From NCBI GenBank assembly GCA_021234155.1, contig JAJEKV010000003.1:18582386-18646385 (forward strand): a DNA stretch of 64,000 nucleotides. Direction: 5' to 3'. The translations under genes were made by a program, and so were the position numbers. Positions within the stretch are counted from its first letter, which is position 1; each line of letters starts with the position of its first letter. This document shows positions 1-64,000 of the stretch, one piece after another. The DNA comes from Isoetes taiwanensis (Eukaryota; Streptophyta; Lycopodiopsida; Isoetales; Isoetaceae). The notes under the pieces are model-generated. The model did no database searches. It saw only the letters and a list, made by a program, of their open reading frames with translations, and was not told the DNA's origin.

Positions 1-263
1 GATTGCGTCTTCCCTTTTGGACTAAAAGGTCATGAAGGCCATGCTGATTGGACTCTGCTCCGAGGATCTCCCTGCGGGTCTTATTTTGGGATCCACGTTT
101 TGTCGCCCGCTCCAATTGAGTAATGCTGCTGGGAGCACGCTGGAAGTGGATATACATCCCTAATGAAAGAGGTTGGCGAGATGCCTACTCCATGTCCGGG
201 TGCGATCTCTTTTGGGCGTCTTTGCCACCTCCCGGATCATACATCCATAGATAAGCGATTTTT
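1..263 (+). pseudogene. 3' end of unknown ORF, broken copy
   Basis: This is the counterpart of the C-terminal 85 or so residues of the intact ORF at 24,172-25,044. Shared stretches such as FWTKVMEGHADW and YIPNERGW are recognisable in shifted frames. Several small indels break the frame, and the 5' part lies outside the window. The function is unknown. Because the other copy is intact, the breaks may be consensus errors rather than decay. Confidence 0.6.
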
Positions 264-276
264 ATTGCTGCTTTAA

Positions 277-870
277 ATGTCTACTCTGAGTTCTACTCTT
301 TCGCCGAAGCGTCCTATTTATTACTGCAACCCCAATGCAAGCGTCGGCCACTTTGGCCTTCGGACCGCCTTCTCATGGAATGCTACCAGGGTTGCTGAAG
401 CACATCGTGCTTTAGAAGAAATGGTGTCTTCGGGTTTCTTATTGACGCCATCCAGCCATTGGTCTTCACCTCCCCGAGGCTCGTGCACGCCAAGACCTCA
501 TTGCTAACCAATATTTCGTGACCGCCTCATACACTTGCAGAAGATGACTTTGTAATTGCTGGGTTTCCACCATCTAAGACTGTTCCCCTTTTCGCCAACC
601 GAAAGTGTCGTTTGCGGGGGAGATTAGTCTTTATGCGCCCGTGCAGGGGACTATTCATGCACACCTCGCATCAAGTCAAGAACAAGGCGTCAAAACCAGG
701 TCGGGTCAGTTATCAAAAGTAGAAGACCACCGCAGAAGGACCGCCCAAAGAAGAGGCAGAGAATGTGACAAAGTGGCGAGGCAAGGTCCAGTGATTTGAG
801 TGCACTTCAAGAGGCACCCAGCATTCCCCAAAATCAGGCCTCCTTCCGTGGAGTCGGCACCGAGATCCGA
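277..870 (+). pseudogene. Second unknown ORF of the family, broken copy
   Basis: Corresponds to 25,078-25,671. It opens with the same RPIYYCNPNAS stretch but shifts frame repeatedly after about 230 bases. It is followed at about 903-912 by the same TATATATATG promoter-like run as copy 2. No known domain is recognised. Confidence 0.5.
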
Positions 871-3769
871 TGAGTGTCTATATTGGGCCAAAGGCCATTG
901 TACTATATATATGAGTAGAGCTAGCATTTGAAGTTAGATGAGTTTTGGTTCTTGTCTCCATCATTTTTCTCTCCATTGCGAGGGCTCATGTATTCTGATT
1001 GACATCAAGAAGTTTTCTTCGCACATTTGTGTTTCTCATGTTCCGTTGTTTTCCTTCCTTTGTTTTTTTTTTTTGCATATCCCGTGTGACATGCCTCCCC
1101 GGATTCTCGCTTGATCCAAGGGGTCCTCATGAGGGTCGCCTTGGCAGAGTTCCCGAACCTGCACCCCAAAACACAACTTGATCTTTCAAACATGTTCCCT
1201 AATCGATTTTTTATGGTCTCCATGCTTCCTCACATCTTAGATATGATTGTTTACCATGCATCGCTAAAAGTGCAATTTTAGATATTTTGTAAATACTAGT
1301 TGTTTTGTAAACAACATCCTCATGATTGAAAAGGAGAAAGAGGAAGGTGATGATCTTAAACCACAAGACACGGTGAAATATCGCCCAATGTGGAAAAGAA
1401 ATTCTCAAATCACAAAAAGAAAAACAGATTGATTTTTAGAATGATGTAATAAAAACACTAATGGCGCTTTCAAGAGAATTCAGAGAAAGAAAAAAAATGA
1501 CTAATGAAAGGAGCTCTAACTGATTGTTGCTTCCATTAACCTCGAGGAGCCAATTCTCCGCTACTCTTCTTTGGAACAACCCCCTATTAAAAATCTCCTC
1601 AATCTTAAATAGAGGATCCCGGCATGGGTAACACTAGCTCGCATTACGGAAAAGGAAAAAGATTCCTCTTCAAGAAATAAAAACTTGAGAATATCAGGTA
1701 CCGTATAACAATAATAAAAGGTTATTGAAAGGGAAATCTTTAATGGTTGGTGATATCCGCTTGCGCTTGCACAAAACCCCTAATACTATTATAAAAGATG
1801 CTTGGAAATTTTTCAACATCAACAACTCATTGGGAACAGAGCAAATAAGGAATTGTTATTCATTCAGAATACGTAGACACCGCTAAGGATACAAATCTAC
1901 TCAACAAAAACAAAGTGGTTGATATCATTAATGGAAAAGAAAATGAGATTAATTAAAGGTCGAAGGTTTTCCGGTATAGATGAGGTTATGAATTTATTAA
2001 ATCACCAAATTAGTCAAAAAATGCTTTCATGTAATGAAATGAATAGTTTCATAAGGATCTTGTCTTTTTTTGTAGGTTCTCTAGTTTCTTTATTGGAGGT
2101 TTGCATTTTGTTGACATATATTTTTTTGCATGATTGCAGCAGGATAGTGGTTCTTTGTGCATGTATGATTTATTGGGTTCAAACCCACACAAAATTTTTT
2201 CAGCTGTACGGGTTTATTGGGTCCAAACCCCATACAAATTACCTTTGGCCATGCAGATCATTCAAACATCCTAATGCATATGAACTATCGATTCTTTTCT
2301 TCATTCCTTCTTATCATCGCCTCATTCCTAGCCATTGATCATTGTAATATTCCTCTATTACTTGGCAACAGATTGTAGACCCACCAAACCTTGATGGGTC
2401 AACCGCATTTCGACCTCACCATAAGATTTGTTGAACCATTGGTAGAAGTCAACATACAAGTCAATTTAGAAACCACCATGCAAAAAAAAAAAAAAGGTGA
2501 CTTGAACCCAGCATATGAGGCGGTGACTCCAAGTTTTTCACAAGCTCATGGCTTTATATGGCATTAGACAGATGCTTCAAAATATGTAACACATATATCT
2601 CAGACATTCTTTTGTAATATAGACACGAACTGGTGGTAGCACATATTTCTACAAACTTAATAAAGAAGCATAGATTCTTTCAATATATACATAAGCCCTC
2701 TCGAATCAAGCTAAAACTGTGGACCCTAATATACTATCCGCCAACGATAACAATAAAGTAGTGTACACTATAAAACCCATGTCTCCACAAATTTTGCAAA
2801 TAACAATTAATCCTCTACATTGCAAAATTCAGGAATCTCACTTGCACTTTTAGGACAAAATGTTAAAGCTAAACTAAGAGCATGTAACATGCGTAAATTT
2901 AGGAACAATCAGATACATGAAACCCGCTACGATGGTCCAAATCAATACATGGAAGGTGTCAGTTTATATATTCATTGGTGCACACGCCCGCATTATATTT
3001 GCCATGCCCTATTAGAAGGTAAAAGAGGGGCGGTAGGATGAAGAAAATTTCAATAAAAAGGAGAACGCAGATGAGTTGTTGAAGATGAAAAGGGAATAAA
3101 TGGCATCTATAAGATGTAAAACCCTAACTACCAAGAGAGAGTCCATACGATCTAAAGATAATGGGAACTAAATAACCGCCAACAACATCACAAACTAAAG
3201 AACAAGATATGATTATATTATTTATCTCAGATACACAGATTGGATTGCACGGTTAACCACGCAACCGGGTCCACAGGGTTTTAGCAAACATGGCAATGCA
3301 ACTGGCTTATTGTACAAATCACTGGTTATACTCCACATACCTCATGAGCAAAATTAACTTCCCGCTTATGAAATAAGAAGGATTCTCCCCTGAATCACAA
3401 ATCATCAATTGTTTTCGCCAAGAATCTCCTCTCAAGTCCCTGTGTACGTATGATGTCAATTTATTGCCATGTCTGGTCCGACCTCGTGGACAAGGTTTTG
3501 GCATCAGCCCAACCAAGCTCTGGTATCAACACCTTATATGCTTTTCAGAATCAATGGGAGCCAGAACTGCCTGGCGGTTCTGCAAGTACAGGACAGTGGT
3601 GGCTTTTTGTCTCGGATTGCTGCAGCCACAAGAAGATGACTCGGTCCAAATGCCTTTGCTGGATAAGAGGGCCGAGGAGGATCGCCGCCCCGCCCATGTG
3701 ATGATCAGTAATCAAAGATCGCCCATCCGCAATCTTTCTTCCGTAACTCCGCTATCGCCGACAGATTAG
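871..3769. other. Decayed repeat sequence, no gene recognised
   Basis: Noisy counterpart of 25,672-28,607. It starts with a leader-like region (TATA run near 905 and a pyrimidine-rich tract at 1,010-1,075) and continues as AT-rich sequence with short disconnected ORFs. I recognise no protein domain or RNA gene. Confidence 0.5.
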
Positions 3770-3894
3770 GTACTTATTAGAGACCCATTACTTAATGCTG
3801 GCACCCCGCCAGATGAGGCGGGCGACGATCGCAGCGCCCGCCTATCCTCAAGGGGCCGCCGCACTTACACGCGTAATGGTCTCCCAATGAGTAC
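3770..3894. repeat. Foldback (MITE-like) element, copy 1
   Basis: The two ends are imperfect inverted repeats (TTAGAGACCCATTAC near the left end against GTAATGGTCTCCCAA near the right end), with a GC-rich centre. It is the noisy counterpart of the cleaner foldback at 28,608-28,738. It carries no coding potential. Confidence 0.55.
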
Positions 3895-3947
3895 CATCGG
3901 ACGTAATACATGGCTGCTTGAAATTACGCCCATTCACATTTTGACAC

Positions 3948-4113
3948 GTGTCTTGATCCCTGGGCCATGGGCGTAAGAGCCTGGGGGAATTCATATGCAG
4001 AGGGGTGTCTTTGATCTCGGCTATGCTGAAGAGCCACTGGGGAGCTATGGCGCACTAGTGTTTTGATCCGGCCATATGTAGAGCTGGGAGCCATATGCTG
4101 GCTACGTAAGAGA
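3948..4113 (+). repeat. 60-bp tandem repeat, three degraded units
   Basis: Three diverged units of the repeat seen cleanly at 28,789-28,968, each containing GTGTCTTTGATC-like and GGAGCTATGG-like pieces. Only the middle unit keeps most of the sequence. Confidence 0.5.
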
Positions 4114-6162
4114 AGCTTAACATCTGGGTCGAGATCGGATAAAAAGAAACAGCCTTAAGCACATCAAAGGTCTAAAGCAGAGCGAACATAACTAAAATGG
4201 GTAGTTGCAATCGCAGATAGAAATGTTAAGCCCACATCCGATGGCGGAAGATCGATGGTTGAAGTTAGAGGCGAGATTAGAGATGGAGATATTCTAAACT
4301 TGATCTTCAAGTATAAAAAGCATGAATAGGGACTAAATCCCTCCAAATACGAGAGGTATAATAGAAAATGTGAGCTTAATCCGTATAAGAGGACAAGTAT
4401 CTGGTGGTTTAAAGTATAAAATCCAATTTTTCTAACATGTTGGAAGCTCGGTAAGCATCACCTGGCGAAGGATCTACAACCCATCCAAATCTAAAAATGT
4501 AGAAACAAATAGAAATAAAAACAAGTGCGGATTCATACCGTATCCCATCGGATCTTGTTCCCCCATGAAAGTGAGAAACTTGTTGAGGAAACCGCACAAA
4601 GTAGAGGAGGACTTAGCAGCTACCGGCTCAAAAATATCGTAGAGTTTTTACTTGGATATAAAAGTGGCCAAAACCCAAGAATTTTCAAGCAACCATGTAT
4701 TACGCTATATATATCGCCTCCTATTATGCTCACGTGCCTGTTTCAAGGAAGAGCCCATTTCCTTATAAAGTTTTTTGAAAATAGAACCTTAGCCCTTTTT
4801 AACCAAAATAGCTGCTGCCCCTTCTTTTTATTCCACGACATATTGTAACCACCCTTAATTAGTTGCTCCACCTTTACCTTTTATTTCCATAAAGGTTCCT
4901 AGGTATATATATCCCCTTTCAATGGTTATCCTTGCCTTAAATATATTTTGGGCAAGCCTAGCAATAATACATTAACATGCAATGTTTAGGCAGATTTTGC
5001 CATGCCACATAACCTGGCCGCTTATGGACCACTTCCCCTGCTTGACTCCTCAGATTAACCATCCCTTCTCAAAAAGATCGGCCACGATCATCTGGGCACG
5101 CCTAATTTGGGGCCATCCTTCTCAAAGTGGTTTGTCCCACGCTCAATGTACACCGAAAGTTTCTCAAACTCGAACTTCAAGAGATCAAGAGACACGTTAT
5201 TGTTTCACAAGACTATATCCATTGTACCTCCACGGTATGCTTGTTATCTTCATAATGGTACTACTTTGATTGTATCTCGACGATACAAAGATTCCATGAC
5301 ATGCATGCAAGTTTTGTCGACCTATTAGGTTGCAAACCACACACCACTCTTCAAAATATGCATCATGCACCTTGTTCAAGCCCTGCAACACACATTAATC
5401 TACCAAGAGGCATTCATACAATTAGTGCAACCATGTTCGTGCCTATGCTGCAATCATAATTACCAATCTACCATGGGTACACAAGAAGTAAAATTTTACT
5501 TTATTCCTATAAAGAAAATCAACTTATTTAACTTTACCCATAAGTCCGTCCCATAGAAAAAAAATAATTTGACATTCCTTATCCAAATTTTATGCCCATA
5601 TATTTGATACTTGGCGTAAAGTCCTCCAATGTTATCATCTACAAACCTACAAATAAGGTCAATGTTAATATGAATGACTTCCAAAGTCAATATTTATACC
5701 ACGGCTAACCTGCCTCTCATTCCACCACGATCCTACTCCACTATCTCAAGCAAGATGCTTTTGGTTCTCCATACGTGCTTAAAAGGTGTTGAAGTTACAC
5801 AGCCGGGATGATCAAGTCGAATTTAGAGATGGCAAGAGGTTATATGATGGTAGTTCGCTACTATGACAAACAGAGCCCAATATTGTAACGACAGTGTTAC
5901 TTGTCTCCAGACAAGTTTTTCCACGCCAACCCAAATGGACGCCTTTTTCCTACTATAAGGTAACTAGAAGTGCTTGCCTATCTATGATAAGACACATTGA
6001 TTTGTATGTTTTCAACTTTGGTTGCTATCATCTAACATCCGGAAAGCCGCCAAACCCCATTTTGTTAAAAGTGCAATTTTACGGTTTAGGGAATTATTTT
6101 CTTATTATTACAAGTTTTGGCTTAATTTTTGTAATAATGAGTTATTGACTATACAATGAAGT

Positions 6163-7237
6163 ACAATGTCATGTTTTTTCGAGTGTTCATAAGTTTATCA
6201 ACTTCCAAATTTAATAGAGAATTTTTATAGAACTTTAGACAAAATTATATGTTAAAAATCCTCCAAAAATCACCATCTATAATGATGCATCTACTTATAT
6301 CTATGAGAGCCAGTTTCAATCAGCCATTGGGAGCTACTTCAAGATGAAAAAAACTTCTATAATAAAAGCGTAATAATCGACCGGGGAATCAAATGTTATC
6401 CTTCAAGGCGCAGATCGACAAGAATTGTATGGGATCTGAGGCATGGGGACGTGCCTACCAGACAAGAAATGGAACAAAACAAGAAGGATCCTTAGACAAT
6501 GGCATAGACAGAATTTTTGTAAGAGAAAACATGCCCCTCGTACCATGATATATGAGAGCAGCTTAAAACCAATGGAAGTGAGAGCGTGGGAAAGGACTAT
6601 CGTGTATTTAATAAAAGACAATGCGAGGTCATACAGAAGTCGCAAGCATTGCAATCAACGAGTCAACAAAATCACACATCATCGTAAGCGATGATGGTTC
6701 AAGGATGTAGCAATACAGACTAGAGAATGGGGATGAACCCGGGAGTGATCTAGTAAACTAAGGGAAATGGAGTGAAGATCGGCCGCCAAGCATACACCCG
6801 CATGGCGCAAAAACACGCCAGATTAAAGACACTCCGCTCATGATAGTTTTCATCCGTATTATCAGATAGGACAATGTATGTATCGAGACAACCCGCTAGA
6901 GAAGGCCGGAGAGACGATCGGGCGAGATTTAGGATGGGGAGCTATGATCTAAGAATTGAAAAGACAGATGGAGGAAAATAGAAAGAGAGAAACGGATATG
7001 CGTAACTGGGGGTCATAAGAAAAGTAGAAGATGAGAACCACCGCTAAACGAGAATGTCCAATGTAATGGAGACGTGTTAGGAAACAAGTAGGCATAAGAT
7101 GGGGATAAAGCCAAGAGCATACCTTAATGACAAGGGTAGACATTAAATGAAAGACCTGGTAGCAACCAGAAATGATAACCAAGCATCAGGTAGAGACACA
7201 AAGAAAGAGGGCTGATAATATGAACCACCCGAGAGGT
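6163..7237 (+). pseudogene. LINE reverse-transcriptase C-terminus, copy 1
   Basis: Noisy counterpart of the LINE fragment at 31,130-32,160. Matching pieces include KPMEVRAWERTI and the surrounding thumb/connection region. The C-terminal cysteine-histidine cluster is scrambled by indels. It is non-functional as read. Confidence 0.6.
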
Positions 7238-7766
7238 AAGACATTGATGCCACAAACGCCGGGTTAAAAGAGATGATTGATAACGATGTAATTTACGGGC
7301 CATGAAGCCGATCATGTTTTCGGATGCCGATACTAATAGAAACTAAGAAAAAAGCCTTTAAAAAGATTACAATATATCAAAGGATGATCCGCTAGTAGCC
7401 TTTTTTGGGAGCTCGGCCCATGCTACATCACCCAAGGGCCTAGGCACACAAGGGACAATAATTTATTCTATTCCATTCTATTTCTTTCTTATCTCAATTT
7501 TAGGGAACTTGTAATAATGATTAATATTTTGCATATAGAGCAAACTTACTCTATGATGTCCTCCAAAAAAATTATAGTCCGAAAGTTCAAAAATGGTATG
7601 AAACCAAATGCAAAAAACAAGCTCATTAAAAAACGCAAAAGAAAAAGTGTCACAAGAAATCAAGAAAGATTTTTGTACCGAGCCCATACCGGGTTCATAG
7701 GTCCATTTAGCCAAATAACTTCCCTTATGTTAATCGATCTCAATTTGAATTTTGGGATATGAATAG

Positions 7767-8190
7767 TGTACGCTTCGTCGACCGACCACACAAGCCGCAT
7801 CAATCACACCTTCCTCATACCCTCGAATCCCCTCGGATTCCCCCACGGTTGAGAGCCTTCCTAGTGCTCGTAGAGATGCAACCGAAAGTGGTTTAAAATC
7901 GCATCAAGCCCCAAATGCTGTGTCTTTATAGGGCACCAAATGGCCTTTGGGTTGGTTCAACTAAGGCCAACAGCCGAAATGGAGAATCGAATGCCTCCCA
8001 GCTTGGATTGGCCCTCCAGGTTCTAATTGCCCAGTAAAGGGCTATTGCCCTATTGCATAGCCATCCATCCTCGATGGTTTTGATTAACCCATCCTAATGG
8101 GTTGTTACATTTCATCACTTTTAAGATATTTTATTTCTATAGCTAATGTTTTATTTGGATTGCCCCCTTTGACCCATTATGTTTATAACA
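7767..8190 (-). repeat. LTR of the outer gypsy family, copy 1
   Basis: Starts TGTAC, ends TTTATAACA, and follows the left outer LTR at 32,696-33,148 throughout. The bases GAATAG precede it, as they do in copy 2. A CCTCCCCTTTTAAA tract follows, which is the polypurine tract read on the opposite strand. About 30 bp shorter than its partner because of scattered losses. Confidence 0.8.
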
Positions 8191-8439
8191 TACCTCCCCT
8201 TTTAAATCCTTGGGTCCCCTATGATTGTGGATGTAGGTGCATTTAGAAAACCCTTTCCTTAGGGTCACCCAAGTGACCACCGTGTTTCTTCATCTAGTCC
8301 TTTCGTGTAAACCTGCCTCGTATCATCACCTTGTGACCATGGTTTCGTAGGCTCATAGTTTTGACGTCCCTACTTGCTATCCCCGATGCAAGTCCTCAAA
8401 TTTTACTAGGTAACTATCCTCCTATTAGACCCTTCTAAT

Positions 8440-9001
8440 CTTTTCATGGCCTCCGTTCCTCGGGTCGTGAGGATTTTGTCGCGACATACTTTCACTTCTC
8501 CCATGTGGCCTCGAGAGTGATTGACCTCGCCACAAGATCAAGCCATTCTAATATTTCTATTGCGCTCCCAATGTCTAGAATCGCATCAGAGTTACCCCCG
8601 AGCCAAGGGCTAGGGGGTATTGTTGTCGAGCAACTACATTGTCCGCGGGACAATATTGCTTTCTTTGAGTTGGCTTACATGGAATGGCTGTGATGCACTC
8701 CCTATTCCATCCGAGTCCAACTCATATGCCGCCTCATTGATCCTTCAACACTTTGAAGGGTCCAAAGATACTTGGCCAATTTGGGGAATCTTCCTTGACT
8801 AAAGTGGTCCAAGGTTCCAAACCTGAGTGCCGGGGTAGACTATATGCAAGTAGCGCACTCACCCTTCCTTGAAGGTTACCTCTTCTAATGACATGTTTGT
8901 TGGCATTTAGTCCTGCCCATCTTGAGCCTTCCTTAGGTTTTGCCTCTAATCGATACAATATGGCTTGCATATCTTCCAACATATGATAATGTCAAGCTTT
9001 T
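8440..9001 (-). pseudogene. Gypsy integrase C-terminus and chromodomain, copy 1
   Basis: Minus-strand counterpart of 33,396-33,971. The start MLEDMQAILYRLEAKP and NANKH are readable, after which frameshifts break the GPF/Y and chromodomain parts. It abuts the inner-family LTR at 9,002 exactly as in copy 2, so the nested insertion predates the duplication or both copies are the same locus. Confidence 0.7.
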
Positions 9002-10356
9002 TGTGACGTCTGTGGAATATACCATAAATACGTATATTCCCTCGATCCACACACCATACAAGTCTATCTTCATAGCCTTGTATACCATAGATTGTGGCAT
9101 CTAGGGGCATGGGTTATTCTCATAGCTTAGCCAACCATAGGTTAAGCCATTATCCACGGGCCTTAACAACCTATTGGGGCACCACACAGACTTCCACCAT
9201 TGGTGCCACGCGGGCATCCTAGGTGGACCAACTTGGCAGGGCATAAACCCTAACCCTAGACCTCTTTTCCAGCCCTAAGCACCCCGAGACTTTCACCTAC
9301 TTGTTCGGAACCCCGTCAACATCGCTTCAGGGTATTAGGCCTGCAGCAGCCCCAGGGTGGAGTCTGCTCTTGGAGGAGGAACAGCCTGTGAGTTTAAGAC
9401 CATGGAGCCTTGATCTGGAGGAGAGCATCGTGAGTGTGTATGTAGGATAGTAGTGTTGTGATCATCCGAATTAGCAATCCGCATGTGCTAGTATTTTGTA
9501 TCTATAGAGCCATCCTAGAACCTTATATATATTCAACATCTTGAACCCTAATCAAGGAACCTAAACCAATAGTTAGTTGTATGATTAGGTTAAGATGTTC
9601 TTCATAGGATTATTCTCATGATGATTATGTGATGATGGTTGATCATGTTTGGTTCTCCTGTATTGGGAAGGGGGTAGAGACCCAGAGCCATGTAGTATGC
9701 TCCCCAGAGATCCCTTTAGTTCCTATTACCATGCCCAGGCAGGAGCCCACCTGTGCTATGGAGGCTATGATATGACCTCAAAGACTGCATAACTGGGGCT
9801 AGAGGGTGGGAGGGAGGATCCTCGCCGAGTGGGGCTTTGGGATCCTACAGTGGGCCAGGCTTATGGTCGTCACTCGTGTGTCGGCATGGGTCCGAGCACC
9901 TCCCTGCAATGGTGTTGCTCTCGAGAGTCGCAAGGAGGGCTTGGCTCGCTTTGGGGTTCAGCCGGGTACCTAATCGTAGGTCACCACGATTCTCTAGCCG
10001 CCTACCTGCACCTCTAGACCCCGAAGGGGAGATGCAACCTTCCTGCCCCATCGGACTGTGGAGATGCAACCTCGAGCAGCCTCATGGGTGATGCCACGGG
10101 ATTGCAGATCCCAAGGCTGTAGTCCCGTCAGAGCCTCGACCCAGCCCATCTCGCAAAGTATGCACAGGAGGGGCTGAAGGGAGGGCCAACCCAGCCATTA
10201 CCTCTATGCCAGCCCTCGCCATTGCCATGACTCGGTCTGCTCTCATCTTGAGGCTCAGCTTGGCCAGTCACCCTCCTTACGCAGTCCGAGCCGGTAGGAG
10301 CTTCTCCGTTTATGGTTCGTGATTATCATCTATACTGGTTTATGTGCAGCACTACC
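9002..10356 (+). repeat. Inner-family LTR, truncated copy
   Basis: Begins TGTGACG and follows the 5' LTR at 33,972-35,593 up to the CACTACC at its position 35,363-35,369; the last 220 or so LTR bases are missing. Its two G-boxes and TATA box are altered relative to the other LTRs (CACGGG and CACGCG instead of CACGTG). Sequence to the right is unrelated T-rich DNA, so this is a rearrangement or assembly breakpoint. Confidence 0.85.
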
Positions 10357-13300
10357 GTTTTCCTTTTCCCATTACCCCTTTCCATTTCTTTTTCCTTTTC
10401 GGTCAGTTAACCATCCTAAATGCCTTTTGCTTTCCATTTTTTTGGGTGTCTGCATCTCTAAATCTTCTGGGTTTCCATTTTATGTTTTTATAATACCATA
10501 TGTTCTTATCATTTCATTCTTATGATCTCTCTCTTTTCTCGTGATAGATGTAGCCTCGATTGACTTAATTCTTGTTCATTTCTCGGGCCGGTATTTATTA
10601 TTCATTTTCACAGCGTGTTGTTGCGTCTACTTTGTGGCTCGTGGTCACAACTTTGTTTTACATGGTTTTCTTTTTCTCAGTGGCGTTGTAGCCTCAGAAA
10701 GTATTTGTTATTTTCTCCCACATTGGCGCTATAGCCTCCGAGTGACACTAATCGGATGTTTGTTCATGGCGGCTTTTTTCCGCCGGATAGTTCCTGATTG
10801 GTGTTTGTTTTTTCCTTCCTCGGCGGGCCCCGGAGCTCCCGAGTCTTTATTATATTCTTGATTTTTGCGCTTTGGCATGTGCCTATTCACGACCGACTTA
10901 ATTAGCGGGTCATCCCTTTTAAACTTTTCATTGCGGTCGGTTTCTTGCGGGTCTCTCGGTTATTCGGTATGCCATCCATGTGGTCAATTAACTCCCACTT
11001 CTCAAAGCGGGCGTATACGGTGACATCGCCGGCGTTGGCGTTTTTCCCATTAGGGTTTTCCGAAGCTTCGAAGGGCCGAGGTTTTTCATCCCGATGAGAA
11101 GCGTATCGTCGTTTTCTCACCTTTGTATAGACCAAGCGCGGATAAATCATCTTTTATCTTGTATTCCCTAGTTTCTTACGTTGCTCGATGATTGTCTAGT
11201 TTGAGCACTCAAATTTCAAGTTCTTTCAAAAGTTCCTCCCATTTGTGGGGAATCAATGTGTACTCAATGATTTTACAAAGCTCAATGAGAACACCACTTC
11301 ACTTCTCTTGAGCTAGTTTTTTTCCTTCTCCTTTATCTTGCCGGTTTCTCCTTCTCTACTAGGATTGAATGTCTGCGGCTTTGCTTCTATCCATCAGGGC
11401 TTTATTTCTATCGAATCATTTGTTAAGCTTTTTAGATTTGATAGTTTCCCTTTCCCCTTCTAGATTCAAACCCGTTTTCGTGATTTTTTTCCCTTCATGC
11501 GGATCGAGTTGGGGCTCGCCCGTGGGATTTGAGCTTGTTGCATGTCATCATGATCCTTGTAGATGTGGTGTGCAGAGATTTATGGCGGGATGTTTGGGGC
11601 ATGGCATGGCTCAGCCGTGATTGCTTTCAGGTCTTGGATGGCGGGTCTACATGCTCTAGATAGAGTGCTTTCATGGTACCACTGTTGAGCTTGAGAGCTG
11701 ACGGATGGGGTTCCTGATGCCCACGCTATGCTAAGGCTTAACCACTAGATTCGTTTGGTATTCTTGACCTAAAATTAGCAGCAGAGATTTTTATGCTTTG
11801 TGTAGTCTTTTGTTTTTAGAATCACGAGGATCCCTTTATGGGATCAAAAACCCATTATTCTTACTTGAATTGAGCTTTTTTATAGACGAGGATCTGGCCG
11901 GGCATGCTCTGATCGAAAGTGATCTTGTCGGTGGAAAATGGTTCTTCGGTTGGTAGAAATTGGGGGGCAACTCTTTTGTCTAGATGCGTTCTTCATTTAA
12001 TAATAATTATAATCAGATTTTGCATAATAATCGATTTGCTTGTCAAACACTTGTAACTTTTAGTGCTTTCAGTTTTCGCAGGTCACGGAGCTCAACTTGG
12101 AATCGATTTTACATGGCGCACATCGGAGCTTCGACAATTGAATGCTCTTTGGGCTGGCTTTCTCACACCTTGGCTTTGGAAGTCGGTTTGATTTTGCCGC
12201 CAGGATGCAAATTTGAGAGGAGATTAGTCATTTCGAGTCGTATAGTTCAAAAGCTCTGTGTACAAACCGGATTCGGGGCTTAGAGGACTATAATCGTTTT
12301 CTTCCATTTCTATTCTTGTAAGTATGGTTTTTGCATTGATTGTACCTTGGTATTGATCTTGTGCCTGTAAATAAAATCCTTCCTCAATCGATCCCTGGCT
12401 GCAAGATCACCGCCGATCACAACCGCTTCCTCGCCCATGTCGGTTATTCTATAATTTGGAAGGGATACCGGAAATTCGTTTCCTTGTTCCTTCCCTTTGG
12501 GGGATACAGGGTCTCCATTTCCCCACGAATTTTATTCCTTGGACTAATGGTCATATGCCTTCCTCTTTTTCTTGGGGTTGTCTTTTGACATTTTCCATAT
12601 GGCTCCTTTTGCTTGATTGATTCACGCCCCTTGGTTATGGTTTCTTTTAGCATTGCATTACTGCTAGCATTTTTTCAAAGTTTGTTCTCGGATTAACAAC
12701 GGTGTTCTTTTTTCGGTTACGATTATTTTCTACTACTATTGCATCTACGTGTGCGCTATTCCAACGTCCTTTGACTAGGGGTGCCGAAACTGTAACATGC
12801 CTGGGCAAGACCAAGTCTTCACTTCGTTGGAATGCGGTTGCATTTGGAATGCTTGTTTAAGGTATGTGCTTTTAATACGTTTCCCACTTCATTGAAAGTC
12901 GCCTTCATATGGTTTCTAACCTCGTTTGTTTCGTATATCCCTTATGTTTGTTGGTTTGTCCCTTATATGCATTTTTCTAACCTAGTTGAGTTGTATTCTC
13001 TTGCATATGTTTGATGGTGCCGTAGATGCATCCATGTTTCTCTCGCCTCGATGCCCTTGAATTGTTCAACATTTGCATGGTTGTTTTATCATAATAATAA
13101 TGGTTGGTATTTCATGGATTTCGTTCGGCTGTCCTTGTGTTAGGTTGCATGAACCACTATGGGTTGCGCACATTTTTGAGAATCAAGTTTTTATAGATTG
13201 GAATGCCCTTCACGCATGTTTTGCCTCCTCGTAGCACTAGGGTGGATTTCATAGGTTGGCACCGTTAACATCGTGCTCAATTATTAGTGCGGCTCATCAT

Positions 13301-16300
13301 GGTGGTTAATCATTGTACCGTCAACATTGGTCTGGTTGCATGATTCCTCAAATTCTTCTCTTTGTTTCTCCTTACCTTGAAAGGGTTCCAATGTCCCATG
13401 GCCCCATTATCCTGGCATCTGTAGTTCGCAATAACAAGGGGTGCTTGCTTCACGTAGTTTAACGAACTATTATGTCAATTATAGTTTCTCATTTTCTCGA
13501 CGTGGTTTCGTTGAAGCGTGATTGCTTTACATAGTTTCTTGAGTTGTTTGTCACTTTTTTGGCTTTTGTTATATGGGGTTTCAAGGTGATCCCTTTTTTG
13601 TTTTGAACTTTTTCTAGTACCATCTAGTCGAACCCCTCTCTATCGCTTTATTTCTTTTAATTTTCTTTTTGTTGGATTGCCACACTTGCAACACCTTCTC
13701 CGTTTTTTTCTCATTCCGTTGAGCATGTTTGGGCATGGTGTTTTCATATTTGGCTAGGATTGGTGTGGTTTGGCTATATGGTTGTCTTGTATCCCTTCGC
13801 CCTTTCCTTCTGTGAGGTCAAATATACTTCATATTCAACGCCTTCCTTCTTCGATATTTGTTCTCCTTTATGCTCATGTTACTTTAGTTGTTTCTTGTTG
13901 CTTTTTCTATTTGCTCTTTAGTCGTATTGCATCAATTATTCATCGTGCTCCACTTATTCATGGGTCCTTTTCCTCGTGCTTACCACCTATTCTTCTAATC
14001 CGGCCGGAGTTCTCTTTTTGCTTATGAGCATTTTTTGCCTCAAAAATTTGTCTTTTCTATAGGAACGTTCCTTGTGGCTTGCATGTCTATAGTTACTAGT
14101 GGACTTGCATGTTTTGGACTTGTTTATGATCATTTTACATTAGATAATGTGTCTAGGTTACGCTCTTGTTCAAGAAACATCCGTATGAATGGAAGGTTTA
14201 GGAGAATTTTATTGGCCCTCTTTCACAAGTTATGGATTTACAGGTTATTGCTAATTCAGTATTATATCATTACCGATTTGTTGGTTTGTTGAATTTTTTT
14301 TTTCATGATAGATGGTCTACTCTCTCCATTATGACGTGCTTGTATTTTTCATTTGGTACTATTTTCATTTGCCTCGTCACTTAGTTTTGTATTTCTCTAT
14401 TATTTCTCATCTTCCTTTTCCTATTTACTCCACGACTCCATGACACTTTGTCCATGCTTCTAGTGCCTTTGCCTTTATTATCTTTGGCTATGGTGTCAAA
14501 ATTTGGGTGCTCAATATTTTCGCGGTATCGTGGTTGTTTTCTTTGTATTGCCCTCCACAGTTCATTCAAGATTGCGGGTTTTATCCATTCTGGTGGTCCC
14601 ATGTGTTCTATGAATTTGTCAATGCTTAGTGATTTTTACTACCTCTTTCTTCCATGATTTTATTGTGCTGTTTGGTTTCACTTGTCCTGACATGTTCCAT
14701 TTACTCTCTCTATGTTGCTTTGTGCAAGGTTGTCGGTTATTGCCCATATTCTTGATTGCCTTATGTCTTTGCTTGCTCCTTTTCTCATTTTTCCCCCGTT
14801 CTTGATTGCCCTCTACATAGTTCCTTTCTCGCATTGAGACTTCTATATGGTTTATGCCTATATTTGAGCCACTCCTTTTCTTCCGGATGCATGAACATAA
14901 GATCCATTTAGTATGGTTCTCAGATTTTGCATTTTTGTTTTTTTGCATCGCTTAGGTTCACTTGTCGGTTTCATTCGCTTTGAGCCGATGGATAAGGGAT
15001 CCCTTGAGTGCTATTTGTCTGTTGTTTCTTTCTTTGTCTTTTGCACATTTTTTTAGTCCGCTTTTTCCGCAGGTTGTCCCTTTTGTTTCAAGTTACTCCA
15101 CTTCATTGCTTGATGTCCTTATTCCGGTTATTTCAGATTCTTTTTGACTTGTTTTTTGATTTTATCCATCCACTCGCTTAGTGCTTCATTATCTCAATTT
15201 GTTTTTAGCCGTTTGCTCATTTTGTTTTTCCATGATTTCGCTTTTCCTCACGTATTTTTGCCTTTTATTTCAGTTTGTTCAAGTTTGTCAATATGTTTAT
15301 TTGTTTTTTAGGCATTTTACTTTTGTCATTTCGATTATTTTTTTTGCCCCTTTTCCACTTTTATGTTTTTTGTGTTTTTCAGCATTGACCCTTTGTTATC
15401 TCCGTTTTAGATTTGTTTCACTTGCTCCATATGACATATTAGCCTCATTATCCATTATTCTGTTTATTTTTGTTCCACCTTGATCTTTGTGGACTCGTTT
15501 CCCTTTCTTTATTCCATTTTCAATTTATCCTATTAGATTTGACTTGCTCCATTATGGGTTGGTTCTTCTTTTTTTTACTTTATACTTCTCATTATCTCAT
15601 TGGCTCCATTTGATGGCATTTTCTATTCGTTGTGTATGCACTGCCCTTCATTAATTTCCTTTGGCTTGTTGTTTTGTTCAACTCTAATGATACTATTACC
15701 CTTTTAGTTGCATCGGTTTCTTCATTGATTTCTTTTCTTTGCTTCTTGTTTATTGCTAGTTAGATAGTTCGGATTTATGAATCTTTGTTAGTTTAGTATT
15801 TATTGGTGCATTAGTCATTGCCATCATTACTGCGTTGATGTCGCCATGTTTATGGCTCTGCATTTGGTTGTTGTTCCATGAGTTCCTTTTTCATCTCTCT
15901 TACCCTCTATTCCATCTTCTCCTTCATTTTTATGCTCATCTTCCATCTTCCACTGGCATTGTTCTCTTTATTCTTCATGTTTTATACATCCCATTCTCCA
16001 TTCGCTTACCTCGGTTTGGGGCTTTCAAGGCTTTATAACGATGTTTTCCCTTTGCAGGCTCGGTTTTCCTTAGTTTGCTCTTCCTTCCTTTTCTATTTTC
16101 TTTGGTTGCTCTTCAAGATGAACCATCCCCAAAGACTCGGGAAACTCCTTTACCCCTTCTTCTTGTTTGTCCACATTCTTTTATCTTTTGTCTCATTTTC
16201 CCCTTTTTATCTCTTTTCATCTCTTCTCGTTTCCTTTGATATCTTGTATTCTATTCATCTATATTGTTCCATCTATGATTTCGTTTGTTCCATTCGCTTG

Positions 16301-16794
16301 ACCTAGTCTGCTCATCCTCCTTTATCCGGATTCATCCCCCTCCGTAGCTTCACACCCCAGGCCGATTCGGGTCATATTTCATTTGTGTTTCGCTTTTGTT
16401 TTCCTTCTGACCTTTTGTCTAGGATGAGATTTGTTCCTCTTCTATCTTTGTCTAGGACATATATATATGTTGTCATAGGACCCATCCTAGGAATGTTCAA
16501 GAAATGTGGTAGAGTTTTTTTTTTTTGGTCCATTCCATCAATCACATTAGACATATATTGCAAGCGGACGCTCAAGAGCTTTTTTTTCCGTGTTTGGCAA
16601 GCTTTCTTCTCTCACGCTTGTTGTTCACGATGTCCGGCAAGGTTCTCGTAAAAACAATATCCGTAGAAGAAATAAGGTCAAAGCATTTTTTTTAAAACAA
16701 GTGAGAGTTTGAAGAACATGAGCTTACTTCTCTTTTTTCGACTTCTATCTTTTGCAGTGTTTCTTTGACTTTTTAATTTAGGTTTGCATGACAC
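10357..16794. other. T-rich gene-poor region
   Basis: The plus strand is strongly T-rich with many TTTT, CTTC and GTTC runs. Open frames of 60-140 codons are all Phe/Leu/Ser-rich, as expected from composition alone, and none shows a domain. It resembles 54,200-60,350 in composition (for example ATGAGCATTTT at 14,024 and 59,546), so both may derive from one repeat class. No RNA gene or intact mobile element was seen. Confidence 0.5.
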
Positions 16795-17115
16795 CTATTT
16801 GAGCAAAAGACATTCTGTGGTTCCTCGAATTTTCACTAAACCGAATTCACTTTTCCACAACTGGGTGAAGTGTGAGTAAGAGATGTGCTGAAGTTGAGTG
16901 CAAGTCTCTTTGTACTCATTAAAAACATCTTTTTTGGTGATGTTATCGCTTTTTAAATGATACATGTTGTCGTTAGGCGCCTTCTCACATGTTTCTCTAA
17001 AATATTTCTCCATCCATGACACAAAGAGAAGGGCATGCATGGTTACAACTCTTCTTGGTCCACAATGATCATCAATTGCTCGGATTTTTGTCCGATTTTT
17101 GTGTATTCTAGACAC
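16795..17115 (-). pseudogene. Possible transposase-associated fragment
   Basis: A 106-codon minus-strand frame reads RAIDDHCGPRRVVTMHALLFVSWME, then FNEYKETCTQ, then SHFTQLWKSEFGLVKI. This follows a pattern I associate with N-terminal parts of uncharacterised DDE-transposase-like proteins: a conserved FxxY stretch, a linker with KxxVFxEY, then FxxLWxxxFxxVxI before a Cys motif. The Cys motif is not intact (only ECLLL) and no catalytic part follows. Family assignment is tentative. Confidence 0.3.
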
Positions 17116-18570
17116 ATTCGGTAGTCCCTAAACGGTGGACAACCATAAAGCATTTTCGCAAACTTTGACGGTTAATGTAGTGCAAGAAGGTGTGCGGTCC
17201 GGCCTTACATGATAGGCCAAGTAGGCATTCCGTCAGCCAATGTCATTGAACCAGAAGTTGTCTCTAATTGCTCGTAATTTAGACATGTTAAATTTGTTGA
17301 TGCAACCCAATGAGCAGCATTTACTTCTTAAAAGTCTTCTCATTTTATGCTCGTCCATAAGGTTTCTTCTTCTTATAGAGGAGCATGCTCTCACACCATA
17401 ATCCACCTTGAATTTTTGGTGGACTGGCTAGAGAACATGTAATCTCGCTGCACTTCGCTGGTGTCTTCATCTTCCTCAAGAGAGTTCTACTGGGGTGACC
17501 TCCTCTCGCTCTTAGTGGTGTGCTTGTAGAGGAGAACAAACCACGGAAGTCGCACTTAAAAGGCGGAGGTGCAAGTGTTGAATGAAGGAGATGGGCCAAC
17601 ATATGATGTGCCAAATGAAAAGTTGTTGTAGCGTTTTCACAGGAGTTCGACGAACATCTCTTTATAGCAGATCAAATTTACAAAACCCATGTGTCACCAC
17701 GCTTGTGTGAAGAGGAGTAGATGCCGCAGTGGTCGCTTTTCATTTGTAGTGAAATCGTGGTGGGAGAAACGATGGAGAATCTCGCAGCCTTCTCGAATCC
17801 GAGCCGTATTCCCGGCATGTGTAAGTGAAGATGGAGAAACAACAAACCACGGAGGTAGTCCGTTCAAAAAATTTGCCGAGGTCGAGCCATTGTAGTGTCC
17901 GGGGATGGAACAAATGGTGGTGGAAGATTGCTACGCGGCAAATGTGTGAGGGTTGGAAAGGTGGTGGCAGCCGGCTTCCTATTGGACTTGGAGAGGGTTG
18001 GAAAGGTGGTGGCAGCCTACTAGTTACCGGACTCTGAGTTTCTTCTAGAAGTAACAAAGACCTTGTCGAGGTAGGTGTTGAAGAAGCATCTCCGCCTTGT
18101 GTTCCATCCAAGTAGAGGTACTTGGGCAAACAAATGGTGGTGGAAGTTTGTTCACGGCGGTTAACCATTTCAAACAACCGCGAAAAAATTGTGGGCTTGT
18201 TACTAACTCACAAGTCGATTGACTAATGCTATTCGAGAATACAAATGCTATTTCGAATAGTATTCGTGGTGCAAGATTTGCTTTGTGTGCAAGAATGCTA
18301 TTCCGTATCACACTTATCCAGAGTGTTTGGACAAGACGATTCAAGATCACATAGAAAAACACAACCGACAGCTTTGCCTACCTTTAAAAAGGAAAATTCG
18401 AGCTTCCGGGCCATGATTCCGCCAGAGATTTAGTCGCCCAGCCCAAGCGCCTTCCGATTAAATATATATTTGTCAGTATTCGATTCACATATAAAACAAT
18501 GGACGTGTAAGCATGTAAAGTACATAGTATGTCTTTCTTTTGTTTTCGATCGTTTTTGTTTCTCAGAGGG
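17116..18570. other. No gene recognised; short tandem repeat near 17,950-18,020
   Basis: Mixed-composition sequence. At 17,951-17,974 and 17,994-18,017 the string GAGGGTTGGAAAGGTGG recurs with its flank GTGGCAGCC, a two-unit direct repeat of about 43 bp. Isolated copies of the ATTCGAATA-type palindrome core lie at 18,232-18,264. No convincing protein is encoded on either strand. Confidence 0.4.
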
Positions 18571-18571
18571 C

Positions 18572-18835
18572 CAAAGTGTATTCCGTAATACACTTTGCCC
18601 ATCAGCGAAGTGCAAAGTGTATTCCGAATACACTTAGCTCTTTCGGTGAAGAGTAAAGTGTATTCGAATACATTTTACTTACGCTCAAGGGCAAAGTGTA
18701 TTCGAATACACTTTGCTCGCCTTCTCGAAAGGCAAAGTGTATTCGAATACACTTTGCACTGGCAAGGAGCAAAGTGTATTCCGTATCACACTTTGCTTTT
18801 TCACCGATGGGCAAAGTGTATTCGAATACATTTTG
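18572..18835. repeat. Palindrome array 1 (seven units, GCAAAG arms)
   Basis: Seven near-perfect palindromes about 40 bp apart share the core GTGTATTCGAATACAC or variants with CCG/CGTA centres, extended by arms GCAAA/TTTGC. Units start near 18,572, 18,612, 18,652, 18,690, 18,731, 18,767 and 18,808. Spacers of 12-18 bp are unrelated to each other, and some form small hairpins themselves. Each unit can fold into a 10-13 bp stem. The array lies just upstream of the methyltransferase gene, possibly in its promoter or a 5' intron. Confidence 0.9.
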
Positions 18836-19200
18836 CTTGTAGTTTTGAGAACGCTTTGCTTTTTTACTAAAAATCACACACTTTTTTTAGCTGCAATGCA
18901 CAACTTTTTATGTTAAAATTACTGCTAAGTCTAATTTAGGTACACTAAATTGACTTAGACCGACAACATTTTAGCTTGTTTTCTTTGTCTTTTTCTCGCC
19001 TTTAGGGCATAAGATTAGCAAATGTTATTCGAATACAAATTTCTTTTGAATTTTGCCTTAACATGGTTGTTTTAAACGCTTCGTGGTGTGGAAGAAGGAA
19101 GCAAGAAAGCATCAAAGAAATTACGTAAGCCCTGCCGCCCACACCCTCGGGCACACCACCGACACGCTAATGTGCCCGCTATATTTATGAGAACTTTCAA

Positions 19201-19473
19201 ACGCAATGGTACGGACCTGGGGTGCAGATGGAAAATACAAAGACACCGACGCTTTTGTACGCCTCAGAAAAGTGCTGGTAACAAAGGTACGCCGACTCCA
19301 TGTTTGTTAACCTTGGGACAATAAAAGATGTCTCCGAGGTTGCCTGGACAAGGAGGTCAAACGGGAGGCTATCCTTCAAGACCTCCCAAGGCTTCATTGT
19401 TGTGGACCTTGCATTCTTTAAAATTGTCGGCAGCAACAACCGGGCAAGAGACAAATTTTTTTCACACTACCGC
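19201..19473 (+). CDS. Exon block: N-terminal unknown domain of the methyltransferase gene
   Basis: Coding-like peptide in two frames joined across one extra base near 19,287: GKYKDTDAFVRLRKVL, then YADSMFVNLGTIKDVSEVAW and RLSFKTSQGFIVVDLAFF. The composition is that of a folded soluble domain. I recognise no family. Splice sites at its ends are not clear, and the true gene start may lie further upstream. Confidence 0.55.
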
Positions 19474-22400
19474 TAAAACGAAGCCCGTGGTTCATTAATT
19501 AGGCGTGTTTTTCCAAAGACAAGCTTAGGACTTTCCCGCCGCTGAGTCCGAAAGCAATCGATGGAGAAAGATCACAATCACCACCTTCTCCTAGTTCCGC
19601 TAGTTCTTCGTGGAGGTCATCGATAAAAGTTTTGAGGAAGAAGAGGAGGAAGAACCCCCCAGGCGGCCAAAGAAACTTAGCACGCCAAGAGAGACCATAG
19701 CTGCTAAAGAACCAAAGAAGCGGAAAGCACAACAGCCTTTGAAATCATAGAAGTCCCCAGAACCTAAGAAGAAGAAGGGAAAGGGTAAAGCACCGGTGTT
19801 GCTATTAAAGAAAAAAAAAGTTGATAAAACATCCTGAAAAAATGGAAGAGATTAACCCGCACAAGTTTGTGCAAGGTGTCATTTATTTGCCGGGCCACTT
19901 CAATGAAGCTTCCTCCCAAAAAATGAAGTCGGTGAAAGGCCACTTCGTGTTCGCAAAATTTATGCCGATCACTTGAGGAACCCGAAGACGTAATAAGGAG
20001 CAATCCAAATGCTCATGTGGCCCCAATAGTTGTCCTTGTTGTTGTGGAGCAAAGGCACAACCCCCGTGAGTATGACAGAAAAATGTCGACACCTACACTC
20101 ACTACGCCTTGGGAGGGAATCATAGCTTCAAGGCAAGAAGGCAACTTTACAAAGAAAAGAAGAACCCGAGGTACCTCTCCTCCTCCCCCTCGCTACCGCT
20201 TCATCGTGGTCTTACGATGAAGAAGCAAAAATCGCTGCCAACACCCACAATGCCGACAACGAAAGTACAAACTAAAGATGAGCTTTGTCGACAAGATCCG
20301 GTTTATGCACGTGGAGTATGTAATTTTCAAGGAAAAGTACGGTGAGGACCTTAAAAAGCCAGCGTTTTCCTTTGAACTTAATGAGGCGGTGCCATTGAAT
20401 GTCGCCTCGAAATATGACGAGGCCAATAAAAGGCGCCTCTTATTCCCCACCATTAACCGGTTCCAGTTAGCTTTTAGAGATGGCAAGGTAAGCACAAAAT
20501 GTATTCCGTAATAGCAAACCAACTATTTGACGCGGAAATCGCTTTTGAACAGATTTGGGAACTCCAGACCGATATTCACAATGTTCGAAAGCGAGGGGAG
20601 TTAAAGAGCAAGGGCAAGGAGAGACCGCCAAGAAAAAACCCTGACGCGCTAAAAAAAAAGAAATGACCATTACCGCCTGAGGGAAATGCGTGGCTTCTCC
20701 GGACAATGAGATTTTGGAAAGGCTTCTCCAAAAAGTTGTTGACAAGGAGTTTAGCCTAGAAGAAATGTCAAAGGAATTGCACAAGTAAGATCTCGCCACA
20801 AACTTTACTCTTTAGACGCTAGAGTCCCAAAAACATCGGGGTAGATAGTGTATTCCGTAATACACACATACCTTTTTCATTTTTGGGCACCGTGGTATTC
20901 CGGAATACACAATGCTTTTCTAGAGACAAGCAATGTGTATTCCGAATACACATTGCCCATGTAAAGGAAGCCATGTGTATTTCGAATACACATGTCCTAT
21001 TCTAAAAAAGTATTAGGTATTCCAGAATCACACATTGCTTTTTTTCAGAGAAGCAATGTGTATTCGAATACACAATGCATTTTGTTTCGAGGTAACATCA
21101 CCGCTAACCGCTTTGTATTCCGTAATACATTTAGCTTGACTTTTATTTGTTTTTCTTCTTCTTTGCCTTGTTTCTTACTTTTTTACTCATTGTTTCCTTT
21201 AACGCCTTGCAGCCAAAAGAACGCCATAACATGTCAAACATGTTTGATGGAGCAGCTAAACGTAGAGACATGGGAAAGGTGCAAGGAACTCTACCCCAGA
21301 GCCACTTCGACGAGCTTAATTGTGCAATATGCACCAAATTTTGAGGGTCTGGGTAAGTACTCTCAACATTACTCGCCTTTGCACACACGCATCTCCTTAC
21401 AGCTTGTTGTCATGTTTTTCTCGTGAGCAAAAAGAAAACAAAGACCTTCCCGAGGGCTTCATGCATTTGGTTAGAACAAAGACGGAAGAGAGGTCGTTAG
21501 TCGAAAAAAGAAGAACCGCTGAGTTAGAACCATCCGACTACGAGAGATTCTCGCATGTTTGATCAAAACAATTTATATTCAATCATTCATGGTGATTGCA
21601 CTAACCTAGTCGGATCGGTTAAGCCACGTGACTTCACTTTGGTTATTGTTGATCTTCCCTACGGGTTTAAGCTTAAAGACGCCAGATATGACGCACCAGC
21701 CCTTCAAATTTTCAGAGTTTAATGCTTTTATTGATGGAATCAAGCAGATCACAACGGCTAAACATTGGCGCTTAGTTACTTTCCATTCGAAAGCATGCAA
21801 CCGGGCTTGGTAGAATCGCCTTTCAAAACCACTTTGGTTCTCCGGGCCAGTGTGATATGAAAACCTTTGTTCAGTAAGTCTTATTCCGAATACGCTTATT
21901 TTTTTCTTTGATTACGAGTGTATTCCTAATAGTATTTCCCCGCTTCGGTTTTCAAGTGTGTTCTTGTTTTTGCTAAGTAAACATCACTTTAAATGTTTTA
22001 CTAGGTACAAAAACTAACATCAACTACCATGGTGGAGGACCAAGGTTGCTTAGCAAGGTAGAGTACCTTCATGTAGCTTATTGGAGTTTTGATGGGAAGA
22101 GGACCATGGAACACTTCAACACCGCCGCCGGCCAAAACTTCTCAAACGCCCTTGAGTTTCAAAGAAAGTGTTACGTAAATTGTAGACCCAACCGCACAAG
22201 GCGTGATTGTGAATCACTACCGAAACCACAAAAGCTCATCAACCATCTCCCCGACATGTTCTCGGCCCGTGAGACCGGGTGCTTGATGCTTTCTCCGGTT
22301 CTCGTACTACTATCGCATGTGCACTTAAGAAGGGCCGCGAATCGTAGCCCGTGGATATTGATAAGGATGCTGTTAATTTTGTGAAGATGAGACCGGCCGC

Positions 22401-22674
22401 CTTTACCTACTTTACCGTGATGAACATCAAGAGCTAGGGGCCAAGTCTTCATCCGATTATGCTAAACTAACATCCTCGTGAGATAAAGCTCCATTCTCCA
22501 GCCACTAGACGATGAGGCAACCTTTGCAGAGCTTAAAGAAGTAGCTTTAGCTACCATTCCAGAGGACAAGGAGGATACAAAACTCAAGTCTCCAAAGAAA
22601 GGAGCAGATAGAACAGAAGGACGAGATGGCGAGAGCAAAAAAAAAGAATGAGGAGGACTATGATGTAGATCTTT
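19201..22674 (+). CDS. ParB-like / N4-N6 DNA methyltransferase fusion gene (introns, frameshifts)
   Basis: Coding blocks in order: N-terminal unknown domain (19,201-19,473), acidic/basic linker with nuclear-signal-like runs (19,500-19,840), ParB-like domain (19,846-20,230), helical region to 20,487, and exons at about 20,553-20,784, 21,213-21,352, 21,427-21,873 and 22,005-22,674. Donors GTAAGC, GTAAGA and GTAAGT and acceptors TTGCAG and ACTAG frame the introns. The catalytic half has motif IV as DLPYGF and then the SAM motif DAFSGSRTT, the circular order of beta-class amino-methyltransferases. Single-base indels interrupt several exons, so it is either a pseudogene or an uncorrected real gene. 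By family it should methylate adenine N6 or cytosine N4 in DNA. The 5' end is uncertain. Confidence 0.75.
19846..20487 (+). CDS. Exon block: ParB-like domain
   Basis: Pieces in neighbouring frames follow the ParB/sulfiredoxin-like pattern: RKIYADHLRNP, then VAPIVVLVVVEQRHNP, then the hallmark ALGGNHSFKARRQLY at 20,103-20,150 (family consensus GGxHRxxA). In bacteria and phages this domain is often fused upstream of N4/N6 methylases, which supports the downstream call. A frame of about 75 codons follows (KIRFMHVEYVIFKEKYGEDL to FRDGK) and ends at a clean GTAAGC donor at 20,488. At least three indels break the frame between 19,846 and 20,280. Confidence 0.65.
20553..20784 (+). CDS. Exon block: linker exon before palindrome intron
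   Basis: Reads IWELQTDIHNVRKRG, a lysine-rich run, then RLREMRGFSG and EILERLLQKVVDKEFSLEEM, crossing at least two frame breaks. A donor-like GTAAGA at 20,785 follows the codons for SKELHK. The preceding intron would be only 65 bp (20,488-20,552), short but possible in plants, and it also carries a single GTATTCCGTAATA element. Confidence 0.5.
20847..21135. repeat. Palindrome array 2 (seven units, GCAATG arms) inside an intron
   Basis: Seven palindromes share the GTATTCCGAATAC-type core of array 1, but the arms are GCAAT/ATTGC instead of GCAAA/TTTGC. Units lie near 20,847, 20,889, 20,930, 20,969, 21,008, 21,051 and 21,110. The array fills the intron between donor 20,785 and acceptor 21,212. 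Arm identity within an array and difference between arrays suggests each array expanded locally. Confidence 0.9.
21213..21352 (+). CDS. Exon block between palindrome intron and catalytic exon
   Basis: Preceded by a good polypyrimidine tract and the acceptor TTGCAG, and followed by GGGTAAGT. The open frame reads MEQLNVETWERCKELYPRA and LIVQYAPNFEGLG across the whole exon without a stop. Alternative frames are also open but less coding-like. Confidence 0.55.
21427..21873 (+). CDS. Exon block: methyltransferase motif IV region
   Basis: Reads EGFMHLVRTKTEERSLVEK, then after one frame change NNLYSIIHGDCTNLV and RDFTLVIVDLPYGFKL. DLPYG is a variant of the (D/N/S)PP(Y/F) catalytic motif of amino-methyltransferases: the first Pro is Leu and the second Pro and Tyr are kept. 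FNAFIDGIKQI and HWRLVTFHS follow in another frame, as expected for the next helix and strand. A donor GTAAGT starts at 21,874, and the intron again contains TTATTCCGAATA. Confidence 0.65.
22005..22674 (+). CDS. Exon block: methyltransferase SAM-binding region and C-terminus
   Basis: Starts after the acceptor TTTACTAG. A 112-codon frame reads INYHGGPRLLSKVEYLHVAY to KPQKLINHLPDMFS. Then, with one shift, RVLDAFSGSRTTIACALKK and VDIDKDAVNFVKMR appear, which match the family pattern of KPxxL helix, VLDxFxGSGTT SAM loop and DxDxxAV acidic end. The SAM loop has Arg in place of the usual second Gly (GSR for GSG). A charged C-terminal tail (LKEVALATIPEDKEDTKL, then Lys-rich) ends near 22,674. Confidence 0.7.
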
Positions 22675-22952
22675 GACTCATCGTGATATTAAAATTATCA
22701 TTATTTATTACAATGAATCTTCAATATTGATGTACAACAATTTATTAAAAACATAGTACTTTTTTTTTTTTTCCTTTCTATTCTGGTGTTTGTTTTTGTA
22801 ATGCTTTCAGGCCTCTTCAAGTCTATGCCTAAATTTCGCTTATTTTTATGATTTGCGCTTCATAAGTACAAAGTTTTCGTTTAATGATGGGCCAAAATGG
22901 CATGAAAAAAAATGCAAACCTCTAGAAATTCTCAACAACTATCAAAAAAGGC
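22675..22952. other. AT-rich spacer, no gene seen
   Basis: A/T-rich sequence with a T12 run at 22,760-22,771 between the methyltransferase gene and the next repeat family. It could include the 3' untranslated region of the methyltransferase gene. Nothing else is recognised. Confidence 0.4.
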
Positions 22953-24140
22953 TTATTTTAGAAACTTGGTGTTTTTAAAGGGAATCTTTGAAACGGGAGT
23001 GATGCAACCGTTTAATTTGCAATCGTGTTTGGTTTGGTAAATAGGAAGAGCATGCTGAAAAGATGGAGAAGACTGATAGTCGTGAACGTGGATAGGGCCA
23101 AAAGACACTTGATGGTAGCCCATCCCACCGTGAAAGAGGAGGTGAAGAAGGTTGTGACGGAAGAGGGTGTGACCCGGCGGGATATTGATATAGGTGCCGC
23201 CGAGTCCGGAAATAGTGAGGCGTGGGCTGAACAGTGGTATGTTGTGGAGATTGTGGTTGGGAACAATGATGACACACAGGGGGAGACCCTGGTCGAGAAT
23301 GAGCACGAGGGGTAGGAGGTGCCGACTGAGCTCTTGAGCGGATACGACCTCCCTCAATGTCATAAGTAGTGTCATACATATCCCGAAACAGCCTCAAGGC
23401 CGCTGATGACGCCTGCACGAGCCGCCGCTTGGCAAAGAAGTTCTTCAGAGTGAAACCTCGAAAGCGCATTATGATGGAAGAAAGATCGCACTGCACAATG
23501 GGCGCAGTTGTTTGGGGTCTGGTTCTGGGAACTCCCTCGCAAGAAGTTCTCCGTGGAGGACCCTTGATCTAACAGAGAACCGGAGACTATGTCACGCGGG
23601 ATTTGCAAGAAAACAAGGAAAAGAGAATTTTAAAACAAAAGAGAACAATGAGATCACAACAATAAGCTTCCCTGATGTCAATGAAGATACATGAGCTCTC
23701 GCAATCGAGAGAAAACTGAAATGAGACAAGACTCAAAACTCATCTAAAAACTCATGTGCTAGCTCTACTCATATATATATAGTACAATGGCCTTTGGCCC
23801 AATATAGACACTCGACCGATTTCGTGCCGACTCTAAAGGAGGCCTGATTTGCAGGAATGCTGGCGGTGCCTCTTGAAAAGCCTGAAATCACGCTGACGCT
23901 GACGCTGGCAAGGACGAGCCGCCACTTGTCCGAAGGCCGCTTTTGTTGACGCCGTGTGTGGTCTTTGTCCGCGTGGTTCCGCTTTGATCTTCTGCTGAGC
24001 CTTTGACGACTGACCCGCTCCTGGTTGTGGATCCTTGGCCTTGACTTGGTCCGTCGTATGCATGAATAGTCCTGTATCAGGAGGCACAGGACTAACAGGT
24101 ATTCGGTCCAAGGCGGGCTTAGTGAACCCCATAGCAGCAC
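22953..24140 (-). pseudogene. Unknown repeat family, minus-strand diverged copy
   Basis: Read on the minus strand, this copy follows the plus-strand copy at 25,420-25,990. The peptide GLFMHTTDQVKAK matches GLFMHTSDQVKNK, and QRDFRLFKRHRQHS matches QRDFRHFKRHCQHS. The shared promoter-like GGCCAAAGGCCATTGTAC plus TATATATATATG follows, then a leader, then a 173-codon Ser/Pro-rich frame (23,496-22,975) starting MQCDLSSIIMRFRGF. Protein-level conservation suggests the region upstream of the TATA run was coding. It may be an LTR element whose U3 overlaps an ORF; the family is not recognised. Confidence 0.5.
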
Positions 24141-24171
24141 GGATTTTCTCCGGATCTGGCCGGACCTTTCC

Positions 24172-25044
24172 ATGGCGGATAAAGGTTTACTCTGTGCTCT
24201 GTTAGTCTTTGATCAGCTCCACTGTGCAGATACAGATTTTGTCATCTTCCGTGTTGTCCAGCCGATGGCTTATGTTTTTCATGATTTCTACCTGGCTGAC
24301 ACACAGGATAAGTTCTTAGATGGGCCTCATCGAATTTTTCAAGGCAACCCTCATGCTCACTGGTTGTTATTAGAGGACATTTCGTATTTACAGGATCCTA
24401 CTCAATCAAACACTCTCAGCACTGAGTACATGCTTGAGCTTGCTCATCACCTACCTCTGTGGCAAGCCGAGACACTCGAACAGGTGTGGAAGAATTTAGC
24501 TCATGCTGAGGATCTTCCGTTTGCCCAAATTTACTTACAACACCTGGGTGGCTACAACACGCTGCGTGCTTTTCTGGACAGTCAGACTATACCCACGGGT
24601 TGGATCTCCCCTCCTGTTTATACAATGCTCTCAGGCTCTGATTGGGACCAGTGGTGCAGTGCTCTTGATGCAGACCTTGTTCGCGAATTCAGGGAGCAGG
24701 CCCAGCAGCCCATGCTAACAGGCACAGCTCAATCTCCGTATGCTTCCTTGGGTGCACCACCACGCCCCAGATATCTCACCTCGGATTGGCGTCTTCCCTT
24801 TTGGACTAAGGTCATGGAAGGCCATGCTGATTGGACTCCTGCTCAGATCTCCACAGATCTTCGCTGGGATCCACGTTTTGTACGCCGCTCCAATTGGGAG
24901 AATGGCGCTACCTTGGAGCACACTGGAAATTGGATATACATCCCTAATGAAAGAGGTTGGCAGATGCCTACTCACGCCATCTGGGGTCTTGATCTCTTTT
25001 TGGAGCGTGCTGCCACCTCCCCGGATCCTTCTGTCCATAGATAA
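24172..25044 (+). CDS. Intact ORF of unknown function, 290 codons
   Basis: An uninterrupted frame starting at CCATGGCG (good plant start context) and ending TAA. The frame is also open for some way upstream, so the start is uncertain. The protein is rich in Trp, His and Leu, with stretches such as HWLLLEDISYLQD, YLQHLGGYNTLRAFLD, GWISPPVYTM and WIYIPNERGWQMPTHAIW. No signal peptide, membrane segment or known motif is visible. It begins exactly where the inverted copy to its left ends. A broken copy of its end lies at 1-263. It is probably a repeat-borne ORF; I do not recognise a family. Confidence 0.6.
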   Translation: MADKGLLCALLVFDQLHCADTDFVIFRVVQPMAYVFHDFYLADTQDKFLDGPHRIFQGNPHAHWLLLEDISYLQDPTQSNTLSTEYMLELAHHLPLWQAETLEQVWKNLAHAEDLPFAQIYLQHLGGYNTLRAFLDSQTIPTGWISPPVYTMLSGSDWDQWCSALDADLVREFREQAQQPMLTGTAQSPYASLGAPPRPRYLTSDWRLPFWTKVMEGHADWTPAQISTDLRWDPRFVRRSNWENGATLEHTGNWIYIPNERGWQMPTHAIWGLDLFLERAATSPDPSVHR

Positions 25045-25077
25045 GCAGATTTTTGTGCTGCTTTAAAATGTCTACTC

Positions 25078-25671
25078 TTGAGTTCTCTCGCCCGGAAGCG
25101 TCCTATTTATTACTGCAACCCCAATGCAAGCGTCAGTCTCTTTGGCCTTCAGACCTGCCTTCTCATGGAATGCCAGTTTGTGGTTGCTGAAGCACATCGT
25201 GCTTTAGAAGAAATGGTGTCTTCGGGGTTTCTTATTGACGCTCATCCAGCCATTGGTCTTCACACTCCTGAGGCTCTCCAGGCACGCCAAGACCTCATTG
25301 CCAACTACCATTCTGGTGACCGCCCTCATACACGGCAAGATGACTTTGTAATTGCTGGGTTTCCACCATCTAAGACTGTTCCCCCTTTTCTCGCCACCGA
25401 AAGTGTCGCTTTGGTGGGGAGTATTAGTCTTGTACGTCCTGGTGCAGGACTATTCATGCACACCTCAGACCAAGTCAAGAACAAGGCGTCAAAACCAGGT
25501 CCAGGTCAGTTATCAAAAGCAGAAGACCACGCAGAAGGACACGCCCAAGAAGAGGCAGAGAACAGACAAGTGGCAGGCAGTCAGTGTCAGCGTGATTTCA
25601 GGCACTTCAAGAGGCACTGCCAGCATTCCCGCAAATCAGGCCTCCTTCCAGGAGTCGGCACCGAGATCTGA
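25078..25671 (+). CDS. Second unknown ORF of the same family
   Basis: An open frame of 197 codons with no ATG at its left end in frame (first candidate codon TTG). It reads RPIYYCNPNAS, EAHRALEEMVSSGFLIDAHP, GLFMHTSDQVKNK and a basic C-terminus QRDFRHFKRHCQHSRKS. It follows the 290-codon ORF after 33 bases in another frame, so the two could be one protein with a frameshift. Conservation of this frame in the inverted copy at 23,833-24,132 argues that it was translated. Confidence 0.5.
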   Translation: MSSLARKRPIYYCNPNASVSLFGLQTCLLMECQFVVAEAHRALEEMVSSGFLIDAHPAIGLHTPEALQARQDLIANYHSGDRPHTRQDDFVIAGFPPSKTVPPFLATESVALVGSISLVRPGAGLFMHTSDQVKNKASKPGPGQLSKAEDHAEGHAQEEAENRQVAGSQCQRDFRHFKRHCQHSRKSGLLPGVGTEI

Positions 25672-25683
25672 CAGAGTGTCTAT

Positions 25684-25990
25684 ATTGGGCCAAAGGCCAT
25701 TGTACTATATATATGAGTAGAGCTAGCATTTGAAGGTTAGATGAGTTTTGGTTCTTGTCTCCATCATTTTTTCTCTCCATTGCGAGGGCTCATGTATTCT
25801 GATTGACATCAAGAAGTTTTCTTCGCACATTTGTGTTTCTGTTGTCTTGTTGTTTTCCCTTCCTTTGTTTTTTTGCATATCCCGCGTGACACAGCTCCCG
25901 GATTCTTCTGTTTGATCCAAGGGTCCTCACAGAGGGCTGTCTTGCAGGAGTTCCCGAACCCAGACCCCAAACACAACTTGATCTTTCAAA
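25684..25990 (+). promoter_or_regulatory. TATA run and leader resembling an LTR U3/R/U5
   Basis: GGGCCAAAGGCCATTGTAC precedes TATATATATG at 25,706-25,715. Then follow a pyrimidine-rich leader with TCTCTCCATTGCGAGGG and a splice- or U5-like TTTGCATATCCCGCGTGACA. This arrangement is kept in both related copies (near 905 and, inverted, near 23,770). It looks like an LTR or a promoter with leader; LTR boundaries were not found. Confidence 0.4.
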
Positions 25991-28607
25991 ACATGTTCCC
26001 TACACTGATTTTTATGGTCTCCATGCTTCCTTACATCTTAGATGGATTGGTTTACCATGCATTTGCCAAAAGTGCAATTTTAGACATTTTGCAAATACTA
26101 GTTGTTTTGTAAACAACATCTCACAGATTGAAAAGGAGAAAGAGGAAGGTGATGATCTTAACCACAGTACACAGGAAATACTGCTCCAACAGGGAAAAGA
26201 AATTCTCAAATCACAAAAGAAACAGATTGATTTTTAGAATGGACAGAATAAAAACACTAATGGCAGTTTCAAGAGAATTCAGAGAAAGAAAAAAATGACT
26301 AATGAAAGGAGCTCTAATCTGATTGCTTCCATTAACTCGAGGAGCCAATTCTCTGGCTACTCTTCTTTGGAACAACCCCCTATTAAAATCTCGATCTTAA
26401 ATAGAGGATCCTTAAGCATGGGTAACACTAGCTCGTGCATTACGGAAAAGGAAAAGATTCCCTCTTCAGTAAAATAAAAACTTGGAGAATATCAGTGTAC
26501 CAGATAACACTGACAATAATAAAAGGTTATTGAAAGGGAAATCTTTAATGGTTGGTGATACTTCTGGTTTGCAGTTTGCACAAAACCCTGAATACTATTA
26601 TAAAAGACAGTTTGGAAATTTTTCAACATCAACAACTCATTGGGAACAGGAAAGCAAATAAGGGAATTGTTATTCATTCAGGAATACAGACACCTGCTAA
26701 GGATACAGCCAAATCTACTCAACAAAACAAAGTGGTTGATATCATTACTGGAAAAGAAAATGAGATTAATTAAAGGTCAGAAAGGTTTTCCTGGTATAGA
26801 TGAGGTTATGAATTTATTAAATCACCAGCTAGTCAAAATGCTTTCATGGGCTGAGCTGAATAGTTTGGCAAGGATCTTGTCTTTTTGTAGGTTCTCTAGT
26901 TTCTTTATTGGAGGTTTGCATTTTGTTGACATATTTTCTTTGCATGATTGCAGCAGGATAGTGGTTCTTTTGTGCATGTATGATTTATTGGGTTCAAACC
27001 CTACACAAAATTCTTTTTTGCATGTACGGTTTATTGGGTCCAAACCCCATACAAATTACTCTTGGCCATGCAGACTGTCCAAATATCCTAATGCATATGA
27101 ACTATCAGATTCTTTCGCTCATTCCTTCTTATCGCTCATTCCTAGCCATTGATCATTGTAATATTCCTTCTCTTATTACTTGCAGCGCATTGTAGACCGT
27201 CCACTAAATCCGTGATGGGGTCAAACTGGCATTTCGACCTCACCATAAGATTTGTTGAACCATTGGTAGAAGTCAACATACAAGTCAACGAGAAACGACC
27301 ATGCAAAAAAGGTGACTTGAACCCAGGCCATATGAGGCAGACCCAAGTTTTTCACAAGCTCATGGCTTTATATGGCATTAGACAGGATGCTTCAAAATAT
27401 GTGTAACACATATCTGTACATTCTTTTAAAATATAGACACGAAATCTGTGTAGCACATATTTCTACAAACTTAATAAAGAAGCATACATTCTTTCAATAT
27501 ATACACAAGCCCCTCTGAATCTGAAGCTAAAACTGTGGACCCTAATATACTTGTCTGCCAACGACAACAACAGCAGGTGTACACTATGCAGCTCCATGTC
27601 TGCACAAATTTGCAGTCACAAATTAACTCTACATTGCAAAATTCAGAATCTCACTTGCACTTTTAGGACAAATGTTAAAGCTAAACTTAAGAGCATGTAA
27701 CATGCAGAAATTTAGAACATCTGTATACATGAAAACCTGCGCCGATGGTCCAAATCTGAATACATGGAAGGTGCTGTTCATATATTCATTGGTGCACACG
27801 CCCGCATTATATTTGCCATGCCCCATTAGAAGGTAAAGTGAGGGGCGGGTAGATGAAGAAAATTTCGACAAAAGGAGAACGCAGATGAGTTGTTGAAGAT
27901 GAAAAGGGAATAAATGGCATCTATAAGACAGAAAACCCTAACTACCAAGAGAGTCTGATACGATTCAAAGATAATGGGAACTAAATAACTGCTCAACAAC
28001 ATCACAACTAAAGAACAAGATATGATTATATTATTTATCTCAGATACACAGATTGGATTGCACGGTTAACCACGCAACCGGGTCCACAGGGTTTTAGCAA
28101 ACATGGCAATGCAACTGGCTTATTGTACAAATCACTGGTTATACTCCACATACCTCATGAGCAAAATTAACTTCCCGCTTATGAAATAAGAAGGATTCTC
28201 CCCTGAATCACAAATCATCAATTAAGTCGGTCAGTAACTTCCTCTCAAGTCCCCAGGTACAGAAGGGATGCTGAATTCTATTGCCATGCTGGGTCCGACC
28301 TCAGGACAAGGTTTTGGCATCAGCCCAACCAAGTATCTCATCAGAAGTATCAACACCTTATATGCTTTTCAGAATCAATGGGAGCCGAAATCGCCCCGGG
28401 CGGTTCTGCAAGTACGTGACGCTGGTGGCTTTTTGTCTCGGATTGCTGCAGCCACAAGAAGATGACTCGGTCCAAATGCCTTTGCTGGATAAGAGGCTGA
28501 TGAGGAGATCGTCGCCGACTGCCCATGTGATGTTGCCGGTGCACTGAAGATCGCCCATCTGCAATCTTTCTTTCAGAACTCCCCGTTAACACGCCGAGCC
28601 AGATTAG
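25991..28607. other. Decayed repeat sequence, no gene recognised
   Basis: Contains coding-like scraps without a family match, such as SGLQFAQNPEYYYKRQFG near 26,565 and GIVIHSGIQTPAKDTAKS near 26,665, broken by stops. It also holds an AT-rich stretch at 27,400-28,250. Cleaner counterpart of 1,190-3,769. Confidence 0.4.
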
Positions 28608-28738
28608 GTAATTTTCATTAGAGACCCATTACATGACAGTAAAGTGCCAGATGAGGCTGGGCGACGATCGGCGCCCGCTTCATCCGGGCGGGGCCGCCGG
28701 GCACTTTACATGCGTAATGGTCTCCTAATGAAAATTAC
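28608..28738. repeat. Foldback (MITE-like) element, 131 bp
   Basis: Starts GTAATTTTCATTAGAGACC and ends in its near inverse GGTCTCCTAATGAAAATTAC, with inner arms AAAGTGCC/GGGCACTTT and a GC-rich loop. The whole unit can fold into one imperfect hairpin. No target duplication could be assigned. Confidence 0.7.
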
Positions 28739-28788
28739 TGGACGTAATACATGGTTGCTTGAAATTACGTCCATTCACATTTTGACAC

Positions 28789-28968
28789 GTGTCTTTTGAT
28801 CTCGGCTATGGCAGAAGAGCTTCGTTGGGGGAATTATGGCGGCAGTAGGTGTCTTTTGATCTCGGCTATGGCGGAAGAGCTTCATTGGGGGAGCTATGGC
28901 GGCACTAGGTGTTTTTTGATCTCGGCTATGGCGGTAGAGCTTCGTTGGGGGAGCTATGGCGGCAGTGG
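28789..28968 (+). repeat. 60-bp direct repeat, three tandem units
   Basis: Units 28,789-28,848, 28,849-28,908 and 28,909-28,968 each begin GTGTCTTTTGATCTCGGCTA or GTGTTTTTTGATCTCGG and contain GAGCTATGGCGGCA. They differ by only a few substitutions. One frame is open through all three (ISAMAEELxWGxYGG), giving a 20-residue peptide repeat, but no surrounding gene is visible. Confidence 0.85.
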
Positions 28969-30081
28969 CTACAGAAGAGAAGCTTAACATCGGGGTCAGA
29001 GATCGGATAAAAGAAACAGTCTTAAGCACATCAAAAGGTCTAAAGCAGAGCGCAAGCATAACCAAAATGGGTAGTTGCAACTGCAGATAGAAATGTTAAG
29101 CCTACATCCGATGGCGAAGATCAGTGATGGTTGAAGGAGGCGAGATTAGAGATGGAGATATTCTAAACTTGATCTTCGAAGTATAAAAAGCATGAATAGG
29201 GACTAAAATCCTCCAAATACAGATGTATAACAGAAAAATGTGAGCTTAATCCAGATAAGAGGACAAGTATCTGTGTTTAAAGCATAAAATCCAATTTTTT
29301 CTCGGCATGTTGAAGCTCTGGGTAAGCACTGCCCGATGAAGGATCTACAACTGATCCAAATCTAAAATGTAGAAACAAATAGAAACAAAACAAGTGCGGA
29401 TTCATAACAGAAGTCCGACGGATCTTGTTCTGCCGCGAGCAGAGAAAACTTGTTGAGGAAACCGCACAAAGTAGAGGAGACTTAGCGGCGCCGCTTCAAA
29501 AATATCAGAGAGTTTTTACGGGATATAAAAGTGGCCAAAAAACCCAGTAATTTCAAGCAACCATGTATTACGTTATATATATCGCTCCTATTATGCTCAC
29601 GTGCCCGTTTCGAAGGAAGAGCCCATTTCCTTATAAAGTTTCCTTGAAAATAGAACCTTAGCCCTTTTTAACCAAAATAGTCGTTGCCCCCTTCTTTTTA
29701 TCTCCACGACATATTGTAACCACCCTTAATTAGTTGCTCCACCTTTACCTTTTATTTCCCATAAAGGTTCCTAGGTATATATATCCCCTTTCAATGGTTA
29801 TCCCTTGCCTTAAATATATTTTTGGGCAAGCCTAGCAATAATACATTAACATGCAATGTTTGCAGTATTTTGCCATGCCACATAACCCTGTCGCCATGGA
29901 CCACTTCCCCCCCGTGCTTGACTCCGTATCAATCCATCCCTTCTCAAAAAAAAGATCGTCCACGATCGTCCAAGTACGCTCTAATTTGGGCCATCCCTTC
30001 TCAAAGTGGTTGTCCCACGTTCAATGTACACCTGAAAGTTTCTCAACCCTGCGAACTCAAGAGACTGTTATATACGTTATT

Positions 30082-30192
30082 GTACTTTCACAGTACCTTA
30101 TATCCATTGTACCTCCACGGTACAGTTGTTATCTTTCATAACTCTGCGGTACTACTTGATTGTATCTCGACGATACAGTATCTCCGCGATAC
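30082..30192. repeat. Four short GTA-N-TAC palindromes
   Basis: Fifteen-base units GTACTTTCACAGTAC (30,082), GTACCTCCACGGTAC (30,109), GTATCTCGACGATAC (30,162) and GTATCTCCGCGATAC (30,178) share a layout of 5-6 bp arms around a short loop while the arm bases vary in a compensating way. Two of them are recognisable in copy 1 near 5,222 and 5,271. Confidence 0.6.
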
Positions 30193-30211
30193 AGATGCAA
30201 GTTTTGTCAGA

Positions 30212-30378
30212 CCTATTGTGTTGCAACCACAATTACCACTCTTCAAAAATATGCATCATGCACTCTTGTTCAAGCCTATTGCGCTGCAACACAATTACTA
30301 ATCTACCAAGAGGCATTCACAATTAGTGCACCATGTTCAGGCCTATTACGTTGCAATCATAATTACCAATCTACCATG
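30212..30378 (+). repeat. 65-bp imperfect direct repeat, three units
   Basis: The phrase CCTATTGTGTTGCAACCAC and close variants, followed by AATTACNAATCTACC, recurs at 30,212, 30,275 and 30,342. Non-coding as far as can be seen. Confidence 0.6.
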
Positions 30379-30578
30379 GGTACACACAAGAAGTAAAATT
30401 TTACTCTTTATTCTGCATAAAGAAAATCAACTTACGAACTTTACCCATAAGTCTGTCCCATAGAAAATAATTTGACATTCCGCATCCAAATTTTGCGTCC
30501 ATATATTTGATGCCTTGTATGTAAAGTCCCTCCAATGCTTATCACTAAGCAAACCTACAAATAAGGTCAAATGTTAAT

Positions 30579-31070
30579 ATGAATGACTTCCAAAGTCAAA
30601 TATTTATACCACGGCCAACCGGCCTCTCAGATCACCACGATCTGACTCCACTATCTCAAGCAAGATGCTTTTGTGGTTCTCCATACTCAGGCTTAAAAGT
30701 TGGAAGTTACACAGGCTCAGATGATCAAGTCAGACTTCTAGAGATGGCAAGAGGTTATATGGCGGGTAGTTCGGCTACTATGACAAACAGAGCCCAATAT
30801 TGTACGACAGGTGTTACTTGTCTCCAGGACAAGTTTTTTCCACGTCAACCCAGCGGTCGCCTTTTTCCTACCATAAGCAGAATTAGAAGTGCTTGCCTAT
30901 CTATGATAAGACACATTGATTTGTATGTTTTCAACTTTGGTTGCTATCATCTAACATCCGTGAAAGCCGCCAAACCCCATTTTGTTAAAAAGTGCAGCTT
31001 ACGGTTTAGGAATTATTTCTCTCTTATTATTACAAGTTTTGGCTTAATTCTTGTGGCCATGAGTTATTGA
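30579..31070 (+). CDS. Unrecognised ORF, 163 codons
   Basis: An open frame starting MNDFQSQIFIPRPTGLSDHH, with a hydrophobic end FSLIITSFGLILVAMSY. It lies just upstream of the LINE fragment and could be part of its upstream coding or an inserted repeat. In copy 1 the frame is broken. Composition and isolation make chance possible. Confidence 0.25.
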   Translation: MNDFQSQIFIPRPTGLSDHHDLTPLSQARCFCGSPYSGLKVGSYTGSDDQVRLLEMARGYMAGSSATMTNRAQYCTTGVTCLQDKFFPRQPSGRLFPTISRIRSACLSMIRHIDLYVFNFGCYHLTSVKAAKPHFVKKCSLRFRNYFSLIITSFGLILVAMSY

Positions 31071-31129
31071 CTATATGAAGTACAATGTCATGTTTTTCTG
31101 GAGTGTTCATAAGTTTATCAACTTCCAAA

Positions 31130-32160
31130 TTTAATAGAGAATTTCTTATACAGAATTTTAGACAAAATTATATGTTAAAATCCTCCAAAATCACCATCTA
31201 TAATGATGCATTCTACTTATATCTACGTAGAGCCAGGTTTCAATCAGCCATTGGGAGCTACTTCAGTATGAAAAACTTCTATAATAAAAGCAGAATAATC
31301 GACTGGGGAATCAAATGTTATCTGTTCAGTGCAGTGGTCGCATCGACGCAATTGTATGGGACTGAGGCATGGGGACCAGGCCTACCAGATAAGAAATGGA
31401 ACAAACAAGAAGGGATCCTTAGACAATGGCATAGACAGGAATTTAAGGTAAGAGAAAACATGCCCCTAACAGTCATGATATATGAGACAGGCCAGAAACC
31501 AATGGAAGTGAGAGCGTGGGAAAGGACTATCAGGTATTTAATAAAAGACAATGCGGAGGTCATACAGGGAAGCTGTCAAGCATTGCAATCAACGAGTCAG
31601 CAAAATCACACATCATCGTAAGCAGTGGATGGTTCAAGGATGTAGCAATACGGACTAGAGAAATGGGGATGAACCTGAGTGATCTAGTAAACGAAGGGAA
31701 ATGGAGTGAAGACTGGGCCGACAAGGCTACACGGGCATGGCTGCAAAAACACGCCAGACCAAAGACACTCTGGCTCATGATAGTTTTCGATCCAGAATAA
31801 CAGATAGGACAACAGATGTATCGAGACAACCTGTTAGAGAAGGCCAGGAGAGACGTACTGGCGAGATTTAGGATGGGGAGCCATGATCTAAGAATTGAAA
31901 AAGACAGATGGAGGAAAATAGAAAGAGAGAACCGGATATGCAGAATCTGTGTCACAGGAAAAGTAGAAGATGAGAACCACCTGCTAAACGAATGTCCAAT
32001 GTATGGAGACGTTAGGAACAAGTACAGAGGCATAAGATGGGGATAGCCAGTACATACCTTAATGACAAGGGTAGACACAATGAAAGACCTGGTAGCAATC
32101 CAGGAAATGATAACCAAGCATCGAGAAGCACACAAAGAAAGAGGGCTGATAATATGAACC
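31130..32160 (+). pseudogene. LINE (non-LTR) reverse transcriptase, C-terminal part
   Basis: Three neighbouring frames give the end of a LINE ORF2: LFSAVVASTQLYGTEAWGPG (thumb/connection), WNKQEGILRQWHRQEF, PMEVRAWERTIRYLIK, then WADKATRAWLQKH, and last CRIC followed by VEDENHLLNECP, the C-x2-C...H-x4-C cluster (zf-RVT) at the end of many LINE reverse transcriptases. The palm with YxDD is absent, consistent with the usual 5' truncation. There is a frame change near 31,560 and a stop at 31,798. The noisy twin is at 6,163-7,237. Confidence 0.75.
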
Positions 32161-32690
32161 ACCCGAGAGGTAAGACATTGATGCCCACAAACGCTCGGCT
32201 AAAAGATGATTGATAACGATGCACCCCCTTACGGCCATGAAGCCGATCATAAGCGGGATGCCGATACTAATAGAAACTAAGAAAAGCCTTCAGAAAAGAT
32301 TACAATATATCAGCGTGATCTGCTAGTAGCGCCCTTTTGGGAGCTCGCCCATGCTACATCAGTCCAAGGGCCTTAGGGCACAAGGGACAATAATTCTATT
32401 CTATTCCATTCTATTTCTTTTTTATCTCAATTTTAGGGAACTTGTAATAATGATTAATATTTTTGCATATAGAGCAAAACTTACTCTATGATGTCCTCCA
32501 AAAAATTATAGTCTGAAAGTTCAAAATGGTATGAAACCAATGCAAAAACAAGCTCATTAAAAACGCAAAAGACATGGTCACAAGAAATCAAGAAAGATTT
32601 TTGTACCTGAGCCCATTACTGGTTCATAGGTCCATTTAAAATAAATAACTTCCTTATGTTAATCGATCTCAATTTGAATTTTGGGATATG
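32161..32690 (+). other. LINE 3' tail and flank
   Basis: Non-coding AT-rich sequence after the LINE stop region, with TTCTATTCTATTCCATTCTA at 32,392-32,411. No clear poly(A) tail or target duplication was found. It ends at the insertion site of the outer gypsy element. Confidence 0.4.
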
Positions 32691-32695
32691 AATAG
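32691..32695. repeat. Target-site duplication AATAG, left
   Basis: AATAG immediately before the left outer LTR is repeated at 52,104-52,108 immediately after the right outer LTR. Confidence 0.9.
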
Positions 32696-33148
32696 TGTAA
32701 CAGTTCTTGGCTGCATCTGAGCCACAAGCCGCATCAATCACACCTTCCTCTGCTACCCTCGGAATCCCTGATTCCCCCACGGTGTTGAGAGCCTTCCTAA
32801 GGCTCTGATAGATGCAAGCAATCAGCAAAAGGGTTTAAAATCGTGATCAAGCCCCAAATCTGTCAGGTCTTTTATAGGGCACCAAATGGCCTTTGGGTTG
32901 GTTCAACGGAAGGCCAACAGGCCGAAATGGAGAATCGAAATGCCTCCCAGCTTGATTGGCCCCTCCAGGGCCTGAATCGATTGCCCAAAGGGCCAGGCCG
33001 TTGGCTGCCCTGCGCCATAGCCATCCTCGATGGCTTTTGATTAACCCATCCAATGGGTTGTTGCCACCTCATCAGTTTTAAGAGGTTTTATTTCTATAGC
33101 TAATGTTTTATTTGGATTGCCCCCTTTTGACCCATTATGTTTATAACA
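32696..33148 (-). repeat. Outer element 3' LTR (left)
   Basis: 453 bp, TGTAACAG...TTTATAACA on the plus strand, matching 51,431-52,103 apart from the 217-bp insertion in the latter. On the minus strand it has a TATA box, CTATAAAAG at 32,869-32,877. Confidence 0.93.
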
Positions 33149-33168
33149 TACCTCCCCCTTTTAAATCC
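33149..33168 (-). other. Outer element polypurine tract
   Basis: The minus strand reads AAAAGGGGGAGGTA directly before the 3' LTR start TGTTATAAAC, the expected priming site for plus-strand DNA synthesis. Confidence 0.8.
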
Positions 33169-33395
33169 TTGGTCCCCAAGGATTGTGGATGTAGGTGCAT
33201 TTAGAAAACCCTTTCCTTAGGTCACCCTGTGACCACGGTTTCTTCATCTAGTCCTTTCAGAAACCCGTTCCCTGTATCACCTTGTGACCATGGTTTCGTA
33301 GCTCATAGTTTTTGGACGTCCCTACTTGCTATCCCTGATGCAAGTCCTCAAATTTTACTAGGTAACTATCCTCCTATTAGACCCTTCTAATCTTT

Positions 33396-33971
33396 TCATG
33401 GCCTCCACGGGTTCTGGGTCAGGTGAGGATTTTGCTGCACATACTCTTCACTCTCCCATGTGGCCTCGGAGAGTGATTGACCTCGCCACAAGATCAAGTA
33501 TTCTGCAATATTTCTATTGCGCAGCTTCCGAATGCGAGTGTCTAGAATCGCATCAGGAGTTACCTCCGAGCTAAGGGCTAGGGGTATTGTTGCTGGAGCA
33601 ATCACATTGTCCGTGGACAATATTGCTTTCTTGAGTTGGCTTACATGGAATACAGGATGCACTCCTATTCCATCTGGGAGCTCCAACTCATATGCTGTCT
33701 CATTGATCCTTCTTAACACTTTGAAGGGTCCAGCATATCGGGACGTCAATTTGGGAATCTTTCCCTTGACTAGTGGCTTCAAGGTTCCAACCTTGAGTGC
33801 CGAGGGGTAGACTATTCGTAAGAAGGCGTACTCACCTTCCTTGAAGGTTACCTCTCTACGATGTTTGTTGGCATTTAGTCTGGCTCGATCTTGAGCCTTC
33901 CTTAGGTTTGCCCTACACTGATACAATATGGCTTGCATATCTTCCAACATATGGATAGCCGCATCAGTTTT
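33396..33971 (-). pseudogene. Outer element integrase C-terminus with chromodomain
   Basis: A minus-strand frame with MLEDMQAILY, NANKHRREVTFKEGEYAFLR, the GPFKVLRRI GPY/F motif, PVFHVSQLKKA, and a chromodomain-like end DTRIRKLRNRNIAEYLILWR then ATWESEEYV. It is the continuation of the integrase at 47,164-47,872; the two halves were separated by the inner element. Frame and family order fit exactly across the GTTTT duplication. Confidence 0.9.
33967..33971. repeat. Target-site duplication GTTTT, left of inner element
   Basis: GTTTT directly before the inner 5' LTR is repeated at 47,159-47,163 directly after the inner 3' LTR. Confidence 0.92.
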
Positions 33972-35593
33972 TGTGACGGTCCAGGGGAATATACGCCATA
34001 AATACGTATATTCCTGGATCCGTCACCATACAAGTCTATCTTCATAGCCTTGTATACCATAGATTGTGGCACTAGGGGGCATGGCTAAGTTATTCTCATA
34101 GCTTAGCCAACCATAGGTTAAGCCATTATCCACGTGGCCTTAACCTATTGGGGCACCGCCACACAGGACTCACCCGATTGGTGCCACGTGGCATCCTAGG
34201 TGGACCTAACTTATATAGGCATAAACCCTAACCCTAGACCTCTTTTCCAGCCCTAGCACCCCGAGACTCACCTACTTGTTCGAAACCCCGTTTCGAACAT
34301 CGTTCGTTGTGGCATAGGCTGGGCAAAGCTGGTGCAGAGGGTAGACCCGCTCTTGGAGGAGGAACAGCAGACTTGTGAGTCGAAGACTATGGAGGCGCCG
34401 GACTGGAGGGAGAGCATCAGGAGCAGGTATGTAGGATAGTAGTTGTGATAGCTCATCTGGAATTAGCAATCCAGATGTGCTAGTATTTTGTATCTAGAGT
34501 AGAGCCATCCTAGAACCCATATTCAACATCTTGAACCCTAATCAAGGAACCCTAACCATTAGTTAGTTGTATGATTAGGTTAAGATGTTCTTCTTATGAT
34601 TATTCTCATGATGATTATGTGATGATGGTTGATCATGTTTGCTCCTCTTGTATTGGGAAGGGGGTAGAGACCTAGAGCCATATGTAGTATGCTCCTAGAG
34701 TAGATCCCTTAGTTCCTATTAGTTGCGGGCACGTGCATAGGAGCCCACCGGGCTATGGAGGCTATGATATGACTCACACCGGATACTTGGGGCTAGAGGG
34801 AAAGTGGAGGGAGGATCCCCGCCGAGTGGGGGCTTTAGGGGGATCCCATAGTGGGCTAGGCTTATGGTCGGTCACTGCGTGTGGGGCGAGCATGGGTCCG
34901 ACACCTCCGGGCAATGGTGTTGCCTCGCCTCTCGAAAGAGCTGCAAGGGAGGGCTTGGCTCTCGTTTTGGGGGTTCAGGCCGGCAGTAATCGTGTGTCAC
35001 CATCGATTCTCTAGCCCCACGGCACCTCTAGACCCCGGAAGGGGAGATGCAGCCCTTCCCGCCTCATCGGACGGGGAGATGCACCCGAGCGGTCTCGATG
35101 GGTGATGCCACGAGGATTTGCGTGTCAGGAAGGCTAGAGTCCCTGGCCGAGCCCGATCTAGCCCATGCAAAGTATGCAGGAGGGGCGGATGGAGTGGTCA
35201 ACCCTAGCCATTGTTCTATGCAGCCCTCGCCATTGCCATGACTCGATGCGCTCTATCTTGAGGCCTCCAGCCCTGGCCGGTCCACCCTCCCACGAAGTCC
35301 GAGGGGTAGGAGCTCTCTGTTTTATGGTTCGTGATTATCATCTATGCATTGGTTTTATGGGTGCACTACCCTTCGAGGTAGTAGTTGTATATGTTGATGC
35401 TAGTTGGACGACGTGTTATCGCTCACGTTATAGGAGCCCATAGGGGCGGGCACGCATAAGACACCTTCAGTTCCCTTCCCGCACTAGGGTCACCTCGAGA
35501 GCGGGATAGGCGAAGGGCCCATGCGGTTGGCGAGCCGGATGGGGATTTCTGCCGAGTGTGCCGGTGCCCGTATGTTTAGCGTGGGGCGTCACA
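33972..35593 (+). repeat. Inner element 5' LTR (1,622 bp)
   Basis: TGTGACGG...GCGTCACA, matching 45,512-47,158. Large blocks (for example 34,020-34,260 against 45,580-45,820) are nearly identical. Differences cluster at CTG/CAG/CCGG-like places and short runs. Confidence 0.95.
34131..34236 (+). promoter_or_regulatory. Inner LTR promoter: two G-boxes, TATA box, telo-box
   Basis: CACGTG at 34,131 and the palindrome CCACGTGG at 34,184 lie upstream of TTATATA (34,211-34,217), followed by AAACCCTAACCCTA (34,223-34,236), a telo-box-like motif typical of plant core promoters. All four are preserved in the 3' LTR (CCACGTGG at 45,722, TTATATA at 45,749). bZIP or bHLH binding to the G-boxes is inferred from the motif only. 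Confidence 0.6.
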
Positions 35594-35594
35594 A

Positions 35595-35606
35595 TGGTAT
35601 CAGAGC
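35595..35606 (+). other. Inner element primer binding site (tRNA-iMet)
   Basis: TGGTATCAGAGC starts one base after the LTR end, identical to the canonical plant initiator-methionine tRNA primer site. Confidence 0.93.
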
Positions 35607-36061
35607 GATGTTCTTGGTTGACCAAGAACTAGCAATCGACCATAACCATGAAGTAGTCTAACAGGCCTATAGGGGTGTGGAATAAACATTCCACCATCGA
35701 ACCACATGAAAATGGGGGAAAAATTTTTCTCCTAGGTAGTGGGTCGAATTAGGCTAAGTGTTAGACGAAGATTTGAGGGAGGCAAACGAATTTTCTAGTA
35801 AATTTGAGTGAAAATTATGCATCTGCATCAAATTTCACCTAAAATGGGTCGAAGAATCATGCCAATCGGAAGCCCGGTGAAAAATGGCAAAATTCATAAA
35901 TTGCACTTGAACCATTAGGAAAATTCGAAATTAAAGATAATATCAATTAATATAGGTTAATATATACATTAATAGTTAAATAATTAATTAAATATCTTGT
36001 AATTAATAGGGGGGCTAATAAATAGGGGTAATTATGGTAGGAGAATATTCCGTGGACCCTC

Positions 36062-36162
36062 CTTTTTAAATATCTCGACACCTCATTTTCTCTCTCCAAC
36101 CCTTCACCTCAAACCTTCTCTTGCTTGACCCTTCACGTCACCCGTTTTAAGAACCATAAGAT
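36062..36162 (+). promoter_or_regulatory. Possible internal promoter and leader of the H3-like ORF
   Basis: TTTTTAAATAT at 36,063-36,073, then a pyrimidine-rich leader (CATTTTCTCTCTCCAACCC) and CACGTCACC, end at the ATG. This is TATA-like spacing of roughly 90 bases to the start codon, but it could equally be part of the ordinary retrotransposon leader. Confidence 0.35.
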
Positions 36163-37263
36163 ATGGCCCGCACCAAACAAACTTACAGGAAGATGGACCA
36201 AGACCGACCCTCTCTCCATGGCGCAGTGAGCAGGCGACATGTGAAGAAGATCCGGAACACCTCCTCACCCAAGAAAGGGGAAGAGGAGCCCCCACCAAAG
36301 GCGGCGGCAAGCAGCGTGGAAGAAGCCTCATACCATGACCGAGGAGAGTCCGGCACCGTTCTCCATCGGCAGGCACTTTGAGGGACCGGGCGAGACTCGG
36401 GCCATTTCGAACCCCCCGGACACCGAGGTAGAAGAAGAAGGGAGGAGCAAAGCAAAGCAGGTGGAGGGGGGGCCTTCGGCCGGCCCCAAGGAAGAAAGGT
36501 AAGGAGAAGGTGGGTCGGAGTGGCTCTGGAGGAGAGGGCCGCCAGAAGAAGCTGGAGCCGGAGAGGGAGCCGAGGGAGGAGGAGAGGAGAACGAAAGAGA
36601 AGGAACGACGGCCTCACGGACCACAAGGGCTGCTATTCAAGAGCCACTCACGGAAGAGGAGCCGCAGTGGAGGCAGAGGGGGAGGAGGAGGAGGGGCGCA
36701 GGACCCGACGCGAGGCCACCCTACCCCAGTGGCCGGAAACCACCTAAGGTGGTGAAGAAACAGAAGGTAGGGGAGCGGGCATCGCAACAAAGCAGGACCG
36801 GAGTTCAAAAGAAAGATGGTGGTTTTAAGGAGTACCTTCGTCGCTGGACGAGGTACAATGAGTGGTATTGCCAGCAGGAGGTCCAGCGCATCGTAGTGGG
36901 GGGCAGGCCAAAGAAGAACCAGCCCAAGCCACCCCCACCGAGGCCAGAAAAACCCGAGAGGGTTCACCACGGAGCCGGCAAAGACATACGCCCGGGTGTT
37001 TAGGAAATTCGGCACTTCCGGATGTGCACTAATCTCCGATAAGGAAGGCGCTTCGAGGCGTCTCCTTAGGGAGGTTTTGCGGTTAGATTCCGGACGGACT
37101 CTGTGGTAACCCCTCTAATGACCCGGGCTCTGCAAGAGGCCTCCGAGGCAGAGCTGGTGCAGCTCTTCGAGGAGGGAAACCTCTGCGCCATCCATGCTAA
37201 GCGGGTAACCCTTATGCCTAAGGATATCCACTTGGCATGGAGGATCCGCAGGGAGAGGCCCTA
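36163..37263 (+). CDS. Histone H3-like protein encoded by a retrotransposon
   Basis: Starts [10 protein letters not shown], the H3 tail with R2, K4, R8 and K9 kept and Ala7 changed to Tyr. About 230 residues of charged Glu/Lys/Arg/Gly/Pro-rich linker follow. The C-terminus is an H3 histone fold: EIRHFRM (alpha-N), RRLLREVLR (alpha-1), then [18 protein letters not shown] (alpha-2), CAIHAKRVT and [16 protein letters not shown] (loop 2 and alpha-3), ending at TAG. The last 50 residues are almost the canonical H3 sequence, not the diverged CENH3 type. Frame changes occur near 36,380, 36,500, 36,750 and 37,000-37,090, so the protein is about 365 residues only if these are errors. A role in chromatin targeting or packaging of the element is inference. 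Confidence 0.85.
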
Positions 37264-38056
37264 GGCCTCAAATTTTGTAAATTTTGTAGAAGAACTAAAA
37301 TTTTCATGTAATTATGTTCCTCATTAATATAAAAGTTCTTTCCCTCTGTAAAATTGTTCTATGCTTGAAATGTAGAAAATAGAACCCAATTGTGGTAGAA
37401 TTCTTCATAGAATGTCTAGAAATACCCCAGAAATCATGACTACAACAAAATTTTGGCAAAAAAATCATCAAAAATGCAAAAAATGGGGGCCGGTCGGGTG
37501 AGGCGCCAATGGCCTCTCAAGGTCCCCCCGGCTGGCGTTGTGGCGGATTCACCCGCCTACCCCCAAAATCTTGCTTTTAGATGTCAGTTTTGCACAAAAT
37601 AAGTTGCTAGTTAGGTTAGAATTGGCCCAATTAGCCATATTAGCATCTTCAAATTTCCTAAAATGACCAAAAATTGGCCCAAAACAGGCCAACAGGGAGA
37701 CCGGCTTAAACAGCGTCTGCGTCGGCTGACGCTGGAGGCCATCCATGGATTCACCCGGGTCGGGCCATCTTTGGCCCAAATTAGCCAAATTTGATCCAAC
37801 AAATTGCCATGTAGTGTTTCTTGCTTTGTTTTGCTTAAGTTTGCACTTCATGGTAGTTCATTTGGACACCCAGAGCCATAGAACCAAGGTCGTCTTAGCT
37901 AACACCTTTTTGCACAAATCCCGAGGTCACCCATAGTCTATAAAAATAGGTCTCATTTGCCATTTTTCTTCCTACAGAACTGCTCCCAGCCCCTTAGGCG
38001 ATTTTCTGACCCTCCACTGATCTTTGCAAGCCATTTTCTACACCCTTTCCTGCTCA
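37264..38056 (+). other. Spacer with TATA promoter for the next ORF
   Basis: AT-rich 3'-untranslated-like sequence after the H3-like stop (ATTAATATAAAAG at 37,323), then a unique GC-rich segment. TATAAAA lies at 37,939-37,945 in the context GTCTATAAAAATAGG, 112 bases before the ATG of the next ORF, with pyrimidine-rich sequence between. This resembles a complete host-type promoter inside the element. Confidence 0.45.
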
Positions 38057-39601
38057 ATGGCGCCCAGCAAATTTGAGAGATGGTACAATGTCGCCAGACC
38101 ATATCCATGTGCTTCGATGTAGATCAAGCCTTCTCGTGTTTGATCACTTGTTTGATCTTCACGCAACCTTGACTAGAACACCCTACTACCGCAGACATTA
38201 TGTGCAGTATGACCCGCGCAGTCCTGCCTTGGGAAGTTAGACTGCCTCCTAGGGGAGGGAATTGGGTTTCCCTTGAGACACTTACCCAAGCTTTAGGTCG
38301 AGAGCTGGCAGGATCCAGAGGCAAGAAGCAGCTATGGGATAGGACTAGGACCATGCCGATTACATGACCCCGAGACATAATAGGCACAGTACCTTTCAGC
38401 CCGGGCTGGCCCTTGCCCTCTTCATGCATTATAAGTCAATCAACAAAGTAGGGGAACCCTCTGTTCAGCCCTTAGACTTAGCGCCACTCGATACCCGTAG
38501 GGCCCAGGATCAAATCCTGAATATAGAGTCCTCCGCCTACGAATATACTACGGACGACGGCGTGGGGCGCACCATCTCTACTGCATCCATGAAGACTACG
38601 GCGGCTGGGGGAGCGAACCCGTAATGGGGAGAGCAGGGAGGCAACAAGAATGCGGAGATATGCGCCGAGACATGACGACGACGTGAGAACGGACATCGAT
38701 CCACTGGATCGGCATCACGGCCTTGTCGCCGATAGTCATCGACGAGGGGAGGAGTACATTTTGCAAATGACATCCTCAATCATCCCTCTCGTCGTGAACG
38801 AAGGGTCTTCGAATCGACGAGCTCTTGGGTATGATAGCACGGGAAGAGCATGACATCATCGACTACTCATACCAGAGATCCCAAGGAGGCCGGGCGGAGA
38901 GACACTCTTATCTTTGGGGAGACAATGTCGGATATAGCAACCTATCGGCAGATAAGAGAGATCTATCGACACGGCAGGGAGCCTATCATCTCGAGAGGAG
39001 GAGTTCCAGCAGTCTGAGCACACTCTACAAAACGAGGGGAAGGGCCCAAGCTCAAGCCGACCAGTTCGAGCGGGGAGCATGAGGGAAGGGTCCAAAGCGG
39101 ATTAACTTGGACAACATAACCAAAGATGTGGAGAGATCATGAAGACCTTATGGCGGTGGATGCCTACGAAGCAGCGCTCAAAGGAAGGGCTTTGGATCGC
39201 GAGGCGTAGGGAAAGGGGTGCAGCTTGCCCGCTACTATCTTCCAGCCCTCAGCCAGGGGCAAATGATAGTCTTCCACAAGGAGTTCAGCCCAAGGGGGGA
39301 AGAATCCGTGGCACTTCTCATAGCGCTTTCGGGCTTCGAGCAGCACTCGAAGATATACGCCCATGCCGATCACATCATTCTTTTCAACAAGGCAGTCGCG
39401 CTCCATTGCCTCGACTTTGCGAGAGGACACCTGAGGGATGCAACACTTTCAGTGGTAGCAGCAACAGCACCAGAACTCCCGGAACCAGAGATGGCCCGAG
39501 CACTTGAAGGAAGATCAACGAGGAACATCTTGCGCAACCTCGGCAAAGGCCTCCGATTCAGGGATGTCAAGAACTTCTTCAGGCTTTCGGGAGGGCACTG
39601 A
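38057..39601 (+). CDS. Second accessory ORF of the inner element, unknown function
   Basis: Starts MAPSKFERWYNVARPYPC. Coding-like pieces continue in shifting frames: DIMCSMTRAVLPWEVRLPP, LALFMHYKSINKVGEPSVQP, YQRSQGGRAERHSYLWGDN, then the longest open piece at 39,218-39,601 (ARYYLPALSQGQMIVFHKEF, SGFEQHSKIYAHADHIILFN, NLGKGLRFRDVKNFFRLSGG, stop). About 500 residues if one protein. It is upstream of gag and lacks CCHC, protease or RT motifs. No family is recognised. An AT-rich tail (39,602-39,790) follows. Confidence 0.5.
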
Positions 39602-39789
39602 ATAATTGAAAATTTTTCTTAAGTTTGTGCTAAATGTTTTTTGTACCCATTGTGCTAAGATACATCTGCTTTATTATGTAATCCTTATGTATTAATGACT
39701 ATTAACTGGTTTGTCAATGTAAGGCTTTGTATGATTTCTTATAACTAAAGATAATTCAATTTGCAAGTAAAATTGATCAACATCTAACC

Positions 39790-41190
39790 TAAATAAAATG
39801 TATTGATGATCAATCCTTGCAGCAAGGAACTCAAGTCAGGATCCCAAGATCGGCCGACCCGCATAATTGGGTACCAAGGAATTTGTTTGGCGGGGAACAA
39901 GAAGATGTTGGCGAGGATATGTCACGCAGAGGCGATCAACGCAAGGTTGGTGCGGATGAGGAATCAGATGCAACACCTCATCAATCGGGCGACACCTCTC
40001 ATGAATGCAGGAAGATGGTCACCCACCTCCACCTTGTTTTCGGGGTGGTGACTTAAGTCCCTCAAAGAAAGAAGGGAGGGCAACCAGGGAACGGGGGGAT
40101 AGGAGAAGGAAGAGGAGAGCCAGAGCCCATCATCATCCAGCCAATGCTCATCATCGACGGTTCTTGAGTGAGGACAGCTCTAGTTCTGGTCCCGATCGAC
40201 ACACCTAAGCGAGGGGAAAAGAGCAAGAAAGACGGGTGATTATCGGGAAAAAGGTGGATAGTGCTATGAGCAATGTATGGAAGACAAGAAGCTCGGCCGG
40301 TTCCTCGGGGAAGGACAGGTCGGGCATGGAGGCTGAAGCATGGCTTGATGAAATGGAAGAGTTTGGCAACTCATACGGTATGAAAGACAAGGACATAGGA
40401 AAGTTGCTACAGCTAACCTTATTGGACCGGCAAGGATCCGGTGGAAGGGATATGCTAAATCCAACAAGCCGAAGAGGAACAACCCGGGTTTAAGACCTTC
40501 AAAGAAGGCTTTCCGCGAAGCACTATGTGCCAAGGTCTCATACTAGTAGACAGATCCAGCGATTTTTACGGGTTGAATCGGGGTAGCTTATCGCTGGCTA
40601 AGACATACGAAGAATTTATGAGGCTCGAGGCTGAATGTTCCCGGAGTCTCGAGAGAAGCAAGCCGTGGATACTTACATTGAGGGGTTGAAACAGAATATC
40701 AAGAGGCTTGTTAGAGCAATCAACCCGAAGTCGATCAAGCTTGGTAGAAGATAAAGCTATAAGTTTGAGGAGGCACCGGCAACTCCAAAGCAGAGAATCA
40801 ACCTTCGGGGGTAAGAGTTCGAGGCGTGATCGGGACAATATCGGGGGTAAGCAATCAGCAGACTACACCATCGTGGAGTCAGCAAGACAAGGTAAGGGTC
40901 AGAGCAAAGCTTTTGGGGACCGTAAACCCACGTAACGCGATCGGGGCAGGCGCTCTTAAAGCGTTTCCCTAGGCTGATCTGCCGAAGGAAAAGAGACAGG
41001 AATGCATTGAGAAGAAGTTATGCTTCCAGTGCTTCCGGCGGGGGCACGGACACATGATTGTCCATTTGTCATCTGCGGTCGGCTTTGGCGAGAACTCTTG
41101 GATTGGGACTCCCCAACGAAGCGGGCGAGGGCGATGACCAGCGGGGAGGGCCCGCGACTTCATAGATGGTGAGTGTCACATATGTGCAAA
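39790..41190 (+). pseudogene. Inner element Gag
   Basis: Begins after an acceptor-like CCTTGCAG at 39,815-39,822. A Retrotrans_gag-like stretch follows around 40,325-40,490 (EAWLDEMEEFGNSYGMKDKD, KLLQLTLLDR), then YEEFMRLEAECSRSLER, a basic region, and a zinc knuckle CFQCFRRGHGHM near 41,025 whose final Cys is lost to a frame change. The frame is broken repeatedly. Gag would form the particle and bind the RNA. Confidence 0.7.
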
Positions 41191-41540
41191 CATTGAGTCA
41201 GATGAGATAGAGAATCAGTCAACTGTCATCGCGGCTGATGGGATCATAGATAGTAATCCTTATGTAGTCCTCATAGATACAGGTAGCTCTCATAATTTTG
41301 CATCTCCTAGATTGGCTGCTCTAATGAAGAATAAGGTATTGAAGTCTAAGCCAAGGCCAGTAGCTATGGCCAACGACGCCATTCGGCACACTAAGGGGAG
41401 GAGGATCACCTTTGACATAGACCTTAGTGGGGCTAAGTGGCCGATGGGAGCGAAGTCATGGACATCGGAAGATATGATTTGATAGTGGGGATGGAATTTT
41501 TGAAGCCGACCAAAGCCATGATTGATTGCGGCCATCGAAT
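41168..41540 (+). pseudogene. Inner element aspartic protease
   Basis: The frame CHICANIESDEIENQSTVIA runs to VVLIDTGSSHNFASPRLAAL, with the active-site DTGSSHNF at about 41,276. LIVGMEFLK follows near 41,485 as the second hydrophobic flap and helix signal. One frame change lies near 41,450. Confidence 0.8.
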
Positions 41541-41734
41541 GAAGTCACCATGGCCCGGCACCAGACGAAAGCAAGTTGATAGTGAAAGGTAAGAAGCTAG
41601 ATTCTCCTATGCGTGTGTATTTCGTTGAAGCGACTAAGGAAGAGTATAGAAAGGAATAAGGTGGACTACATCTTGAGGATGGAATCGGTCGAGCGCAAAG
41701 GCGAGGATGGAAGTGACACAAAGGGAAATCACTT

Positions 41735-42330
41735 GCCCAGGCAGATAGCAAGGCTTATTTCAGAGTTCAAGGATGTATTCCCGGATGAAATCCGGCAGCT
41801 GCCACCTTATAGGGGTGTAGAATGTGAGATCACATTGGCTCCAGATCTGAGAAGCCTACCATGAAGGCACCATATAGAATGAGCATCCCTGCAATTGGTC
41901 GAGCTCAAGAATTGCGCAGGAATTGCTCGAGCTTGGATTTATAAGGGCAAGTGTGTCTCCTTTTGGAGCACCTATACTCTTCGTAAAGAAGAAGGACGGG
42001 AGCTTAAGAATGTGCATAGACTATCGCCAGCTCAATAAGCAGACGATAAAGAATAAGTATGCATTGCCGAGGGCAGATGACCTAATGGATCAGCTACAAG
42101 GAGCAAAGGTATTCTCTAAAATCGATTTGAGGTCAGGATACCATCAGATAAGAATTAAAGAAGAGGATATCCATAAGACCGCTTTCGTAAGCGGTATGGT
42201 CATTTTGAGTTTCTGATAATGCCCTTTGGATTGTCGAATGCTCCCATAACATTTATCGCCTTATGAGCGATATCTTGAGAGACTTCTTGGATGAGTTTGT
42301 TATCGTCTTCTTCGGCGACATCCTAATCTG
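41735..42330 (+). pseudogene. Inner element reverse transcriptase
   Basis: LISEFKDVFPDEI, then [56 protein letters not shown] and MPFGLSNAP, the standard gypsy RT order. The catalytic box reads VIVFFGDILI where the family has xxDD, so one aspartate codon is changed or miscalled. Frame breaks lie near 41,860-41,925 and 42,200. Confidence 0.85.
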
Positions 42331-42639
42331 ACAAGTCCCTTGAAGAGCATTGTCGACATCTCGGGGAAAGTGTTAGAAGTTGAGGCGTCATCGGTTGTAT
42401 GGGAAGCTCTCTAAGTGCCACCGCAATTGGTAGGGTGGAGTACTTGGGGCATGTAGTAACATCGAGGGAATCTCCACAGATCCATCTAAGATTGAGGCAA
42501 TAGTTGATTGGCCAGCCCAAGGAATGTGGCGTATAAGAAGCTTTCTCGGATTGGCGGGATACTACGAGAAAGTTCGTGAAGGACTTTGCTAAGTGGCGTC
42601 CCCTCCAATGGGACCTCACTAAGGCCAACAAGATTAAGG

Positions 42640-43080
42640 ACTGGCTAGCCATTGGTTAGAGAAAGTCCAAGCTTCTTTTGAGAAGCTTAAAGAGGCCTTA
42701 ACAACGGCACCAGTGCTTGTCCTCCCGGATCCGAAAGTAAGGATAAGTTGGTAGCAACAGATGCAAGCAAGATAGCGGGGCGATCTTGATGCAAGAAGGA
42801 AGGGTAGTAAGCCTACGACTCGAAGAAGATGAACGGCGCCGAAAGCAACGCTACCCAACCCATGATCGAGGAGCTGCTAGCCATTGTCGGGGCATTGAGG
42901 ATATGGAGGCATTATCTGTGGGAAGGAAGTTTCGGTTGGATCTTGATCACCGAGAGCCTTCAAGTATCTTTTCACCCACCCTCCTCAACTTAAGGCAAAG
43001 GAGGTGGATGGAATTCCTTGAGGAGTATGATTTTGATATTATATATAAGCCTGGTAAGCTTAATGTTGTGTGAGATGCCC
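42640..43080 (+). pseudogene. Inner element RNase H
   Basis: LVATDAS near 42,750 (first catalytic Asp), an EELLAIVGALRIWRHYL-like piece near 42,870-42,915, then FLEEYDFDIIYKPGKLNVV and a DALS-like end near 43,075, in several frames. Typical gypsy order between RT and integrase. Confidence 0.7.
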
Positions 43081-43249
43081 TCTCCGAGGAGACCATTTCG
43101 GGACAAGGGACGCATTGTAATGCGATTTCCACTCTTTTCAGTGAGTTTGGCAAGAAGATTGAGGAGTCCTTGCCAACCCGATGTGGACTTCAAGGAGGTA
43201 TGGGAAAGCCTTTCAAGGAAGCCGAGCGGATAAGGGCGGGAAGCCTTCA

Positions 43250-44648
43250 AGCATTATAAGAAGGAAGGCAACCTGTTGTACCACAAGCATAAGTTGTGTG
43301 TGCCGAATCTTGAGGGGTAAGGAAGTTAATTCTTCATGACACACATAACAGCCCAATAAGCGGGGCATCTTGGCTTCATGAAGACATATTTCAAGATTCG
43401 GAAGTAGCTACTTCGGCCGGGAATGAAGAGGAGATAGCTGCATATATTGGGATTGCCGGTTATTGTCAAATTGGAGACCAAAGGCGGAACAACTTAGGAT
43501 TAAGGTGCTTTAGAGCCATTGGGGTGCCAAATGCAAAGTGGGAGGTCATAAGCATGGATTTCATCACAGGACTCCCTAGAACTCTTGAGGCAAGGATGCA
43601 TTGATGGTTGTCGTAGATAAGTTATCTAAGATGGCACATTTAGGTGCCTTGCAAGGCAACCGGACACCGCATTAGACCTTTGCCAAGTTATTTGTAAAGG
43701 GAGATTTTTTAGACTCCATGGCATGCCTCGGGAGATAATATCGATAGAGATTCTAAGTTCATGAGTGCCTTTTGGCGGGGATCTCTTTAGCACCATCCGC
43801 ACGAAGCTCTCCATGAGTGCGGCATATCATCCCCAAGCGGATGGCGGACGGAAAGGGCGAATCGGATCATTGAAGACATGCTTGAAGCTATGTGTGGAAC
43901 AAGCGGTCCAAGTGGGATGAGTACATTCACTTGGTGGAATTCGCCACAACGATTGCCAAGCGGGAGTCATCTCGGATGTCGCCTTTCATGGTGAACCACG
44001 GCTACGGTGCTTAACCCGGATACCGCACAATCGCGTGTCCAAGGTAGAAGTGTCCCAGCAGATGTTAGGGGATATGCAAAGAGCAGCCTAGTAGAGGAAG
44101 TAAGGGGTTATTTATTGGCAGCAAGAAGTCGGGGGTAAGAGTGTAGCCGCATGCAAGCGGACCGTGGGGAGTTTAAGGTGGGAGATACCGTTTGGTTGAA
44201 GATCAAGGTGAAGCAAGCCAAGCTGCGGATTGGGAGCTGCAAGAAGCTTGCCCCTAGGTGGGCTGGGCGTTCAAGATTTTTAGAGAGAGTGGGCTCTCAA
44301 GCCTACAAGTTGGATCTTCCGGCCCATCTTAAGGTCCACAAGGTCTTCCACGTAAGTTTATTAAAAGGCACAATCCTAACCCACGAGGAGGTTTTGGATA
44401 CTCCAACCTTGTTGGAAATGACGGAGGAGCAAGTAGAAATAGTGCCCGAGTTACTTCTTGATAAGTCATTCAAGAAGACTAGGAGGTCTCAGTTCCTCCA
44501 ATATTTGGTTAAGTGGAAGCACTTACCCGTGGAAGATGCGACATGGGTATTGAAGCAAGATTTGGAGAAGCAATACCCAGAGTTTATGAAGGAGTTTGAT
44601 GGGCGAGTCGTCTCCGACTTGGTCGACCCCGACTTGCCAGGTGGTTAG
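43250..44648 (+). pseudogene. Inner element integrase with C-terminal chromodomain
   Basis: The core shows KWEVISMDFITGLPR (first Asp), DRDSKFMSAFW (second Asp) and TERANRIIEDMLE (Glu) in different frames. From 44,151 an intact 165-codon frame gives FKVGDTVWLKI, PRWAGRSRFLERV, the HKVFHVSLLK motif and a chromodomain FLQYLVKWKHLPVEDATWV ending at 44,648. Chromodomains of this class are predicted to read methylated histone H3 tails and steer insertion into heterochromatin. In this element the same genome also carries an H3-like ORF. Confidence 0.88.
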
Positions 44649-44730
44649 CTAGTATGTTGTTAGTTAGCTTTGAGCCTGGCGCATGCATTCTATTTAGGAG
44701 GGTGCATGTGCCAGAACCTTGGATCGTGTG

Positions 44731-45047
44731 GGCGATGATGGGATACGCCTTTAGGGCATTCTCTAGGCCACACGCACCAAGAGGTGCGCATGACCATTAG
44801 GGTCATGCGAGTGAGGAATGAGGCATGGTGGGCAATGATGGGACATCGATCGGATGATCTCTATGCCACGATGCGGGGTACGCACACCTGGCCGTAGGAG
44901 GGTCATGGTGAAGCTTAAGTGATCATGCGCGATGATGGGATCGTGAGGCGTTCCTCAGCTGAAACCCTCGGGGCATGATGCCTTTGGGGTGTACTCGATC
45001 AGGGGGATCGTGTACAAGGTAGCACTCGATCATGGGCAATGATGGGA
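44731..45047 (+). repeat. GCRATGATGGGA repeat, four units about 100 bp apart
   Basis: GGCGATGATGGGAT at 44,731, GGCAATGATGGGAC at 44,831, GCGATGATGGGAT at 44,929 and GGCAATGATGGGAG at 45,035. The flanks share CATGCG/GATCATG words. The spacing is 98-106 bp in the untranslated region between integrase and polypurine tract. Confidence 0.75.
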
Positions 45048-45499
45048 GCATCTTAAATGATCCCTAAGCTCAAATCCGAAAGGGCCATGATCTTGGGCGG
45101 GGTAGTAGGACAACCTTGAGCCAGTAGTTCGGCTCAAGGAGGTAAGGGGGGTGGTCCCCTAAAACCACAAATTATTAACTAAACTAACGTAATGTGCTCC
45201 TTTTGCAGGCAAGTAGAAGGAGGACTTCAACGAGGAGCGCGTTACGAGAAGATAGGGGGAGCCATAATTAGATTATGAACCCTAATAACTCTTATAATAG
45301 TATTTTGAATTATTATAAGAAATAACGATGTTAAGGCTATATAATTTTGTATAAGTACAAATATGGCCTAAAATTTTGACTTGAACTAATAAAAAAAACT
45401 TGATTGTTAAGCTAAGCTAAAGGTTATGACATGTTGTTGTTTTGCAGGCATAAGGTAGGTTCGTCACCTTAGCGCAATGCCGAGGACAAACATTGTCCC

Positions 45500-45511
45500 T
45501 AGAGGGGAGAA
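45500..45511 (+). other. Inner element polypurine tract
   Basis: TAGAGGGGAGAA ends directly before the 3' LTR. Confidence 0.85.
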
Positions 45512-47158
45512 TGTGGCGGTCGGGGAATATACGCCATAAATACGTATATTCACGGATCCGATCACCATACAATCTATCTTCATAGCCTTGTATACCATAG
45601 ATTGTGGCACTAGGGGGCATGGCTAAGTTATTCTCATAGCTTAGCCAACCATAGGTTAAGCCATTATCCACGTGGCCTTAACCTATTGGGGCACCGCCAC
45701 ACAGGACTCACCCGATTGGTGCCACGTGGCATCCTAGGTGGACCTAACTTATATAGGCATAAACCCTAACCCTAGACCTCTTTTCCAGCCCTAGCACCCC
45801 GAGACTCACCTACTTGTTCGAAACCCCGTTTTGAACATGGCTCGTTAGGGCATAGGCTGGTGCAAAGAGCTCTGGCCAGGGGTAGACCCGATTCTTGGAG
45901 GAGGAACAACTGACTTGTGAGTCAAGACTATGGAGGCTTGGGATGCGGAGGGAGAGCATCAGGAAGCGGTATGTAGGATAGTAGTTGTGATAGCTCATCC
46001 GGAATTAGCAATCGGATGTGCTAGTATTTTGTATCTAGAGTAGAGCCATCCTAGAACCCATATTCAACATCTTGAACCCTAATCAAGGAACCCTAACTAT
46101 TAGTTAGTTGTATGATTAGGTTAAGATGTTCTTCTTATGATTATTCTCATGATGATTATGTGATGATGGTTGATCATGTTTGCTCCTCTTGTATTGGGAA
46201 GGGGGGTAGAGACCTAGAGCCATATGTAGTATGCTCCTAGAGTAGATCCCTTAGTTCCTATTAGTTGCGGCTGTGCATAGGAGCCCACCCGGGCTATGGA
46301 GGCTATGATATGACTCAAAGACTGGATAACGGGGCTAGAGGGAAAGTGGAGGGAGGATCCCTGCCGAGTGGGGGAGGGGGATCCCATAGTGGGCTAGGCT
46401 TATGGTCGGTCACCGTGTGGGGCGAGCATGGGTCCGACACCTCCCGGGGCAATGGTGTTGCCACCGGGCCTCCTCGAGAGCTGCAAGGGAGGGCTTGGCT
46501 CTCGTTTTGGGGGGTTCAGTCGGGTACGAATCGTGTGTCGCCACGATTCTCTAGCCGCCCACGGCACCTCTAGACCCTGGGAAGGGGAGATGCAACCCTT
46601 CCTGCCTCATCGGACCAGGGAGATGCAACTTTGGAGCGGTCTCGATGGGTGATGCCGCGGGATTGCGTGATCAGGAAGGCTAGAGAGTCCCTGTCGAGCC
46701 CGATCTAGCCCATCCGCAAAGTATGCATGTGGAGGGGCGGATGGAGTGGTCAACCCTAGCCATTGTTCTATGCCAGCCCCTCGCCATTGCCATGACTTCG
46801 GTCCCGCTTCTATCTTGAGGCCTAGCCGGTCAGTCACCCTCCTTACGAGTCTGAGCCGGGGTAGGAGCTCTCCTGTTTTATGGTTCGTGATTATCATCTA
46901 TGCATTGGTTTATGTGCAGTGCACTACCCTTCGAGGTAGTAGTTGTATATGTTGATGCTAGTTCTGACGTGTTATCGCTTCCGCTGTTATAGGAGCCCAT
47001 AGGGGACGGGCACGCAAGACACCTTCGTGTTCCCTTCCCGCACTAGGGTCACCTCAGAGTGCGGGATAGACGAAGGGCCCATGCGGTTGGCGAGCCGGAT
47101 GGGGGATTTCCTGCCGAGTGTACGGCCGGGCGCCGTATGTTTAGCAGGGAGCGTCACA
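45512..47158 (+). repeat. Inner element 3' LTR (1,647 bp)
   Basis: Starts TGTGGCGG and ends GCGTCACA. It aligns throughout with the 5' LTR and carries the same G-box, TATA and telo-box set. GTTTT follows at 47,159-47,163. Confidence 0.95.
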
Positions 47159-47163
47159 GTTTT

Positions 47164-47872
47164 CAAGGCTTGGTTAGTCCCAGTATATGACCTTGGGTTT
47201 CTACCCGTCATTGCCATAAAGGGGCTCATTTTGGTTCCTGTATGGTATGCATTAAGCGAACTCCACAAAGGGCAAATATTCCTCCCACTTGGACTGTTTT
47301 TCAAACACAGAACTTCTTAACATATCCTCTAGGATCATGTTAATTCGTTCGGTTTGTCCATCAATTTGAGGGTGGTTTCCACTATTCATACCGAGGCTTA
47401 CTCCCAGCCCTCTCATGAAATCTTTCCAAAAGTGCCCTGTGAACAATTTGGAGTCTCGATCGCCCACAATTCTTCGTGGCAGACCAAACATGGGGTACAC
47501 AACCCGTAGGTACTCCTTGGCCACATCCTGTCGAGTAGCATCACCCCGTAATGCTAAGAACTTTGCATACTTTGTCAAACAATCGACCATCACTAGCACT
47601 TGGGTGTGCTGTCGATTGGAACGTGGAAGTGCAACTATGAAATCCATACTTATGCATTCCCACCTTTCCAAAGGTATGGGCAACGGTTGTAATAATCCTG
47701 GCATTTTGTCATGATCCGTTTTTACCGCCTGACATACCGGGCATTGTGATACATAAGATTTTACATCTTGTTTCATACCAGGCCAAAAGAATTGTCTTTT
47801 AATCAATTCGTATGTCTTCCACTCCCCCCCCTCCCACCCCGTGCCCTGCTTGCGGGGTATTATGGAATTCAT
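47164..47872 (-). pseudogene. Outer element integrase, N-terminal and core part
   Basis: A minus-strand frame with KTYELIKRQFFWPGMKQDVK, CPVC of the zinc-binding domain, RWECISMDFIVALPR (first Asp), VGDRDSKLFTGHFW (second Asp) and QIDGQTERIN (Glu). The His pair HNTPQAGH lies in another frame because of a C-run shift near 47,825-47,840. The frame is cut at 47,163 by the inner element and continues at 33,971. Confidence 0.9.
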
Positions 47873-47991
47873 ACAGAATCTTCTTCCTAAGATTCTTTAC
47901 TAAGGGAACATAAATGCGTCCCTCATAGAACCATAAACCATCATTTTGCGTCCAGAGAGAACCTTCTCTTTTGGTTAGATCTTGATCCTTC

Positions 47992-48792
47992 TCATAGAAA
48001 TCCCTGATTTGTTGGAAGCGATCCTGGGCATTCTAGAGATGCCATTCCATTAATGTATTTTATTCTGGAAAGTGCATCTGCAACTGGGTTATCTTTCCCA
48101 GGGGTGTGTCGAATTTCAAAGTGAAACTCATATAAGAAATCTAACCAGCGCGCTTGTCTGGGACTTATTTCTGCTTGACTTTGCAGAAATTTCAATGGTT
48201 TATGATCAGTGAACACAATAAACTTGCGTGGCTCTTTATTGGTCCCTGACCTTAAGTAATGCCGCCAAGTTTTTAAGGCATGAACTATGGCCAACAACTC
48301 TTGTTCATATATGGCATAGTTCTTCTCTGCCGGATTTAATTTACGACTCTCATAAGCCACAACATGCCCTTGTTGCATTAGAACTGCTCCCAGAGCTTGT
48401 CCACATGCATCCGTATAAACTTCAAAGGGCAAATTTAAATCCGGAATTTGTAGAATTGGTTCACTTGAAAGTAAACCCTTGATTTGTTCAAAGGCTATCT
48501 TTTGTTCCTTTCCCCATACAAAGGGTTGCCCTTTCTTAAGTAGGTCTGTAAGGGGGGTAGCCACCTTTGAAAACTTTGGAATGAATTTCCTATAATAAGT
48601 GGCTAAGCCTAGAAAACTCCTTACATCCGGAACATCTATAAGTTCTGGCCATTCCTTTATGGCCCGTACTTTGTCTGGATCTGGGGCCAAACCCTTCTTC
48701 GAGACTATATGTCCGAGGTATGCTACTTCCTGTTTTAGGAATTCACATTTGGAGATTTTGGCATAAAGTTTGTGCTCCCGGAGCATCATCAA
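47992..48792 (-). pseudogene. Outer element RT thumb and RNase H
   Basis: An intact 266-codon frame: LYAKISKCEFLKQEVAYLGH, VRSFLGLATYYRKFIPKFSK, then RNase H with FEVYTDACGQALGAVLMQQ, YAIYEQELLAIVHALKTWRH, FTDHKPLKFL and TPGKDNPVADALSR. All RNase H catalytic acids appear present. Confidence 0.92.
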
Positions 48793-49900
48793 TACTTTTT
48801 TTCCAAGTGTTCCAAATGCTCCTCCTTACTCCTTGAGTAAATCAGGATATAATCCAGGAATATTTGGATAAATTTGTCTAAATACCCTTGAAAGACAGTA
48901 TTCACTATTCTATTCTATTCCTTGGTTGGTTTGAAAGGCCGTTTTGGGTTCATCTCCTTCCCTAATGCTAATTTGATGATATCCACTTCTGAGGTCGATC
49001 TTGGAGAAGTATTTTGCTCCCACTAGTCGATCCATGATATCATCAATTCTAGGCATGGGGTAGCGATCTTTAATAGTGGCTTTATTCAAAGCCCTATAAT
49101 CGATACACATGCGCATGTTCCCATCCTTTTTCTTTACAAGGATGACAGGCGCCCCAAATGGTGACTTGCTAGGCCTTATGAAACCTTTTTGGAGCAATTC
49201 TTGAATTTGTCTTTTGACTTCTTCTTGCTCCAGGGGGCTAAGTCTATATGGCGCCCTGGCCACTGGCTTAGTTCCTGGTTCCAAATCTATCTCATGGGAG
49301 ATTTCTCTTAATGGTACTCCTTCCGGGAGTTCTTCCGGGAACACATCCCTATATTCATTAAGCAAACTCTCAAGCTTATCATCCTTGTCCATAGCATTTA
49401 TTTGCTTTGAATCTATGGGGGAGTCAAGAACATAAACAAGATATTTTTCATTAATGTTGGAACGGAAACAACGTTTGGCTTGCATAGCCGTTATTAACTT
49501 GGGGGAAACTACATAAGGAGTACCCTGAAGGGTAATTTCCTTCCCTCCTTTAGAAATAACTAACAAGTGTTTTTTCCAATCAATAGGAGAATTAACCATT
49601 TGAAGCCATTTGATACCCAGTACCACATCAAATCTGGTCAGTTTTGCTAAGTCAAAACTCATTGTTTCCTCATAATCCCCAATGGTCAAGTGCACACCAG
49701 CCACCCCATGGCTCCAATGCTGAACCTGTTTCCCAGCTTCAGTCTCAATTTCGTATGGTGCCACTTGAACCAATTCCATGTTTAGTTCTTGTGCTAAGTC
49801 TACAGAAATGAAATTGTCAGTACTCTCAGAGTCAACAAGAACAATAACATTTCTATTATTTATTTTTTAAGTAAACGGATAACTTGCCCGGCAAAGTTAT
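48793..49900 (-). pseudogene. Outer element protease and RT fingers/palm
   Basis: The protease starts near 49,840 with [13 protein letters not shown], where the active-site DSG/DTG triad reads DSE. It is followed by [21 protein letters not shown] then reads [32 protein letters not shown] and [15 protein letters not shown]. About 20 family residues around the MPFG motif are missing near 48,905-48,935, and the catalytic box reads FLDYILIYS instead of FLDDILIYS. This RT cannot be active as read. Confidence 0.9.
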
Positions 49901-49999
49901 CTTCCTTACTTACCGAACTGGGCTCCCCCCCCCGAGCTATGGCGGAGAGTTGCTTGGTTCCTCCTTCAACCTGCTTTGTTGTAGTGGCCATCGCCTTCT

Positions 50000-51480
50000 T
50001 GTCCTTATGGGGTTTTGGGCAATCCCTGGCCATATGCCCTTTTGCGCCACAATTGTAGCAAGCAAACGGCTTAGTGGATTTCTTCCCTGAAGAGGCATCC
50101 CCTTTGCCTTTATCATTGCTTGGAGGGTTAACTTGGGCTACTCTAGCCCTTTAATTCAGCCCTCCTTGCTTATTTTCAAGTTTTCTTTGCTTCCATTCTT
50201 GGAAGCGACGAGCTTTCTTGCTCTCTTCCTCCCCCTCCTCCCTTGGGGAGCTTGCTAATGTGCGTACTAGGGACACGGCAGACTCAAAATCCCTTGGATT
50301 TACCTGCCTAATGTGTGCCCTAAGGCTACAATCGTTAAGCCCATCTTCAAAATAACTAACTTGCATCCGTGCTGGCATATCCTTAATCCTTGCAAATACA
50401 CCTCTCAAAGTGTTGATGTATTGCTGTAAGGTGCCTGTTTGTCGGATGCTTTTAAGCTGGATCAGCGCATGATGTTCATCATGGTGAGGGGCGTATTCTT
50501 GCTTAAAGAATTTGCAAAAGTCTGCCCAACTATTTATCTCCACTCATCTTCCCATGAGGATCCCCCACCAAGAAGCAGCAGCCCCTCGCAACTAGAGAGC
50601 AGCATGCAGCACCCTGGCTGCATCTCCCTTCTTAGTGGCTCGAAAATAAGTTTCCAACCAGTTAAGCCATTGAATGGCTTGTTCTGCTGACTCCGTGCCA
50701 CAGAATTCAGGATGATCTCTTTTTTCTAGCCCCTTAACCTCCTCAAGAGACAAGGCCGCTAGAACTTCTACTCCCTCAGTGGGATCATCCATTGTCCTAG
50801 TTCCAGCTCCTTGAGCTTGGCTAGTTTGGTTTGCAACAACAGTTGGGTTTACATGAGAAGGATTTGCTTGGGTTGAGACCCTTCCCCGGGCTCCCTGAGC
50901 CTGGTTAACTCGGGTTCCCTGAGCCTGGTTAGGTCCCCATTGGCATTGGTGGCCCCTGGGCCCCTTGCCAATAATCGGGCTATGGTGTCAAACAACTTCT
51001 TCTCTCTTTCTGCTGCATCATTAGCTTGCTTAGTTAACTGAAGTTGCAAACTCTTGAGCAATTGGTTAGTATGCGCTTGCTCAATTTTTGTTTCTGCCAC
51101 CTGCCCCATCAACTCACGGATTCTTGCTTTGGCATAATCCAATTCCCCTTGAAAGTTGAAGGGATCGGGGTCTTCTAATCCTTCCGGTGTGCATGGGGAA
51201 TCCTGGGCTGCAGGTTCTTCTTCTTGATCATGCACTTGCTGATTATCTAATCCTTCCTGACGGAATTTGGAGGTGAGCTCGTCTAATTCCCTCACCTTTT
51301 CTTCCGTAGGAGCAAGATCATCAAGAAGGTCTTCTCCTTCTTCTGGGATAAGGGAAGCCAGACCCATGAGAGGATCTGCTGCCATGATCTCGTTCTCCAT
51401 ATCAGCCCCAAACTCAGGCTCTGATACCAATGTAACAGTTCTTGGCTGCACCTGAGCCACAAGCCGCATCAATCACACCT
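50000..51480 (-). pseudogene. Outer element Gag
   Basis: Three minus-strand open pieces: an acidic coiled-coil-like N-terminal part (51,472-50,849, likely start MENEIMAADPLMGL because upstream residues lie in the LTR), then 50,792-50,592 with QAIQWLNWLETYFRATKKGD, then 50,543-50,151 with WADFCKFFKQEYAPHH and LNDCSLRAHIRQ (Retrotrans_gag). A zinc knuckle CYNCGAKGHMARDC follows near 50,055-50,014. Frame changes separate the pieces. Confidence 0.85.
51417..51430 (-). other. Outer element primer binding site (tRNA-iMet)
   Basis: The minus strand reads TTGGTATCAGAGCC immediately after the 5' LTR end. Confidence 0.93.
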
Positions 51481-52103
51481 TCCTCTGCTACCCTCGGAAT
51501 CCCTGATTCCCCCACGGTGTTGAGAGCCTTCCTAAGGCTCTGATACATGCAAGCAATCAGCAAAAGGGTTTCAGATTGGTTTATTGTGGCAAAACCGTGA
51601 TCAAGCCCCAAATCTGTCAGATCTTTTAGATAGATAGTATTTTAACGTCACGCCACTAGGCAGCATCCAACTGGACATGTGACCACACACCACACTACAT
51701 TGCTCGGTTGGGCCCTGCCCCCAACCACCTTACATTGCGTCTGTTAGGATTTGACCCCCAACAGTACCGAGTGCGATTCTGGGCGGTCTCGAACTCGAGA
51801 CCACATTGCTAAGGAACTAGTGTGTTACCACTAGACCAAACGCCTCCAAATGGCCTTTGGGTTGGTTCAACGGAAGGCCAACAGGCCGAAATGGAGAATC
51901 GAAATGCCTTGATTGGCCCCTCCAGGGCTTGAATCGATTGCCCAAAGGGCCAGGCCGTTGGCTGCCCTGCGCCATAGCCATCCTCGATGGCTTTTGATTA
52001 ACCCATCCAATGGGTTGTTGCCACCTCATCAGTTTTAAGAGGTTTTATTTCCATAGCTAATGTTATTTGGATTGCCCCCTTTTGACCCATTATGTTTATA
52101 ACA
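51431..52103 (-). repeat. Outer element 5' LTR (right), with an insertion
   Basis: 673 bp. Apart from 51,629-51,845 it matches the 453-bp 3' LTR closely. AATAG follows at 52,104-52,108. Confidence 0.93.
51629..51845 (-). mobile_element. Probable tRNA-derived SINE inside the outer 5' LTR
   Basis: A 217-bp insertion absent from the partner LTR. Read on the minus strand it begins GGCGTTTGGTCTAGTGGTAA, tRNA-like with a box A TGGTCTAGTGG, and about 35 bases later GAGTTCGAGACC resembles box B. The 3' end is AT-rich (TATCTATCTAAAAG) rather than a clean poly(A). About eight LTR bases at the site are missing and no target duplication is clear. It sits in the TATA box of this LTR. Confidence 0.6.
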
Positions 52104-52108
52104 AATAG

Positions 52109-54200
52109 CTTCTGATTTACTTGAGTAGTTGAAAATATTTGTTGAGCATAACCTTGAGATTTGGATTTATCTTTACAGCATTAACTTCAAATATGTCTTC
52201 TATGTTTATTCTAGATTTATGCCTCGAGATGTGACTTTGAAAAGTCACACTCTCAAATGTCCCATGTTATAAAATCAATGCAAAAAAGTTCAAAGAAAAA
52301 TATGAAAGTTTATGACCATAAAAAGTCAAGTTAGACTACTATCTGTCGTTCCACTGCAGACCATTATTGGTCCACAGGACTAGAAGTTTAAAAATTAATA
52401 GAGGCAACATCTTAATCAATTTTTATCCCAACTTTAGAATAGAGATTATGCGTACAGTTCTCTATAGGATAAAATTGGTTGGTTAGACGAGCTTGCATAA
52501 TTTGAGGGCAATGTTTAAGCACAAACAACTGTGAACTGGTATTATTATAGGGACAAAATGGATAGGGGTAGAGAGAGATATATGCTCTATACAATTGGTC
52601 TAGTTATGGACCATAAATGGTCCATGCTTAATTATATTTGTATCTTCCAAATAATATGTTATTTCAATATGAAAATTGAGAGTTATATTGCAAAGGAAGG
52701 CCCGCATTTATGAAAAATATAGTGTACATGAAAGATGACCTACATGTAACATTATCCTCCTAAAACTCCAATGCTGTGTGGCAGCAATAGATATACCAAT
52801 TTTATACTAGTAAGAAATAACTATGTTTCTCCATATTTTTTTGCAAGAAGGCCACACAACCTACATAGTGGACCTATATATATGTCCCTTGTCATATTAT
52901 TGAACCATTTGGAAGGCTTATTTGGAGAAATGTAGCGTGTTCTCTACAAAGCTGAGAAAGACGCATCAAAGGTCATGTGGTCTAATTATTGATTCTCATA
53001 GTTAAACTTCAAGATCTTCACTTTCATTCATCAATAAACATCATTAATTGTAAATGCTCAGTCTTCAGCCTATAATTTTGGAATTAACTCAAATTTTTAA
53101 CCTCTAATGTGTTAATCCTGTGGTTGTACATCATTTTTAGATCTAGTTAATTGCATGGTTAAGCCCTAATTACACTATATGCAAGTCTATCCCATTTCCC
53201 TGTGCCGTGTGCGTCATATCCCAGATACTTGTATTCTGTTGCTTCCTCCAATTCTGCCTCCATATACCTGAAGGTCATTGTCTGTCCATGTTACTGAAAA
53301 TGACTATTTTGGCTTTCACGAGGTTCAGGATTAACCCTGTTCTCTCGCAGAAGATTTCTAGAAGCCTTAATAACTTGCATGGAAAACATTAGTGGCTATA
53401 TATAGCCAAATGGCGATTTTTTAGGGGGTCTAAGCAATTTTTGCGGCGAATTTTATGAAGAGAGATTTCTTTTGAAAAAATAAAGAATAGCCATAGTTAA
53501 AACAAGTACTCCATTATTTTTTTGGGATTAGCCAAACTATTTTCCCCTTTTTTCTTAAAGAAAAAGGGATTAGCCTTTCTTTATATTATAATATTTATAT
53601 ATTAAATCATTAATAGCCAAACAAAAATGAATTCTTATTATAGACTTTTACACATCCCCACCTACCATCATCAGTGATAGTAGTTTTTTAAACTATAAAT
53701 TTCTATTATATATACCACATATATATCTTCAAAAAAGAACTGTAAGAGATGGCCAATATCCCTCTAGATGCCCGAGTTGGTTGCATAATATCTTCCTTCA
53801 AGGATTAGAGATAAGTGCAATTTGATCACCATGTCTACAAGGTGTCATTGCATTGAATGTAGTTCAGACTATGGATATATAAGCTATGTTGTGAGCTTCT
53901 GTTAAAAGTTTTTTAATATTATTGATGTTTGTTGATTGTTGATTATTATTTGTAATTGTAGTATAATTATCTAAAGCTACATAATTTAATTTACATTTTT
54001 TGCTTTTTCCAGTTAAAAAAATAGCCAAGTGAAAGTTTATAGTACATAATTCAAAAGTTTCGCCAAGTCCAAATATATATAAATGTAATAATAATAATAA
54101 CTTTAGCCAAATTTATATCATAAAATACGGTAAAATTTTGAAAAATAGCCAAACCATTTTTTATGAAAAAATATATAGTATGCTTAATTCTTTCCCTGGA
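52109..54200. other. AT-rich region, no gene recognised
   Basis: The right flank of the outer element. Low-complexity AT-rich sequence with the word TAGCCAAA recurring at 53,404, 53,528, 53,612, 54,106 and 54,147, mostly next to poly-T/poly-A. Short ORFs have no domain. Confidence 0.5.
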
Positions 54201-56208
54201 TGTGCATCCCCTTATTTTTTGTAGCCATCATGCTCAAGTCATCAGCATAGAGCATAATGGGTACTTTGGTCTCCTAGTGTTGGGGCGTCTGTATCCCCTT
54301 GTTGCTCTGCTATGCCATGGTTCTATTGTGATAGCAATAGAACCGACATTCCTTGGATGGGGGACGCCCTTCCTCGCCTCTCCTATTTATATGGCTTCAT
54401 TCTTCTTTTTCAGTCATCGGCGTTCTCTTGAGCTCCTTTTTCATTCTTTCTCTTTTGCCTCCACAAGTTTATCCTAGCAGTTTGGTTTCAATCATCTACC
54501 ATTTGAATGTCTTTTCTTTCTTGCAGATTTCCTTGCCTTTTTACCGACTCTGATTCAGCCATTGCTATCATTCGGATCTTGATAGAACGCTGGATAGACG
54601 ATTTTTCCAGGTTTCTTACACATGCAGCCCAGGTTTTGTATTTGAAGCAATGATTGATGCGGGCCAGGTTTTGTTATTGAATCAATGATTGTGGTCTCGA
54701 TTCATGTTTTCGATGAATTATTAGGTATTTTCTGGGTCTGTATTTGCCCGTTGGTGATAGTTACGGCTTTGATTCTTTTCGATTTCTCTGTAGTGCAGGA
54801 ATAACATAGATTAATTTTTTGCTTTCTCTGTCTGTCGGTGCTTGAATAGACGAGATAATATTAAGGCCTTCTATCTCTGCTTGCACCTTTTTGGTCGGTT
54901 TATTTTGTTGATTCTGTCGGTTGCACCATTCCATCAAATTTAAGGTCTGTATTGTTTGTTTCTGGTTTTTCTAACCCCACTTAGGATTACCAGCGCATAC
55001 TTGCATTGGTTTATATTCTGACCTTGTCGTTTAGCGTGTGGGGCTCCAAAGAGCACTGGTTTACTCACGAATACTTGGCTTGAATAGATTCGTCTTCACT
55101 GCATTCTTTTTGCTTGGATGTGCTGATTTGCTGGCTTTCCAGATGGGGATCTTGGTCGGGTCGTCCCGTAGATAAATATTGTGATATGGTAAGTATTGGG
55201 AGGGTTTGATCCTTGCAGATGTATGGCGGCTATGGTCAGACACAGGACACAATGAGGTTACGGTTTGGCTGCACAAGAACCAAACTAGTCTGGATGGTGC
55301 CGCTTGCTTTTGTGGTTGGCTGCATAAGCATGGAACTCATCCACAGTTTTCTTCTTCTATTTGTTACCTGTATTGATCGATTGATTGCATATGAACAGTG
55401 ATTTGATCATCCCCATTTGTGGTTATCCGATGGCAGGGCGCGGGTTTGATCCTACAGGTTTAGCTTGCACAAGGCCCTAGTCAGGGCTATGGTGTCTGCC
55501 GGATCTGCGTCATCACTGTTTTTATCATCACTTGAATCTGCAGCAGAGAAGGTCCGACCAGGTGGTTCCAATGCCGCCCAGTTCAACATCACAGTCTCGG
55601 ACAATCTTTATAAAAGTTTATCAGCTTCAACTTCAAATCGGGGCGACCTCTCCTAGATAAGTGGCTGTAAACCGAGTGTTGCTTCTGTTTTTTCTCTTGG
55701 CTTTGCCTTTTTCGATGTTTTCTTATTGGCTGCATTGCTTGGCTCTCCAATTGTGTCATTCTGTTCGTCTATGGCTTGCCTACTGGCTCTGTTGCATAGG
55801 ATCTTTCTATGGAGAGGCTTTTTGCAGACTTTAGTTGATATTTTGGTAGAGATGAAACCAGGTGCAGGTCGGCCAAACTCTGTTTGGGGTCACCAGAAGA
55901 TAGACTGGCGGCCCATTCATACAATTGGTTCTGATCAGGGTTTCATCTTGACATCTTGTCCACTGGCCTCTGTCTCATCTGCGTACATGGCAGACCCACG
56001 TGGCGACCATCCAGTGTGCATCCTGCATCCTCTAGGAGCAGGTCCGATGGCCGCCCATGCATCGTTGGTGAGCCCCAGTATTCGGGTGCTCACATTCTTG
56101 TTCCACAGTTTAATCCATTAGGGGTTAGGCCTATCTTAGACTTTGTTTATGGTTGTTGTTCATATATAATACTTGGTATGTGTTCAGTACTTATGTTGGT
56201 TGGGTATG

Positions 56209-56356
56209 TTAGCCAATTTTAGTTATGGTCAGGAGGGGCCTCAACGTATGGATTTTTTGAGTTGTCGTTTCAGCCCTTCCAATTAGCCAAATTTAGTTAT
56301 GGTCAGGAGGGGTCTCGACGTATGGATTTTTCGAGTTGTCGTTTCAGCCCTTTCGA
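56209..56356 (+). repeat. 74-bp tandem duplication
   Basis: 56,209-56,282 and 56,283-56,356 both read TTAGCCAA, then GTTATGGTCAGGAGGGG, CGTATGGATTTTT and GAGTTGTCGTTTCAGCCC, differing at a handful of bases. Confidence 0.9.
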
Positions 56357-58414
56357 TGGGTGGCGTGTACGTTGTAAGAAAATTTGTGCTTCATCTCTGT
56401 AGTACGAGGCCATGGTTCCTATCTGTCGATGTTTCATCATTGGCAATTAGGCATGACTCATAAGTCAGATTATGGGAGGTATGTTTACCTTTATGGGTCT
56501 TACATTACTCTTATGGGCCTTACAACATGGGTGTTTGTGTCTTTTTCACTCTTGCATTTCTTTGTCACTTTTTGTAACAGTGGTTTGCATGGTTTGGGAT
56601 ACATGCCGCCGGATATTTTGTGATATGACGCATATGTGGCTCTAGCATTGGTCGTGGAGTTTTTACGAATGGTTGCTATTGTTTCGAATTCATGGTTTTT
56701 AAGAGCTTTGATCGTTTACCTAATCCTTGATGTGATTCCTACATTTCACTGATCTATTTATTTGCTATATTATACACATATTATGGATATTATCTAAGTT
56801 GTACTGTTTGCCATTCTTGGTTGCTGTTGTTTGCATCATTCTCCCTTGGTTTCTACTCTCCCTTCAAGGTGGGGTTCTTAAATGGCAGTCAAGCCTTGTT
56901 ACTATTGTTTCATGATTCACCTTTGGCTCTAGTTGTCTTTTTTCGGTTTTATTAGCCTAACTTTTTGGGTTCCTGGCCTTGCAAACACTGATAAGCTTGC
57001 CATCTTTCCAATTCCCCTTTGTCTTGTACAAACATTTAAATCCTATACATTTCTCCAGATGGCTTCTTGATTCATGGGATCCTTTTTCATTAGCCGGTCA
57101 TGTTCGTTTGATGGTTCCATGTGCTCCCTTTGATGGATATGTGGCTTCAGTGTTTCTATATCATAGGATTCTTTGCCACTAGTCGATCGTATTTGATGGT
57201 TCCATATGGCCCCCTTTATAGCTCATGTAATCTCATGAGGTCTATAGGATTGGTTTCTCGTCGTTATTTTTATGCATGTGTGCACTATTGGATCTAATTT
57301 TGTAAGGGGTTGAGTTTCTGGTCTCATTCTAATCCCTTTAATTCTTATACTTTCTTTTGTTCCAATGTTCCATATTCTTTTTTGCCCTTTTGTTACCATG
57401 ATTCTTTTTTGCGGTTCGTTCACTTTTATAGCTTTCTTGACCACCACGTATTCTTTTGCCGACTTTGCCCGATTTGTTGGGCCATTATTTTTCCATCCTT
57501 ACCATTCATGTTGGATGGGTCCCTAGGTATGTCTTGCATCCTCTAGAACTTGCTTTTAGGTGTTCGTGTGTTCCTTTGCTATAGTTGCACTTTCTCACGA
57601 TTTTTTGGTTGTCTCCTTTATGCGTGTGCTTGCCCTTCTTGGATCTTTATATGTGGATGCCCATGTCCTTTTTTGTTCCTTATATGTCCATCATGTTTTC
57701 GATTATCTCATTCTGCTTCCTTCCATTTCTATTTTTTGAATTACTACGCTCCATATTTTTCGTTTTTGGAGCTCCACAACTATGGGTTCGTTATTACAAT
57801 GCTTGTTCTATATGTCATGCAATGTCCTTTCTTTCAAACCCATATTCATTCATTCCATTTCACTTATTGCTATGATTAAGTCGGGATAGACCGGGGCATG
57901 TTGTTCATTTATTTTTCATTTCATGTCTCTAATTACGTGGGAGTGCTGTGAATGTCCATATAATTAGTCTGGATTACTTGTTGGTTCTTTAATTTTATCC
58001 ATGTGATCCCCATGTGTCGGCCAATGCATGCTCTTTTCTCATATGTTTCCAATTGTTTCTCCTGGTTACTTTTTGAGGGCCTAGGCACGCTTTTTTGTCA
58101 TATAGTCTCAGTTTTTCTCGCCTTTGAGGGCTTATTATTTATTCGCATTGTATGACATTAGTGATAAACGTCTTAGTTCTTCTATTTTCTCCTTGCATGT
58201 TCGTCATATTTCTCGTCTTTCATTCTATTTCCTTTCCTTCCTATTTCTATTTTACATTTTTGTATTGCTCGACGTTTTTGGTCTATGTTATGGTTATCTT
58301 GTCCCATATGTGTTTGGCCTCTTTTCGTGTTGACTTTCGTTTTTACTTCTTCATGCTTGATCAATTCTTGTTACATCACCTTTGTTGAGGTCCTTCTTCC
58401 TTCGATGCTCTTTA

Positions 58415-60357
58415 TATATTCATTGCTCAACGATTCTATGCAATTCTATCTTCGCATTCTGTTTGGATATTGCATCCTTTGCACCTTAGATCGTCAGTCT
58501 TGGTAACACACATTTGGTTGGTGTTTTTTCCTCATAGTTCGGTTCGTAAGTCCGCTTTACATATGTGTGTTTGGCATGGGAAAGTTATGTTTCTCGATTT
58601 AATCACCCTTTTCTTGACATATAGTTTTTCCATAGTTGGATGTCTAGTTGTTTACTTTGCTCTTTCATAAAATTTCTGTCGGTCCATTCTTTACGACCAG
58701 TTTTATATGCCACATTTCTCCTGGTCGATTCTTTTCAGTGTTCATGCTAGGGTGTCTCTTTTCTATCTTGTAGAGGTGGTATTCTTTTGCCCATTTCATT
58801 ATGGTTGGGTTTTTTCATCTTGTTCATTCAATTTAACACTATGGCGTGGTTAAAGTTTGAATTTGTTTTTTCTAGTGGCTTGCTTGCATTACTATTTTTA
58901 GAGGCATTTGACCTATCTCTTTTCTTTTGGTCCTCACCTCATGCTTTTTCTTAGTTCTTTTCGCCCTGTATCTCATATTTCCCCCCGTACTCCTTTTTTC
59001 TCTTTATCCTTCATTAACCTCTTGCATTGCCTTAGGCTCGTTTCTCGATTTTTCCTTTTGCCCCTGTTCCTTATTTGTCATTTTTGTGTTTTTAACCTCT
59101 TGAACCGTCTTATTTTTCTTTTTTCTTGTCTTGTCTCCTTCGTTTCTCATCTTGGTTTGCCTTGGTTCTCTTTGCTCTGTTGGTGTCCATTTATCATGCT
59201 TTGCTCCTTGATCTATTTTTTCCTTGTTTCTCCATTGGCCTTGCTTAGCCCTTTCTTCCTTGTTTGTCCCATCTGTTGATCGATTCTGGTCATCTTGTTT
59301 TACCAATTTGTCTCATTTGCTCCATCCTTTGGCTTATCTTTGTGGTACGTGACTTTTATTCTCATAGTGGTCTCTTGTCCATGGGTCTTGTTCTCTCCAT
59401 TTGTCAGTTCTCTCTGTTTACTAGCTTCATTCTTTTCTGCTTTGTGCTCCATCCATTTCTTACCTGACCGCTTTGGTTTGTCAGTTTTTTTTTATCGTCA
59501 TTTCTTGCTCATTCTTGCCGCATTCTTTCTCTCGCTCTTTGCATATGAGCATTTTGCACTAAAAATTTCATTTTTTTTGATAATAGCATCCATTGGGCAT
59601 ATCACATCTTCAGTTTGATGCCTCATTCATTGCTTAGCAATTTTATGCAATCTATCTTTGCATTCTCTGTTGCATCCTTTGCACCTTAGAGCTTCAGTCT
59701 TGGAAACACACATTTGTTTGGTTTGTTTTGCTCATCGTTTGGTTGGTAAGTTCGCTCTTTACATGTGTGCATTTTGGCATAAGGTATTTTCATAGTTGGA
59801 TGTCTAGTTGATTACTTTTCTCTTTCATAAAATTTCTACCTTTCCATCCTTTATGTCCAGTTTCATCTGCCGCGTTTCTCTTGGTCTCTATTCTTGTTAG
59901 TGTTCGTGCTAGGGTGTCTCTTTTATATCTTGTAAAGGTGGTGTCTTATGCTGTTTCATTATGGGTGGGTTGTTTTTATGGTATGTTGGGGTTGAAGTTC
60001 GAATTTGCTCTTTCTAATGGCTTGCTTGCATTACTATTTCTAGAGGCATTTGCCGTGTCTCTTTTTTTGGTCATCTCACCTTATGATTTTTCCTTAGTTA
60101 TTTTTTTCCGGATTTCATATTTTTCCCTCGGAGTTCCTTCTTTGCTCTTTATCCTTCGTTAACCCCTTGCATGGCTTTATGCTCGTTTCTTTGTTGATCC
60201 GTTTTCTCCAGTTCCTTATTAATTGTCTTTTCGTCATTTGACCACTTGGATCGTCTTAGTTTTTTCTTTTTCTTGCATTGTCTTCTTCGTTTCTCATCGT
60301 AATTCGCCTGGTTCTCTTTGCTATGTTCACGTCCATATATCGTGCTTCGACTCCTTG
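58415..60357 (+). repeat. Diverged direct duplication (about 0.75-0.8 kb units)
   Basis: 58,415-59,215 and 59,622-60,357 share GCATCCTTTGCACCTTAGA, AACACACATTTG, CATAAAATTTCT, GGCTTGCTTGCATTACTATT and TCTTCGTTTCTCATC-like words in the same order. The second unit is interrupted by the LTR at 60,358. Confidence 0.75.
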
Positions 60358-60715
60358 TGTTGGGGTCGTCACCACTCACCACACCACTCACCACACCACT
60401 CACCACACTTGTCACCACTAACCACATTCACCACTATTGAGGTGGTATAGAAGATAGTATACCGTATATGGAGTGATGTATGCGCATGCACGCGTGCAGG
60501 ATATTTGCACGTATGCATTGTGGGCATTATGAGGAGTATTATCTGAGTAGAGAGAGAAGAACAGAGGGAGACGGTGTATTGAGAGAGTGTATTGTGCTTG
60601 ATCTAGCTATGGAGATGATGATTCTTTGTCTTGTGCATTGCCTTGTTCTGATAGATTGAGCTTGGATTGTTGGGTTTTTCATCCTTCTTGCAAGGTTAGA
60701 GTTCAGGCTCTAACA
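60358..60715 (+). repeat. 5' LTR of the third element (358 bp)
   Basis: Starts TGTTGGGG and ends CTCTAACA, immediately before the primer site. It contains a CACCACTCACCACAC tandem stretch at 60,370-60,432. The 3' partner is outside the window, so boundaries rest on TG...CA and the primer site. Confidence 0.75.
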
Positions 60716-60718
60716 ATT

Positions 60719-60730
60719 TGGCGACCACGG
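60719..60730 (+). other. Primer binding site of the third element
   Basis: TGGCGACCACGG begins four bases after the LTR. It would pair with a tRNA ending CCGTGGTCGCCA; tRNA-Arg is my best guess, not confirmed. Confidence 0.6.
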
Positions 60731-60905
60731 TGCTCGACAGACCATTGATCGGCAAGAATTTCCATTGGAAAAGGAGTTGTTACCATTGGTATTGGTGATC
60801 GTCGGTAAAGAACGGCACCATTGTGAAAGGAGCAATTTCTTGTGTGAAGGGGATTTTGCCGTAATTGATTTGTGGAGTAAAATTTGACAAGGGGAGCATA
60901 GTTTT

Positions 60906-62504
60906 ATGCCCAAGAGAAGTAAGAAGGAGATCCCACTAAGCTCTATCGTAACAAGAAGGGGACCGGTGAGTCAATCTTTGGGCTCAAAATTGCATCAAGA
61001 TTCAATTTCGTTTTCAGATTTGGGAGCAGATCTGGGGTCTAATTCTCAGATCCAGGAGGTTTTGATTCCATTTACTGATTTAGAAGGTAATCCAATTTCG
61101 TTTTTCAAATTGAAGGGAGATTCAATTTCGTTTTTTCAATTTCAAGAAACCCAAGAAGAGGCAGAGATGGCTGTAATACCACCTATGGTATGGGGTTTTC
61201 AGACAATGGGGATTCCAAAGTTTGATGATCTGGTGGATCGGGATCCTTTGAAGCATATTGTGAAGTTTGAGAGGTATTGCCAGCAATGTAAGTTACCGGC
61301 TGGTGATTATTTGCTTTGGTTTCATAGTTCTTTGCAAGATTCAGTGGAGGAATGGGCACAAACTCAGCCAGATACCATGACATATCAGGAATTAAAGGAA
61401 GCATTCATTGCTAATTATCAAGAAGTCCATGGTAAGGATAAGACGATGGAAAGGTGGACAAATTTCACACAAAAGGAAGATGAATCAATTAGAGAGTATA
61501 ATCAGAGGTACATTGCGGTTCTCAAAGCCGTGGTTCATTGGAAGATTGCAAGGAATGATGAAATGGATATCCAATGGTATGTGAAGGGGCTGAAACGAGC
61601 TATTGCTCATAAGGTGAAGGCTAAACAGCCTACAACATTACTAGAGGCACAAAAGTATGCTCTCAAGGCTGAAGATAAGCTAGGATACATTCATGAAGTT
61701 GCTGCTCCAGAGCATAAAACAGAGGATATTGCAGCCAAGATTTCTAAGCTTACAATTGGTGAGAAGCCAAGGGAGGTGCAGTTTATTACTTGTGAGTATT
61801 GTGGGTCTATTGGGCATTCTGATACTACATGTAGATTGCTGAAATTTTGCTCAAGATGCCAAATAAAGGGCCATAATGATCAAGAATGTAGGGAGAAGAG
61901 ATTCTTTGAGAGGGCCAATCCGGTATTTGCTGTTATGCAACAAGCACCATCTATTCCTATTCAACCAATGCAAGCAGCACCTATCATACCACAAGTTCCA
62001 ATGATGCCACAAGCACCAATTGCCCAACAAGTTCCAATGGGTTCCACACCAATGGTGCAGCCAAAACAGGGATGGTATCCAAGTAAGGCTCATTTGTATT
62101 GCAAGTTATGTGATAAATTCAAGCATGATGAGACTACTTGTTGGAAAATTCATGGGAAACCAGAATGGGCAACCAACAAGTATCCACCAAAGCAGCAAGT
62201 GTTTGAATCAGTACCTCTTCCTAATAATGATGTTCGCATTCAAGATGCAAAGTACATTGAAAATCCTCAAGTTAAGGCTCTTATTGAGGAGCTTAAGAAG
62301 CAAGAGAAGGCAAAATCAGTAGTAAATTGTGGATTTGTTGAGGTGGAGCATGACCCATTTCAGCAAGAAGAAGAGATTGGAGAAGTAAATGCCGTTACAA
62401 GATCACAAAAGGTGGGTCAAGAACCAAGAGTAGTGCCAATTGCAGAGAAGACTAAGACCTCCAAAGGCTTTGAAGGAACATGCTTTGAAGGTGTCAGCAC
62501 CTAA
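60906..62504 (+). CDS. Gag polyprotein of the third element
   Basis: A 532-codon frame. Residues about 95-235 form a Retrotrans_gag domain (FDDLVDRDPLKHIVKFERY, SVEEWAQTQPDTMTYQELKE, RYIAVLKAVVHWKI). Zinc knuckles CEYCGSIGHSDTTC (residue 296), CSRCQIKGHNDQEC (315) and CKLCDKFKHDETTC (399) follow, the last two separated by a Pro/Gln/Met-rich spacer. Three knuckles are unusual; one or two are common. The ATG follows a 190-base leader after the primer site. The protease continues in the +1 frame. Confidence 0.9.
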   Translation: MPKRSKKEIPLSSIVTRRGPVSQSLGSKLHQDSISFSDLGADLGSNSQIQEVLIPFTDLEGNPISFFKLKGDSISFFQFQETQEEAEMAVIPPMVWGFQTMGIPKFDDLVDRDPLKHIVKFERYCQQCKLPAGDYLLWFHSSLQDSVEEWAQTQPDTMTYQELKEAFIANYQEVHGKDKTMERWTNFTQKEDESIREYNQRYIAVLKAVVHWKIARNDEMDIQWYVKGLKRAIAHKVKAKQPTTLLEAQKYALKAEDKLGYIHEVAAPEHKTEDIAAKISKLTIGEKPREVQFITCEYCGSIGHSDTTCRLLKFCSRCQIKGHNDQECREKRFFERANPVFAVMQQAPSIPIQPMQAAPIIPQVPMMPQAPIAQQVPMGSTPMVQPKQGWYPSKAHLYCKLCDKFKHDETTCWKIHGKPEWATNKYPPKQQVFESVPLPNNDVRIQDAKYIENPQVKALIEELKKQEKAKSVVNCGFVEVEHDPFQQEEEIGEVNAVTRSQKVGQEPRVVPIAEKTKTSKGFEGTCFEGVST

Positions 62505-64000
62505 GAAGGTGCAATTCAATGTGCTGCCCACAGAACAGTTTCAGTCTATAGAAGAAAATCAGCCCATAGTGATGCCTCCTATGGTGGATAAGAACATTCA
62601 AAATGAAGATGATGTGATCAGCCAAGTTTTGGCCACTAAAGTTACACTTACTCTTGAGCAATTGATGCATTACTCTCCAAATTTGTTGCAAGAGTTAGGG
62701 GGAAGAACAAAATCAGAAATTTTAGTCCAACAAATCATATCAAATGATACCGACAAGAGGAGAATGGAGCCACCAGCCCGGCAATCCAAGGATCCTGGGC
62801 CATTTCTTTGTGATGTGAGTATTAATGGATATCTAATCAAAGAGGCCAACATAGATACCGGCAGTGGAGTGAATGTAATGCCTTACCATATCATGCTTCA
62901 AGTTGGATTGAAAATGATGGAACCGACAACTATGATGCTCAAAGCATTCAATCAAATGAAGGTGCAGCCTATGGGAGTCATAAGAAATGTCTTATGCAAG
63001 GTTTATGAGGTGGAAGCAATCTTGGATTTCATGGTTTTGAAATTTCCAGAGAGTGTGCATGCTGAAACTTATACTTTGTTGCTGAGCCGTACATGGTTAG
63101 ATGCCGTACAAGCTGAGACTTCATGGAGGAAGCGCGAAATGAACATCTTTCAAGGAGAACACAAGGTTACTATAGATCATCCTCTGAAATCAGCAAAAGG
63201 TACCTTTCTTTGCAATCCTTCTTTGAGCAGCCCGCAGTTAGAAATCAGCAAAGAGAATGCTATGGTGTCAGGGCAACAAGGTCTTAGTTGTTTTCATGTC
63301 TTGGAAGTGGGTGACAGGGAAGATAAGACTTTGTACAAGTGGTTAAAAGGTACCCAAATTTCAGAAATATGTCATTTACAGCAGCAAGTTGCAGATAAGT
63401 ATATCCAAAGACTTGAAAGTATTGGTGAAAGTGAGTTACAAGAGACTCTTGTAAACATGAAGGAGGATTCCATTCAAAGACCCATTGATGACACTTTATT
63501 TCAGCAAGGTATTGATCTAGATCAAGTAGAGATGCTGATTTTGACATCAAGCATGGATGGGGTAAACAGAAATCAGCCCACTATACAAGTACAAGAAGCT
63601 TGGTGGCATGCGCACATTCTGGAGGATGAGGTAAATCAGATCAGTCCATATTCATCAAAGTCATTACAGTCACCACATGCACCAAATTCATCACAATCAT
63701 CACATCCACCACATCCATTACAGTCACCACAGTCACCACATTCATCACTGTCACCACATTCACCACAGTCACCACAATCACCACATTCGTCACTGTCACC
63801 ACATTCAGCACAGTCACCACATTCACCACATTCATCACAGTCACCACACTCACCACATTCACCACATTCATCACAGTCACCACATTCAGTCAAAAACATC
63901 AATATTTCTCAAGGAAATCAAGAAGAATTGGTTACTATTGGAGGAGATCTTACTCAAGAGGAGGAACGCGATTTGATATCTTTATTAAGAGAATTCAGGG
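62440..64000 (+). CDS. Protease region of the third element (5' part of pol)
   Basis: The frame +1 relative to gag is open from about 62,440 to the window end. It has KALKEHALKVSAPKKVQF overlapping the gag end, LEQLMHYSPNLLQEL, the active site NIDTGSGVNVMP at 62,848-62,883 and LLSRTWLDAV near 63,085 as the second protease signal. A long acidic/polar region and the Ser-Pro-His repeat at 63,669-63,890 follow, then TIGGDLTQEEERDLISLLRE, which resembles the RT entry. No stop is visible. Confidence 0.85.
   Translation, partial: MQRRLRPPKALKEHALKVSAPKKVQFNVLPTEQFQSIEENQPIVMPPMVDKNIQNEDDVISQVLATKVTLTLEQLMHYSPNLLQELGGRTKSEILVQQIISNDTDKRRMEPPARQSKDPGPFLCDVSINGYLIKEANIDTGSGVNVMPYHIMLQVGLKMMEPTTMMLKAFNQMKVQPMGVIRNVLCKVYEVEAILDFMVLKFPESVHAETYTLLLSRTWLDAVQAETSWRKREMNIFQGEHKVTIDHPLKSAKGTFLCNPSLSSPQLEISKENAMVSGQQGLSCFHVLEVGDREDKTLYKWLKGTQISEICHLQQQVADKYIQRLESIGESELQETLVNMKEDSIQRPIDDTLFQQGIDLDQVEMLILTSSMDGVNRNQPTIQVQEAWWHAHILEDEVNQISPYSSKSLQSPHAPNSSQSSHPPHPLQSPQSPHSSLSPHSPQSPQSPHSSLSPHSAQSPHSPHSSQSPHSPHSPHSSQSPHSVKNINISQGNQEELVTIGGDLTQEEERDLISLLREFR
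63669..63890 (+). repeat. CACCACATTCATCACAGT-type minisatellite inside pol
   Basis: About a dozen 9-18 bp units built from TCACCACAGTCACCACATTC, read in frame as SPHSPHSSQSPHS. Similar CACCACTCACCACAC units occur in the LTR at 60,370-60,432. Confidence 0.85.

Follow-up and report, generated by a model that had tools for sequence, protein, structure and literature searches.

The window analysed here, a stretch of 64,000 nucleotides from Isoetes taiwanensis, holds at positions 33972-47158 a Ty3/Gypsy LTR retrotransposon of the chromovirus type, whose LTRs, primer site and reading frames all lie on the plus strand. The element is flanked by a target-site duplication, with GTTTT present on both sides (33967-33971 on the left and 47159-47163 on the right), and its 5' LTR (33972-35593) and 3' LTR (45512-47158) are 91% identical. 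One base 3' of the 5' LTR lies the primer binding site TGGTATCAGAGC (35595-35606), which we take to be of the type complementary to the plant initiator-methionine tRNA. At a distance of 568 bases from the primer site begins an open reading frame (ORF) related to histone H3 (36163-37264). The initial annotation of this DNA had placed an H3-like ORF inside an LTR retrotransposon, between primer site and gag. The ORF is indeed located there, with the correction that a second extra ORF, ORF2 (38057-39601), intervenes before gag.

The remaining coding pieces have the order gag, protease, reverse transcriptase, RNase H and integrase C-terminus. Gag (40248-41245) is broken, and its pieces by themselves gave no Pfam match; it was located by tblastn with the gag of a second copy of the element (copy 2, described below), a 438-residue open stretch that matches PF03732 (E 1.1e-16). 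Pieces of an aspartic protease (41138-41479; PF08284, E 5.7e-05), a reverse transcriptase (41878-42213; PF00078, E 1.5e-12) and an RNase H (42747-43070; PF17917, E 4.6e-08) were recognized by their Pfam matches. The integrase C-terminus (44139-44645) combines an SH3-like domain (PF24626, E 8.9e-18) with a chromodomain (PF00385, E 1e-11), the domain that characterizes Ty3/Gypsy chromoviruses, and none of the window pieces scanned had a Pfam match to the integrase catalytic core. By its domain content, the H3-carrying element is a chromovirus. It resembles plant chromoviruses, with the clade assigned from that content, in domain order, integrase chromodomain and primer site, and differs from them in the region from primer site to gag, which holds the H3 ORF and ORF2 as additions. 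A hAT transposon with an H3-like gene (H3L) was also considered and rejected, as the element has direct LTRs and a retrotransposon pol rather than terminal inverted repeats and a hAT transposase; no hAT domain was among the Pfam matches of the window pieces scanned.

The closest relatives of the integrase-chromodomain region (P0121-P0124, at 65-68% identity) stem from short environmental contigs rather than named plants. On the minus strand, 33396-34022 and 47252-51472 look by eye like another chromovirus, split by the insertion of the H3 element. A 538-residue open stretch at 60888-62504 resembles, again by eye, another Gypsy gag with zinc knuckles.

The H3-like ORF opens at 36163 with the canonical H3 start, ARTKQT included, continues through a charged linker and ends in the H3 fold. 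It had been described as an ORF with H3 sequence at either end, and both the H3 start and the alpha2-alpha3 end are present, but no single frame crosses 36163-37264 in the window copy, where the parts of the ORF are spread over several frames with stops between them. The C-terminal part (37070-37264) is unbroken through loop 1, alpha2 and alpha3 to the stop. With its last 48 residues, the best H3 match in the PDB has an E-value of 3.5e-17, and 173 distinct PDB sequences match at E <= 0.001 (the best 60 of the 173 are listed). The Pfam Histone model (PF00125), proposed earlier as a check, matches alpha2-alpha3 with E 1.5e-16 and a score of 61.2 bits (cut-off 26.4). Judged by these matches, the H3 identity of the ORF is far above chance, and the lack of a histone hit that the initial annotation would have taken as refutation did not occur. 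Structure prediction of the C-terminal part, the companion check, returned a mean pLDDT of 55, too poor for a fold search, and is uninformative.

At about 367 codons, the ORF is 2.7 times as long as H3 and has about 230 codons beyond the canonical protein, in agreement with the linker of about 230 residues and the nearly threefold length first reported. A protein search with the whole ORF, from which lengths below 0.55 of the query were excluded as candidates, gave 1180 proteins at E <= 0.001, and the best 120 of these 1180 cover 24-43% of the query, which is the histone part. A separate search with the linker (805 candidates) found no relative, and neither the linker nor the N-terminal region of L040, one of the long H3 proteins described below, had a relative in IMG/VR. 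The centromeric variant CENH3 is marked by a longer loop 1 and a diverged tail. It was rejected as an identity for the ORF, as the alpha2-alpha3 part of the window copy aligns without gaps through loop 1 to residues 75-134 of host H3 and the tail opens with ARTKQT.

From the window's own assembly we sampled 260 kb as 26 stretches, each 10 kb long, and tblastn found the H3 ORF in one of the 26, L003. This stretch belongs to a full second copy of the element, spanning L002, L003 and L027, with the H3 ORF at the same place as in the window. The 5' LTR of copy 2 runs from L002:8694 to L003:336, its 3' LTR (L027:263-1572) has an internal deletion, and its target-site duplication is AATAA, differing from the GTTTT of the window copy. 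Copy 2 looks young, the identity between its LTRs being 99.0% in an alignment of 721 columns and 95.5% in one of 599. The initial annotation had allowed for the outcome that other copies of the family lack the ORF; the sole other full copy examined has it.

The H3 ORF of copy 2 starts with MARTKQT and includes a 301-residue open stretch that comprises the linker, alphaN and alpha1; the start is separated from this long stretch, and the C-terminal part lies in another frame. AlphaN and alpha1, poorly visible in the window copy alone, can be seen here, and this half of the fold matches H3 on its own, with E 1.9e-05 in the PDB and, at a score under the cut-off, E 2.6e-04 in Pfam. For the window family, then, the two halves of the full fold alphaN-alpha1-alpha2-alpha3 are both seen, never within one frame. 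ORF2, broken in the window, is a single open stretch of 521 residues in copy 2 (L003:2798-4363). It has no match in Pfam or NCBIfam, its best PDB match (E 0.69) is not significant, and its predicted structure, with a pLDDT of 34, is too poor for a fold search. The block L003:6013-7396 of copy 2, covering protease to reverse transcriptase, runs in the opposite direction to its equivalent in the window copy, 41256-42639.

The differences between the two LTRs of the window copy lie mostly near CG and CHG sites, where 22% of columns differ against 4% elsewhere, a ratio of 5.4; under simulated uniform change, the ratio had a mean of 1.32 and a maximum of 1.85 in 60 runs. One run of 259 LTR columns is identical. 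The Isoetes taiwanensis assembly was made with Nanopore v9.4.1 flow cells (PMC8566536). Given this sequencing method and the clustering at CG and CHG, many of the frame breaks are likely to be base-calling errors at methylated sites, with real mutation also possible. As the LTR differences cluster in the manner of base-calling errors, LTR ages taken from the assembly are unreliable. Elsewhere in the window, 1-10356 and 24784-35370 are 86% identical, with differences enriched near CG and CHG. Both contain an LTR at the corresponding site, the first of them truncated at 10356; these stretches would represent either a segmental duplication or one locus assembled twice.

Over 52 codons of alpha2-alpha3, 13 synonymous and 2 nonsynonymous changes separate the window copy from copy 2 (dS 0.45, dN 0.017, omega 0.04), a split with P = 7e-7 given the proportion of sites that are synonymous. 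An automatic alignment of the H3 fold over 55 codons gave an omega of 0.09, compared with 0.10 for the best reverse transcriptase piece and 0.17-0.68 for other pieces of pol, gag and ORF2, many of which cross frame breaks. The H3 linker had an omega of 0.20 in the automatic alignment and 0.18 in a 55-codon block whose last codons are out of register; the comparison that gave this block yielded no alignment for the N-terminal piece of the H3 ORF. These values show purifying selection on the H3 fold at the level of codons, estimated for the window family from two copies and about 55 codons. The two copies also share residues that differ from host H3, and therefore the constraint acted within the element lineage.

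We further compared residues whose roles in contacting DNA, the second H3 (H3-H3') and ASF1 are assumed from canonical H3. DNA-contact residues are kept at all nine covered positions in copy 2 and at three of four in the window copy, where R83 is replaced by V. In both copies, the H3-H3' residues are kept at six of six positions and the ASF1-contact residues at seven of nine.

A related chromovirus on the minus strand of another sampled stretch (L006; C3:1-10000) is 74-84% identical in matching pieces of pol. Its first ORF has the linker; it seems to start with MAKPNRSGS and ends just after ALREI, without the H3 fold. This one copy could represent either a loss of the fold or a family without it. 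Because the linker is present there and the fold is not, the fold is, on the evidence of this ORF, not required by every relative of the element.

We also searched the whole genome (1,658,258,908 bases in 1110 contigs) with Pfam Histone, which gave 8705 first-look candidates, of which 150 were scored. Fifteen of the 150 rows start at profile position 2, and the eight of these that were inspected are all canonical H3. In the remaining 135, the match begins at profile position 4 or beyond, past the canonical start; five of these rows contain an internal stop, 55 have an open frame of at least 300 residues and 36 one of at least 400. The list of 150 favours good matches, and some of the 135 rows may be ordinary genes.

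Five of the 135 rows (L036-L040) were picked for their long open frames, all unbroken, of 485, 494, 469, 456 and 477 residues, respectively, the end of L038 being set by the chosen cut. All five have the same layout, in which a common N-terminal region of about 330 residues is followed by a stretch resembling the H3 tail and then by the H3 fold in complete form. In the four of them scanned with Pfam, PF00125 matches with E-values from 2.6e-41 to 2.6e-43. Between L036 and L037, the fold has an omega of 0.015 (38 synonymous and 3 nonsynonymous changes) and the N-terminal part 0.15; between L038 and L039, the values are 0.08 (4 synonymous and 1 nonsynonymous) and 0.28. The five proteins keep 9 or 10 of 10 DNA-contact residues, all six H3-H3' residues and 8/9, 8/8 or 9/9 ASF1-contact residues. 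Their alignment with the H3 ORF of the window family is confined to the H3 part, and their N-terminal region is unrelated to the ORF2 of that family.

The surroundings of L037 point to an LTR element here as well. The 850 bases upstream (L041) include sequence resembling the LTR of the window family, with 66-68 columns at 95.5% identity to L002, 92.5% to the 3' LTR of the window and 89% to its 5' LTR, and a further 148-149 columns at 80-82% identity (L027, L022). After an LTR-like end stands TGGTATCGAGC, spotted by eye, which lacks one base of the primer site; from there to the first methionine of the L037 ORF the distance is 610 bases, compared with 568 in the window. An ungapped scan of L041 for the 12-base primer site found nothing under 3 mismatches. 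Since the LTR-like sequence and TGGTATCGAGC precede L037, a related LTR element probably carries H3 of a second architecture in the equivalent position, a context seen for L037 only.

Carriage of H3 by a transposon has precedents in fungi. In Pyrenophora tritici-repentis, 26 H3L genes have been described on a hAT DNA transposon (PMC3538342). As reported there, the system resembles the Isoetes element in its extra H3-like ORF, a further ORF of unknown function and many copies, and the insertions in the H3L tail can be likened to the Isoetes linker; in contrast to this fungal element with terminal inverted repeats, ours is a plant LTR retrotransposon in which the H3 linker is hundreds of residues long and purifying selection was measured. 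In Pseudocercospora fijiensis and its relatives, H3 was likewise captured and multiplied by a hAT transposon, and all amplified copies except the original are described as inactivated by RIP (PMC6710886), whereas the Isoetes fold is constrained. Among plants, Ty3/Gypsy elements of Phalaenopsis carry an ORF for an AlkB-type RNA demethylase (PMC9289625); they too are Gypsy elements with a captured host domain, enzymatic or chromatin-related, in an extra ORF, and differ from ours in cargo and host. The same study screened LTR elements of 121 angiosperm genomes, with no lycophyte among them, for extra domains, and its main text names no histone domain, the word 'histone' appearing there twice and neither time for an extra domain. 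The bracovirus histone CvBV-H4, whose N-terminal tail has 38 extra residues, is incorporated into the nucleosomes of the host and changes expression in a tail-dependent manner (PMC9145170). Like the Isoetes protein, it is a histone carried by a parasite and lengthened at the N-terminus, but it is an H4 encoded by a polydnavirus-derived wasp gene.

The initial annotation knew of no retrotransposon with this cargo. Within the PMC literature, most subscription papers lying outside our search, we likewise found no LTR retrotransposon with a histone. The statement must nevertheless be set beside the published H3 genes of fungal hAT elements: transposon-borne H3 is already known, and what is new here is its presence in an LTR retrotransposon, its unusual architecture and the measured constraint.

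Our preferred explanation, which we hold with moderate confidence, is that a chromovirus lineage captured a host H3 gene and kept it as a selected protein, a long H3 variant that would act in nucleosomes for the element. It builds on the H3 homology, the location within the element in both full copies examined, the purifying selection and the retention of most contact residues; from these, we infer expression, nucleosome entry and a benefit to the element. The host gene would have been taken up by the chromovirus lineage and retained under selection, its product in the window family being a long H3 variant composed of the H3 start, the charged linker and the H3 fold. Made during the element's cycle, this variant would use the chaperones that normally serve H3 to pair with host H4, and would enter nucleosomes. 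There, the long N-terminal region and the altered tail may shift chromatin to the element's advantage. Copies of the element might be silenced less effectively, or chromatin might be tagged for the machinery of the element itself, which includes the integrase chromodomain. The chances seem to us evenly balanced for a broader proposal, that Isoetes LTR retrotransposons evolved and diversified H3s of their own, in at least two architectures that share one position after the primer site and under histone-like constraint, and so may supply a nucleosome component to host chromatin.

We take nucleosome entry as the most likely role because no part of the protein is more constrained than the fold. 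The fold, including its DNA and H3-H3' contacts, would not be needed by a soluble decoy that stays out of nucleosomes and lets the element escape silencing by engaging histone methyltransferases, chaperones or readers through its H3-like tail and linker. The window ORF does keep ARTKQT, RK at the K9 position and seven of nine ASF1-contact residues, as such a decoy might, and we regard this role as unlikely, though worth keeping in mind. The H3 protein might instead pack the nucleic acid of the element, for example together with host H4 on cDNA in particles or before integration, a role consistent with the position of the ORF on the gag side and with the nucleosome-like particles reported for giant-virus histones (PMC11500106). 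The Pfam scans of the element's pieces revealed no H4, H2A or H2B as a partner, and host H4 would have to be recruited into cytoplasmic particles, which makes packaging improbable in our view.

Alternatively, the captured gene could be an unused passenger in decay. The broken frames of the window copy, the frame changes in copy 2 and the absence of the fold from L006 would fit this. Yet an omega of 0.04-0.09 between the copies and 0.015 in the other family speaks against decay, as do the unbroken long frames in 55 of the 135 scored rows (in a list that favours good matches) and the concentration of LTR differences at CG and CHG, a pattern expected of sequencing errors; we consider a passenger gene a poor prospect. 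A host H3 pseudogene inserted in the window copy alone, or a chimera of the assembly, would have nothing but the broken frames in its favour, and it was rejected, with a probability that we put close to nil, on account of copy 2, where the same ORF stands at the same place between a different target-site duplication.

Chromatin silencing is a main defence of hosts against retrotransposons, and chromoviruses already read histone marks through their chromodomain. If an H3 variant is under selection in an LTR element, as our preferred explanation holds, such a parasite could also write into nucleosomes. The finding calls for caution in counts of histone genes, since 135 of the 150 rows scored in this genome begin past the canonical start and the five fetched all proved to be long fusion proteins. 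The element is also a source of naturally occurring H3 variants whose N-terminal regions are very long, and it may represent a path by which histone variants enter genomes.
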